Assembly: GCA_024220505.1 (NCBI GenBank)
Contig: JAKZZE010000029.1
Location: 124,001 to 188,000 of the forward strand
Direction: 5' to 3'
From: Rhizopus arrhizus
Taxonomy: Eukaryota; Mucoromycota; Mucoromycetes; Mucorales; Rhizopodaceae
Length of the DNA: 64,000 nucleotides
This document shows, one piece after another, positions 1-64,000 of this stretch. Positions within the stretch are counted from its first letter, which is position 1. The number at the start of each line of letters is the position of its first letter. The notes under the pieces are model-generated. The model was not told the DNA's origin, ran no database searches, and saw only the letters and a list, made by a program, of their open reading frames with translations. Made by a program: the position numbers and the translations under genes.

Positions 1-789
1 CGTACTAAGACGCCACCCTTCACTTTAATGTTCGGTCGTAATCCAAATGACTTTGAAGATTTCAGTCAGGAAAAAGATAAAGCAACTAAGGAAGAATTAA
101 ATACAGAACTTTTAAAAAATATAAAAAAGATGACAGAAATTGTATTTCCTGCTATATACGAAAGAACAAAAATAATAACAAACAAACAAAAGGAAAAATT
201 TGATGCGTCACATAAACTTGTATCAATCCCCGAAAATAGTTATGTAATGGTAACAGTAAATTATAAAACGAATAAGCTTGATGCTCCATATGAGGGACCT
301 TATAAAGTTAAAAGGATCACCCAAGGTGGATCATATGTGCTTGAAGATGAAAAGGGAGATTTATTACCTAAAAACTACCCACCATCTGCACTCAAGATGA
401 TATCACAGGATGAAGTAATATCCTCAAATAAATTCTATCAAGTTGAAGCCATCTTAGCACATAAAAAAGTTAAAGGAAAATATATTTATAAGTGTAGATG
501 GAAAGGATATGATGAGAGTGAAGATACCTGGGAACCTGCATTTCATTTTGCAGATCTTAAATTCATAACTGAATATTGGCAAAGAATTGGTATTGTCCCT
601 GAAGACATTAAAACAAAATATAAAATTCTTGATAAAAAAGAAAAGTCAAATAATACAAATAAGGAATCTAATCCTCGGTCAAGTAAACGTAAAATACCAA
701 TAGACTTAAAAGAAACCAGCTACTCTTCCACAACAATTAATGAGAAGAATAAGAGCCAAGGTAGACCTAAAAGATCTAAACGGTATTGA
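1..789 (+). CDS. Ty3/gypsy Pol C-terminus: integrase end plus chromodomain (partial)
   Basis: The reading frame is open from the left edge, so this is the 3' end of a longer pol gene. The first residues (TPFTLMFGR-like) match the end of a gypsy integrase core. A basic linker and an SH3-like integrase C-terminal segment (DAPYEGPYKVKRI) follow. From about residue 135 a chromodomain is clear: YQVEAILAHKKVKGKYIYKC, then RWKGYDESEDTWEP. In chromoviruses this domain directs integration to chromatin marks. The tail is basic and Ser/Asn-rich. The stop is followed 20 bp later by a purine-rich tract (791-808) and an LTR, as expected for an intact 3' end. No break is visible in this part. Confidence 0.9.
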   Translation, partial: RTKTPPFTLMFGRNPNDFEDFSQEKDKATKEELNTELLKNIKKMTEIVFPAIYERTKIITNKQKEKFDASHKLVSIPENSYVMVTVNYKTNKLDAPYEGPYKVKRITQGGSYVLEDEKGDLLPKNYPPSALKMISQDEVISSNKFYQVEAILAHKKVKGKYIYKCRWKGYDESEDTWEPAFHFADLKFITEYWQRIGIVPEDIKTKYKILDKKEKSNNTNKESNPRSSKRKIPIDLKETSYSSTTINEKNKSQGRPKRSKRY

Positions 790-809
790 TCATACCTGGG
801 AGGGGATTA

Positions 810-1373
810 TGTTGTAGAACAGCAACTGATCGTAGTAGACATTGATAAACATAAGTCTTAATACAAGATCATAATTAAATAAAATAAAATATAAGCTTAT
901 TTAAATAAGATCATACAATCAATTCCAATTAAACATATTCTTTTAGAATATGTTTTGTATTAATAAGAGTTCTTTGATAAGAAGAAGTATCAACTAAAAT
1001 AACAAGATCCAATCCAATATCAGGAATATTGCTAATCTTTCATATAATTGAAATAACGCGTAAAATAACGTTATCCAAATCAGTGAGGAATTCCCAGAAT
1101 AAAAGATAATCTATGACAGACATACAAAAGAACAAATGAAAAGTTTTCATAATCATAATTATAGATGACACTTGCTAAAGTACCTGAATATTAGAAGAAC
1201 GCTTACAATAGAAGATATCAAGCCACTCACTCAATAAGATATAAATACCTGCCTTCAATTAGAATAATTTTTACTTTAACTTAAACTGAAATAAAGATCA
1301 GTCTCAAAAAGTACTCAAACTGTTTCTTGATCTTTGTTTCTACCTTTTATTTTATTACATTAACCATTATACA
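810..1373 (+). repeat. 3' LTR of the chromodomain gypsy element
   Basis: The sequence directly follows a purine tract (gggaggggat) that would prime plus-strand synthesis. It starts TGTTGTAGAAC and appears to end near 1373 with ...TATACA. It has a TATA-like box (tataaatacc, about 1240) and an aataaag polyadenylation signal (about 1291) in U3-R-U5 order. Right of it the sequence changes abruptly into a Tc1 transposase read on the minus strand, so this end marks the insertion point in that element. The exact last base is uncertain by a few nucleotides. Confidence 0.75.
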
Positions 1374-2258
1374 ACACTTTCCATGTATAAGACTTTCCGC
1401 CGGATCCAAAACGGTTGACTTTGGTTTCGTCAGACCATATGACGTTCATCCAATCGCTTACTGTCCAGTCAATGTGCTGACGAGCCCATTGGAGCCTCCT
1501 CTTTCTATTTCTTTCATTAATTAAAGGTTTCTTTGGCTTGACGAATGAGACCAAACCAGCATCTTTTAATGCCCTACGTACAGTAACTACAGAAACTGAC
1601 TTGCCCAGACTCTGCTCCAACGACTGCTGTGCTTGTACAGCGTTTTCGAGTCCATCTACTGTTACAGCACGAACAAGATGCTGTTGCTCCCGTTTAGTGA
1701 GCGCTTTTGGTCTGCCACCCTTGTCATTTCTAGCAGGCAAACCTAATTCTAAGCGAATCTTATGAACAGTAGATGATAATACTTTGACTATCTTTGCAAT
1801 TTTGTGATAAGAAAAGCCTTGACGAAGGTAAAGCTCAATAGTGTTCTTGCGATCTTCTGTCAATGGTTGCATGTTCGGTAATTACTTGGTAGATGTCGAG
1901 ATGTCGAAATGCGAATGCATGAATGACAAAAGAAAAAAAGTAGAAAAATAATGCGCAGTGATGAGTTTGTAAGCAGCGAAAGTTCTGGAAGGATTGGAGG
2001 GTGCAGTGACTGCGTTTACCGCAATCGGCCAACTCCTAAAACATGGCCGCAAAACCGTTCGAATGTACCTTTGAGTTTTGATTGTCCGTAGCACTGGTTA
2101 GGGTGCGCTTAGGGGGACGTATCATACGTCATCAGAAAGCCAAAAGTTTGTACTTTTAAGTAATATGTACTATAGGTAGCGCTTAGTAAGAGCAATATGT
2201 CGCAAAAGGCGCAGAAAGAAAAAAATACGTTTTGTGCGAACGGTTTTGCTGGCCACTG
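1374..2258 (-). mobile_element. Tc1/mariner element A (5' half only, interrupted by the gypsy element)
   Basis: The right end is CACTG at 2254-2258 followed by TA (2259-2260). An outer terminal site (minus: CAGTGGCCAGCAAAACCGTT) and an inverted inner site about 200 bp inside (around 2042-2064, ggccgcaaaaccgttcg) have the same layout as other Tc1 elements here. The transposase runs inward on the minus strand and is cut at the gypsy LTR. The right-end TA falls in the transposase frame of element B, so A inserted into B. The missing half should lie left of the gypsy element, outside the window. Confidence 0.8.
1384..1872 (-). pseudogene. Tc1 transposase, N-terminal half (element A)
   Basis: Starts MQPLTEDRKN with two helix-turn-helix regions (roughly residues 1-45 and 50-115, GGRP linker between them) that bind the terminal repeats. 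The first catalytic aspartate is present in VIWSDETKVNRFGS. The frame leaves the family pattern after SYTWK, so the second Asp and the Glu of the DDE triad are missing. Closest in the window to the element H transposase (MQPISEDLRN...). It cannot be active as it stands. Confidence 0.88.
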
Positions 2259-2260
2259 TA

Positions 2261-3246
2261 TGCTGATAAACATCCGCGTTCATGTTCCCATCGTAAATTT
2301 GACAAGCATATCCTGGTCCTTCAGATGTTATGCAGCCCCACATCATCAATTTGCCGGCTCCATGCTTGACTGTAAACTCTAGATGATGCAGTTGAAGAGG
2401 ATCACTTGGTCTTTTCCAATAGTACTTGCAACTATCAGAGCCCCATACGTTGATCTTGGTTTCATCAGAAAAGACGACTTTTCGCCATTCTTTCACTGTC
2501 CAATCCTGATGTTTCTTGGCCCATTCTAATCGATGCTGCATATGAGCTTTTGTCAGAAACGGCTTCTTTTTTTTTATTGAAGAATGAAACTCCATTGATT
2601 TCAGTACGTTAATTGCTGACTGGTATGAGATATCATAGCCAAGTTGAACCAGCTCCCGTTGTACCTCTTTGGCAGTCTTTAGAACCCCTTCAATGACTTT
2701 TCTTTTGATTAGCCGCTTCGTCACTTTGGAGACTAATGTAGGTCTACCACCTGTGTTTATTGTCCTATTTAAAAACAACCGCCTGTGTCGTATTTACCTC
2801 ATTAAATACTTATTATTCGTATGAGATTACTCAGATCTTATATAAGAAATAACAAGTACTGAATACATAATATTACTTATTACATATTCCTTAAAGCTCA
2901 TATACAATGTTTATATTGTTCAAGCTCAATACTAAAATTGACCTTGAACTCACTTCGATCCCTGAATAATTTCATTTCCTATATAAAGGCGTAGTTTGAT
3001 TAAATGGGTTCTCTCTCTCGTCTTGAAATCTAATAAAGAGGTTACATAGAGACTCATTCACTAGTTTTCAAGCACTATTTCCTTTCTTTTTTCTCACTTC
3101 ATCATCTGCAAATATCTCAGCCTGGAGTATCTACTAACAGTTGATTCATGTACTCCAATCTCCTTAGCAATATCGTACGTTGATGTGGATCCAGTTAATG
3201 CTTGCTTGAGATCGTTTACTTTTTCTTCTGGCAGTCGTTTAGGCAT
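2261..3246 (-). pseudogene. Tc1 transposase of element B, interrupted
   Basis: The N-terminal HTH starts at 3246 (MPKRLPEEKV) and runs to the solo LTR. The second HTH (NTGGRPTLVSKV) and the catalytic core with the first Asp (VVFSDETKINVWGSD) continue on the other side. Removing the LTR and one 5-bp duplication (339 bp, a multiple of three) restores one frame, so the copy was open when the LTR landed. The frame ends in the terminal repeat of element A around VYQH, before the second Asp. Dead by two insertions rather than by point mutations. Confidence 0.85.
2786..3119 (+). repeat. Solo LTR (family TGTYGTATTT), copy 1
   Basis: 334 bp, starts TGTCGTATTT and ends ...ATCTCA. It is flanked by the 5-bp duplication GCCTG (2781-2785 and 3120-3124). 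It shares the motifs cgtatgagat, gggttctctctctcgt and aataaagaggtt with the copies at 3820 and 23666. It lies in the element B transposase frame. The perfect flanking duplication shows a genuine insertion followed by LTR-LTR recombination. Confidence 0.9.
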
Positions 3247-3898
3247 GCGATTGGTAATAAGGTAAAAAAGAGAAATAAGTTAAATAAGACAGTTTAAAAT
3301 TTAGAATAAAGGAATTTTAAGCGCTTTTATATACTGGCAACATTCTAATCATGTCAAAAATGTGAAAAATTATGATAGCAGCCGGTTGGGTTCTATTAAA
3401 ATTCGCTATTCCAAGCATATGTAAACAAGTAAAAAATGCCGGATGTTTATAATATTCCCTTTAACAATATCAAATTCCACCAATAACCATTGCCCATATC
3501 AGATAATCGACGAATAAATGCCCCTTCTAGTGAGGTACAAACAATCAATGTTTGAGATAGTTTCATGCAGTATCCATAGACAACCATCTGTAAAACCGGT
3601 ATTTTGCAATTCCTTGCAGTTGTTTTTTGACCTACTGTATATCGTCCTGCATAAGATCTGGATGATGCTGCACATCATTAGATTCATCTTCGTATTCTTC
3701 CATGTCTGTGTCTATGTCTTCCACATTTGGCACATAATCCACAGTGTGTGGGGTCGTTAAGATCTTATCTTTATACTTCAAACAAGCTTTAGAAGTGGTA
3801 CGTACGTGTCCTTCTAAACTGTCGTATTTACTCTAATAATCTCCTTAATGTCGTGTGAGATCACTCAAAAGATTCTTAAAATTAATAATTTGACTGTA

Positions 3899-5553
3899 CA
3901 GTGACCCGCAAAACTGTCCCAATGTTTCGTAATTTTCTCTTCTAGGGCTTGTAGCACCATAATTGTTAAGCTAATGTACACCTTATTGTATATCATTCGA
4001 TAGCCAAAATCTTGTAGTACCAAAGAATGTAAAGCAAAAACAAATTAAAACAGCGCAGACGAAGATAGAGGGGATAGAACACAAGCGGTGCATTGGGACA
4101 GTTTTGCGGCACTTTTGAAAAAAAGCAAAATGGTTTATTTATTTGACATTAATAGTCAGTCCAGCGTCCTTTATTCTTGATACATTGCTTTATACGCTTA
4201 GGCATTGTTTCTATGACCTTTTGGCACTCTTCCGGCTTCATTAAGTCATACCAAACTTTAGTTACTCGTTCGTATAGTTCATTCATGCCTTTTGGTGCTG
4301 TTTCATAATCATTCAACCTTCTCTTTAACAATGACCACATATTTTCAATTGGATTTAAGTCAGGGGGCTGTGCTGGCCACTCTAGGATGTTGTAGGATTG
4401 CTGTTCAAGGTATTCTTTGACTAATTTGGACGTATGTTTAGGATCATTGTCATGTTGGAAAATCACCTAATGTCTTTCTAACCCTAGGTTATTGGTTCCA
4501 TACTCAATTGTACGCTCCAGTTCATCCTCCAAAATCTCTTTGTACAGTGTTTTATCCATATTACCATTGATTTTGCATATCCAACTAACCCCAGCATAGG
4601 TAATGGCACTCCACAGCATGATATTGCCTCCACCGTGTTTAACGGCCATCTTGACGTGATGGGATTTCAGGCTTTCTCCGGATCGAATCCAAGTCCAGGT
4701 GCGTCCATCAGAGTTAAATCTATTGATTTTTGTCTCGTCCGACTAAACAACGCATTTCCAGTCATCTACTGTCCAGTCCTTGTGAGCCATATCCCAAGAA
4801 AGCCTCTTGCGAATGTTTTTCGCACTAAGCAAAGGCTTCTTCGGCTTCCTAATCGCACCAAGACCGGCCTTACGAAGGGCTCTGCACACGGTATCGACAC
4901 TTACTTTTCTTTCAGTGTCTTTTTCTAGCTCTTTAGCCACCTTTGTTGCACTGGATATGCGGTTTTTGGTCACTTGGCGCACACAATAGCGTTCATCAGC
5001 CGCAGATAGTAACTTGGGTCGATCGCCTTTTGGCTTTCCAAGTCCAAAGCAATGGAATTTTTGGAGTCTCCCAACAGCACTCTTACTCAAGCCAGTAATC
5101 CTTTCCACTTCCCGAACCGACTTACCTTGTTGAAGTAAAGAAATTGCTTGAACAACTGTATCTTGAGAGACTTGTTTCGTGTTGAAATATAATGAGCGAG
5201 TAATAAATCAGTAGGAGCTTAGATCTTCAGCAGTGAGTAAATTTCGACTTAGGGACGTACAATGCACATTTGTAAGCAGTTTGGTAAATCTATACAACTT
5301 GTGGGTCGCTATTTCATCGTTTTTTGTTTTTTTTCAAAAGTGCCGCAAAACTGTCCCAATGCACCGCTTGTGTTCTATCCCCTCTATCTTCGTCTGCGCT
5401 GTTTTAATTTGTTTTTGCTTTACATTCTTTGGTACTACAAGATTTTGGCTATCGAATGATATACAATAAGGTGTACATTAGCTTAACAATTATGGTGCTA
5501 CAAGCCCTAGAAGAGAAAATTACGAAACATTGGGACAGTTTTGCGGGTCACTG
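3899..5553 (-). mobile_element. Tc1/mariner element C, complete, 1,655 bp
   Basis: Bounded by CAGTGACCCGC at the left and GCGGGTCACTG at the right, with TA at 3897-3898 and 5554-5555. The TIRs are about 220 bp and nearly identical. Each holds an outer site (gcaaaactgtcccaatg) and, about 190 bp inside, an inverted copy (cattgggacagttttgc). Same length as element E, whose sites have nearly the same sequence, so both belong to one family. Inserted in a solo LTR. Confidence 0.95.
4149..5180 (-). pseudogene. Tc1 transposase of element C (three disabling substitutions)
   Basis: Aligned to the open copy in element E, this is a full-length 343-codon gene with no frameshift. The start codon position reads ACG instead of ATG (5178-5180). 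A Trp codon in the VIWSDE motif reads TAG (4743-4745), and a Gln codon before the second catalytic Asp reads TAG (4464-4466). The DD34E residues are otherwise present: SDETKI, FQHDNDPKHTS, PDLNPIEN. All three lesions are transitions. It could not make a protein without these changes. Confidence 0.92.
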
Positions 5554-7511
5554 TATATCATATATAGCACTTCGTGCTATGTACGATAAACAGCCCACAC
5601 AATTTATACCGTACTACCTCGGACCCTAAATCATATTGTTATATTCTAAGACGTAGTTTGTATTGAATGGGCTCTCTCTCTCGTCCTTACTCAATAAAGA
5701 GGTTCAAGAGACTCATCGATTATTTGATTTATTTGTTAATTTTATTAATCGAGAGAACAACACGCCTATTCCACATAAACCACAATATGGACAAACGATG
5801 GGTTTTGAGGGTTTCTTCTGCTCAACGATTCCAGGAGCCGCACCAGAAGCAGTTTGGGATCGTGTGATTATTTTACCCTTTGGCGCATATTTAGAGGCAT
5901 TGGATCCATTGACAGCCAATACGGTACTTGGTGGAGTTGTCGAAGAAAGAGAAGTCTCAGGAGAATGTTTCTCAATATTTTCGAGATTCACAGCAACTAA
6001 CTGACCCTTTTCGGTAGATTCTATAATCTCAGGGTTTGCTGTAAATGAAGGTGCAGCTGTTGCTGATGAAGGTACCGGAGACTTACGGGCCTTTTTGTTG
6101 GCTGTAACTTGAGGTGAAGGATCGTTCCTGTGTGGACATCCTTTAGTTTTATGCCCAAAAGCATGACAATTATAACATGAAATATTGACAAGCCTCTTAG
6201 TACAATCAATTATCGCATGATCGTTTCCATGACAATATTTGCAGTAGGGGGCCATTGAGTTCTATGTAGCAAAGACTTCGACCTCACTTGATTGAAGACG
6301 AGTCTCGTCAGGATTTCTTGACACAGGAGTGAATTTCCAAGGCACAACATGCATCAAATTGGAACGATGTGGCCCTTGTTTGTGAGCTTCCAAAACAGCA
6401 TAGCCTTGACCAGAGTACAAGCCGGATAAGCCACATACTTTACCACAATCGATAATCGTACCGAAAGATGAAAGATTGGAACGCATATCATTATGTAGAT
6501 CCTGTAGTCCTTTATCACCACGACCATAATGAGATGGCAAATTCTCGAAAGAGATTCTCAGGATATCAGCGTCCAACGCTAAAGATGGATATGCAACAAA
6601 AGGCTTCTCAAAGGAAGGTAGTTTAACTCCGATTGTGCAAAGTTTTTCCTCCAAAGATGAAGACACGACCAGTTCAGCGAAAAGCTTAGAAGAGCCACGA
6701 CGAATTACTTTTACAACATGCGATATATCAGTAGGGTTATCACATGCCGACGCAAGCTCTTCCAAGAAGGAAATTCGGTTTGACACATGAGTAATGTCAA
6801 TGAGAACGGAGTCAGGCACAGTCCCTTTCAAGAAAGGTCGCTCACTGTAACTTGCAAAATGACCTAAATGCGAGGCAGGGGAAGTATTGACATCAGCATT
6901 CCGATCGACGTTGGTAAGAGCGATAATAGAGCTAGAAGCTGTACTTGAAGTTTTCACAGTGCCTCGAAGTATTCGAGCCCATGTTTTTCCAGATTGTAGA
7001 AGTGAAGAAGATTTTGGCTTTTGAATTGCCTTATTAGGAGGCAAATTTTCATTAGCGGAAAGAACCATGTCAACTTTAGTATTATTTGTCGTGCCTAAGA
7101 CAATCCCTGTTGACTCCGCTTCGACTTCCAATGTGATACGTTTTTCAGCAGATAAAAAAATTGAATTTTGAATGGCGGTGCTTTGATGCAATCGTTGATG
7201 TGGTTTGTAGTAGTATTTTTCAAATGTATTGGACTTCAAACTCCAGTTTGCATGCTCCTTCACTTTGTCAATAGGAGTGCCCAACATAACAGCTTTTGTG
7301 CTTGAGGCAGAACGAATCGAATGCGCTTTGAACACTGGGTTGACACCTGCTTCTTTCATAGCTTCGTGAATCCATTTACCAACGGTCGCCGTACGAACAG
7401 AGGAAGGAGACTTGGTGTGGTGTTGAATATAGCTGAGAAACAGAGTATGATCCTCTGGTAGTTGGACCCGACAACCCTTTGTCTTGTGCATGAATACGAA
7501 TAGAGTTGATA

Positions 7512-9108
7512 CAGTGACCCACAAACCCTTCAAGTGTTTTGTTTTTTTCGTTTTTTGCTTGTGACTAAGTATTGAGTACTACAATTGGTAGCATGCTATA
7601 CCTCATTTGAAAGCTACGGCGACAGAGTACTTGCATAATGTTTAAACTCCGAGATACATGTACTGACCGCGGGGTAATGACATTTCAAAAACAGACACAC
7701 ACTTGAAGGGTTTTGTGGAATTTAAAAAATCCCAAGTTAATGTTGTAAAAATCATCATAAACGTCACAGAAATGTGACTTATTAATGTTTATGTAAAAGT
7801 TTTTGTTTATCTACAACTTTTTATATTTTTTTCGCCTTTTTTTTTATAACATAATCTAATTAAGTGACATGCGACCAATTAGCAATGACATGCAGAACGG
7901 GATCGTTCAACTTCTTAAAGAGGGAGTTTCTGGAGAAGAAATATCAACAAAGGCTGGTGTCAGTACTGGAACTATTTCAAAAATTCGAAAAAAACCATGA
8001 TTTGGGAGATTTGAAAACTAATGGAGGCAGGCCATTCGTAATCTCGACATTACTAGGTCGTCGAATCTTGCGAAATTTCAACTCTGGTAATTACAAAAAT
8101 GCTTCAGACGCTGCTAGAAAGCTGTTAGAAGATAGTGAAAATATTAGTGCTGAGACTATAAGACGTTTTTTAAAAGAATCAGGTTATGCAGCAATTCATA
8201 AGCCTAAAGTCCTACCTTTGACTAAGCACCGTATGAAGGAAAGATATGAATTTGCACGTGCACATCTATCATGGACCATCGATGACTGGAAAAAGGTTAT
8301 TTTCAGCGACGAAACTAAAGTGAATAGAATTGGTTCAGATGGTTTACAGTGGACTTGGACAAATGGTGACAAGTTAAAAGACTTTCAGGTTCAGCATATG
8401 ATCAAGCATGGAGGAGGTTCATTGATGCTGTGGGGCTGTTTAACATGGTATGGCGTTGGATACCTATCGAATATCAAGGGAAGCATTAATTCTGACTTTT
8501 ATATTGGTATTTTGGAAGATGAATTAATGAAAACGATTGATTGGTATGGGCTTCAAAAAGAAGATATTATATTTCAGCAAGACAATGCTAGTATCCATAC
8601 TGCCAAAAAAGTCTCTGAATGGCTGGAAAACAATAATATTACTGTATTAAGATGGCCTCCTCACTCTCCTGACTTAAATCCTATTGAGAACCTATGGTCA
8701 ATCTTAAAACGACGTTTAATACAATATGAAAAGCAGCCTGACGGAATGCTCGAGTTATGGTCAAGAGTAAAGAACGTTTGGGAGTCAATTACTCAGAATG
8801 AGTGTCAAAAACTCATAGAAAGTATGCCTAAACGCATTAAAGCAGTTTACAACGCAAAAGGAGGACATACTAAATATTAATTGTTATTAAATAAAAATTC
8901 CACAAAACCCTTCAAGTGTGTGTCTGTTTTTAAAATGCCATTACTCAGCGGTCATTACATGGAGCTCGGAGTTTAAACATTATCCAAATACTCTGCCACC
9001 GTAGCTTTCAAATGAGGTATAGCATGCTACCAGTTGTGATACTCAATACTTAGTGACAAGCAAAAAACGAAAAAAAACAAAACACTTGAAGGGTTTTGTG
9101 GGGCACTG
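7512..9108 (+). mobile_element. Tc1/mariner element D, complete, 1,597 bp
   Basis: Starts CAGTGACCCACAAACCC and ends GTGGGGCACTG, with TA at 7510-7511 and 9109-9110. The outer site (cacaaacccttcaagtg) recurs inverted about 200 bp inside (cacttgaagggttttgtg). Between them lies tacctcatttgaaagctacg (about 7599-7618), also found in element E. The TIRs are very similar but not identical. It interrupts the tyrosine recombinase frame. Confidence 0.93.
7869..8880 (+). pseudogene. Tc1 transposase of element D with one frameshift
   Basis: The ATG at 7869 opens the family N-terminus (MRPISNDMQNGIVQLL, first HTH) for 43 codons and stops at TGA 7998-8000. One base over, the frame continues as the second HTH (TNGGRP) and the full catalytic core to 8880. 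The shift maps to a run of seven A (7988-7994). The triad is complete: FSDETKVNRIGSDG, FQQDNASIHTA and PDLNPIENLW with 34 residues between the last two. Reading the downstream frame back to a GTG at 7864 gives an N-terminus unlike the family, so that start is rejected. Near-intact; the lesion may be one extra A. Confidence 0.88.
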
Positions 9109-10249
9109 TACTAGGCAAACTTCTTTGTCGTCAACCATACCCAATTTGACGTCTTGACTTGTGATTCCTTTGGCGTACAAATATGGAGAGTAACACCTTC
9201 TAAATCATTTGATATCTCTGAAGTGCTGAATTTTACATCGCGATGTTGCAAACGGCCAATGTCAGATCGCGGTCTCCCCATAGTATTGATACATGCCAGT
9301 AAGATTACTTTGAGTTATAGTTGTTGAATATTAAGCTCGGCTGTTGGTGACAACTTGTCCTTTATGAATTGAATGAGGAGATTGATATCCCATGTTTCTA
9401 GTTGAGATGCTGTAGGAACTCGTATCTCTGTCTTTCTCTTGACTGTGAAGAATCTTGAAATGTTTTGCTGAGAAGCTATCAGCTTTTGATGTGGATGAAT
9501 ATGTTTGAATACTGATGCAATCGACGAGCGTAAATCATTTAGATATTGATCCGAGAAGTGCTACTTATCCACTAGGAACTGCAAAACATTGTTAGGGCTA
9601 TACTCTTCAGGATCTAGCTCCGGATCTTGAGATCTGCACCAGTTGGACCACGCTCTCCAGCCATTGTTGTATGCCTTGTGTGTACTTTGTCTTGTGGCCT
9701 TCAAAAGAAAAGTTGTTGTCTTTTCGTTTATACTATCGCGTGTCCCGCTTTTGTAGATAAGTGTCATGCGGCCAGAGTCCAGTTGTTGGTGTTCATCAGT
9801 AGCGGTGGTGTCAAGTGTTTCATTCTTAGGATTATTGGGGACCAATATTGGGTGGGCCAATAGGGCGTCACCAATATTGCGCTGTTGATCCTCGACTGTC
9901 GAAACTTGTGAATTACCCTTGGGATCATTTTCCACGGTGGATGCAAGTAAAGTTCCCTCTTCGGCCATCTCTGGCGGAACGCGTCCACCGCTGATGCATC
10001 CGGAACCGGAAGTAGACTCCAAAACTTCGTTTTTGTATTGTGCCTTGCTGCAAAAGTGTCGATCTTCAGAGGAGCCAACTGGAATTGAATCATGTTGAAT
10101 AATCGGCGTGGTAGTGCCGCTTCGTACAGGGGACGTGTCGATCGACTCAGGTGATCTGCTTGTATGTTCTGAGTCCCCGGTGTTAAGGATACATAAGATT
10201 ATAGTCACTTTATTTTAGTAAAAGGAATCAGATATGATCCTGAATAATA

Positions 10250-11904
10250 CAGTGACTCCCAAAACTGTCCCAATGTTTTGTAATTCTGTCTTTCACTGTT
10301 ATTGGTGCTATTGCTGTTTGCATAAAACATGACTTGTTGTACCTCATTTGAAAGCTACGGTAGCATAGATTTACGTGGTACAAGTTACATTTCAATTGAT
10401 GTAGCACTGGCGGAGATAAAACATATACAAAACGAGCGGTGCATTGGGACGGTTTTGGGAGCATATTGAAAAAATCGGAATATCTACAAAATATCCACCT
10501 ACAACTTGCATACAATCACCAAACCGCATATATTAGCGTCGCAAACGTATTTGGTGTCCAAATTATCATTTGCTAAAGTTTTAAGCTCCTACTCTGCTAT
10601 AACTCGCTCATTAAATCTCAATATGAAACAAGTTCCCCAAGATATGGTATTTCAAGCTATTTCTCTCCTTAAACAAGGTAAGTCGGTTCGGGAGGTGGAA
10701 GAATTGACTGGTTTAAGCAAGAGTACGGTTGGGAGACTCCGAAAAACCCATTGCACTGGTGTTATAAAGTCAAAGGGGGGTCGACGCAAGGTGTTATCTG
10801 CAGCTGATGAACGTTACTGTGTACGCCAAGTCACCAAAAATCGTGTTCCAAGTGCTGTGAAGGTTACAGAATGTCTTGAGAACGATATTGGAAAGAAAGT
10901 AGGTGTCGAAACAGTTCGTAGAGCCCTTCGGAAGGCAGGCTTAGGTGCGATTGAGAAGCCAAAGAAGCCATTACTCAGCGCGAAGAATATCCGAAACAGA
11001 CTTTCTTGGTGTACTGCTCACAAGGACTGGACAATAGATGACTGGAAACGTGTTATTTGGTCAGACGAAACAAAAATTAATAGATTTAACTCGGATGGAC
11101 GCACCTGGGCATGGATTCGATCAGGAGAAAGCCTGAAATCCCATCACGTGAAGATGACTGTTAAACACGGTGGAGGCAGTATTATGTTGTGGAGTGCTAT
11201 TACCTATGCTGGAGTCGGTTGGATGTGCAAAATCAATGGTAATATGGACAAAGAATTGTATAAAGAGATTTTGGAGGATGAACTGGAGCGTACAATTGAG
11301 TATGGTGTCAATAAGTTAGGCTTCGAACGTCACCAGGTGATTTTCCAGTATGACAACGACCCTAAGCATACATCAAAAGTAGTAAAGGAGTACCCTCAAA
11401 AACAATCTTATACTGTTTTACAATGGCCTGCACAATCTCCAGACTTAAACCCTATCGAAAATATGTGGTCATTGTTGAAAAGGAGACTTAATGACTATGA
11501 AACTGCACCAAAAGGCATGAACGAGCTTTATGAACGTGTGACTAAGGTTTGGTACGACCTTATGAAGCCGGAAGAGTGTCAAAAAGTTATAGAAAGTATG
11601 CCACAACGTATACATAAGTGTATTCAGAACAAAGGACGTTGGACAGACTATTAACAATAAATAAATAAAGAGATTCCGATTTTTTCAATATGCTCCCAAA
11701 ACCGTCCCAATGCACCGCTCGTTTTGTATATGTTTTATCTCCGCCAGTGCTACATCAATTGAAATGTAACTTGTACCACGTAAATCTATGCTACCGTAGC
11801 TTTCAAATGAGGTACAACAAGTCATGTTTTATGCAAACAGCAATAGCACCAATAACAGTGAAAGACAGAATTACAAAACATTGGGACAGTTTTGGGAGTC
11901 ACTG
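10250..11904 (+). mobile_element. Tc1/mariner element E, complete, 1,655 bp
   Basis: Starts CAGTGACTCCCAAAAC and ends GGGAGTCACTG, with TA at 10248-10249 and 11905-11906. The TIRs are about 220 bp, with outer site aaaactgtcccaatg and inverted inner site cattgggacggtttt. The sequence between the sites differs from element C, although length and sites agree. Carries the only uninterrupted transposase among the Tc1 copies here. Confidence 0.95.
10623..11654 (+). CDS. Tc1/mariner transposase, DD34E, open (element E)
   Basis: 343 residues, catalysing cut-and-paste transposition at TA sites. The start MKQVPQDMVF at 10623 is chosen because it matches the 343-codon length of elements C and H; an upstream ATG (10506) lies in the terminal repeat. 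Two HTH regions (about residues 1-50 and 55-115) are joined by a GGRRK linker. The triad is D148 (WSDETKINRFNSDG), D244 (FQYDNDPKHTS) and E279 (PDLNPIENMW), with 34 residues between the last two. The C-terminus ends KGRWTDY. No stop or frameshift is visible, so the copy could be active, although its TIRs have begun to differ slightly. Confidence 0.93.
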   Translation: MKQVPQDMVFQAISLLKQGKSVREVEELTGLSKSTVGRLRKTHCTGVIKSKGGRRKVLSAADERYCVRQVTKNRVPSAVKVTECLENDIGKKVGVETVRRALRKAGLGAIEKPKKPLLSAKNIRNRLSWCTAHKDWTIDDWKRVIWSDETKINRFNSDGRTWAWIRSGESLKSHHVKMTVKHGGGSIMLWSAITYAGVGWMCKINGNMDKELYKEILEDELERTIEYGVNKLGFERHQVIFQYDNDPKHTSKVVKEYPQKQSYTVLQWPAQSPDLNPIENMWSLLKRRLNDYETAPKGMNELYERVTKVWYDLMKPEECQKVIESMPQRIHKCIQNKGRWTDY

Positions 11905-11906
11905 TA

Positions 11907-12480
11907 TGTTGACATAACTTGGAATCATTTATAACATTATTCCCAACACAGATCAATAAAATACTTTGGTTACATTTTTACATTAAGCTTTATTCATATT
12001 AACTTCACATAGTCAAATAAGATGACATGGTTGTAATATAGTTTATTGTTAATATGAGCATGTTGAATAAGGAATGACGATTACTTACCGGATCATCATT
12101 AGTCATGAAAACATTTATCCTGACTGAGATATTATTGTTAACAATGATATCCAATCACGGAACTAAAAGTCTTTATATTCATCCGTACCGTCTCCTTAAA
12201 TAGTTATATATCCAGAGTTATCTGAAACCATCCCAATAGCATAATTGACAATACAAGCTAGGAACAGGCTAAACTAATAATTAGAAATAGTAATCATCTA
12301 TTCTGTCAAGTTGATTATAAATCTGTCCTAATTCTTTATCCGTATCATGTCTATAAATACTCTCACTTTTTACATGTAGAATCGATATCATAGTTATTTT
12401 AACTTAATAAAGAGATACCAAGCTCTAACAGTATTTCTTTATCTTTGATTGCTATATTATATTTACCTAAAACTCCCCTT
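11907..12480 (+). repeat. Putative solo LTR next to element E
   Basis: Begins TGTTGACATAAC immediately after the TA duplicated by element E. It contains tctataaatactc (about 12350) and aataaagagatacc (about 12407), the same promoter and poly(A) order as the LTR at 810-1373, with a similar sequence after the signal. The 3' end and a target duplication could not be located. It may be a diverged member of the gypsy LTR family. Confidence 0.45.
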
Positions 12481-12598
12481 TCCTAAACACTTACCTCTTT
12501 TCTCACTGAATTAGTCTAAACCACTATTGACAGCTCTTCTTACCCATTCAAATCTCAACCAATCCAACAACAAAAAAATAAATAAATAAATATATATA

Positions 12599-14229
12599 CA
12601 GTAGCGGACAAAACTGGTGCACAAAACTTTTTTCAGCTTTTAACTACCATTACCTGCTCATGGTAATTGCAATAGTCATGAAACTGTACTAGAAGGAGGA
12701 TATACTAGTCATTGTAATTTATGTATGTTCTAAGCATGACATTGTTAAAACTGAGCGATAAGCGTGCTTTAAATTTATAAAATTTTATATTTTCTAAAAA
12801 CCGCAAAAGTGGCTAAGACCTTAGACTTTATATAATCATCTCATCTCTTGATATCATCGGATGTTCTTCTTTGCATATGCTAATAATATGCGTGTATATC
12901 ATTTTCAATAAAAGAACCCGGCTCTTTAACTACTCTTTTCCAAAGATCATCGACCCTTTTTGATCTAGTGTCGTATCATCATACCTTTGCCATCAATTGC
13001 CACCTGGCATGCTTAAGCGGACTTAGGCCGGGATTAGTGGCGGCTAAACTTGTAGCACAGAAGCGCTGTTATCAAATATTGAGTTTGTGACATGCGTCGA
13101 CTTGTGCCTTGTGTCATTGTCATACTGAAACGAGAGATTACGACGTTTTAGACCACTATACGCTAGGCTTTTGTGGTATGAAGTAAGCGAAATATATGTG
13201 CATATTTATGAGTTCATTATACCATCGTATACCTGACACACATATTCTGGTCCTCAATATCTAATACAGCCTTAAAACATAACAGAGCAGCCAGCATGCT
13301 TCATTGTTTGATCACCGTGAAAAAATCGCTAAGGTTGCTCGACTTGCTTTCAATATTAGTGTATACTGTCTGCATCCATAATGTTCATATTTGTTTCATT
13401 GCTAAAGATAGCAGACTTCCAGCCCTCTATAGTATACAATGGCTTGTCGTGATACCACATTCATCGCTTTTTCCGACTTATACAGCTGATGAAATTCTTC
13501 GTTTCCTTACTTCCAGACTCAAAATCTAGCTTCCTACTGTGCCTTTAGACTGACAGTCTGCTAACACTGTATCTTAAGGTCCTCAAAATGTGCTGAGCAT
13601 CAGGAACTGTGTGTAGCGGACCTTGTCCAAGCTCTAGGTTGATGACTGAGCTAATAACTTTTCAGGCTAATAGCGGAATACCTTCATGATCACAAGACAT
13701 TAAGTTTCTTTCTTCCCTCTTTCTCCTGTTGATTGTCCATTTAGAGATTCTTGTTACTCTAGGAATATCTGTTGTCGTACGAACTAAGTGTATTCGAGAT
13801 CTCAGAGTTTCGTTTTTACAGTTACTTATTTTCTTAAACATATAAGGCTAGTACTTTGTTATAGTGAATAGGGTAAAAACAAAAGGGGGGGGGCTCAATG
13901 GGAAATACAAAATAAGTACAGTTTTATATATTTTTTATGAGCTACTAGAATTTACTAATCTGCTGTGAAATCTGAAAGCAAACGGGAGAGATTTGGGGAA
14001 AATTGAAAGAAGGCTAGACAAGCACTACATTTTTGGCGAAAATTGAAATATGCAAAAAATCACGAAAAATGACCTTATGCCTGAGGGATGTCCGGCACAG
14101 TTCCGGTTTACATAACGTAATGTATATTTTAGACTGTCTTTCAGATGGTATATACCACAAAAGTCGCAGACATATGGCGGAGATACAATGTTGATTTTAA
14201 TTTTTGTGCACCAGTTTTGTCCGCTACTG
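12599..14229 (-). mobile_element. Tc1/mariner element F, decayed, 1,631 bp
   Basis: TIRs CAGTAGCGGACAAAACTGGT at the left and its complement at the right, in TA-rich flanks. No long reading frame survives. On the minus strand, 13440-13360 still reads like the catalytic region around the first Asp (EGWKSAIFSNETNMNIMDAD), with Asp changed to Asn. The length fits the other full-length elements. An old inactive copy. Confidence 0.8.
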
Positions 14230-14547
14230 TATATATTTATATATTATTGCATATACTTTTAACATTGAAAAACCCAAAAACAATTATCGCGACTTGATTA
14301 TATCGTCACATCAATGAACTTGAGCTTTACCTCCTTAAAAGAATACTAAAGTTGACGAAGCGAAGACTGGAAATGTGATACATACCCGCCATTGGTATCG
14401 TAAATACTTCTAGTTGTATCATGTTCAAACATTTGTAGTTTGTATTCCTTGCACCTTCCCAAAAAAAAAAAAAAACTGAAGCATAGTTAGCTGCTTAGCA
14501 TAGAAAGATATGAGGAAGAAAGGGAAAACTTTTATTACTACTATATA
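14230..14547. other. Spacer between Tc1 relics F and G1
   Basis: No gene seen. It holds a TA-rich start, a 15-base A run near 14462, and a 38-bp sequence at 14347-14384 that recurs perfectly inverted at 19570-19607 (see findings). Confidence 0.6.
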
Positions 14548-16183
14548 CAGTAGGTGAAAAAATATGAGCAACCTTTTGGCAAAATCGACTTTTTTCGCTT
14601 TATCAAAAGGTGCATGCCAACTACCGGCTCGGGACTCCTATGGCATATTTTCGGGGCCATGTGTCTTGAAACAGTAAATGTTTCATGTAGTAATACTGGA
14701 AATTGAGAGAGAGATAAGAATGTGAATTTAAAAATTTGACTTCCGGCCAGCTTAAATTATGTACCGTATTCATATGTTTACACTTAAATCAACAAAGATC
14801 ATATCGGAAGACTATATAGCGTTCTTGTATGGAACTGTGAGTGTTCCTCATTGTATCCATATAAAAGCAAGTGCAACTTCAGGAGCCCTTGGTTTCGTTT
14901 TTTTTGCTCAATTTCTCTCACTACTTCTCATCATCATGCCTAAATCTATACCAATGGAAAAGCAATCCAGAAATAAAAGATATATCACCGAATAGCATGA
15001 AGCTAGAGGATATCGCAGATAAATATTAGGTTCATTCTAGCACAGTTTAAAGATATTCTAGGAAGCTTTTTCCATGAAATTCACACCTGTCTGCTGGAAT
15101 ACATGCTATTGTCTCTTCTGCCATGAAACACTATGTCGAGCTATGTATTATTACTAGTCATCGAACAATAGCGAAAGAGCTATTTAGGGAGTTGGGTAAG
15201 TTTGGTTACTTGTTGATGTACCGTTCAGGAGTAAACGCGCTGAGGTCCATAAACTGCCACCGAGAGCTAAAAAAAAGAAGGCATTTTTAAAAAAGGATTA
15301 TTGAAAAAAGCAGATGACCTGAGCAAAAAGGCATCGCAACTGGTCAAGTCAATAGTGACGACCAGTAGCGTTCTCAGCTGAAGCAAAGACTAGCATCTAG
15401 TGATCAGATGGGGTAAAGCAGTATAGAGTAGTATAAAATGACATTCTGCTCCCTCATCACATCGACATTACAGTAAAGCATAGCAGCGGTAGGACCATCA
15501 TGTGTGACTGCATACTTGCTCAGGGACCAGCTTAGACATGTCAGCTCTATGATGGTAACATAAACTCAACGACTTATTATCATATACTTAGCATTATTTA
15601 CATGAATACGTTAGAGTACCATTATTTGAAGACATCTGATGTATACCTTCAGAATGATAGCGGCATAAAGTATAAATTAAAAATCATAGCTGTATAGATA
15701 CGCGGTATCAGTGTAAGGTATATAAATTATTGGTGGGCTCAAAGTCTGGATTTAAATCATATAAAGCATGTTTAGCATCAGCTCAAACTTAATCTGACAC
15801 CACATGAAGTCGGAGAAAGAGGTGTCAGAAAGCTTTAGCAATTTGTGGATGTAGAGCGAAACAAACTCAATGCAAATGCTTGCAAGAGGTACATCAATAG
15901 TATGCTAGCCAAAGTAGAAGCACTATTTAAAGCAAAGGGAAGATATAGAAAATATTAAATAAACATAGCGAATTTTGAAAAATCATCATTGGTTTTTTTA
16001 TGACTGTCTTTCCCTTTTTAAAAACTTGTACTTCAAGTACAGTCAATCTCTTTAGTATATCATATGTATCTTTGTTGCCCTAATTAGTTTGTGTGATATC
16101 AAAGCTCTGGCGAATATACACACAAAAATAAAAAGATATGAAGACAAATCGAACAGAGGTTGCTCATATTTTTTCACCTACTG
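14548..16183 (+). mobile_element. Tc1/mariner relic G1, 1,636 bp
   Basis: TIRs CAGTAGGTGAAAAAATATGA and complement, TA on both sides. The start of a transposase (MPKSIPMEKQSRNKR) is seen at 14937, followed by stops and shifts. Traces of the C-terminus (around 15880-15957, KGRYRKY-like before a stop) remain. Closely similar to G2 over its whole length, with shared lesions, so the family was already defective when it was copied. Confidence 0.88.
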
Positions 16184-16203
16184 TATATATATATATATAT
16201 ATA

Positions 16204-17872
16204 CAGTGGCTCACAAAATTGTACAAGTGTTTTGCATTTTTTGCTTCAGTAGGATTTATCGACACTAAAACGATAAATAAGCTACAGCATGTTATACATC
16301 ATTCGAACGTATAGCTTCTTGGCGTTTTGCTAATATTATTTAGTCGGCGATAAAATTAGTTTTGATGGAGTTATGACCGTTTACAAATGCCGACTACACT
16401 TGTACAATTTTGGGACCGTTTCAAATATTTCAATATCAGCTTATAATCTTGCTCGCCACAGCGCGTAAGCCACCAGAAAAGATTTTTTTTTATTCTTCAA
16501 TGCTCAAAGTATGTTTTTCTTTCCTTTTTTGCCATTTTACTTACATCTACAGGAGCTAACTGCTATATAAAAGTGTACCAACGTCCAATATGCAACCTAT
16601 CAGTGAAGATCTCCGTAATCGTATCATCAGCTGCTTAAAAAGCGGATACTCTATATCAAAAACAGTAAAAATAACTGGAGCAAGCCGTGGAACTGTTCAT
16701 AATGTTCGAAAAACAATAAAAAACGAAGTAAAGAGCATTAAAGCGGGTCGTCCCAAGTTACTCAGCAGCAGGGATGATCAGTATTTAGTCCGATTGGTAA
16801 CTGTTAAAGGTCAAGATAATGCAGTAGAAGCCAGAAACACACTTGAGAATGACTTGCAAAAGATTGTATCAGCTGAAACAGTTCGAAGATCGTTGCGTAG
16901 GTCTGGTTTAACCTCTTTTGTGAAGCCTCAAAAACCATTGCTTAGTGAAGTAAACAGACGAAAGCGATTGGACTGGGCTCTTAATCACGTTGACTGGACC
17001 ATAGAAGACTGGAAACGCGTGATTTGGTCTGATGAGACTAAAGTTAATCGTTTTGGATCGGATGGTAAGCTTTATGCTTGGAAACAACCAAATGAGAAGC
17101 TTAAAAGAAGGCATGTAAAGCAAACCGTAAAACATGGTGGAGGCTCACTTATGGTTTGGAGCTGTATTAGCTGGTACGGGGATGGGTATATTGTCGACGT
17201 AGGCAAGAATATGGACAAGGGTGTCTATTTATCTGTATTGCAAGATGATTTGGTGAGGTCTATGACCGACTATTGTAAAGAAAATGGCCTGAGAATGACT
17301 GATTTTGAATTTATGCAAGATAACGATCCGAAGCATAAGTCCAAAATCGTATCTGAATGGCTGTCTAAACAGGATTTTACAACAATGGAGTGGCCTCCAC
17401 AGTCTCCAGACTTAAATCCAATTGAAAATATGTGGAATACCTTAAAAAAACGCTTGTTTAAGCAGTACGATTTTCCTCCTATCTCTATGGATGAACTATG
17501 GACTCGTACGTTCGAGACTTGGTACGAAATTACCGAAAAAGAATGACAAATTTATATTGAAACTATGCCTCAACGATGTATTGACATTATAGAAAATAAG
17601 GGTCTTTGGATCAACTATTAGCGCACACTTTTAAATAAAAACCTTATTGTAAAACATCGGTCCCAAAATTGTACAAGTGTAGTCGGCATTTGTAAACGGT
17701 CATAACTCCATCAAAACTAATTTTATCGCCGACTAAATAATATTAGCAAAACGCCAAGAAGCTATACGTTCGAATGATGTATAACATGCTGTAGCTTATT
17801 TATCGTTTTAGTGTCGATAAATCCTACTGAAGCAAAAAATGCAAAACACTTGTACAATTTTGTGAGCCACTG
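16204..17872 (+). mobile_element. Tc1/mariner element H, complete, 1,669 bp, near-identical TIRs
   Basis: Starts CAGTGGCTCACAAAATTG and ends with the complement, inside a (TA)n run on both sides. The two TIRs read identically over about 220 bp, which suggests a recent insertion. The outer site (cacaaaattgtacaagtg) is repeated inverted at the inner edge (cacttgtacaattttggg). Relics G1 and G2 abut the TA runs left and right. Confidence 0.95.
16590..17621 (+). pseudogene. Tc1 transposase of element H, one premature stop
   Basis: Starts MQPISEDLRN, has both HTH regions (GRPKLL linker), and a complete DD34E triad: WSDETKVNRFGSDG, MQDNDPKHKS and PDLNPIENMW. A TGA at 17544-17546 stops it after 318 residues. 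The same frame continues through QIYIETMPQRC to the usual C-terminal end INY at 17621, for a 343-codon gene. The family has Cys at the TGA position (ECQ), so a single base change explains it. The catalytic core is unaffected, so partial function cannot be excluded. A TATA-like box (tatataaaag) lies about 20 bp upstream. Confidence 0.9.
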
Positions 17873-17892
17873 TATATATATATATATATATA

Positions 17893-19529
17893 CAGTAGGT
17901 GAAAAAATACGAGCAACCTTTTGACAAAATTGACTTTTTTCGCTATATCAAAAGGAGCATGCCAACTACCGGCTTGAGACTCCTATGGTGTATTTTAGGG
18001 GTCATGTGTCTTGAAATAGTAAAGGTCTCATGTAGCAATGCTGGAAATTGAGAGAGAGATAAGAACGCGAATTTAAAAATTTGACTTCCGACCAGCTTAA
18101 ATTATGTACGGTAATCATACGTTTACATTTAAGTCAACAAAGAACATATCGGAAGACTATATAGCGTACTTGTATGGAGCTGTGAGTCTTCCTTATTGTA
18201 TTCATATAAAAGCAAGTGCGGCTTCAAGAGCCCTTGGTTTCTTTTTTTTTACTCAACTTCTCTCACTACTTCTCATCATCATGCCTAAATCTATACCAAT
18301 GGAAAAGTAATCCAGAAATAAAAGATATATCACTAAATAGTATGAAGCTAGAGGATATCGCAGATAAATATTACGTTTATTCTCGCACAGTTAAAAGGTA
18401 TACTAGGAAGCTTTTTCCATGAAATTCACACCTGTCGGCTGGAAGACATACTATTGTCTCTTATGCCATGAAGCACTATATCAAGCTGTGTATTATTACT
18501 GGTCATCGAACAGTAGCGAAAGAGCTATTCAGGGAGTTAGGTAAGTTTGGTTACTTGTTCATGTACCATTCAGGAGTAAATGCGCTGAGATCCATAAAGT
18601 GCCACCGAGAGCTAAAAAAAAGAAGGCATTTTTAAAAATGGATCATTGAAAAAAGCAGATGACCTGAGCAAAAAGGCATCGCAACTGGTCAAGTCAATAG
18701 TGACGACGAGTGGCGTCCTCAGCTGAAGCAAAGATTAGCATCTAATGATCGGATGGAGTAAAGTACTATAGGGAAGTATAAAATGACATTTTGCTCCCTC
18801 ATGACATCGACATTACAGTAAAGCACAGCAGCCGTAGGACCAACATATGCGGTCACATAACTACTCCGGGACCAGCTTAGACATGTCAGCTTTATGGTGG
18901 TAACATAAACTCAACGGCTTGTCTGCATATACTTAGCATTATTTACATGTATACGTTAGAGTACTATTATTTGAAGACGTCCGATGTATACCTTCAGAGT
19001 GATAGCGGCGTAAAGTATAAATTAAAATTCATAACTCCATAGGTACGCGGTATCAGTGTAAGGTATATAAATTATTGGTATGCTCAAAGTCTGGATTTAA
19101 ATCATACAAAGCATGTTTGGCATCAGCTCAAACTTAATCTGACACCACATGAAGTCGGAGAAAGAGGTGTCAGAAAGCTTTAGCCATTTGTGGATGTAGA
19201 GCGAAATAAACTCAATGCAAATGCTTGCAAGAGGTATATCAATAGTATGCCAGCCAAAGTAGAAGCACTTCTTAAAGCAAAGGGAAGATATACAAAATAT
19301 TAAATAAACATAGCGAATTTTGAAAAATCATCATTGGCTTTTTTATGACTGTCTTTCCATTTTTAAAACGCTTGTACTTCAAGTACAGTCAATCTCTTTA
19401 GTGTATTATATGCACTTTTGCTATCTTAGTTAGCGTATGTGATAACAAAGCTCTGGCGAATGTACACACGAAAATAAAAAGATATGAAGACAAATCGCAC
19501 AGAGGTTGCTCGTATTTTTTCACCTACTG
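17893..19529 (+). mobile_element. Tc1/mariner relic G2, 1,637 bp
   Basis: Same TIRs and orientation as G1, and similar from end to end. The N-terminal MPKSIPMEK at 18281 is followed by a TAA. It shares several stops and shifts with G1. Starts directly after the TA run that follows element H and ends in another TA run. Confidence 0.88.
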
Positions 19530-19663
19530 TATATATATAAAAGAAAAATAAAGCGTGGCTCAGAGAGCATGTATCACATTTCCAGTCTTCGCTTCGTCAA
19601 CTTTAGTGTTGTAAGCAGGTGATATGGAAGTATTCTGAGTTACAATTATTACATATCACTTTA
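19530..19663. other. Spacer with the inverted partner of the 38-bp repeat
   Basis: No gene. Positions 19570-19607 are the reverse complement of 14347-14384. Confidence 0.6.
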
Positions 19664-19833
19664 CACTACCTCAAAAAATTGTTCATTTTGAATCGCCTTT
19701 TACACATTTTGTACTGAATCTGCTCCACGTAATCTCCAATCAGCATTCAGCATAAATCGTTATGAAGCACTGCTTCTCAGCTATCTATAACACCGTAAGC
19801 ATATCATGTGCTATGCATGATGGCTGAGAAATA

Positions 19834-21493
19834 CAGTGAGTTAAAAAACCGTTTCAGTGTTCTTCCTAAATATGGTTTTGCTACCATAACTACTGATATA
19901 CTAAATAAAATTCTACATTTCATACATCATATGAAAGCTCTAGTTCTGATGTATAGTACAATATAAAAATAGTATTGCTTTTTTAATATTTGCTCCCTAA
20001 AACTTATAAAATTACTACAGTCGGTGCACTGAAACGGTTTTTTAACTCCATTAAAAAAAACATAAATACCAATTACAATTATGCAGACTTCATTTTTCAT
20101 TTATGCAATACACATAAAATTAGGGGAAGAGTATAATACTTTGCATTTATTAAAAAAACAAGTATATAAACACGTTATTTTATTAATAGACGCGTAACAA
20201 ATTTCATCCTTTTTCATTTTACATTTTCAACCCAATCTTTATTAAAAATGACTCGCTCCATTTCCCAAGATACTCAAAATGATTTGAGAGTGCTCTTAGA
20301 GTCTGATTTGTCTTATGAAGAGATTGCTAATCGCTTGACTCTCTCTAAAGCTACTGTTCATCGGTATTGCAAAAAATGGAATATCCAAAGACCTGATAAC
20401 ACTGGCGGACGACCTCGGATTTTAACTGAAGCAATCAAGTCCCTCATGAAGAGAATGGTAATCTTAGGACGATTGAAGTCAGGTGTTGAGGTCTTCGATT
20501 ATTTTAAGGCCATTTATCCAAGGTTGACTTACAATACCACCCTAAACGCCTTAAAGAGCCTAGGATTCAAAGCCCGACCAAAAAGAAAGGTACCTCTTTT
20601 GTCAGCAAAACACAGGAAAGCACGCTTGGAATGGGCACTTGCTCACAGGTACTGGACTATTGATGACTGGAGAAAGGTTATCTTCTCTGACGAGTCGAAA
20701 ATCAACGTTTGGGGCTCTGATGGAGTTGAATTTTATTGGAGTCTTCCTGGAAGCCCATTACAGCCTCATCATGTAATCCCAACCGTAAAACATGGCGGTG
20801 GAAGCGTTATGGTGTGGGCTTGTATGACTTCCCATGGAGTTGGATATATCTGCGAGATATACGACGGCAGAATGACGGCATCCGATTACATCCATATCCT
20901 AAAAACTGAACTGGCAGATACCCTTGATTACTACCGATTAGGAGATGGTGATTTCATCTTTCAGCACGATAATGACCCGAAACACACTGCCAAGATAACG
21001 ACGACTTATCTTAAAGAAGAAGCAAAGTACCCAGTATTGCCTTGGCCTTCTTAATCGCCTGACCTGAACCCAATTGAGCACATGTGGAGACATTTAAAGT
21101 TGAAATTAGCTTTATATGAACAAAGAGCAAGAGGTGTCCATGAACTATGGGAAAGAATCAAAATTGAATGGGAAACATTTGATAAAGATATTTGCTGTAA
21201 ATATATTGATAGTATGCCGGCTAGAGTTCAAGCTGTAATAAAAGCTAAGGGTGGAAATACTATGTATTAGTATTTTTTTACCTAGTTAAAAAACCGTTTC
21301 AGTCATCCCTTTTTTTAAAATGGCCATTGCTTAAGATGTAATTTATAGATTAAGATGGGATGTACATTGCTTTGTTGCAAAAAAGCCATATAGTAACATA
21401 ATAAAAAAGAACACGTATACTCCAAATATTTCTTCCAAAAAAAGGATAAATGTGTGAGTTTCAATTTTACTGAAACGGTTTTTTAACTCACTG
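19834..21493 (+). mobile_element. Tc1/mariner element I, complete, 1,660 bp
   Basis: Starts CAGTGAGTTAAAAAACCG and ends with its complement, TA at 19832-19833 and 21494-21495. The outer site (gttaaaaaaccgtttcagtg) recurs inverted at about 20028-20050 and in the right end. It sits in the left terminal repeat of relic J. The two ends are less alike internally than those of C, D, E and H. Confidence 0.92.
20248..21270 (+). pseudogene. Tc1 transposase of element I, one premature stop
   Basis: MTRSISQDTQ opens a 340-codon frame with both HTH regions (NTGGRPRIL linker), FSDESKINVWGSDG, FQHDNDPKHTA and PDLNPIEHMW. A TAA at 21052-21054 replaces the Gln of the WPxQSPDLN motif (CAA to TAA), just before the catalytic Glu; the frame is otherwise open to 21270. 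Spacing between the second Asp and the Glu is 35 residues, one more than in C, D, E and H, so it represents another Tc1 lineage, related to B and G. The stop removes the Glu, so this copy should be inactive. Confidence 0.9.
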
Positions 21494-22545
21494 TATCCAA
21501 TCGAAAATCAAAATCAAAATGAACAATTTTTTGGGATTTTTTTGAATATGAACCTATATTTCCAAATCGCATAGGACTAACTTGTGATTGCTATCATTAG
21601 TCTTAATTATGACTTCTACTGCTATTCCAAGACAGTCCTGGTGATTTTTGTTTTCTCTAATTTTTCCATTGTAATTCCTCATTGCTCCATCTCGACATTT
21701 CAAGGAATGGCTAATTACGAAATTCCATAAACTCAACAAAGTGCAGTTATCCCCGCTTTGAAAAAAGGAAAGTCGTACGACCTCATTGGCAACAAACAAT
21801 GTGTTTCTAATGGGTCTGTTTCGAACATTGCGAAAGAAGTAGATCATCGTTTCGTGTTGCAAGCAAGTCAACGCAAGAAACTTACAGCATATGACGCGCG
21901 TCTTGTATTGCGCAGGTTCAATGCTGTCGTGTACAAGTCCGCACGGCAAACTGCCAGAGACTTAAGGGGCTTAGGTTAGAATGTTTGCAGTCAGACCGTA
22001 CGAAACCTTCTTACAAGCGCCAAAAATAAAACAAGACGAAAACCAACAGCTCTTCCCCTCACGTATTTTTCCAAAAAGGTGCGCCTCCAGTTTGCCAAGA
22101 GGTACATAAATTGGACAGAGAAGGGCTAGAAAGGGAGTAGTCTTTAGTAAAGGAACAAAAATTAACCATTTGGGTTCAGGTGGTAAACGATGGACTTGAG
22201 TACAAGAAGGGAGGCCACTGTAAGGCCATAGCTTAATCCGAGTTTGTAAGCATGGGGCGGCAGTATGCTTCTTTGGTGCTGTTTGGCAGAAAAAAGAATT
22301 GAAAATATCACTCAAGCACTTGGATGATTAAATTTGAAGTTACATTGCAAGATTATGACGGAGAATAGGCTTCCTTCATTACAAATTACGATATGACAAA
22401 GGATGACGCTATTTTTCAACATGATAATCGTCCAAAACATATATTCAGTTTAACATAAAAATGGTTCGTGGATAACAAGATGTAGTTACTGAATTGGCCA
22501 GGATATTCACCAGACTTAAATCCTATAGAGAATCCATGAGATTAC

Positions 22546-22815
22546 CTAAAAGTCCAGCTGTCGGCTCAATTCAAGATAAAACTTTAGCTCAAGCCAAAGA
22601 AAGGCCATATCAAGCTGGTCAACTTGCCTTAGTCTTCAATCAGCCGTTGTCAACAAAGAAAAAATCAAACAAACTGATGTTTGATTGGCATGGTCTATAC
22701 AAGGCTCAAAAGGTCAAGTCAAAGCTATTGTTGATCTCGTAAATGACAAAACCAACCATATAGTTGTCAATATGCATAGCTCAAGAATCAAGCTATCCAA
22801 GCCATTACAAAAATG
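22546..22815 (+). pseudogene. Ty3/gypsy Pol C-terminal fragment
   Basis: The reading AVGSIQDKTLAQAKERPY followed by GQLALVFNQPLSTKKKSNK and FDWHGLYKAQKVKSK has the pattern of the integrase C-terminal SH3-like region of gypsy Pol. A frameshift near 22700 leads into DLVNDKTNHIVVNMHSSRIK and a stop near 22813. It joins the Tc1 relic J abruptly on the left. Only the end of Pol is present. Confidence 0.7.
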
Positions 22816-22819
22816 ATCA

Positions 22820-23220
22820 AGTCAATTATACATTTCAAGCTTTTTCCTGCTCTTAGGTTCTTAATGCGAAATTTTAATTGTTTTATCATCTTCATCTTTG
22901 CATGTCTATCTCTTCACAATCATTTGATGTTTTGGTATTTGAAAGTTGACACTAAATATTCAATGAAAACTATCTCTTTTATACAACCTATTATTACACA
23001 TAACTTTTACCTCAATCAACGTTTACATAATAAATTCGGGCCTTTTACCACAAACAAAACAAAACAAAATAAAAAGACTCTTTATAAAATAAACTATGTC
23101 GCTAACTTCCAAGCCCTCAATATTGCAACATTGAGTTGTGCTTTGATTAAATGGATTCTCTCTTTTGCCTTAAAAGCTAATAAAGATGTTATATAAAGGC
23201 TTCTTCACTAGATTTTTAAG
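22820..23220 (+). repeat. Probable diverged LTR after the gypsy fragment
   Basis: The 3' part (about 23140-23218: aaatggattctctcttttgcc, ctaataaagatgttatataa, cttcactagatttttaagca) matches the corresponding part of LTR copy 1 (2995-3074). The position after a Pol C-terminus fits a 3' LTR. The left boundary was not resolved. Confidence 0.5.
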
Positions 23221-23665
23221 CATCATTTTCTTTTTTTATTCTAAATTTAATTTTAATATATGCATGTGTCTCAAAAGCAACTTCATCTTATCAACGACCT
23301 AAATTGTTTTTCAAAACTATTGCAAGTGACCTCGCTTTCTTCACTCAGTAGCAATCTCACAGAAGTAATTCAAACATAAACAAGTCCACAATCGATAAAA
23401 TCTCCCTTTATTCAGCCTCTTTCTCTCTCTTTTTTTAAATATACAAGATAATCCCAGGATCTGTCAAAGATAAGTAACTCTTGCGATCTTGTTTTCATTT
23501 GAAAGCTGTCTGCTTGTCATTCTCTTTCAGAATATGCTATACTCTATTAGCTTTATAGCCTTTACTTCTTCAATCTTCACAATGAAACGCTGCTTATCTA
23601 TTCCAGAGTATTTTTTATTTCATAGCCTCTAAATAAAATATGTCAAAAAATTACTACCCATCTGC
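23221..23665. other. Intergenic, no gene seen
   Basis: AT-rich sequence between two LTR-like repeats. No convincing coding sequence or RNA gene. Confidence 0.5.
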
Positions 23666-23941
23666 TGTTGTATTTTCCTTAATAATATTCTTCATGTCGT
23701 ATGAGATCATTCAAAAGACCCTTAAACTAATAGTTTGACGTTATATCTTATGTAGCACTTTGTGCTATGTACGATGGACAGCCTAAACAATTTAAACCAT
23801 ATTATTATGTTTTAATATGTAGTTTGTACTGAATCGAGTCTTTCTTTCGTTCTGACACAATAAAGAGGTTCAAAAGACCTATCAACTGTTTAGCTTGCTG
23901 TTAATTTAATTGGTTGAGAGAAAAAATACATCTATTCCACA
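23666..23941 (+). repeat. Solo LTR (family TGTYGTATTT), copy 3
   Basis: Starts TGTTGTATTTTCC and ends CTATTCCACA. Uninterrupted counterpart of LTR copy 2: tgtcgtatgagatcatt, gcactttgtgctatgtacga and acaataaagaggttca align in order. The flanks (TCTGC and ACTAT) do not match, so the duplication has decayed or one end is not original. Confidence 0.85.
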
Positions 23942-24092
23942 ACTATAATTATTTTTTTATTTATTTTAGAATCAGGTATTAAAAAGCATAAAAAAGGATA
24001 TTAAATAAAGCAGAGTAAAATCTCTTTATTATTTGTATTGTCGTTGATACTTTTTTTTTTTTTTTTTTTTTTAAAAAAAAGGTAAACTATCA

Positions 24093-26377
24093 TCAGTTGT
24101 GATTCTTCTTTTTTGTCTTCTTTTTTGACTTGCTCTTTCCCGAATGATTGGATTCCATTTTGTCTCCTTCTTCTTCTTCGTCTTCTTCAGCAGAATGTGG
24201 TAGTGGTGGATCAATTATCTTTCGTTGGAGAATACTTTTTGCGCGTTTGATGGTATCCTGGTCATACTTGTCACTGTTCAATATGTCAGAGACAAATGGG
24301 TATATATCTTTACAAAGTTCTTTCCAATGTTCCAACTTGATTTCATCACATGTTAATTGCACTATAAATAATCTGTTAATATCAGATGAAAGTGGCTATT
24401 TTATTACCATTGGAAGACAAGTTATCGATGGCTCGTATTACATGACGTATTTCATCTGTTGTTACATTAGACGATTGACACATGGCTAATAATGTTGGTA
24501 ATATATTATACATGCGTGAACCACTAACATCATTATTCAACATAACCTGGCAGTTTTCCTCTAATCAAAGCACAGGTTAGAATTCACAAATGACTTTCTT
24601 AAAATTTACCGTAAAGTGCAAGGTTTGCTAAACAACGTGCAACATGTTTATGTATTTCTGCATGAGAAGGAAATATAGCAGGTACGTTACAAATATACAA
24701 TAATAGATGAGGTTGAGACATAAGATTAATTTGTGATTCATCTAATTAATTCAAGTTAATATAATCAAATGGTTGCCTATCCCTTTGATTACTGTTTGTA
24801 GCAAAGTTAGCCTAAAAGTAAATAAGCAAAATGATAGGACAATAACTTTAATTATTATCATTGTTTATATATTTACCAGTGCACAGCAAGCATGCGATAC
24901 GGCAGTCGCATCCGCAGTCGATTCACTTGCTTTTTCTTCAGACGGTAAGTAATAAGCAAGATCGTCTAAGCGGCTCTGATGATTAAGTGTTCCTTCATGA
25001 TCCGATAAAGGCAAACGAGCAATGATTGAAATCAATGCACGAGAGCCATCACCACTCAATAAGATGGGTTTATATTTATCTAACACAATAAGTCCATGCA
25101 TTTATACTTGTTCATTTAATTACCATTTCGTAACGATAAATAAGCAATCGTTTTTGCTGTATATTTTCTTACTTCACTGTTGGTTGATCTTAATAAATGA
25201 GCTAACTTGTCCGATGTCTGAATCATTCCAATGATACTGCTTTGAAGTGGCACATGAGAACTAACGGCTGAGATGGACTTTGCAGATAGATTTTGAATAA
25301 TGACCACCCTCTCATTCGATTGATTTTCTTCTCCTTTGACTTTTAATAAATCAACATGGAATGCGGCCAAGATCAATAAAATTTCGAGTATGCCTTCCTC
25401 AATGATATCCTTTTTACTGAGAATACCTGCCTTGGATAATTGATAAAGTACATCAGTACAATTAATCAAGATTTCCAGAGCCAAGTTTTGTAAATTATTA
25501 TTGTCATCAACAGAATTTGTACTATTTGTACTAGCACTTGTGAAGGATGGTGCGGACTCTTTTTCATGTGTTGTCTGGATATAACTGCGGATTAAAGAAA
25601 GTAAGGCGGGTAAAGCCCACTTGGTGATGATGACAGGCCGTATAGACTCTGAAGAGAATGATTAATAAAGAATTAGTAACAAAATGAATTGTACCTTTTT
25701 GTGCCAAAGTAGCCAAGACAGTTGTAGTAAGATGGTGTAAGGTAATATTTTTGGACGTCTTACATACCCAAATAAGAGCATCTATACTTCCATAGACAAC
25801 CATATTATGCAAATATTTTTCTATTTTATATAAGTATTCATATTCATTCCTCAACTCAAATTCTTTACCATCATCCTTTTCTGCAAGTTCAAGTAATCCT
25901 CTTACACCATGTATCTATTAAGAATACTCATTAAATAAAGTAAAAGGAGAAGAATAGAAAACAAACTTGTGTAGAAACACCGTGGTCTTGATCAATAGTA
26001 TAAGTAACAAGATAAGCGACTTCAAAACAGCTATTGCATACTCGAACCGCTTTTGTTCCATATCCCAACTGCGGTAAAGGTACACTGCGAGAAGAACATT
26101 CATGACAAAATATATTTCCACTATGGACCGAAATGGTTGAGTTTCTTTTATTGTTTATAAACTTATTGTCATTACCAGTTTCTACAATGATGCTATAATA
26201 GAAAGAATAAGTTTTTTGGTAAAAAGTGAACAAAAAAAGAGGGTTAGTTGTTCATTTTACCCTTCTTCTCAAAGGTCCAAAAGGATTATTACAAGAATAA
26301 CAACTCGACACATCAACATCATTCACCCAAGTGGGTCGAGGTAATAAAAAAGTTAATCTGTCGTCATACGTTTGCAT
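24093..26377 (-). CDS. FYVE zinc-finger / armadillo-like repeat protein, multi-exon
   Basis: Start ATG at 26377 (MQTYDDRLTF). The FYVE finger is assembled by splicing two small introns (26193-26260 and 26121-26175): WVNDVDVSSCYSCNNPFG, then RRRHHCRNCGNIFCHECSS, then AVRVCNSCFEVAY. These are the WxxD, RHHCR-type and Cys-pair signatures of FYVE domains that bind phosphatidylinositol 3-phosphate on endosomes. The rest is helical, with armadillo-like stretches (ALEILINCTDVLYQLSKAG; LAHLLRSTNSEVRKYTAKTI) across at least four more short introns. It ends in an acidic then lysine-rich tail (KSKSKKKTKKK). Likely an endosomal or vacuolar trafficking adaptor; no orthologue is named. Exon limits in the 3' third were not all derived. 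Confidence 0.8.
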
Positions 26378-26557
26378 TGTATTTTATTATTTGAACACAA
26401 GAAAAATTAAAAAAAAAAAAATAAAAAATAAAAAAGAAAAGAAAAAGGTACGACTTTGTTATCATGCATCTTCTTCTCCTCTCTTCTATGGCTGAACAAT
26501 GTAGGTCACAAGTGTGTGTGAAGTTAGAAAAACGGAGTTTGGAATGTGAATTGTTTT

Positions 26558-28477
26558 TTATTCTTCTGTTACAGAGCCATGTGTGGTATCATCTTGCTCT
26601 TGTTCTTTCTCTTTCTCTTGTTCTTCCTCTTGCTCTTGTTCTTCCTCTTTTTCTTTCTCTTTCTCTTGCTCTTTATCATCATCATCATTTTCTTCTTCTT
26701 CTTCACTATCACTTTCAATAGTGTTATTTAAGCTTCTATCCACTAAATAGACAATGTACCTTTGCTCTTTTAAAAATTTAGGATTGACTACTGCACCAGG
26801 AAAGGTATAAAGTCCTTTTCTCCAAAACTTCCATGTTTTTTCACTAGATACACTTTCCTTACTCATCACACTTCCACCAGGCAACTTGGGATGCTTGAGG
26901 TCCCACTGAAGCATACGGCAAATCTCAGGGACAATGATGTCACAGTCACCAAGCAACTGTATGTCAAACGTCATGTGAGTGATTGGTGTACGATTGATTA
27001 ATATTTGAGGGATGCTGTGAGGTATTTGCTGCATAATTTCAGACACAGGAGAGACCTTTAATGATGATCCCATTACAATTAATAAATCTACATGTTCTGT
27101 ATCAAGTGCAAGTAAATTATCAAATTCTAATGGTAGCCTTTCTCCAAAGAACGTAATATCCTATGTAGTCATGCTTAATAATAAAATATAAAAAATAAAA
27201 ATACGCTACAGGTTTCATAATACATCCTCTATTCAACTCAGCCCTCTCTTCTTTCTCATCCTTTTTTTCAACCACACATCTTGGACAAGGAGGCACTTGC
27301 TGTGCCATAATAAAGCTTTCAATTTCCTTTCCATCTACTTTATATCCACACGTAACACATGAAGCAGACGCAAAGCTACCATGGCAATTTACCACACGTT
27401 TAATATTTGCCTTGTGTTCCAATGTATCAATATTTTGTGTATAATTTCTAAGTAATTTGCCCTTCTCTTCCACAAGCTTTACAAACAAATGACTCGGACT
27501 GGGCTCATAATTGGCAGGGTAAAGTTCTTTGGCGAATGAATAAAATATTTCAGGTGTCTCTCTAAAGTATTCAATATCAAACATTTGTTGAGGGTCATCC
27601 AATTGGTATTCTTGAAGTCGACTGTAAATGCCTGTTTCTGATCGGAAATCTGGAATACCGCAAGAGACAGAAACCCCTGCTCCTGTGACAATCATCACAT
27701 TATTAGCCTTGTGTAGTAAATCAACCACATCCTCCAATGTATTCACATAATCTAATCGACGTCTCTTACGCAAGTAGCGAGTAATGACACTTTTAAGAAT
27801 AGGAAGTAATTCAATATCGGATGCCAATAAGGCGGCTCTTGAGTGCTAATAGAAAAACGCGTCAAGAATTTTAAAAAAACAATCGGGTTACTTTTTAGTT
27901 ACCATATAAATACCAAAGACTTCCAGCATTTTGGGTACAGGTGTAGAGGCTTGTAATATGTATTTATCCAAAAATTTCATTAAACCCTTTTCGCGTACTT
28001 CCTCACGTAATTCTTCCATTTCTGTATCACTAAAACTAACCCAGGCTTATATATTATAGCTTTATAAATTATTATATATAAATAAGTTTCCCCTCCTCCC
28101 CCTTCTCAACAGTTGTTTGTTACCTTTTTCTACATCTTCTTCATCCACATTATCCACATCTACTAAGCTATCATCGTCTCTAAAAAGTGCTGGATGGGCT
28201 AATAAGCTTTCAATACTATCCGCGTCACTATCCTCTTCTTCTTCTTGACCCTCAACCCAATCTTGATCCGATTCTTCATTGTATTCTTCTTCTACTTCAA
28301 CTTGCTCTATTCAAAAGGTTCATTTCAGTGACCTCCACACACAAATTATTGTTGATTACCTTGAATCACTTTTGATTTCTTTGCGACATGGCTGGCTTCG
28401 TCTTCAATTGTTTTTTTGGTTTCTTCTTCAGAAGTTCTTTTCTTTGTAGAAGTAATTTCTTGATTTTCAATATTCAT
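26558..28477 (-). CDS. Sir2-family NAD-dependent protein deacetylase (sirtuin)
   Basis: Start at 28477 ([10 protein letters not shown]). An N-terminal Lys/Glu-rich stretch and an acidic exon precede the catalytic domain. Sirtuin motifs in order: [15 protein letters not shown] (NAD binding), TQNIDTLE, the catalytic His in NCHGSFAS, two Cys pairs (CVTC, CPRC) for structural zinc, GSSLKVSPV and INRTP. At least four introns (for example GTAGCG to ACATAG at about 27218) are removed. The C-terminal tail is a long Asp/Glu/Lys/Gln run ending GSVTEE. Such class I sirtuins deacetylate histones and silence chromatin. The acidic tails at both ends are unusual but fit a nuclear protein. Confidence 0.92.
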
Positions 28478-29195
28478 CACTACACACCCTTTTAAAGTAA
28501 AAAAGCGTAGGAAAAAAAGGACAGGCGGAACAGGATTGTGACTGTGTGAACATGGGTCATTTTTGAAACATTTCCTTTCTCTCTTTTCTTTCACTGTAAA
28601 GGCTTTGTAGTCTAACGATAGTTTGACATTATATTCATACAATGTGCATTATATGCTCTTTATACATATGTAGAGATCGATTATAAAAAAAGCATGTCTA
28701 CTTTAAAGTGAAGTAAATGACAGAGGAATTGGTTGAAAAAAAAAAAAAAAAGAAGCTTAAAGAATCAATCCTTTCCAAAAGTAAAAAGAAAGAAAGAGGA
28801 AAACAAGTCTAGATAAAAGGGATAAGCAAAGTACGCAGAGTACATACTCCTTCTTTCAACTTCTCATTAGAACGTACTAAACTGCAATGAGTTAAATGCA
28901 AAAACAATTCCTTTCTTCTTTTCTCCCCTTGTTATTACAATAGTGGGTAATTTTTATCATGAGAATCAGAGCAAAACTACGAATTTATCTGCCTCCTAAA
29001 CCATTAGCAATCTTTGAAACATAAAGCACTTTAAAAATTTCCTTTGCTAAGCATCCATCTCTCATTTGACTAATATGGATTAGATCTTTTCCCCCCAGAA
29101 ATCCTGGTCCAAAAAAATAAAACCGTCACATTTATTTCTAGGCGTAGCTCAATCACACAAAAAAAAAACCTTTTTTTTCCAACTAAACTTGCACC
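28478..29195. promoter_or_regulatory. Divergent promoter region between the sirtuin and Tim23 genes
   Basis: About 700 bp between divergently transcribed genes. A/T-rich with poly(A) and poly(T) runs near 28739 and 29161. No specific regulatory motif was identified. Confidence 0.4.
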
Positions 29196-29861
29196 ATGGG
29201 TATCTTTGGCTTTGGATCCAGCAATAACAACACAAACGACACAATACCCACATCATCTCAAGATTTGGACGACTTGTATTCACCTACAGGCCAATCCACT
29301 AGTTTTGAAGAATCCTTTGGCCAAGAACAAGAGTATGAAAAGATGCCGGATTTCATGTCAAGCATCACGTTGGATGCCAACCGTCTTCAACCCATGTCTC
29401 TTCAAGGCCTTGACTTTTTACAAATTGAAGATGCTGCTCCTGCCGGTGCTTCTTCTGGTTTTGCTCCCTCTCGTGGTTGGTCTGACGATTTATGTTATGG
29501 AACGGGCACAGTCTATTTGGCCGGTTTGACCTTGGGTGGTGCTTATGGTATGGCTGAGGGTATCAAAAAGAGTTCAGGTGCTGCCAAGGTGCGTTTGAAT
29601 ACGACTTTGAATACGATTACGAGAAGAGGCCCTGGTGTAGGTAATGCAGTGGGTGTCATTGCCATGGTGTATAACGGAACAAACTCACTTTTGGATTATT
29701 CAAGAGGAACACATGACATTTTCAACAGCTTGGCTGCTGGTGGTATTGCAGGTGCTATCTTTAAATCGACCGCAGGTGTCAGAGCCGCTGGTATCTCGGC
29801 TGCTATTTGTGCGGCTGCTGCTGGTACTTGGAGTGTATTGGTTAAATCCCTTTCAGATTAA
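29196..29861 (+). CDS. TIM23: Mitochondrial import inner membrane translocase subunit Tim23
   Basis: 221 residues in a single exon, with no intron unlike its neighbours. The N-terminal 95 residues are polar and acidic, as in the intermembrane-space receptor domain of Tim23. A Tim17/22/23 membrane domain follows with four hydrophobic segments: YLAGLTLGGAYGMAEGI, GVGNAVGVIAMVYNGTNSLL, FNSLAAGGIAGAIF, AGISAAICAAAAGTWSVL. These carry the glycine-rich signature of the family. It forms the presequence-protein channel of the inner membrane. The length is typical. Confidence 0.95.
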   Translation: MGIFGFGSSNNNTNDTIPTSSQDLDDLYSPTGQSTSFEESFGQEQEYEKMPDFMSSITLDANRLQPMSLQGLDFLQIEDAAPAGASSGFAPSRGWSDDLCYGTGTVYLAGLTLGGAYGMAEGIKKSSGAAKVRLNTTLNTITRRGPGVGNAVGVIAMVYNGTNSLLDYSRGTHDIFNSLAAGGIAGAIFKSTAGVRAAGISAAICAAAAGTWSVLVKSLSD

Positions 29862-29906
29862 AAAAAAAAATTGTATAGAAATAAAAGTGTGAGGTATCTT
29901 GTTTTA

Positions 29907-31192
29907 TTATTTTTTCTTTTTAGCATAATTAGATAATGGTATATGGTCTTCTTCACTGCTGCTTTCGTTATAATAAGTGCCTGAGATATCATATAAGCGA
30001 TGGTGTATCAAGTTTGTCATGCCTTCTTCTTCATCGTAATCAGATATAAAGCTACCAGAATCATAATATCCTTCAGATTCAGAATCAACGTATGCATCCG
30101 GATTTTCTTCAAGTGCCCTTTTCTTTTCTTGCTGTCGCTTGTATTTGGATGAAAAGATCGAAGGACGGAGATCGTCTGGATCGCGAGGTGGCCAATAATA
30201 AGGGACAGAAGGATCTGTTTGGGGAATGACGGGAAATGTTAAGCCATCGCCTGATGCGCTTTGAGGCCATAACCAAAGAATCGGTTTGGGCCCCAAAACT
30301 TGACAGATGTTTTTATAAATTCCGATATCAAACGGGTACTTGATCTACACCAGACCATTTAGGACCTATCGCCTTTCTTTATGTTTCTTACCGGTTGGAT
30401 TTTGCCTCTTCGTACGAGCGTCTCTACTTTTCCTCTTTCCCATGCCTCAATATTACTTTGATTTCTTAATAAACAATAAAATTGATAGCCAGACAAGATA
30501 CCCACTGCAAACAAAACTACAAATACCAATACAAAATTCATGATCATCAAAATGATGTCAAACGTACTTGGCTCAGCATCAAACTGAACAACATTTTAGC
30601 TTCCAATGTACACAAAGCATCCCTGTACGTACCTGAAAGTGTCGAATGGAATTCATGATGGACCTCACTCTGCCTATCAACAAGCAAAGGTGATAGATGC
30701 ATGCCAAATCGACATGAACAATAAATCGAAAAAAGTGTCCATAGTTCCCATGTCCCACACAGTTATTAACCCAGGGACAGTGATGATCCATTTTGAGTAC
30801 ACAGCGTTTACAGTACCGACAGTGATGACTTCGAGGTGGTTTATAAGCATGGCAAGTCTTACAGTACCGAAGACCTGTGACGCCTTCTTTTTGTGCAGGC
30901 AGTACGAGAGAAGAAGGTGGCTCCTAGTATAAGGACTGGTTCAATTTTGACTTATTGCCTGTTTAAATCAACTTACCCAATTGGGTGGAATCTTGCCAGG
31001 ATCTGTTGTCACAGCTAAATAGTAATTATAAAAGACCATAAAGATCAATAGATTAAAAGGTACCAACAAATAGATAATTTCGCTGAATTCATAAACTCGT
31101 AAATAGATAAAGAATTGTGGAGAATATGCAATAAAGCATATTAGGCTTAGTACAGTAACAACAAATACTTTGCCTGGTATATATTCCAACAT
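29907..31192 (-). CDS. PFA4: DHHC palmitoyltransferase, Pfa4-like
   Basis: An ER palmitoyltransferase (Pfa4 in yeast palmitoylates chitin synthase Chs3). The start MLEYIPGKVF at 31192 is preferred; an in-frame ATG at 31285 adds 31 mostly hydrophobic residues but would leave 31 bp to the next gene. Two N-terminal membrane segments precede the cysteine-rich domain, split by an intron near 30930-30976: GLRYCKTCHAYKPPRSHHC and MDHHCPWVNNCVGHGNYGHF, with the catalytic DHHC. Two further membrane segments and YPFDIGIYKNICQVLG follow, then an acidic cytosolic tail ending NYAKKKK. Tail-to-tail with TIM23 (45 bp apart) and divergent from the Cdc50 gene. Confidence 0.9.
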
Positions 31193-31316
31193 GAAGACGT
31201 AAAAAAAATAATAAAAAAAGGAGAGACAAACAGGCAATGTCATTGGGTTACACGATTTTAAAGCAATCAATTCCGATCTTTTCATTTTTCTTTCTTTCTT
31301 TTTTTTTGTGTTCGTT

Positions 31317-32742
31317 ATGGCAGAAAATAAAAGCAAAAAGCCAGCAAGTAAAAGGATTCTGTGATGAAAGATTGTGTTTTATTAAATTAGTTTGTTAGAT
31401 ACTGCATTCAAACAACAAAGACTCAAGGCTTGGCAGCCACTTTTAACACCCAAGACAGTTTTACCCACACTTTTTGCAGCTGGTATTGTCTTTGCTCCTT
31501 TAGGTGGTCTCTTTTTATATGGAAGTGATACAGTAAGCAGTTGGGGATATTACAGAGTGGAAAGAAAGCTGATGATGATGTGTATAGGTGAACGAGATCA
31601 TCATTGACTACACAGATTGTTATAAACAAAACAGTTCTTTTAATTTCTTATCCACTGATTTATTTTCTTACAAATTTACTTCTGAAAACACAACTGGTAA
31701 TTACACACATTTATGCATGCAGCAGTTGTACTCATCAGTTCCATAGTGGTATATGCACCTAGTTATAAATATGAACAACCCAGCAATAGTTCAGTAGGAG
31801 GCACCTGTTCTATCCAGTTCAGTATTCCGATGCAGCTCAAGGCACCCATCTATCTTTATTATCGACTCACCAACTTTTATCAAAATCACCGTAAATATGT
31901 AAAGAGCTTGAATTACAATCAGCTTCATGGTGATTCTATCAGCGAAGGAGAAGCCGCCAGTTCTTGTTCGCCTATGGCTGTCAGTCCAGACGGAAAGATC
32001 TATTATCCTTGTGGACTGATCGCCAACTCGATGTTCAACGGTACATAGAAGCCCCTGCGAGAGATGATAGATTATTAACAAGTTGACCCTAGATACCTTT
32101 CACGTAAGCTATGTGGGTACACCCGGAGGCACCACCAATCTGTCCCAAGTGACATTTGATGAAACAGGCATCGCTTGGCCAACGGATAAAAAACGCTTGG
32201 CTCCAACCACGATGGACGTCAGCCGATTAGCTCCGCCTCCCAACTGGGCTAATAAGTATCCGAATGGCTATACGGCCGATAATATCTTTAATCCACAGCA
32301 AGATGAGCATTTTCAAGTTTGGATGCGAACGAGCTGGTTCCCTACTTTTAGAAAACTCTATTCGGCTTATAGAGAGGGTGTACTTGAACCTGGAATGTAT
32401 CAAATTGATGTTGTTACAAGTAAAGTAGATTAGAAACAAGACCAAACAGGGGGTGGGAGGGATAATGTGCTGATGTTTTGTTAGATTATGATATTACTCA
32501 ATATGGAGGTACAAAATCCATCGTGCTCACAGGTACTTCCTTTTTGGGTGATAGAAATCCATTCATGGGCATGGCTTGGATCGTGATGGGTTGTGTTTGT
32601 GCGATCGTCGGTGTCTTCTTCTTGGGTTGGCATTTCTTTAAGCCAAGGTAAAGGAAATGTGGCGTTTTAAAATGATACTGATGTTGATGATAGGAAATTG
32701 GGTGATCATGATCGTTTATCTTGGCAACAAATGGGTCATTAA
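31317..32742 (+). CDS. CDC50: Cdc50/Lem3 family P4-ATPase (flippase) beta subunit
   Basis: Start at 31317; a first short exon ([10 protein letters not shown]) joins [16 protein letters not shown] after an intron ending at 31390. That sequence plus [20 protein letters not shown] (first membrane segment) is the Cdc50 signature. Later exons give the ectodomain: [47 protein letters not shown], and [18 protein letters not shown]. The second membrane segment ([20 protein letters not shown]) is followed by an intron and the C-terminus [15 protein letters not shown], stop 32740-32742. The subunit chaperones lipid flippases from ER to Golgi and endosomes. At least six introns. Confidence 0.93.
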
Positions 32743-32758
32743 GAAAATAAACTTTTTA

Positions 32759-34467
32759 TTATAAAATGAAACGAGATAATCCAGGTATTTGGTTTGTTTG
32801 AGGACTTGTTATACCATTTGAATCAGCTTCTGAAAGAAGTGGTCCCACACTTAATTCTTTCCATGATTTCCAAAGTGCACGTACATCTCTTTTGGCTCTT
32901 TCTGAAATCACAATACAAAAGATAGCATCATATCCACCAGCTACTCAACATAAGTCTTCAAGACTAACAAACAGTTTATTGACTTACCTCCTGGAACACC
33001 AGCCATGACAACACCAGGGACTTGCATACAGGCCTCTAATAATTGGGTTTGTTCTTTAGGTTCAATAGGCACATCAGATAATTCACCCATCCTTCTTAAA
33101 AGAGACCGAACACGATTGAATTCGTCATGTAAACCCAACAATTCCACAGCGACTTGATCTTCTGCTGAAGACCACTGATGAAAGAGACGAGATGAACACA
33201 ATTCGATCGTGCTTTTATATTCTTCAGGGCTTTGTTCGGATAAGCGAATCAAGTTACGGAATCTTGCTTCAACCTTCGAATTACATTCGTTCAACTCTGT
33301 CCAAAGTAAACTAGCTAAAAATCTCTTAATATTTTTTCTTTTCTTTTTTTTTTTTTTAAACAAATACCTTCTTCAGACTTAGATTTTTTCCAATTCAATA
33401 CTTTACTAACAAGTGTAGGTGTATGACTACCCGCATCAATATCTGCTAAAACCAAATCAAATCCGGGTGGCAACTTGAATGGAACCACTTGATTATCCCA
33501 TCTACATGTAAAAATGAGATATACTATTCTCCTGCCTTATTTTTTCATACTCTGTATTATCAGCATGCAGTGTATCAAGTAATAACTTGGAATCCACTTG
33601 CTCGTCCTATTACAATTCTTTAGTCTCTATTTTTTGCGTTTTTATAAAGAGTATACCATGATAGGTTTTAAAATAGCTGGATTAAATCGTTTGTAGAGAT
33701 GCGATCCCCAGACGGCCGAAGACACATCGAATCCACTGCCTACTTTACCTTGTGCAAAGCAATGTATAAATTGTGCGACGTTATGGATCCATCTCTTGCT
33801 CATCTCACTCGTCACGTCCTCAATCATACCAAAGTGAAGGAGTAAACCAGCCACAAGAGAGGTGATCAAGGCAGCTGAGCTACCGAGGCCTGTCTTGTGC
33901 ACAGTGGCAAGCGTGGCATGTGTAGAACAGAAGGGATCAAGAGAAGCCAGAGCTTCTGCTGTGTTTGAAAGGTTCTTGGCCTGTAACTGAACTGGATGGT
34001 TAATACCCTACTGTTGTTACCTCTTTCAACGCTACCTGTGGTCTTTGTGAATAAAAATCATTATCACCCACAATGGTAATATTCAAACCAGACTTGAGAA
34101 CATTTTGCACTTTTCGTACACCTTGCTTTTCAACCATCAACTGAAGCGTGAAGCTCAAGGCGGTCTCCACAAACTTGTTGGTACTGTCCAGGGTTCTAAA
34201 ACACGGTGAGCGTTAGGTATTCTATTTTGGTGCTTGTTATTACACTGCTTTCAATTTGAAATCGTCCGTAACAACATAAGTCCAATCGGCTTGTTCAAAT
34301 TGTGGTGAGTGAACAGAAATGTGGTTGGGTTTGGATTGTGCTTGGATGATGGTATAAAAACGACTTGAGGTACTCACGACACATCCCCAAAAAGCTTGTT
34401 CAAGTACCAAATAACCTCCAGTCACCAAGACTTTTCCAGGTGCAGATGTGATGGTGCAAGATGTCAT
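32759..34467 (-). CDS. ERG8: Phosphomevalonate kinase (ERG8)
   Basis: Phosphorylates phosphomevalonate in the cytosolic mevalonate pathway to sterols and isoprenoids. It begins MTSCTITSAPGKVLVTGGYL (GHMP kinase N-terminal motif). The ATP loop KTGLGSSAALITSL lies near 33890, then GKVGSGFDVSSAVWGSHLY, the diagnostic region of fungal phosphomevalonate kinase, and near the C-terminus GVVMAGVPGG followed after an intron by YDAIFCIVISERAK. Several short introns (for example near 34230, 34010, 33640, 33520, 33360). The stop at 32759-32761 is 16 bp from the stop of the convergent Cdc50 gene, so their 3' UTRs must overlap. Confidence 0.93.
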
Positions 34468-36080
34468 TGTAAAAAAAAATAGAGACCATCATCGCGTAAC
34501 TTTTTTTTTTTTATAAAAAGATGTGCTGAGATTAAAACATTTCATGTTTGTGCAGTAGACAGAACAATGATCATCCTCTTTATGCAGTGTTGTGTAGCCT
34601 TCTCCTTTTTTTTTTTTAAAAAAAAAAAACATATATTTAGACTGTGCTCACTGCTCACTATGAAGCGAATTCTGAAATGAATGCCAAAAAGTTATGCAAA
34701 AATTCCCATGTGTCCATGTTCATTGTGAAAATGATTGCAAAGCATGGGTGTTCCTGTATCCAGTTTGTAAGTACACAAAGACGATAGTAGATGCAGCCCA
34801 TCTCTACAAACAAAAGAACAGAGGCCTGAATTTTAAGAGCAGTCAATGTCTTTTTTTTTTGGTAGCACACATGAAACTAGTTGAGAGGGAATCATGAACA
34901 GCGAATACGTTTGTTTTCTGTTCTTTGTGATCCAGATTGCTTCCTTTTCACTAGGCACATTCTCTTGTGATCAACAGGGCGATTTTGAAGAATTGCAATG
35001 TAAAACAAGGGCAAAAATTTGACAAACTTTACAAGCCTTTTCAAATAGTCTATCTTTGAGCCAATTTGATGACTGACAGTCAAGGAGAAACAAAGTATGT
35101 CAAATGAAAACGATTCCACTTTGATACAATAACCTATGCTCCCTTAAAGCGATGGAATTCAGGGGGAGTCTGTGGTCGGTAGTTTGGGTATCGATAGCCT
35201 TGGGCATTTTGGTGTACTGTCATTGATTTGTCTCGAGCAAAACAAACGTGTGATTGCTTTTGAGCTTGGTCATGACACGATCTCAATACTGCTTTGTACT
35301 TGATCTGAATGATTTGTCTGAGGCATGTAGTAGTAGCAAAAGGTATCCATAGTAGGAAAGAGGATGAATCCTATCTTCACTCGAGCTTGAAAGCCTTACC
35401 TATTTATGTTGTAAGATGCAATTTATCAAGAGAATAACTCAAGTCATACCCCAACTCTGAAATATAAAATGTAATACGAACTTATATAAGAAAACTTTTA
35501 AATTAACTTTGTAAAATTCCACCTTAAAATACATAAATTATAATCCACAAAAGACTGTTTGATAGGACAAATTTTTCTATGCTCATGTAGAGATGCTGTA
35601 TCAATGTAGCCCAAAAGCTTAAATTGAATTGGGTCAGTTCAACCTTAAACCAACGTTCGATTTTTTTTTTAATCATGAAAAATGCAGTTTTTGATGATTG
35701 ATCGTAAGTTGGTGCCTGTTTGATGATTGATTGCGTAGTAGCTTTAATTGGATATAGAAGCATCTATGATTGCTAAATGACGAAATCATGATTATTCGAA
35801 ACATATACATCTTTGATCGCTTTAATAAAGAGCTTAGGCAAGAACAATCATCGATTGAATGTCACATAAAAGAGTTGATTGACAGGAAATCATCTTTTTC
35901 AATTCGGGTGTACATGACTCATATCAAACAGGAAACAAGTACAAGGGTATATCTTTGTGACCTATTTCGTCATGTATCATTTATGCCGCCCTACCAAATA
36001 AATAAAAGCTTGTAGGATAAAATGAAAAAGTCGAAATACACATTATTTCCTCTCTTTTTTTTTAAAAAATAATAAAAATC
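34468..36080. other. 1.6-kb intergenic region, no gene recognised
   Basis: Contains poly(T) and poly(A) runs (34500, 34600-34630) and short open frames without recognisable features. A moderately GC-richer stretch at 35150-35290 has no clear reading frame. It separates the head of ERG8 from the head of the peroxidase gene, so it should hold both promoters. Confidence 0.5.
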
Positions 36081-36898
36081 ATGTCAAGATTATACGAATT
36101 AACAGTCAAGACGATTACCGGCCAAGATTGGCAACTGGGTGCTTTGAAAGGAAAGGTAAAAGAGGATAGGGTTGAATAAAGTAAAAGCTAAGAGACATAA
36201 AGGTGGTTCTTTTTGTAAACGTGGCTTCTAAATGTGGATTTGCTAAACAATACCATGAATTGGAAAACCTTTATAGTAAATATAAAGACCAAGGGTTTGA
36301 AGTAATTGGCGTACCTTGTAATCAATTCAATAATCAAGGTAAAAAAAAAATCATACGCTGTAACAAAATGAACACAATAAGCTCATGTTTAATAAAAAAA
36401 AAAATATAGAACCTGGAAGTGGAGAAGGTACATGTTGAGGCATAACAGGGGGGAGGGGAAAGCAATAAGAGACTAAACATCAACTTGGAATCATAGAAAT
36501 CTTGAAGCTTGTGAAGGAAAAATACAATGTGAACTTTCCTTTACTTGAGAAACAGTAAGCTTTTTAAATCATCGATTCCAAAAGAAATCTAATATGAAAA
36601 CAAGGGATGTCAATGGTTCTAATGAATCACCACTTTATAAGTTTTTAAAAGAATCAAAATCTGGTATACTTGGGTAAGTAGAGCTAAACTGTTTTGAATT
36701 ATATCATCCATTCATTCTTTATTCTAGACTTCATGTCGTTAAATGGAATTTTGAGGTACTTTTCCCTTACAAAACAGTCTTCAAAAGCTAACTCGATTTT
36801 AGAAATTCTTGGTGGATCGTTCAGGTCATGTTGTTCACCGTTATTCTTCAATGACAGATCCTCATTCGATTGCACCTGAAATTGAAAAATTATTATAA
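36081..36898 (+). CDS. Glutathione peroxidase-like thiol peroxidase (Cys type)
   Basis: Reduces peroxides, in fungi usually with thioredoxin. Exon 1 (36081-36155) gives [15 protein letters not shown]. After a 47-bp intron comes [17 protein letters not shown] with the peroxidatic Cys in place of selenocysteine. [18 protein letters not shown] (resolving and Gln region) spans an intron, then [34 protein letters not shown] and [20 protein letters not shown], which holds the conserved Trp and Asn. It ends IEKLL at 36898. Six small introns in 818 bp. The Cys, Gln, Trp, Asn catalytic set is complete. Confidence 0.92.
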
Positions 36899-36961
36899 GG
36901 GAAATAAATTTTTATTTTTTTTTTGCTTGAATTTTTTTTTTTTTTTTTTTTTTCCTGCAGC

Positions 36962-37914
36962 ATGGTTTCTAAACAAACCTTGACAATCATTGGTTTACAA
37001 CTGACCGTGTATGGTCTTGAAGAATATAAAAAATTACCAGAAGCCTATCCTGCTTCGATCATGTTTGCTTTACACGGCCGACTTCGTAGGTTTTCATGAT
37101 GACATTGATGCCTGTCTAATGAGGACGAATAGAGAATCAGTCTTCTGTGGGCCCTTTATGTGAAAAGCTCTGCTGGCTCAATGACCACAAAGACTTTGCC
37201 AAACGTCACCTGATCGTCGTCAGCTTCGACAGTCCGAACCATGGCAGTCGACTGGTGGACGAGGCGGCCAACTATGGCTGGAAGGAAAAGGGGAAGGAGA
37301 ACGAGCGACATGGGTTGGACATGTGGAGTATGCTGTACGGCACCTCCCGTACGGTGTCTGAGTTGATGGATGTCATCGAACACTATCTGTTTGGACCCTT
37401 GGAGCGTCCCCGTGTCGAGACCTGGGGCGTGGTTGGGTTCTCGATGGGTGGCCATGCTTCGTTTCTGGCTGCGGCTGAAGGTACAGAACCTGTTCACCGA
37501 CGCTGACTAATTCCCTCTTCAGATCCTCGTCTCTCGGTCGCGATCCCTATCGTCGGCACCTCTGACTTTCTGGCCTTGATGACCGACCGCCTGAAGGAAA
37601 ACGGGCTGTCGGCCGAGACCTGTCTACCGAGCCTTTTCTGTCACACTGTGGCTCTCAAGACGGCCAACCTTCACGAACGATTGAAATCAACCCATCTGCT
37701 GATCATCAACGGACAGGAGGACCGGTTGGTCAAGGCCGAGTTCAATGAGCCACTCGTTCGTCAGTTGCACAAGATCCATCAAGGGAAAGAAGGTGTGGAT
37801 TGGATGTATCGTGTGCTGCCTAATGTAGGTCATGCATGGTGTCCTGAGATGACCGAACTCTGTATGAATTGGACGGATCAGTGGATGTTGAAAAGAGAAA
37901 AAGGAAAGTTATAA
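36962..37914 (+). CDS. Alpha/beta hydrolase (serine hydrolase) of unknown substrate
   Basis: Starts MVSKQTLTIIGLQLTV at 36962. Two introns (about 37089-37130 and 37480-37522) are removed. Features in order: a strand with FALHGRL (HG oxyanion loop), SFDSPNHGSR, the nucleophile elbow GFSMGGHAS, LLIINGQEDRLV with the probable acid, and NVGHAWCPEM with the catalytic His. About 285 residues, no signal peptide. Base composition is clearly more GC-rich than the flanks, unlike the other host genes. It starts only 63 bp after the peroxidase stop on the same strand. Confidence 0.85.
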
Positions 37915-38995
37915 ATAAAAGAGGTAAACGAGGGTGAATCATTCACTCGTGGGCTGTGAACGCTGCCATCCATGGCTTATCTTCAACACTGTCCTCATCC
38001 ATTTGTCCCCCCCCCCTCCTTTTTTTTAAACCCTTCCTGCCTGTGAGATCCATCTCAATCCTTTCTTCTTCACTGTACATTCATCATCCAAGCAGGGGGT
38101 TTGTCGCATGTCTTTGCAGTTCAAACCTACCTGAGGAAGCCTCGATCAAAGAGGATGAGGTGAGCAAGGTTCTCAAGCGATGGCATGGATCCGCATCCAA
38201 TTGAACCTTTCAAAGAACAGGATCGCCTCTCTCTAAAGAAAGTAGAAAATATCCCCATGCGCAAGAGCACGGGGGGCAAGATGAACAAAGAGCTGCCAGG
38301 GTTGGATGCGGATCATTTTCCCTTGTGTCTCTTCACGTAGCACGACTGATTTGACTTTTCCGATTGGACTGAATGGATGCTATTTTTTATGTGTTCTTCA
38401 AGAGAGCTCGAGAAAAGAAGGTGGGTAGGATGATGTTGGGTTGTATTGGATCTTGTCAAAAACAGAAATACCCTTCACAATTCAAAAGAGAGAGAGAGCT
38501 CCTGACGAATGGGCATTTTGTGGTGTAAAAGAGTCACTGTTCATCCTCCGAATCAACCCTTACTGCGACTGTTGAATCAAGGGTTAGCGGAGGCCTGTAC
38601 AGACCGAATCCTCCTCCTTCTCTTTCCCTCCCGTCTTCCCATCTTACCCGGTAGAAAAAACAGTACAGTGTCCTGACGATCGTTTGTCTTTGAAAACACA
38701 ACCGAGTTTTCTCACGCTCATTGATTTCTGATGAGATTCTGAATGTTGCAAGATCTATGCCTGTACCACCCCAGATTCAATTGTCTTGTTCCGATCGAGT
38801 GAAGCATGATTCAGTTTGACTCAAAAAATTTTCCTTTTTAAATTTTTTTTTTTTTTCAATTTTCTTTTTTAGTCACTTTATCTTAAAGATTTATATTTCA
38901 GGTTGGTTTCATTTAAAGCAGAATCAGACAAGCAAGTAAAGATCCACTGGTTTGATAAAACGGGAACTGTATTGATCTCTTGTTTATCTTAGGCC
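37915..38995. other. Intergenic region with a small GC-richer open frame
   Basis: An open frame of 51 codons (38186-38341, MDPHPIEPFKEQ to HFPLCLFT) lies in a GC-richer stretch. No domain, no obvious splice partners and no family are recognised, so it is not called as a gene. Upstream of the transporter there is a pyrimidine-rich tract near 38850. Confidence 0.35.
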
Positions 38996-40174
38996 ATGCC
39001 CAATGGTGGAAACAACTTGAAAAGTAGCAGTGATATTTCACTGGAATCCAATGGGACAAAAGACGATGTGAGTCTTGAAAAGACAGTGACCGGTAATGAA
39101 GCATGTGGATTGGATAGCTTAATAACATGATAAGCAGATACAGAAAGAGATCAGAAATCATTCGAGGAAGGATGTGATGGTGGTTATGGATGGTTTGTTG
39201 TACTGGGATCCTTTATGGTTCAAATCACCAGTTTTGGTGTTATATCCAGTTGGTAAGTTCAATTGAACGTCTGCAGACCCTGACTGATCATCCTCTTTAG
39301 GGGTAACCAAAAAGGAGAGGGGGGGGGAAAGCATAGGCTGGAGAGACATACTGATGTTTGGTTTAGGTGTCATGCAGGATTATTATCATCAACATTATTT
39401 TAGCAGTGATCCTAAAAGTTTGGTGAACCTTAGTTTCGTTGGCACGTTGGCCTTGATCTTTAGTTATGGGCTGAGTCCGATTGTACAGGTCTGTACGTCT
39501 ATCTATGGTGTGCGGGCCATCATGATGGTGGGTACCTTGCTGATTGTCATTTCGCTGGAAATGGCCGGATTTGCCACACAGGTACTTGGATGATCCTATC
39601 GACAGCAGACTCACTTGTTTTGATGATAGGTTTGGCATCTGTATCTTACCCAAGGTGTCTTGTTTGGCATTGGGGCCTCGTGCATGTATGTCACCGTGAT
39701 GGCCGTGACCCCTCAGTGGTTTACGAGAAACCGGGGGATCGCGTTAGGCATCGTGGCAGGTGGATCTGGTATGGGTGGTTTGGTCATTCCGCTGATTTAT
39801 ACCTCCATCAACCAAAGGTTGGGTTCCGGATGGACCTACCGTATCATGGGTTTCATCTGTCTGGCGTGTGATGTACTTGCTTGCGTCTTTGTCAAGGAAC
39901 GTGAAAAGAAGCGAGAGAGAAAGAGGTTGAGGGAGATTGTTCAGTTGGATGTCTTGAAGAATTTCAACTTTTTGCTGTTTTCGGTAGGATCTGATATTGC
40001 CTTGCTGGGTTATTTTGTTCCCTTGTTTTTTGTACCTTGTAAGTGATGGATCATGTTTGTGGCCTTTGCTGATTTCTGTATAGCGTATGCTTCTTACCTT
40101 GGTCTGTCTGAATCCCAAGGTTCTTCTCTTGTTTCCGTAGCTTCGGCCATGAACTTTGTGGGTCGTTTGGCGGC

Positions 40175-40218
<44 letters not shown>

Positions 40219-40648
40219 AGTTGGGTATTGAGACAGATTGAATAGTTTATTAGGTGATCGTATCGGTCAATTGAATTCAAACATCATCTTTACAATCATC
40301 TCTGCACTCAGTAACTTCTTGATCTGGACCTTTGCTTATTCTTACAACTCTCTGATGGGCTTCATGGTTGTCTATGGGTTCTTTTGTGGATCTTATTTTG
40401 CACTCATGTCCAATATTTCCGCCAATTTACTTGGCATGGCCAAGTTTCCCTCCGGTCTTTCCTTCTTACTGTTGATTAATATTGTGTCTGTGTTTGGATC
40501 GAATATATCGAGTGCGATCGAGGCTGGTGTTTCAAGTGAGCCTTATTTCTCTTACAAGATGTTTGCGGGTGTCGCCTACCTTTTGGGATCCTTGATCTTG
40601 ATCGTCTTGAAATTGAGACTTGACAGGAATCCATTTGCAAAGGTTTAA
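38996..40648 (+). CDS. Major facilitator transporter, monocarboxylate (MCT/MCH) type
   Basis: Start ATG at 38996 (MPNGGNNLKS). After an intron at 39094-39138 the family start is seen: DGGYGWFVVLGSFMVQITSF (MCT motif DGGWGW-like) and SSWGVMQDYY. Twelve hydrophobic segments follow, including GASCMYVTVMAVTPQWFTRN and GLVIPLIYTSINQRLG, with a basic central loop (KEREKKRERKRLRE). The C-terminal half has NFVGRLAAGLLGDRIGQL. The product probably moves a monocarboxylate or related solute at the plasma membrane. Introns near 39585, 40040 and 40180 (the last with a 36-base A run). The SSW/GVM junction needs a 2-nt exon (39301-39302), see findings. Confidence 0.9.
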
Positions 40649-40978
40649 ATAAAGTCCGATACTATTTATAGTACATCTGCTCTTTTTTAAAGACAATTAT
40701 AAATAAGCATTCAAAGAGAACGTTTAAGTTCATATTTTTTTTAAAAAACTTGTACATTTTATTACACGAATATACAAAAAAAAAGGAATGGGGGAAGGGT
40801 TTTATACATGATTTATTATTGGCAGCAGAAAAAAAAAAAGGGGGGGGGGAAGAAGAAGATAGAAAAATAGAGTACAAAGACATAAAAAAGGGGGGAGAGG
40901 ATTACTTTTAAAGCATAGAGGTGTGCATATGTGTGTATCATAAAATGCATAATTTACAAGGAAAAAGGAATGTGGAAT

Positions 40979-41332
40979 TTATCTTTTGGAAATGAAATTT
41001 TTGTTTTGTAGAGTTTTAAATCTTCCCCAGCAACATCCTCTTGATCGGTGTGGTAGATGAGTAGCAGAGATCATGGCCCATGATAGACCTTGATCGTATC
41101 CTAATCTTAACAAGTCATCTTCTTCTGGTGTCCAAGGTGTTCTGGTTTGAGTATAAGTCGGACGTCGATCGGATCCAGTGAGGCGTCTTTGGTGTGTAGG
41201 TAGTTCGGTACTGGTACTGGGTGAACTGCAGACACTACTTTGACATGAATTGATTCGTTCAGAGTGATAGAGTTCTGATAATTGAAAGGTATTTGGTTCA
41301 CAAGGTTGACATAATATATAATTTATCTTCAT
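40979..41332 (-). CDS. Small Myb/SANT-like DNA-binding protein
   Basis: 117 residues, single exon as read. A Ser/Pro/Thr-rich N-terminal part is followed by one Myb-like repeat: TPWTPEEDDLLRLGYDQG, LSWAMISATHLPHRSRGCCW and GRFKTLQNK, with the spaced Trp residues and a helix-turn-helix pattern. It ends FISKR. Probably a nuclear DNA-binding protein. One repeat only; further exons upstream were not seen. Convergent with the MFS gene (about 330 bp apart). Confidence 0.75.
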   Translation of the reverse strand: MKINYILCQPCEPNTFQLSELYHSERINSCQSSVCSSPSTSTELPTHQRRLTGSDRRPTYTQTRTPWTPEEDDLLRLGYDQGLSWAMISATHLPHRSRGCCWGRFKTLQNKNFISKR

Positions 41333-43866
41333 TACAGCTATTTTTATGATTAGTTTAAATAAGCTATCAACATGATTTTATTTACCAGACATAGTGTTAC
41401 AATCTTTCTAAATAATACAAAAAAAAAGGGGGGAGAGGGAAAAGAGGAAATAGTTTTAAAAAAAAAAGAGAAAGAAAAGAGAGAAAGTAATGGTTTATAT
41501 AATATGAACGATAAGGAGAAAAAGAGAAAGAAAGTAAGAGAGAGTGAGAGAGATGAAATGCAGACGGATGCTGATTCCTGAAAAGGAGGGAGGGTGGGGA
41601 AATAAATGATGTGTACTTGAATGTGATCTACCGTACACGAAATGAATAGGGTGTTCTTAATCACATGAAACTTGTATGAATTAATATAAATAGGCTTATT
41701 ATAGGCTTTAATGTATGCATTGTAACCGATAGACGAAGGGATATGTCCCTTTTTCTTTCTTAGACCTTGAATGATGGCTTACCTTTGTGTATGGCTCATG
41801 TTTTGATAAGAATAAAACGACTAAATGTCAAAATAAACTTAAAGGGGAGAGAGGGGGAAGAATTGATTTTGCTGTCATGATTGACATTCAGTGTAACGCA
41901 CATATTTTTATAAAGTAATTTCTCCTCATTTAGTGACAAATGCACCTTGGGCTGAACCTTATTTGATGGTGCAAGGGAGGGCCCTGAAAAGAGAATGTTT
42001 TTTTTTATTTGATATTTTATTCCTTCAATACATGAAACTATTCTAAAAAGTTTATTTAATCTAAACCTGAACAGATAAAGAGAATCCTTTTAAGGATAAA
42101 ATAATTCATAAAAAAAGTAAATGGTATGCATCGCATAGCAGTGATTCATGTATCATATGAAAATTCGTATTCCTCACTCACTCACTCACTCTTCTCTTCT
42201 CTATCTCTCTCTTCTCTATCTCACTCTTATTCAACACGTATTCTTTTCTTAGTCTAGCACAAACTGTACTCTTCTTTTTTTTCAATTCTATTTATGCGCA
42301 GTAGTGAAAGCCTATTTGATATGCAACATGCAGTGATTACATATACTCACATAATAAACAAGAAAAGGAAAAAAAAATACTTTTGGAAACATATCCCCTA
42401 TCTTGTTCATCGTTGAATGATTAGTCAAAAGCACAAGTTGTGAAAAAAGGTATCAAACAAATAAATTGACCTCTTTTGATTACTATCAAGCCTATTTAGG
42501 GATTTCAAGCTATTGTTTCAAATGATGCATTTTGACAGTGGCTATTTTGCTTATTGCAGTATTCATGACAGTTGTAAAGCAAAAAGATGGTATAGAAACC
42601 TAAACAGTGTAAGCCAAAAAATTGAATATGAGCTATCCATGAAATCTATTGAGTTCATTATTTCTATTAAAATAACAAGAGGGTCTTGCCGTCAAACTAA
42701 ACATTTCATAGAATTAAGCACAAGAATTCATTCTTTACGCCACAGACTCCTTTTGGTATTCTTTGATATTTGTTTATAAACACTTGACTTTATCTTGTTT
42801 CTTTATTCCCTACCCAGGTTGATAAAGTACACGCGAGAGAGAGAGGAGGAGGGGGATAGGATGTGATTAGGAAGATGATTTGATTCATTGGACAATAAGG
42901 TCTTTTTTTTTATAAACCAAGATCATGTTCACACTGACCACCAAAGAATAATTCATGATCGCCAACGGATCACAACCACAGAGACCTCTTGTCTGCTTTG
43001 TTCCTTTCCATCATTTGACGACAGGATGACTTCATTCGATGACATGAGCTGTATTTGTTCTAGCCAACCCCATCCGGACGAAATCTGGTCCGGGGATGGA
43101 CTGGTACTTTTGTCAAAGGGAATGTGATCATCGGGCTCAGTCGAGACTACCCATGTTTAGCCCAGTAGATCATGTTTATAAAGCTGGGTTCATAAGCATG
43201 CAAAATTCATTGTCTATCAAGAGAGCAAGCGGTGGTCATCTTAAACAAGACTCCCTCCAAGTTTGTTATCGAGACTTTCTATTTTTATTCATTCGATTCT
43301 AGAGTTCATTATTGATGTTTGGTTTTGTTAAGATCAAGTAGGGTTCATATCTTTCTGAGGATTATCAGCCTCATGTTTCCTTCCTAGTTGAATCAGATAA
43401 GCAGGCTGTTTAAGAAAATAGACGAGTCTTTGGATAGGGCAAGTGATCCACAACGTCAAAGCAAACGATAGGAACACAGTCACTCGTATCAAAAAGGACC
43501 TTGCCATCACCTAAAAGGTCAACTGTCTACTGAAGAAGCAAGAGCACAGCCTGTTTTTATCTCTTCTTGCTTCGTTTTCAGTCTCTTTCATTCATCGTCA
43601 TACAATAACAGAGCAAGAGAAAGATGGGGGCTCATTCTAAATAAATATAGGGTCGACATGGCCTGTAAATTGAACTGGTTCTCAGGACTTGACATGGGCC
43701 AGGCAGGCATTTTTATCCTAAGTGACTTGAACAGATGATATTCTCATCCTTGTACTTTATTGTCAAGAGCATGATGATCTCTGCCTTATACAGTCTCAAA
43801 AAGAATACATTAACGACATATAAAACAATCAAGGTAGGATACGCACCGAATAGCTTGCTTGATGAG

Positions 43867-43903
<37 letters not shown>

Positions 43904-43904
43904 A
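41333..43904. other. 2.6-kb region without a recognised gene
   Basis: Contains a purine-rich A/G tract at 41418-41560, a CTCACT/CTCTTCT microsatellite at 42175-42230, and a 28-base A run at 43871-43898. A slightly GC-richer part at 42950-43280 has short open frames without recognised domains. Nothing supports a confident gene call. Confidence 0.5.
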
Positions 43905-45978
43905 AGAGAATGATTATAGACAATAAAAGACAAATGGTGGATCTAAAGAGGAAATAAGGTCATGACAGCATCAATTCTTTATCTATTGAAACAAAAACAA
44001 AAGCGATAGCTAAAGGAATCTCTATAAGAGAAGTATATCTGGTAGTTGACTATGCAACAATGAACAGTGATACTCAGTACATGAATATGTGTAGAGTAGG
44101 TCAAGTCGAGGTAAGTGACACAAGATGATGAAAATGGGAAAAGACAGTTGTAAATGTTTAGTCATTGTATGTACATGACTTGATACAAGACGATGCTTTA
44201 AACAAATGATCTATCAACAAATAAATAAAAGAGAAGAGAAGAGGAAGAGAAGAAGAAAAAGAGACTTTGTGTTTATTGGATTACCTTTGATGTTGAAATG
44301 ATGGAGTTGCACAAAGATGGCTTAGTAATACGTCTTTATTTGCTCCTTTCTCTCTCTTTTTTCTTCTTTACCATGCGTGTTTATCCCATGTTCTTTTTAC
44401 ACAAGCAAAAAGCTTACTTTACAGCCAAAGACATAAACAGTCAAGTGTAGCCATAGACATCTCTAAAGGATCTTCTTTCCATTAATCTGTCAACAGTTGA
44501 AAACAAGCAAACAATCGACGAAAGCAAGTCTATGAAAGATGTTACCAGACCTATTCTTCCTATACGAAAAGCAGTTTAGAGAAGCTCAACAAACAGACTA
44601 GTAACTACACATCAAGCAAAGAGGAATGAGAAGGAAAAAGAAAGAGGAGCGATAGAAAAGCCTTAGTTCAGGAATACAGACGCTTGTCTACTGAAATCAC
44701 CACACAATTTGAAGCAAACAAAAATAGAAATAGAAGTATAGAGAACAGAGAGATAGCAGTAGACAATACTTTAAGCATAATGCAATCCCAGTCAACAAAA
44801 GTAGGAGATGGGATAATAGTAAATAGAAAGGAAATAGTATGAATGGATAACGCTATGAAGAAGAAAGAGAAAAAGAAGAAAAAGATGATGATGATGATGA
44901 AAGTATGTGCTATATCATTATAAACAAAGAAAGGTCATGGATCATAGATAGAATTCTGTATGCTTTTGAATCCAAGTAGAGTAAAGGACAAACTATCTAA
45001 GAAAGAAAGAGAGCAGAGACATGAAAAACAAGAGCAAGAAGACAGCAAAGGAATGGTTTATTTGGAAGAGAGAGAAAAAGAGAGAGAGAAAGAGGACTGT
45101 GCTTGTGAAAGTGATTGTGTGATAGATCAACCATGGGTGCATATATATATATATATATGGATCTAGTCAAGATCCACTTACTATGGCAATACTATGAAAT
45201 TAGGAGAGATACAAGACTATGTGTACATAATTTCACCATGACAACCAGTTACTCACAATTCAACATCAATGCTGATCATCCAATGGCAAGTTTACATGAC
45301 AAGATATGATACAGTAATAGACAAAAGTCATCGTGTATAGCTTATCCTCTATTGCCTATAATGGACATAGCCATGCTATACATGCTTATTATTCATGTAT
45401 GTCAAGCAAGGTAAGAAGTGATGGAACAAGTAATAAGACAGTGGGGTCAGTTACTATGAGACTGTTCAATGACAATCTTAAGGTCTTACACTTGATCAAT
45501 CTATATCTTTTTTAATAAATCCCCATTTACAAAGACATTCCTTGTACTATTTCTCTATGTTATTTATATATGCGGCTTAGTTGCTTTTCATGTACACAAA
45601 AGGCTGTTTGAGAGGGTTTTTATAAGATACTGTAAAGCTTTATCAATAGTGAATCAAGCATTCCGATGTAAACTAATTAGTCTATAAAAAAAAAAGCGAA
45701 AGCACAAACAAAGCCATGTTCTCCATTCTACACTATTCTGGCACAGTGACTAGAGGATGTGAAGAAAAGTGTCTTTGTAACCTAAAGAATGACCAAGAAA
45801 AGGGAGGAAAATAAGGATACCCCATAAATGGAAATAAGGTCAAGTACGATCATGAATAAACTAATCTCCGACAAGGTCAGTATCCTTCACGTGATCTTAT
45901 CTGTCATTGACGGACAATGAAATCAATTAAGGCACATTGTGGTCGATCCTTTTTCTTTGTTCTCTCTTTCTCTTCTTT
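43905..45978 (+). repeat. Left arm of a 2.1-kb inverted repeat
   Basis: Reverse complement of 51453-53590 with scattered substitutions and small indels. Begins directly right of a 28-base A run. The last 68 bp (45911-45978, from CGGACAATGAAATCAATT) also form the ends of the core repeat unit. No coding sequence recognised; an AGAGAAAG-rich stretch and an (AT)n run near 45141 are present. Confidence 0.9.
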
Positions 45979-47497
45979 CCTTTCTTCTTCTTCTTTTCTC
46001 TTTCTCTTATCATCAAAAGGTTCGCTCATGCTCAGTTAGCTCCAAAGTACAAGATTCACAACTACTTCTTTTGTCATTTTTGGGATCTAAGGATTCTAAT
46101 GAAGTCTACAAATCTTCCAAGTAAATGTAACAACATTATGACTTTGTTCAACTTGACAACCTTTATTATAGATGTCTTCAATTCTTATAGACTATATATT
46201 CTGTTCTTAATAAAAATAAAGAAAGAAAGACATTGCTTCAGTCGAATGTGAAGATTAGGCTAATCCTCGGAATGTGCTTAGATCTGCAACTAATTGCTCC
46301 TGTAAGAGGTCAATACATTTGATCAAGCTGTACTATAGCCTTATGGCAATAGGAATTAAATGAGCTCAATTTGGTTTATATATGTCAAGTACCAATGATA
46401 TGGACACAATGCTCATAAAAGAGTAAGCAGCACAAGGAGGTTGAAGACACTGTTGTGTCATTGTGTCATTATGTCATTGATTCATAGCGTATAACATGGA
46501 GACAAAAGGTATTGTGGTTTATATGCAGCAGCATTTTTACAATGACATTCATAGTAATAGATAGTAATAAATAATAATGGATAGTAATAGATAATAATGG
46601 ATAGTAATAGATAGATAATGGATAGTAATAGATAGATAATGGAAAGACAATGTGTTTCGAATGGATACATATTAAGGTATGACCAATGATATACAAATAT
46701 AATTTTTATTACAAAACTAATCTATGACTAGATTAGTTTTTTTAGGGTATCAAAAGGAATGGAATGGATGGAAGCTATTGGTAGCGGCAACCATGCTTAA
46801 AATATCTACGCTTCTTCACCAAGCAAGCATCAGATCCTTCTTCTCTTTCTTCTTCCTCATCTTCTCTTTGCTTGCGCTTCTTGCTTCCTTGCGCCTCCTT
46901 TTCTTTCTTTTCTTCTTCCTCTTGCTTCTTCTTTTCTTCTTCTTCTTCTTCTCGCTTGCGCTTCTTCTTTTCGTCAAGCAGGCGTGCTCCTTCATCCAGC
47001 CTTCTTGCCAACGCCTGCTTTTCCTCCTTGCTCATCCTTTGTGGCTTAGGACGAAGCAAGTACTCCAACCGATCCACCTCATCTACACACTTGTTCTTGA
47101 ATCTATGAATGCAAATAGGTATTGGTAAGATGTTCTTATTAACGTTTATACACAAAAACCAAGCTTACCGGTTGCTTAGGGCGACCAAACGCAAAGAAAC
47201 AATATCCTTGACGCGACCGCCATCCAACTCACTGACCATAGGACGGCTGTTGAAGCCATCCAACTTTTTCTTTGTTATACGCAGTACTTCGTTAACTGCT
47301 TGTAATTTGCGAGCTAGCTTTCTTGTCATGTTTGTAAAGTAATATACTTTTTGAAAGATGGAAAAGAAAGAACAGTTGGACAACACTTTTTATGTTTATG
47401 TCGCGCAATCAAAAATACCAATCATAAACGCCAAAATTCAAAAGTTGGATATAAGGTTTGATGTCCCCTTTTATGGTAATAATGGATAAGGATTTTA
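45911..47497 (+). repeat. Repeat block B (left), inverted copy at 56786-58371
   Basis: From 45911 to about 47405 the block matches 56880-58371 in reverse complement with no length difference over about 1.5 kb, so the duplication or conversion is recent. Similarity then falls and is lost at about 47497. Holds the whole P1 gene and a minisatellite of ataatggatagtaatagat-like units at 46555-46640. Confidence 0.92.
46775..47329 (-). CDS. P1: unrecognised charged coiled-coil protein (left copy)
   Basis: Start ATG at 47329 (MTRKLARKLQAVNEVLRI). One 66-bp intron (47103-47168, GTAAGC to TTCATAG) gives a 162-residue protein. Residues 1-85 look helical with a basic start and VKDIVSLRLVALSNRFKNKC. From about residue 95 it is a run of Lys, Arg and Glu (KKKRKREEEEEEKKKQEEEE), a likely single alpha-helix or coiled coil and nuclear signal, ending KKRRYFKHGCRYQ. 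No known family recognised. A conserved intron and an exact copy at 56953-57507 argue that it is a real gene. Divergent from P2 with about 540 bp between starts. Confidence 0.7.
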
Positions 47498-47730
47498 CTA
47501 GCTTATAGGCTAAATTTGTTTGTTTGCGCGATTTTATATATAAACAAAAAAAATTTCTTTCACAAGCTTTTTAATCCTTCACTTTATGGATATAAACTGT
47601 CACTAAGCATCAGATATTAGTATTAAACTTATTATTTTAATTTATTATCAATAAAATTATTTTGTATACATTACATATTTTGCTTCATTATCATAAAGTG
47701 TAAAAAAAAAATATCATCGTTCTCACACAC

Positions 47731-47828
47731 TTTAAATCGGCGATTAATAAAAATAGCTTTGTTTAACTCCAAAATAATTTTAGTGTAGTTACAAATTGAC
47801 TTCAAAATTGAAAAAAAAATATAAAAAG
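47731..47828 (+). promoter_or_regulatory. P2 promoter: conserved tttaaatcggcgat element and TATA box
   Basis: TTTAAATCGGCGAT at 47731-47744 and TATAAAAAG at 47820-47828 lie upstream of P2. The same two elements in the same order precede the second P2 gene (56444-56457 and 56357-56365, minus), although the coding sequences have diverged strongly. The TATA box is about 45-50 bp from the start codon in both. Confidence 0.65.
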
Positions 47829-47869
47829 AGCAATTTTCCTTGCTTTTCTTTTATCCTTATACATTTATT

Positions 47870-48238
47870 ATGATCTTCTTTGAATTGCTTTTCGCAATTG
47901 TGCTCGTCTTTTCTGCCGTCTGCGCAGCCTCTCTTTTTGTTCTCGCTGGGGAAGAAACTTCTCGTGGTGTTGTTGGTCCTCGGGCCATGCCTGTTCCTGC
48001 TGTTCTGGTTCCCGTTGCTGCTGTTCTGGTCCCCGTTGCTGCTGGTCACGCGGTGGACCAAGTCGTGCCTGTGTGGACGGCACTGGATGATGCGGCTCAT
48101 CCAGTTAACGATGATCAAATCGTACCCACTCTGTTTCAACAACAGGTGGATTACAATGATGAACAAGTGGTTCCGCTCTGGTTTCAACAACCAGAGTTGC
48201 CGTCGGAATCAGATGAAGAAGATCAGGCTGTGCCTTGA
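47870..48238 (+). CDS. P2: short protein with four D-x-x-V-P motifs and a hydrophobic N-terminus (left version)
   Basis: 122 residues. Residues 1-27 (MIFFELLFAIVLVFSAVCAA start) are hydrophobic, a possible signal peptide or membrane anchor. Residues 41-58 repeat AVLVPVA twice. Four copies of an acidic motif follow: DQVVPVW (63-69), DQIVPTL (82-88), EQVVPLW (98-104) and the C-terminal DQAVP (118-122). The start at 47870 is supported by the aligned start of the homologue at 56312. Much richer in GC than its flanks. No family recognised, no dibasic processing sites between repeats. Confidence 0.65.
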   Translation: MIFFELLFAIVLVFSAVCAASLFVLAGEETSRGVVGPRAMPVPAVLVPVAAVLVPVAAGHAVDQVVPVWTALDDAAHPVNDDQIVPTLFQQQVDYNDEQVVPLWFQQPELPSESDEEDQAVP

Positions 48239-49307
48239 TTTTGTATAAATAAAGCTTTTTTTTTTACCTCATTTATTGTCTTTGTTTCTAGTTCTTTATG
48301 TTTATTGATATTACTGAAAAGGTTGGTCATTCATAATTACTCGCGTTTGTTTACCTGAAATGATGCAATAGTCTGGTGTCACGAGCGCAATAAACGGTAA
48401 AAATCAGCGGAATTGAATCTAGTGGTTTATGTCACAGCATCCCCTTTGACACTCATACAATTGATAAAGCAACAAAATAGTCTAAATAAGTTATGTACAT
48501 CAATAGTTTTAATTATGAACTAGTATCATCTTATAAATAACTTGGAATGATTTAAAGCTGCTTCGTGACTGTATATCATTGTTCGATAGCTCAATATAAC
48601 ATACCGAACATATTTAATACACTTGTAATTTAAAATATAAAACTTCCATCAAAAACAGTCTAATGTATTGTGAGTGACAAAGTTCCATTGCTAATTATTA
48701 TATAGCTTAAACAGAAACATTTTGGTATGAGGCTACGACTACAAAATTAAGCATATAAATCTTATAATCAACAATACAATAACGATGATCAAATTCATGT
48801 AACAATGAATGGGGATATTTATGACTATTAAAGCATAATATGAATTTGTTGCTTAGCTTATATTTTGCACGTTCATATAACCTACCAATATTGAGCACAC
48901 ACAGTCCAAAGTTCAATAACACTCACTATAATCAAGTGTAGCTTTTAATTAGTATCCTCACAACATTTTATGTTTCATTTTACTACTATTCATTCAGTAC
49001 ACCGAACGAAGCATATAGAGAAATCCTGATTATTTCTTTTTTTTCGTGAGTTATAAAACATTATGACATTCTAGCCATACGATATGCCCTTAATTAACAA
49101 ACACCAAAAACAGCTATTCCCAACAGTCAAAGCATCAACAGTAAAGAATATGTAACAAAGCAATAAATTTATTCCTTTTGTGATTTGTTCATTTGGTTCC
49201 TTACTGAAATACCATCGTGCTCTCCTTGGCCATATAGTATACTTTTCACATATTTGTACAGTTTGTGGAATATTTACAGGAGACCAGATGCAAACATGTC
49301 GATAGAT
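48239..49307. other. AT-rich part of the core, no counterpart in the second locus
   Basis: No gene recognised. No matching sequence was found beyond the ends of the duplicated blocks at 56786 or 60626. Confidence 0.5.
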
Positions 49308-50269
49308 TTCAAGCAATATCAAGAATGTAAATGAGCTAAGATTCCGTCCCTCATAAACTCCTCTTTCAAATATTTTTATTGCTAAATAGTCTTGCTTCAC
49401 ACTTGATTAAGGCTACAGCTCAACCTATTTCAAGAAACGTGTTAATAATAAAAGGAGTAAACTAGATATACATTGAATGAAACTAGATTTGTCACCAAGC
49501 AATAAAAGAATAGCACAGAAGAGAACATAGCATAGAAAGAACAACAAGATATGATATGTTCACAAAGTATCACTTGATGCTTCTTCATATCCAATTTCAT
49601 ACAAAGGAATGAGTAGATAAAGGACAAGGTAATCCTCTTTGATTTGATATCTTTTTGGCAAAAGTCATCATTTTATTCCATTCCTTCTTCTCTATTGTAC
49701 TTGACATGATTCATGCTAGGGGAAATAAAAGGCGTTGGTTATTTCTAGTAATAAAGTGACATATGAAGTAGACTTGACTTACATTCCATAAAAGACTGTA
49801 GCATCATCATTATGCAACACTGAATCCTAGGATATTAATTCTGGATCTATAGAGCATTATTACACTTTTCGGAGACCCTGTGATTCTAAATCTTTTTATA
49901 TGCTTCCTTGTCAACTGAGAGTGATGACTAGGTCAAAGTAGAATGATCATGTAAAACCCTAGGACTTGTGCTTCATTGGTTCTAAGGACGAATTGACTAA
50001 TTTAGTATAACAACGAGCTTTGTCGTATAGTTACTTACTGGTTATGTTTCAATATTATGACGATAAAGGATAGAAAATGATTGAAGATACTGGTTTGTTT
50101 TAGATTTTGACTGATGAATGACATGATAAAAGCTTGAAGAGTGAGAGAAAAACAGATTCTCATGGTCAAAAATGTAACAAACGGACTATTTTGCAGGAGT
50201 TTTTTTTTGTTAATTTCTTGTCATCGCGTCATACCAACACAGAGTAAGTTTTGATAAGACCAAAAAATG

Positions 50270-50690
50270 TATAAAAGGGAGCCAGATCCGATATATTTTT
50301 TCTTTCTCTACCAATCACGACAGCACAGTAAGTCAGCAACACAACACACCAACAACACAGTAGACCAGCAACAAAGTAGATCAGCAATATAGTAGATCAG
50401 CAATATAGCAGATCAGCAATAGTGTAGATCAGCAACACTGAGAGAGTTACAGCAATACAACTCTACACCTTTACCAGCTCAGCAGGGGTTCTTCGATTTA
50501 TTGCTTACGCTTTATCTGATTCTCCCCTTTTTGGAAAAAAGAACGTAGAAGGGCACCTATTCGACATGGCCTCCACGTGGCGGTGCCTGGAAACATGTCT
50601 TTACAGTAAAGACATGGCTAACAATGTCGACTTTAGTACATGTACTTTTATATATATCCTATGTAATAAAATCATTCTTTGTCTTTCTCT
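50270..50690 (+). ncRNA. Short non-coding transcription unit carrying an HDV-like ribozyme (unit 1)
   Basis: A TATA box (tataaaaggg, 50270) lies about 280 bp before the ribozyme. The leader has tandem copies of a GTAGATCAGCAATATA-like unit (50330-50440). AATAAA is found at 50665-50670, about 35 bp after the ribozyme. No credible coding frame lies between promoter and signal. The TATA region (tataaaaggnagagcca-like) resembles that of the unit at 61751. Transcript ends are inferred, not seen. Confidence 0.6.
50551..50629 (+). ncRNA. HDV-like self-cleaving ribozyme, copy 1
   Basis: 79 nt fitting the nested double pseudoknot of hepatitis delta virus-type ribozymes. P1: GGGCACC 50551-50557 with GGTGCCT 50582-50588 (7 bp). 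P2: CGACAT 50562-50567 with ATGTCG 50624-50629. P3: GCC 50569-50571 with GGC 50579-50581, 7-nt L3 TCCACGT. P1.1: CC 50573-50574 with GG 50589-50590. P4: 50594-50603 with 50607-50616, loop CAG. J4/2 GCTAACA with the expected catalytic C at 50618. Cleavage is predicted just 5' of G50551. The fold, lengths and J4/2 all agree with the family. Confidence 0.88.
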
Positions 50691-51452
50691 CTGTCTCTCT
50701 GTCTCTCTGTCTCTCTGTCTCTCTGTCTCTCTGTCTCTCTGTCTCTCTTTCTCTCTTTCTCATGTTACTTACATTGTTTATTATATTCTTTGGCTTCTTT
50801 CATGTCTTCAATCAAGTCCACTAGCTTCATATACATATATATATCGATCATCATCATCCTTAGTGTACAAAGGAAGAGAGCTGAAATAGATTTGTATAAT
50901 ACTATGTAAATATTGAGACAAAGTACCAACCATATACCCTTTGTAGCCTCAGTCCTATTACCTTTTACAAATAGTATGATCATAACTGTTGATCTAAAGT
51001 ATACTTTGCTATTCTTTCTTGGTTGAGCTTTCATTGTTCATTCACCATTACTTCATTATTCATTCGTTATTCATTCATTACTTGTTATAACAATGATGTT
51101 GTCAGCAGAGAAAGAGAGTGTTCTTGTGAGTGTACAAAAAAAAAACATATGCCAGCCAATATTCTCTGTTGATGAACGAAAAGTATTCAAATAAACCATG
51201 AAAGAAGCTTCCTTATCCTCTTAGAGATATAAGTAAAGTAATAGAATATGTTGTCAGAATGACTTACATTATGTTGTCCATTCCTTCTAGATTGAGCCAT
51301 CTATTCAACTTTTTCCTTCACATGAAGTAGATCTGGACGACATTAGGACAAGCAATTCCACTTTGTAACACAAAAGTATATATATTTGACAAGTACTTAC
51401 GAAGTGAATAGAAAAGAAAGAGAAAGGGAAAGAGAGAGAGAGAGAGAAAAAG

Positions 51453-53590
51453 GAAAGAAGAAAAAGAGAGAACAAAGAAATAGGATCGACAACAATGTGC
51501 CTTAATTGATTTCATTGTCCGTCAATGACAGATAAGATCACGTGAAGGATACTGACCTTGCCGGATATCAGTTTATCCATGACCGTACTTGACCTTATTT
51601 CCATTTATGGGTATCCTTATTTTCCTCCCTTTTCTTGGTCATTCTTTAGGTTACAAAGACACTTTTCTTCACATCCTCTAGTCACTGTGCCAGAATAGTT
51701 TAGAATGGAGAACATGGCTTTGTTTGTGTTTTTGCTTTTTTTTTTATAGACTAATTAGTTTACATCGGAATGCTTGATTCACTAATGATAAAGCTTTACA
51801 GTATCTTATAAAAACCCCTCTCAAACAGCCTTTTGTGTACATGAAAAGCAATTAAGCAGCATATAGAAATAGCATATAGGAATAACATATAGAAATAACA
51901 TATAGAAATAACATAGAGAAATAGTACAAGGAATGTCTTTGCAAATGGGGATTTATTAAAAAAGATATAGATTGATCAAGTATAAGACCTTAAGATTGTC
52001 ACTGAACAGTCTCATAGTAACTGACCCCACTGTCTTATTACTTGTTCCATCACTTCTTACCTTGCTTGACATACATGAATAATAAGCATGTATAGCATGG
52101 CTATGTCCATTATAGGCAATAGAGGATAAGCTATACACGATGACTTTTGTCTATTACTGTATCATATCTTGTCATGTAAACTTGCCATTGGATGATCAGC
52201 ATTGATGTTGAATTGTGAGTAACTGGTTGTCATGGTGAAATTATGTACACATAGTCTTGTATCTCTCCTAATTTCATAGTATTGCCATAGTAAGTGGATC
52301 TTGACTAGATCCATACATATACATATATATATATATATACCCATGGTTGATCTACCACACAATCACTTTCACAAGCACAGTCCTCTTTCTCTCTCTCTTT
52401 CTCTCTCTCTTCCAAATAAACCATTCCTTTGCTGTCTTCTTGCTCTTGTTTTTCATGTCTCTGCTCTCTTTCTTTCTTAGATAGTTTGTCCTTTACTCTA
52501 CTTGGATTCAAAAGCATACAGAATTCTATCTATGATCCATGACTATTTCTTTGTTTATAATGATATAGCACATACTTTCATCATCATCATCATCATCTTT
52601 TTCTTTTTCTTCTTCTCTTTCTTCTTCATAGCGTTATCCATTCATACTATTTCCTTTCTATTCACTATTATTCCATCTCCTACTTTTGTTGACTGGGATT
52701 GCACCATGCTTAAGGTATTGTCTACTACTATCTCTCTGTTCTCTATACTTCTATTTCTATTTTTATTGCTTGTTTTTTATTTACTTCAAATTGTGTGGTG
52801 ATTTCAGTAGACAAGCGTCTGTATTCCTGAACTAAGGCTTTTCTATCGCTCCTCTTTCTTTTTCCTTCTCATTCCTCTTTGCTTGATGTGTAGTTACTAG
52901 TCTGTTTGTTGAGCTTCTCTAAACTGCTTTTCGTATAGGAAGAATAGGTCTGGTAACATCTTTCATAGACTTGCTTTCGTCGATTGTTTGCTTGTTTTCA
53001 ACTGTTGACAGATTAATGGAAAGAAGATCCTTTAGAGATGTCTATGGCTACACTTGACTGTTTATGTCTTTGGCTGTAAAGTAAGCTTTTTGCTTGTGTA
53101 AAAAGAACATGGGATAAACACGCATGGTAAAGAAGAAAAAAGAGAGAGAAAGGAGCAAATAAAGACGTATTACTAAGCCATCTTTGTGCAACTCCATCAT
53201 TTCAACATCAAAGGTAATCCAATAAATACAAAGTCTCTTCCTCTTCCTCTTCTCTTCCTCTTCTCTTTATTCATTTATTGATAGATCGTTTGTTTAAAGC
53301 ATCGTCTTGTATCAAGTCATGTACATACAATGACTAAACATTTACAACTGTCTTTTCCCATTTTCATCATCTTGTGTCACTTACCTTGACTTGACCTACT
53401 CTACACATATTCACCTCCTGAATAGCACTGTCCATTGATGCATAGTCAACTACCAGATATACTTCTCTTATAGTCCTTCCTTTAACTATTGATTTTGCTT
53501 TTGTTTCGATAGATAAAGAATTGATGCTATCATGACCTTATTTCCTCTTTAGATCCACTACTTGTCTTTTATTGTCTGTAATCATTGCTC
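51453..53590 (-). repeat. Right arm of the 2.1-kb inverted repeat
   Basis: Inverted copy of 43905-45978. Differs by substitutions and by an expanded tandem repeat at 51850-51920 (units like acatatagaaata) that the left arm has about once. The (AT)n run near 52320 and the A/G-rich stretch mirror the left arm. Confidence 0.9.
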
Positions 53591-56027
53591 TACCTTTTTC
53601 TTTCCTTTTTCCATTCCTTTGCAATCATCAAATAAGGTAGTTGGATCACGGAATGATTGATATTTCTACATCCTACCCTACTATGCACAAGTGTCACTTT
53701 ACGTTCCATATTGTATACTGGATGGAATAGAGAGCATAGTGAATCTAGGAATATCATATATTCATCTGGCTCTCGTTCATTTCTTTTCTTCTTTTATTAC
53801 TTTACTAAAGCTAGAGGTTGTAAAGCTGTTTGTTTGACTTTTTTTTGTTTTTTTTTTTTTTTCATTCTTTCCTAGATTAATCGGGGTAATCTAAAACTGC
53901 ATTACTTTCCACTTTGACCTCTTGTTTCTTTTTTATTTCTTCTTTCTCTATATCATTTCTATTTTTGTTTATTTTATTTAGTGTCATACTGTCGACTGTA
54001 TAGTAACTGAACTAAGAAAAGCAAAAGAGAGAGAGAGAGAGAAAAAAAAGACAAAAAAGGGAACCTTGCTCAAGGCCTCGCGCCAATTTTATCTCCGTCC
54101 CTGGGCGCACACTTTCCTTTTTTGATGCCAGTCTTAGGAATGTCCTATCAGTCATGCCAAAGCTCCTCTATTTCACATGCTCATAGATGATACAAGTATC
54201 TTGTTGTCATTGTAATGACTAAAATAATAATATAATAGTATGAAAGAGACAAAACGATGGTTAAGATGGTAAACTGACAAGGGTTGTTTGGTTGGAATGC
54301 TTTGAGAGACGATCAAGAGGAATTCGTAAAAAAAAATAAAAAGAATAAAAAAAAGGCCAACCAAGCAACATAATATTATTGAATAGCATAATAGTTAATG
54401 GAAAGAGATGTCAGTAGAGTATTGAGTTCATTTTTTTGTTCACTTTGAGATTACATTCTGTTCAACGATTATTAGCATTAGCTTTCGAAATTAACTAGTT
54501 AACCTTGCCATTCTACTTGGCCGTTCAACAAACTATCTTTTATCGTTGACAGAACGTGTAGAAAGTATAAAAATGACACGCTTATAAAGAGTCATAAGAT
54601 AAGAAAGAAGAGAGATTTATTTTCAATTCGATAACAAAAATAACAGTAATAAAACAAGAGGTCTTTATTTATGTATAACAATAGTAATAGCAATAATAAT
54701 CATATCTCTATCTTACCCTTTCATGACAGGTTTAGCCGTATTTCATTCTTAAAGAAAGAAATACGTTGCCCAGAGATAACCGCGTGGAGGTACTGTCATT
54801 TCTATCTCCTCTCTTTATCCCGTTTAACGTCAGAAAGAGACCCCCGCACCCCCAGACAGATGGGAGGGAGACAAACGACGGAATCCTTATCTAATAGACT
54901 GTAATAGCGTTCAAGAAAGATACATGATTATTTTTACCCAGTTGCTTGCAAAGTAGGATGAATACCAAGGAAAGGAATGAAGAAAGAAAAAAAGAAAGAA
55001 AAAAAAAGGAGGGGGATAAAAGGTTATCTTTTATTTATATTTACGTTTCGTGGCGTGTGAGGTATTTTTTTATTTCATGAGAAACGCTTGTGATTATATT
55101 TTTGAATTGATGCTCTGATGCTCATACCTTACAAAGCATAGCGTACATTAATGAAATAAAAACCATCAGTTCATTTCTTCCTTTTCCCTTTCCCTCTCTT
55201 TCTTTGTTTCAATTGTAAATAATACTCTACAAAAGACGTTTTTAAGTCTTTAAAACAAACTAATAGTCTGTTATCTTATTTGTTTTAACGATAATGTGGC
55301 CGAAACAGGAAATTATTATTTTGTAACCAACCAATATTAAAATATGAAATATTAAAAAAATAAAGTCAAGCTTCATATTTATATCAGAAAGTCATTAATA
55401 TCATTTTTCTACAAATAATCCTAAGACCAATATAATGTATTTGCTTTCTCATATTTCATTGTGATAGGACAAGAGCATCAATAAATTTAAAGTTTTAACT
55501 GAAACAACCTCAATAGCAAATTATCGTGCTTTCCTCTTCTTCCTCTTCTTCCTCTTCTTTCTGTTAAATATATATCAATAAGCAAGATATTAGATAGCAG
55601 AAATAGAGTAACTATAGTCATCAACATGTTATGTTTCATTCAGTCAGTATCTTGAAAAGTTCTCAAAATATAAACATTATTTTTCGTTCGAAAATGTCGT
55701 AAAACCATTTTTTTAATACTCCACCATCTTTGTGTCATGTAAATAATAAATAAGAGCGAAATAACATGCTACAGCTGTATTGGAGGAACAAGAAATAATG
55801 TAATGTCCTATGGCAACAAAATAGTATGCCGTTCTAATCATTATTGAACTTGAAAGATTTATTTGTCATCACCATAGTAACGTTTGTTAACCTATGTCTT
55901 ATTTTAAAATTTCAAAGAACAGCTGATTACAATTTAAAAAACCATATTAAAATAAGATAAAAAATTGAATATGAAGGCTTTGAAGAAAGTATTTACAATT
56001 TATTTTTAATTAAAATCAAAAAAAAAC
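53591..56027. other. 2.4-kb region without a recognised gene
   Basis: Pyrimidine runs (53838-53862), an (AG)n tract at 54025-54042, and a short GC-rich island at 54060-54110 (tgctcaaggcctcgcgcc). No convincing reading frame, tRNA or repeat partner was found. Confidence 0.45.
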
Positions 56028-56312
56028 CTAAGGCACAGTCTGGTCATCTTCAGGCTCCATTGCCAGCTCCGTTGCCAGCAACCAGAGCGGAGCCACTTGA
56101 TCATCCTCGTCGGCTTCATCACTTGCCGACGGAACAGCACCACTTCCAAGACCACCCCAGACGGGAACACTGTGATCACTCGTCGGATAAATCACAACGT
56201 CAAACACATCCACAAAACGCACCAAAAGCACCTCATCTTCGTGTATTTCCTGTGCATTGTGGCTCACAGGGAACACGGGGACAGCAGAATCTTCTCGATC
56301 TGGGTTAACCAT
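56028..56312 (-). CDS. P2-like protein with D-x-x-V-P motifs (right version)
   Basis: 94 residues, start ATG 56312. Four motifs match P2: DSAVPVF (8-14), DHSVPVW (46-52), DQVAPLW (71-77) and C-terminal DQTVP (90-94). Unlike the left version it has no hydrophobic N-terminus: it starts MVNPDREDS. The sequence outside the motifs is hardly alignable, yet the promoter elements, position and divergent orientation to P1 are kept. It ends PEDDQTVP against EEDQAVP in the left protein. Confidence 0.65.
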   Translation of the reverse strand: MVNPDREDSAVPVFPVSHNAQEIHEDEVLLVRFVDVFDVVIYPTSDHSVPVWGGLGSGAVPSASDEADEDDQVAPLWLLATELAMEPEDDQTVP

Positions 56313-56785
56313 AATAATGTATAATGAAAAAAAAAGAATCGATAGTAATCTGTTTTCTTTTTATACTTTGCTTTCTATGCTCAATTTGTAACTACATAGG
56401 GCATTTTGATAAAAACCAAAGCAGTATAAAGCTATTTTTATACATCGCCGATTTAAACAAGATCAGAAAGCAATGATGTAGTAACAAACTTACTTTATTT
56501 TAATGTTGTGATGCTATAATTCAACAGTTGTTGGCTTTAAAAGCTCCAGTCCCATTGTAAATTGATTTTATATGTTCATGGTTACTATTCAATATTATGG
56601 GCAGGGGTACTTTAAAAGTCGCATTCATCACCTAGATTCATGCCCGATAAAAGTCAGCGATGCTCTTTTTTTTTTTTTTTTTTTTATGATAATGCCCGGT
56701 CAAGTAATTCACCTATCATAAATTTATGAGATAATATCTACATACAAATAAACGACTTAAATACATACAATACACTAAAAACCGA
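56313..56785 (-). promoter_or_regulatory. Diverged promoter region of the right P2 gene
   Basis: Carries ATCGCCGATTTAAA (56444-56457) and a TATA box (ctttttata, 56357-56365) matching those of the left P2. The rest is only patchily similar. A 21-base T run at 56665-56685 is present. Confidence 0.55.
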
Positions 56786-58371
56786 TAAAATCCTTATCCA
56801 TCATTACCATAAAAGGGGACATCAAACCTTATATCCAACTTTTGAATTTTGAAGTCTTTGGTTGGTGTTTTAATTGCGCGACATAAACATAAAAAGTGTT
56901 GTCCAACTGTTCTTTCTTTTCCATCTTTCAAAAAGTATATTACTTTACAAACATGACAAGAAAGCTAGCTCGCAAATTACAAGCAGTTAACGAAGTACTG
57001 CGTATAACAAAGAAAAAGTTGGATGGCTTCAACAGCCGTCCTATGGTCAGTGAGTTGGATGGCGGTCGCGTCAAGGATATTGTTTCTTTGCGTTTGGTCG
57101 CCCTAAGCAACCGGTAAGCTTGGTTTTTGTGTATAAACGTTAATAAGAACATCTTACCAATACCTATTTGCATTCATAGATTCAAGAACAAGTGTGTAGA
57201 TGAGGTGGATCGGTTGGAGTACTTGCTTCGTCCTAAGCCACAAAGGATGAGCAAGGAGGAAAAGCAGGCGTTGGCAAGAAGGCTGGATGAAGGAGCACGC
57301 CTGCTTGACGAAAAGAAGAAGCGCAAGCGAGAAGAAGAAGAAGAAGAAAAGAAGAAGCAAGAGGAAGAAGAAAAGAAAGAAAAGGAGGCGCAAGGAAGCA
57401 AGAAGCGCAAGCAAAGAGAAGATGAGGAAGAAGAAAGAGAAGAAGGATCTGATGCTTGCTTGGTGAAGAAGCGTAGATATTTTAAGCATGGTTGCCGCTA
57501 CCAATAGCTTCCATCCATTCCATTCCTTTTGATACCCTAAAAAAACTAATCTAGTCATAGATTAGTTTTGTAATAAAAATTATATTTGTATATCATTGGT
57601 CATACCTTAATATGTATCCATTCGAAACACATTGTCTTTCCATTATCTATCTATTACTATCCATTATCTATCTATTACTATCCATTATTATCTATTACTA
57701 TCCATTATTATTTATTACTATCTATTACTATGAATGTCATTGTAAAAATGCTGCTGCATATAAACCACAATACCTTTTGTCTCCATGTTATACGCTATGA
57801 ATCAATGACATAATGACACAATGACACAACAGTGTCTTCAACCTCCTTGTGCTGCTTACTCTTTTATGAGCATTGTGTCCATATCATTGGTACTTGACAT
57901 ATATAAACCAAATTGAGCTCATTTAATTCCTATTGCCATAAGGCTATAGTACAGCTTGATCAAATGTATTGACCTCTTACAGGAGCAATTAGTTGCAGAT
58001 CTAAGCACATTCCGAGGATTAGCCTAATCTTCACATTCGACTGAAGCAATGTCTTTCTTTCTTTATTTTTATTAAGAACAGAATATATAGTCTATAAGAA
58101 TTGAAGACATCTATAATAAAGGTTGTCAAGTTGAACAAAGTCATAATGTTGTTACATTTACTTGGAAGATTTGTAGACTTCATTAGAATCCTTAGATCCC
58201 AAAAATGACAAAAGAAGTAGTTGTGAATCTTGTACTTTGGAGCTAACTGAGCATGAGCGAACCTTTTGATGATAAGAGAAAGAGAAAAGAAGAAGAAGAA
58301 AGGAAAGAAGAGAAAGAGAGAACAAAGAAATAGGATCGACAACAATGTGCCTTAATTGATTTCATTGTCCG
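56786..58371 (-). repeat. Repeat block B' (inverted copy of block B)
   Basis: Matches 45911-47497 in reverse complement; coordinates pair at a constant sum (104282) from P1 through to the right end, so no indels. Contains an identical P1 gene. Ends with the 68-bp sequence shared with the repeat arms. Confidence 0.92.
56953..57507 (+). CDS. P1: unrecognised charged coiled-coil protein (right copy)
   Basis: The predicted protein is the same, residue for residue, as the one at 46775-47329. Exon 1 is 56953-57113, the intron 57114-57179 (GTAAGC to TTCATAG) and exon 2 57180-57507; 162 residues. The splice junction falls within an Arg codon (SNR/FKN). Its divergent partner is the right P2 version. 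Confidence 0.7.
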
Positions 58372-58411
58372 TCAATGACAGATAAGATCACGTGAAGGAC
58401 ATTGACCTTGT
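58372..58411. repeat. 40-bp spacer joining blocks B' and C'
   Basis: TCAATGACAGATAAGATCAC and what follows to GACCTTGT are the first 40 bp of the right inverted-repeat arm (from 51522). It lies between two inverted copies of the 68-bp shared end, so 58304-58480 can fold into a long hairpin. Confidence 0.85.
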
Positions 58412-59244
58412 CGGACAATGAAATCAATTAAGGCACATTGTTGTCGATCCTATTTCTTTGTTCTCTCTTTTTCTTCTTCCCTTTTTTCTCTCTCTCTCTC
58501 TCTCTTTACCTTTCCCTTTCTTTTCTATTCACTTCGTAAGTACTTGTCAAATATATACTTTTGTGTTACAAAGTGGAATTGCTTGTCCTAATGTCGTCCA
58601 GATCTACTTCATGTGAAGGAAAAAGTTGAATAGATGGGTCAATCTAGAAGGAATGGACAACATAATGTAAGTCATTCTGACAACATATTCTATTACTTTA
58701 CTTATATCTCTAAGAGGATAAGGAAGCTTCTTTCATGGTTTATTTGAATACTTTTCGTTCATCAACAGAGAATATTGGCTGGCATATGTTTTTTTTTTGT
58801 ACACTCACAAGAACACTCTCTTTCTCTGCTGACAACATCATTGTTATAACAAGTAATGAATGAATAACGAATGAATAATGAAGTAATGGTGAATGAACAA
58901 TGAAAGCTCAACCAAGAAAGAATAGCAAAGTATACTTTAGATCAACAGTTATGATCATACTATTTGTAAAAGGTAATAGGACTGAGGCTACAAAGGGTAT
59001 ATGGTTGGTACTTTGTCTCAATATTTACATAGTATTATACAAATCTATTTCAGCTCTCTTCCTTTGTACACTAAGGATGATGATGATCGATATATATATG
59101 TATATGAAGCTAGTGGACTTGATTGAAGACATGAAAGAAGCCAAAGAATATAATAAACAATGTAAGTAACATGAGAAAGAGAGAAAGAGAGACAGAGAGA
59201 CAGAGAGACAGAGAGACAGAGAGACAGAGAGACAGAGAGACAGA

Positions 59245-59664
59245 GAGAAAGACAAAGAATGATTTTATTACATAGGATATATATAAAAGTACATGTACTA
59301 AAGTCGACATTGTTAGCCATGTCTTTACTGTAAAGACATGTTTCCAGGCACCGCCACGTGGAGGCCATGTCGAATAGGTGCCCTTCTACGTTCTTTTTTC
59401 CAAAAAGGGGAGAATCAGATAAAGCGTAAGCAATAAATCGAAGAACCCCTGCTGAGCTGGTAAAGGTGTAGAGTTGTATTGCTGTAACTCTCTCAGTGTT
59501 GCTGATCTACACTATTGCTGATCTGCTATATTGCTGATCTACTATATTGCTGATCTACTTTGTTGCTGGTCTACTGTGTTGTTGGTGTGTTGTGTTGCTG
59601 ACTTACTGTGCTGTCGTGATTGGTAGAGAAAGAAAAAATATATCGGATCTGGCTCCCTTTTATA
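59245..59664 (-). ncRNA. Non-coding ribozyme transcription unit (unit 2, inverted copy of unit 1)
   Basis: Inverted copy of 50270-50690 with the TATA box near 59660, leader tandem repeats at 59490-59600, the ribozyme and the AATAAA complement near 59265. Confidence 0.6.
59305..59383 (-). ncRNA. HDV-like self-cleaving ribozyme, copy 2
   Basis: Identical in sequence to copy 1, on the minus strand: 5' end GGGCACC at 59383-59377, P2 3' strand ending at 59305. It was carried along by the block C duplication, so it is not independent evidence for the fold. Confidence 0.87.
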
Positions 59665-60626
59665 CATTTTTTGGTCTTATCAAAACTTACTCTGTGTTGG
59701 TATGACGCGATGACAAGAAATTAACAAAAAAAAACTCCTGCAAAATAGTCCGTTTGTTACATTTTTGACCATGAGAATCTGTTTTTCTCTCACTCTTCAA
59801 GCTTTTATCATGTCATTCATCAGTCAAAATCTAAAACAAACCAGTATCTTCAATCATTTTCTATCCTTTATCGTCATAATATTGAAACATAACCAGTAAG
59901 TAACTATACGACAAAGCTCGTTGTTATACTAAATTAGTCAATTCGTCCTTAGAACCAATGAAGCACAAGTCCTAGGGTTTTACATGATCATTCTACTTTG
60001 ACCTAGTCATCACTCTCAGTTGACAAGGAAGCATATAAAAAGATTTAGAATCACAGGGTCTCCGAAAAGTGTAATAATGCTCTATAGATCCAGAATTAAT
60101 ATCCTAGGATTCAGTGTTGCATAATGATGATGCTACAGTCTTTTATGGAATGTAAGTCAAGTCTACTTCATATGTCACTTTATTACTAGAAATAACCAAC
60201 GCCTTTTATTTCCCCTAGCATGAATCATGTCAAGTACAATAGAGAAGAAGGAATGGAATAAAATGATGACTTTTGCCAAAAAGATATCAAATCAAAGAGG
60301 ATTACCTTGTCCTTTATCTACTCATTCCTTTGTATGAAATTGGATATGAAGAAGCATCAAGTGATACTTTGTGAACATATCATATCTTGTTGTTCTTTCT
60401 ATGCTATGTTCTCTTCTGTGCTATTCTTTTATTGCTTGGTGACAAATCTAGTTTCATTCAATGTATATCTAGTTTACTCCTTTTATTATTAACACGTTTC
60501 TTGAAATAGGTTGAGCTGTAGCCTTAATCAAGTGTGAAGCAAGACTATTTAGCAATAAAAATATTTGAAAGAGGAGTTTTATGAGGGACGGAATCTTAGC
60601 TCCTTTACATTCTTGATATTGCTTGA

Positions 60627-61750
60627 AATTTGTTATATGCTTACAACTGGCCTCTTGTTAATTTTCCATAAATCACGCAATTACAGGAAAGTACTATTCT
60701 GTGGTTAAAGAGCGTAATTAGACTCTGGCGGGATCAAGATGAACAAATTACGAAATAATGCGCTTGTTGCTTTACTATATGTTCTTTTGTTTTTTGCTGG
60801 TATTATAGCTGATATGGATAGCTGCCTTAGTATTTATTGATGAAGGGGTATCCTGCCACCGCAATGTTATAATATACTATAGAGCACAAAAAATCAAAAA
60901 ACTTTCATATGCTATGTTCAGTGTGCAGCATGAATAGTAATAAAATGTAACATATTGTGCTATAACGACATAAAAGTATATTGTATCTAGGAAATGCTAT
61001 TAAGCTTGGTATTGTGTAATTTTGGTATTTTTAGGCTGTGAATTTGTAAAATTTGAGCTGAGCAGCAAAGTCATGTAGTGCATTATTAATCATAAACATT
61101 CTCATTTATCGTCATATAAACTTGAATATCGCTATTATAGTGTTGATTTTAAGACTATGTATGCTTAATTTTGTAGTCATAGTCTCATGTCATAATTTCT
61201 AGGTTTAAAAATACATTAAAAATTAGATATAAAGCTTTGTCCTAATGAAATATATCCAATTGCTTTTAGAAAAGAATAATTTTATAACTGCTCATAATCT
61301 GCTTTGAATTAAAATTTATGTTATTATTGCTAGGTAAATATTCAATTTTTGTATTTATTAAAGAATGATTCTTTTGTATAATGAAATATATTGAACCGTT
61401 TATATCATATTGTCTACAAAAAACTATAATTTCTATCATCCGAAGCCATCTCAGACGAATTTTATCGAATAAGGTTTGTGGCTTTAGCTATTAGTCCAAA
61501 AGCTGTCTTATTTTTGTACGGAGCGCCGCATTAAATGAATGGAAGGGAGTATTAATATGGACTATGCTGTTGGATTATTTAGAACAAGGAGCAATACTTA
61601 TTTTTGAACAAGGAATGAAGGAAAAGAAAATTACTGAATTAGTACTCGTATGTAACCAAAGGAACAAATGAAATCCTTTTGCTGCAGGTGACTTTGGTTT
61701 GACTGTTAAGAAAGTGACCTCTTTTCAAATAATTTTTCTAAAGAAAAAAG
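60627..61750. other. AT-rich region, no gene recognised
   Basis: Unique sequence between block C' and the third ribozyme unit. No open frame or repeat partner of note. Confidence 0.45.
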
Positions 61751-62025
61751 TATAAAAGGAGGAGCCAAATTACAGAATTTTTTGTTTCTTTACTGGTTTC
61801 GTCTGTTCATTGTTCAGGCCTACTCGATGGAAAAGGTTTAGCGGCTGACGCCGGAGAGTAGCCACCAATGTCGATTTCCTTTACAGTATAAACAAACGAA
61901 TGCGAAGGGCACTTAAAGACATGGCCTCCACGTGGCGGTGCCTGGAAACATATTTTCATTTTGAAAATATGGCCAAGAATGTCAACTTTTTTTTTTATAT
62001 TAAATAAAAATGAAAAATCACTTTT
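61751..62025 (+). ncRNA. Non-coding ribozyme transcription unit (unit 3, diverged)
   Basis: TATAAAAGGA at 61751, a leader of about 155 bp unlike that of unit 1, the ribozyme, then AATAAA at 62004-62009. The order promoter, leader, ribozyme, poly(A) signal is the same as in unit 1 although only the promoter edge and the ribozyme are alike. The leader contains a stem ggcctactc (61818) with gagtagcc (61855). Confidence 0.6.
61907..61983 (+). ncRNA. HDV-like self-cleaving ribozyme, copy 3 (diverged)
   Basis: 77 nt with the same fold as copy 1. P1: GGGCACT 61907-61913 with GGTGCCT (the last pair now U-G). P2: GACAT 61918-61922 with ATGTC 61979-61983. P3 and L3 are unchanged (GCC-TCCACGT-GGC). P4: 61949-61958 with 61962-61971; three pairs differ from copy 1 and all three are compensated (G-C to A-U, C-G to U-A, U-A to C-G). 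J4/2 is GCCAAGA with the catalytic C at 61973. Compensatory change in P4 is strong support for the structure. Confidence 0.88.
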
Positions 62026-64000
62026 GAAAAAAAAACTTCCTAGTATTGCTCTTGTCTTTTACCTTTCGCTTTTTACCTAAGCCATTTATTTGTTTTTAAA
62101 CCACTTGTTATACCAAGCATTTCTCTAATACTATCTCTACTCTTTTAATTGAAAAGTCAAGTTGTGTAATGAAATAAACATAAGGCTAGGTAGTTTATGA
62201 TTGCCAAAGCAAAGAAAAAGAAAAAAAAAAGAAAAAAGCTGGTGGTAAAGTTGAGATTCCTTAGTCAACATTCCCAAAAGGAATCTAATGAGTGGTGAAC
62301 CAAGTCTTTTATTTTATTTTGTTGTTCAGTATGTATGTATGCTATATACTCAGTATATTAATAGTATGCTTTGTCTGCTTTTCTTTTTTTATTTTATTTT
62401 AGAAAGCTTCTTTTGTTTTTTATTTTCCACATGCAGGTTTGCATTCAGATGAAGACAAGAGATGAAAAAGTAACTACTACTATTCTTTTGTTTGGTTATT
62501 TCCTTTTTTTTCTGCTTTTTATATGTCTAAAGGTATTTGGTTAAGAGAAAGTATGTTTGTAGGAATGATGGAGAATGAGGAGGGATGAGTAAAAAAGCTA
62601 AAGGCAAGCAAGTAAGCTAGACTAATAAGGCATATCGTGTAACCACACTTACACCTACTTCCTCTTTTCACCTTCCTTTTAAGGAACTTGGTAATGTATC
62701 GCTTACTTGCTTATAAGCATAGATGATAGCATGTAACTAATAGACGTTGTAGCGAATAAAAGGTTGCTTTATTTTTATTTACATGCCGATGAAATAAAAA
62801 AATAGAATGCGTTTGCTTTCTCTCTTTTTATATAACGATTATAGATGCAATTGAGAATATAATAAAGAGACATCAGCATATATGGAAAAGTAAGCAAGTA
62901 GGTTGAGTCTTTGCAGACTGACTGTGTACGAGATGACCAAATTCAGAAAAGGGTAAAAGAGAAACGGATTCTAAAGTGAGTGCATCATGAGCAAAACGGC
63001 GATTCAAGTATCCCTTTTTAGATCGTTACACTGTATCACTGTGACAATAGGTACGACTCTTGTATATGGATATGATATTAATAGAATGATTCCATACTGG
63101 TTGAGTGCAATAATTTATCCACAAAAGAGTTAACTTGACACATTGTCCATGCTTTTTATTTTTTATTTTTCATTTACTTTTATTTTCTAATAACAAAAGC
63201 TAATTACAAGAAATAATGAACAAAGCTTTTCTAAAAGAAAGCAGAGTATATAACTTGACGACCCTGACCGAACCAAAGTGTGGAACTTGCTTTAGACTTG
63301 AAGAATTCCCAAGACAGAAAAGTCAAAAGAAAAAGAAAAAAAAAAAAAGCTGAGACAGCTTGGAATTTTGTTTCCGTCTTTCAATCTCGACTCTCATAGA
63401 TTCACTTCTATAGTTTTCTGTATTCGACTTTTCTTTTCTACAAGATACAAAGAAGTAGTGTAAAATGTATTTGCTGTTATGCTTCACAAAAAAAAAAGAA
63501 AGAGAAAAAAAAAGAAAAAAGTATTCTGTATGGATTTTGAAAAGTATACGGGTTAAAGCTAAAGAGCAGAGGAAAAGCAATGATATATTCAATATGATAG
63601 GCTTGCAAACGAATTGTTGTAGCTATTGAATCAAATATGATGTGATATGACATCTTTTGTATTTATAGCAAGGATAAGAAAGAGGTCATGTCATTGCATA
63701 GGAAACAAAATATGGATTCAAACATGAAGCAAACAAAGCGCCAGTAAAGATGGTTCATACGACAGTGATTATGAAGACATATTGAGGATGATTTGGTGAA
63801 AGGAAAGGAAGAGGGGGATGAGAGAGTTTGTAAACGATGTGAAAGGTGTGATAGTGAAAGAAAAAGAAGCAACAGGCAAACATATGTTATATGGTCAGTG
63901 TTAGATAGCTCTATCTATATTTTGACTAAAGAGAATGATTGCTTTGAAATAAACCATTTACCTCTAATTTGCCACAAAATCTTATCAACAAGCCTATACG
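62026..64000. other. AT-rich region, no gene recognised
   Basis: Poly(A), poly(T) and A/G-rich tracts (62215-62235, 63325-63350, 63485-63520). Short open frames are low in complexity and not called. Confidence 0.45.

Follow-up and report, generated by a model that had tools for sequence, protein, structure and literature searches.

HDV-like ribozymes in a repeated family of putative non-coding genes of Rhizopus arrhizus

Ribozymes and neighboring features of the window

The stretch of Rhizopus arrhizus DNA analyzed here, hereafter the window, spans 64,000 nucleotides (contig C22, 124001-188000) and contains four HDV-like ribozymes, with class A represented twice and classes C and D once each (Table 1). 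Inspection of the sequence together with a fold descriptor revealed that bases 50551-50630 of the forward strand form a complete HDV-like nested double pseudoknot. P1 comprises 7 bp (50551-50557/50582-50588, GGGCACC/GGUGCCU) and begins with a G-U pair; P2 also comprises 7 bp (50561-50567/50624-50630, UCGACAU/AUGUCGA), the 3-bp P3 (50569-50571/50579-50581, GCC/GGC) carries a loop L3 of sequence UCCACGU (50572-50578), P1.1 is CC/GG, P4 has 10 bp (50594-50603/50607-50616), and the equivalent of the catalytic C is base 50618, within GGCUAA. The L3 residues and the catalytic C are positions that we take to be conserved in HDV-like (drz) ribozymes. Cleavage is predicted directly 5' of G50551.

A sequence-only reading of this locus had drawn a 7-bp P1 starting with G, P1.1, P3, a 7-nt L3, P2, P4 and a catalytic C in J4/2, and both sequence and descriptor find each element at the place it was given; the proposed start of the ribozyme stands, and its end, put at 50629, is better placed at 50630. 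The broader claim of an HDV-like fold in a non-coding setting of a fungal genome was borne out by relaxed Rfam searches, covariation and the descriptor, and the search with HDV models at relaxed threshold that had been suggested as a check returned RF02682 exactly at the 50551 ribozyme, scoring 28.2 bits with an E value of 0.0033 when 601 bases were searched. A poly(A) signal does lie nearby, the surrounding repeat was indeed duplicated whole, and, as had been noted, no retrotransposon ORF adjoining the ribozyme could be recognized by eye in the part of the window whose ORFs were inspected. The observation is confirmed, and the description of the ribozyme as part of a duplicated non-coding fungal repeat is supported. 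Absent from that description were the three other ribozymes of the window, the division into four paralogous classes and the promoter type common to classes A and C.

Table 1. Positions of the ribozymes and associated features in the window.
Feature	Position	Strand	Basis or remark
Duplicated block with class A copy 1	48676..51525	+	92% to 58408-61241, inverted (61241-58408)
ATGTAACNAA box, class A copy 1	50172..50181	+	98 bp 5' of TATA box
TATAAAAGG box, class A copy 1	50270..50278	+	281 nt 5' of predicted cleavage site
Putative transcribed leader, class A copy 1	50300..50550	+	transcription inferred
HDV-like ribozyme, class A, copy 1	50551..50630	+	sequence, Rfam relaxed, covariation, descriptor
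AATAAA poly(A)-type signal, class A copy 1	50665..50670	+	
AATAAA of class D	54664..54669	-	
HDV-like ribozyme, class D	54722..54809	-	RF02682, covariation, descriptor, Rfam whole-window
Duplicated block with class A copy 2	58408..61241	-	
HDV-like ribozyme, class A, copy 2, inverted	59304..59383	-	genome search, descriptor
TATAAAAGG box, class A copy 2	59656..59664	-	plus ATGTAACNAA box at 59753-59762
TATAAAAGG box, class C module	61751..61759	+	plus ATGTAACNAA box at 61650-61659 and AATAAA at 62003-62008
Class C leader	61782..61890	+	one of three discrete types
HDV-like ribozyme, class C	61907..61986	+	genome search, descriptor, Rfam whole-window

Other features of the window include four Tc1-like transposons whose inverted ends measure 216-262 bp (3897-5555, 7510-9110, 10247-11907 and 16157-17919), the last three of which contain ORFs matching Pfam DDE_3 and HTH_Tnp_Tc3_2. 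A two-exon gene (the intron inferred by eye) for a lysine/glutamate-rich protein of ~162 aa occurs twice, at 46775-47329 (-) and 56953-57507 (+), in blocks that are 99.2% identical; the protein has nine relatives, the eight named ones being from R. arrhizus or R. delemar, and is 81-91% identical over its full length to six proteins of these species. Short acidic proteins encoded at 47870-48238 (+) and 56028-56312 (-) have similar C-terminal ends (EEDQAVP and EDDQTVP) and no Pfam match. The proteins encoded between the ribozymes that were scanned with Pfam gave no match above cut-off. Additionally, a sirtuin encoded in the window matches R. stolonifer at 85%, R. microsporus at 87% (over 69% of its length) and one R. 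arrhizus protein at 78%. At the junction of the duplicated blocks lies a 229-base inverted repeat (58279-58507, 85%), RNA from which would form a long hairpin and which attracts sub-threshold plant-microRNA matches in Rfam.

Evidence for the ribozyme fold

The fold descriptor matched four sites in the window, namely the four ribozymes, compared with a single match in 300 dinucleotide-shuffled windows. For covariation, 11 of the 14 distinct ribozyme sequences found in the genome were aligned; the three left out (L014, L035 and L036) carry changes in loops or joining segments, or combinations that the aligned rows already contain. Across the 11 rows, 96.4% of cells were paired, and pairing fell to 33-44% when the partner strand was slid by 1-3 bases. 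Both-side changes occurred in 13 of 28 base pairs, carried by 25 cells, a result equaled by none of 500 shuffles, although kin sequences can beat such shuffles, so that the covariation is strong and yet provides no probability. These changes are distributed over four of the five helices. A measure based on further pair types was unexceptional (117 of 500 shuffles). Comparison of class D with class A gives an indication of how far the helices have diverged with pairing intact: changes on both sides affect four of seven pairs in P1, three of seven in P2 and one of three in P3.

The 7-bp P1, the 3-bp P3, the CC/GG of P1.1 and GGC[U/C]AA are kept in all 32 copies, and by eye all seven within-class substitutions in stems preserve pairing. 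Where pairing does break, it does so in the outermost part of P2 (classes B and C) and in P4 (classes B and D); in the window the descriptor matches P4 of classes A, C and D as an uninterrupted helix 8-10 bp long, and the class B P4 has one mismatch or bulge. The pair at the cleavage site is G-U in ten of the aligned rows and G-C in one, and all 11 rows leave column 18, between P2 and P3, unpaired. L3 starts with UCC in 30 of the 32 copies and with ACC in two, both class A copies on contig C25, where this U-to-A change at the first L3 base may reduce activity. With the nested double pseudoknot, elements in the right order, the catalytic C and covariation, these sequences have the structural features of HDV-like (drz) ribozymes.

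That the fold arose by chance, or is an inactive relic spread by segmental duplication, would accord with the location of the compared copies in duplicated blocks and with Rfam scores below threshold. The double changes in four helices, the intact core of every copy and the near absence of descriptor matches in shuffled sequence all argue against it, and we regard this explanation as extremely improbable.

Rfam gave no match in the window at gathering level, and five further loci likewise lacked any HDV match; scores were 24.4-35.7 bits against a cut-off of 44 for RF02682 (HDV-F-prausnitzii), and 28.7 against 50 for RF00094, which matched class D only. In a relaxed search of the whole window RF02682 gave E values of 0.35, 0.02 and 0.0064 for classes A, C and D, respectively, and four of the eight matches listed were plant-microRNA matches to the long inverted repeat, so that Rfam alone is not decisive. 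RF01787 had no match in the whole genome. By fold, the Rhizopus copies are genuine HDV-like ribozymes, and self-cleavage is predicted for them.

Both the HDV-like fold and the presence of HDV-like ribozymes in fungi were already known. The Rhizopus ribozymes resemble drz ribozymes such as RF02682 in the 7-bp P1, P1.1, the 3-bp P3, P2, P4, the L3 consensus UCC.CG and the GGCUAA with its catalytic C, and differ from RF02682 in scoring below gathering level, in the unpaired nucleotide between P2 and P3 and in their promoter and poly(A) context. The main text of PMC5640933 describes 230 examples of fungal HDV variants from 26 species, two of which were shown to cleave as two-piece constructs, and does not contain the words Rhizopus or Mucor. 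HDV-like ribozymes, including the two fungal ones tested by others (PMC5640933), are known to cut directly ahead of P1 and to leave a 2',3'-cyclic phosphate and a 5'-hydroxyl. The published fungal variants share with ours a fungal host and the extra nucleotide between P2 and P3, but as described there they carry a loop-E motif in P4 and a C-G pair at the cleavage site, whereas the Rhizopus ribozymes have a hairpin P4 and G-U or G-C (PMC5640933).

A four-class family with TATA boxes in most copies and poly(A)-type signals

Searches of the genome (50.3 Mb in 41 contigs) revealed at least 32 ribozyme copies in classes A to D, all on four contigs (C22, C24, C25 and C26); these counts are lower bounds. 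A query of 100 bases around the ribozyme resulted in 41 genome matches, comprising 28 ribozymes (13 A, 4 B and 11 C) and 13 antisense matches of 23 bases to P4. A loose genome search with RF02682 added the four class D copies and found three known class C copies again, all seven below cut-off and at a threshold at which the model also matches in 8 of 14 control genomes. Within the ribozyme itself, class C copies share 79-82% identity with class A. A core sequence pattern recovered 30 of the 32 ribozymes and one extra site (C35:12319), and the reversed pattern recovered none. The sole match to this pattern in viral contigs (L058) was set aside as apparently coding DNA with no HDV fold recognizable by eye.

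The copies follow a recurrent layout. A divergent class C module lies 2.5-2.7 kb from 11 of the 13 class A modules, and in 8 of the 13 a class D (~4.6 kb) or class B (~6.7 kb) ribozyme follows further on along the same strand; on C24 and C25 the units are arranged as inverted pairs, and the window starts with an A that lacks its C partner, followed by D, A and C. Those units that were compared consist of duplicated blocks in mosaic arrangement, with Tc1-like elements and pieces of retrotransposons close by.

One way to read the same-strand succession of A and D or B, ~4.6-6.7 kb apart, is as a retrozyme-like mobile RNA, with the two ribozymes cutting out a linear RNA that would be circularized and mobilized; the unit on C26, where a direct repeat of ~650 bp (89%) flanks the C-A part, could be taken in the same sense. 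However, the two cut sites are separated by a poly(A) signal, and the two ribozymes differ, so the excised piece would not be a repeat monomer. Among the units compared, moreover, the ribozymes on C26 lie outside the direct repeat and the corresponding ends of the C24 unit are inverted repeats, and the retrozymes described in passages of PMC7761336 carry hammerheads. A mobile RNA of this kind is therefore, in our judgment, very unlikely.

Upstream of the ribozymes, TATAAAAGG occurs three times on the two strands of the window, at 50270 (+), 59664 (-) and 61751 (+), and each occurrence heads a class A or C ribozyme from 156-281 nt 5' of it. ATGTAACNAA occurs six times, three of them 5' of ribozyme modules, where it sits 98-101 bp above each of the three TATAAAAGG TATA boxes. 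Genome-wide, TATAAAA is found 154-313 nt above the cleavage site in all 24 class A and C copies and GTATATAAGG 871-900 nt above it in all four class B copies, while AATAAA follows the cleavage site within 94-114 nt in all 24 A and C copies and within 140-154 nt in all eight B and D copies; copies within a class are related, and these counts therefore amount to about four independent cases. The chance level for AATAAA in the window is 14% of 100-nt stretches. Class D has neither box nearby and shows only a weak TATA-like stretch. In alignments of promoter regions, A against C exceeded 500 of 500 shuffles, class B was weakly similar to A and C (4 and 32 of 500 shuffles, respectively, reached its score), and class D showed no similarity to A or C in the same shuffle-tested alignment. 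The order TATA box, ribozyme, AATAAA is, like the fold, the covariation and the copy number, a computed property of these sequences.

The ribozymes could instead be left over from non-LTR retrotransposons such as R2 or L1Tc, in which a ribozyme at the 5' end defines by its cut where the element RNA starts. According to passages of PMC8256844, this is a well-known setting of HDV-like ribozymes, and L1Tc also combines a promoter with a ribozyme. The compared units adjoin transposon pieces, and on C24 a reverse-transcriptase ORF (RVT_1; L054, 4970-6115, +) is found ~8 kb away from a ribozyme of class C. The 10-kb C24 stretch with this ORF, however, contains no ribozyme match above noise (13.9 bits, E 0.49), and no reverse-transcriptase ORF was recognized by eye 3' of the ribozymes in the listed part of the window. 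In R2 and L1Tc the ribozyme lies at the 5' end of the element, whereas in Rhizopus a poly(A) signal follows and an element body was not found (compare passages of PMC8256844): the homology of the two class A copies of the window extends ~1.9 kb 5' of the cut and does not begin there, module searches recovered classes B and C over the ribozyme only, and no downstream body common to classes A to D could be seen by eye. With homology reaching past the cut and no element body recognized 3' of it, we give the retrotransposon 5' end little credence.

Leaders and the proposed role of cleavage

Between promoter and ribozyme lies a leader whose conservation differs from that of its surroundings in class C. 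Among the 11 copies of this class, variable columns make up 0-12% of promoter bins and 3-7% of ribozyme bins, as opposed to 29-62% in the leader, which varies about as much as distant upstream flank. This variation takes the form of three discrete leader types with 99-100% identity within each type; the leader in the window has eight genome matches, each within a class C module. Class A leaders vary strongly by way of 16-bp repeat units, which in the first class A copy form a tandem repeat at 50334-50438 whose copy number differs among copies. In class A, conservation between -840 and -400 roughly equals that of the ribozyme, so that conservation alone indicates no special constraint there.

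We tried several explanations of the leaders and rejected them. Leaders copied from other genes were not found, in that the queries from the three C types and from class B match modules only, with no genome match outside them. Coding leaders were dismissed on the grounds that no class has a long reading frame: ATG-started frames are absent in 10 of 13 class A leaders and encode 4 aa in the other three (the leader of the first copy contains no ATG), and they encode 4 aa in all four class D leaders, up to 47 aa in class B and 4-7 aa in class C, except for frames of 35 aa and 48 aa that enter the ribozyme. Comparison of translations across leader and ribozyme with proteins resulted in at least 32 weak matches among 8000 candidates scored, none convincing and most likely stemming from a low-complexity tail. 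A GTAAGT at 50329 had suggested an intron and is missing in two class A copies (L017 and L021).

In dinucleotide-shuffle tests the leaders folded no better than shuffles in five of six cases and the sixth was borderline (z -0.51 for B, -0.27 for A, -0.10, -1.85 and +2.01 for the three C types, and 0.05 for D), and the released RNA accordingly shows little sign of structure. Shorter pieces of the C leaders compared with plain letter shuffles gave z values of -0.16, +0.67 and -3.9, a hint of a hairpin confined to C leader type 3.

Because the ribozyme follows a promoter-headed leader and precedes a poly(A) signal, its cut would strip the poly(A) end from the leader. Each module may be read from its own promoter, at the TATA box in A and C and at a similar box farther up in B, with transcription running through a leader without a long frame and then the ribozyme to a poly(A) signal close by. 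The transcribed ribozyme would fold and cut 5' of G50551 through attack by the neighboring 2'-hydroxyl, which would release a leader RNA with a 2',3'-cyclic phosphate end and no poly(A) tail, and the remaining piece would be a 5'-hydroxyl ribozyme-poly(A) stub. The free leader may then act as an RNA, or the cut may prevent export and stabilization of the transcript.

We therefore propose, with confidence slightly better than even, that these ribozymes belong to promoter-driven non-coding genes and serve as 3'-end makers or tail removers; from the arrangement of the modules we infer transcription, cleavage in the cell and a role of the product, and most likely the ribozyme separates a short non-coding transcript from its poly(A) end. 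A further step, which we offer as a tentative suggestion that could well be wrong, is that the modules form a dedicated Rhizopus family of promoter-driven non-coding genes in which built-in HDV-like ribozymes, instead of poly(A) tailing, form the 3' ends, yielding tail-less RNAs with a fast-changing leader and a constant promoter and ribozyme.

The main rival to this role is transcript removal: what counts would be the activity of the promoter as such (for chromatin or replication), self-cleavage by the ribozyme would rid the cell of unwanted transcripts before they accumulate, and the leader would be filler. Such a scheme would be consistent with class C, in which promoter and ribozyme are conserved around a leader as variable as far flank, with leaders that show no special fold in most tests and four leader queries that match modules only, and with the divergent arrangement of C and A modules; the discrete types of C leaders, nearly identical within each type, could nevertheless reflect function or recent copying, and we consider transcript removal rather unlikely.

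To our knowledge, no function has been found for many of the HDV-like ribozymes that occur neither in viruses nor in retrotransposons. In Rhizopus, at least 32 copies with intact cores, from four diverged classes, have their parts in a common order (TATA box in most, leader, ribozyme, poly(A) signal), which suggests one testable role, that of taking the poly(A) end off a non-coding transcript, so that the purpose of such fungal RNA cutters becomes testable as well. The four classes are ready natural variants for cleavage assays, and cut ends could show in existing Rhizopus RNA-seq.

The nearest parallel in proposed function is provided by Theta ribozymes, HDV-like ribozymes at the 3' ends of tRNAs in gut phages, which are likewise postulated, in passages of PMC10879173, to generate the 3' terminus of the RNA that precedes them; there the preceding RNA is a phage tRNA, in contrast to the promoter-headed non-coding leaders of Rhizopus (PMC10879173). 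No report of promoter-headed ribozyme genes in Rhizopus, or of HDV-like ribozymes in this context, was found in the literature accessible to the search.

Finally, AAUGUCGAY, which closely resembles the 3' strand of P2 in class A, is present in the leader just 5' of the ribozyme in three class C copies (L027, L030 and L034) and could compete with P2 as an alternative pairing.
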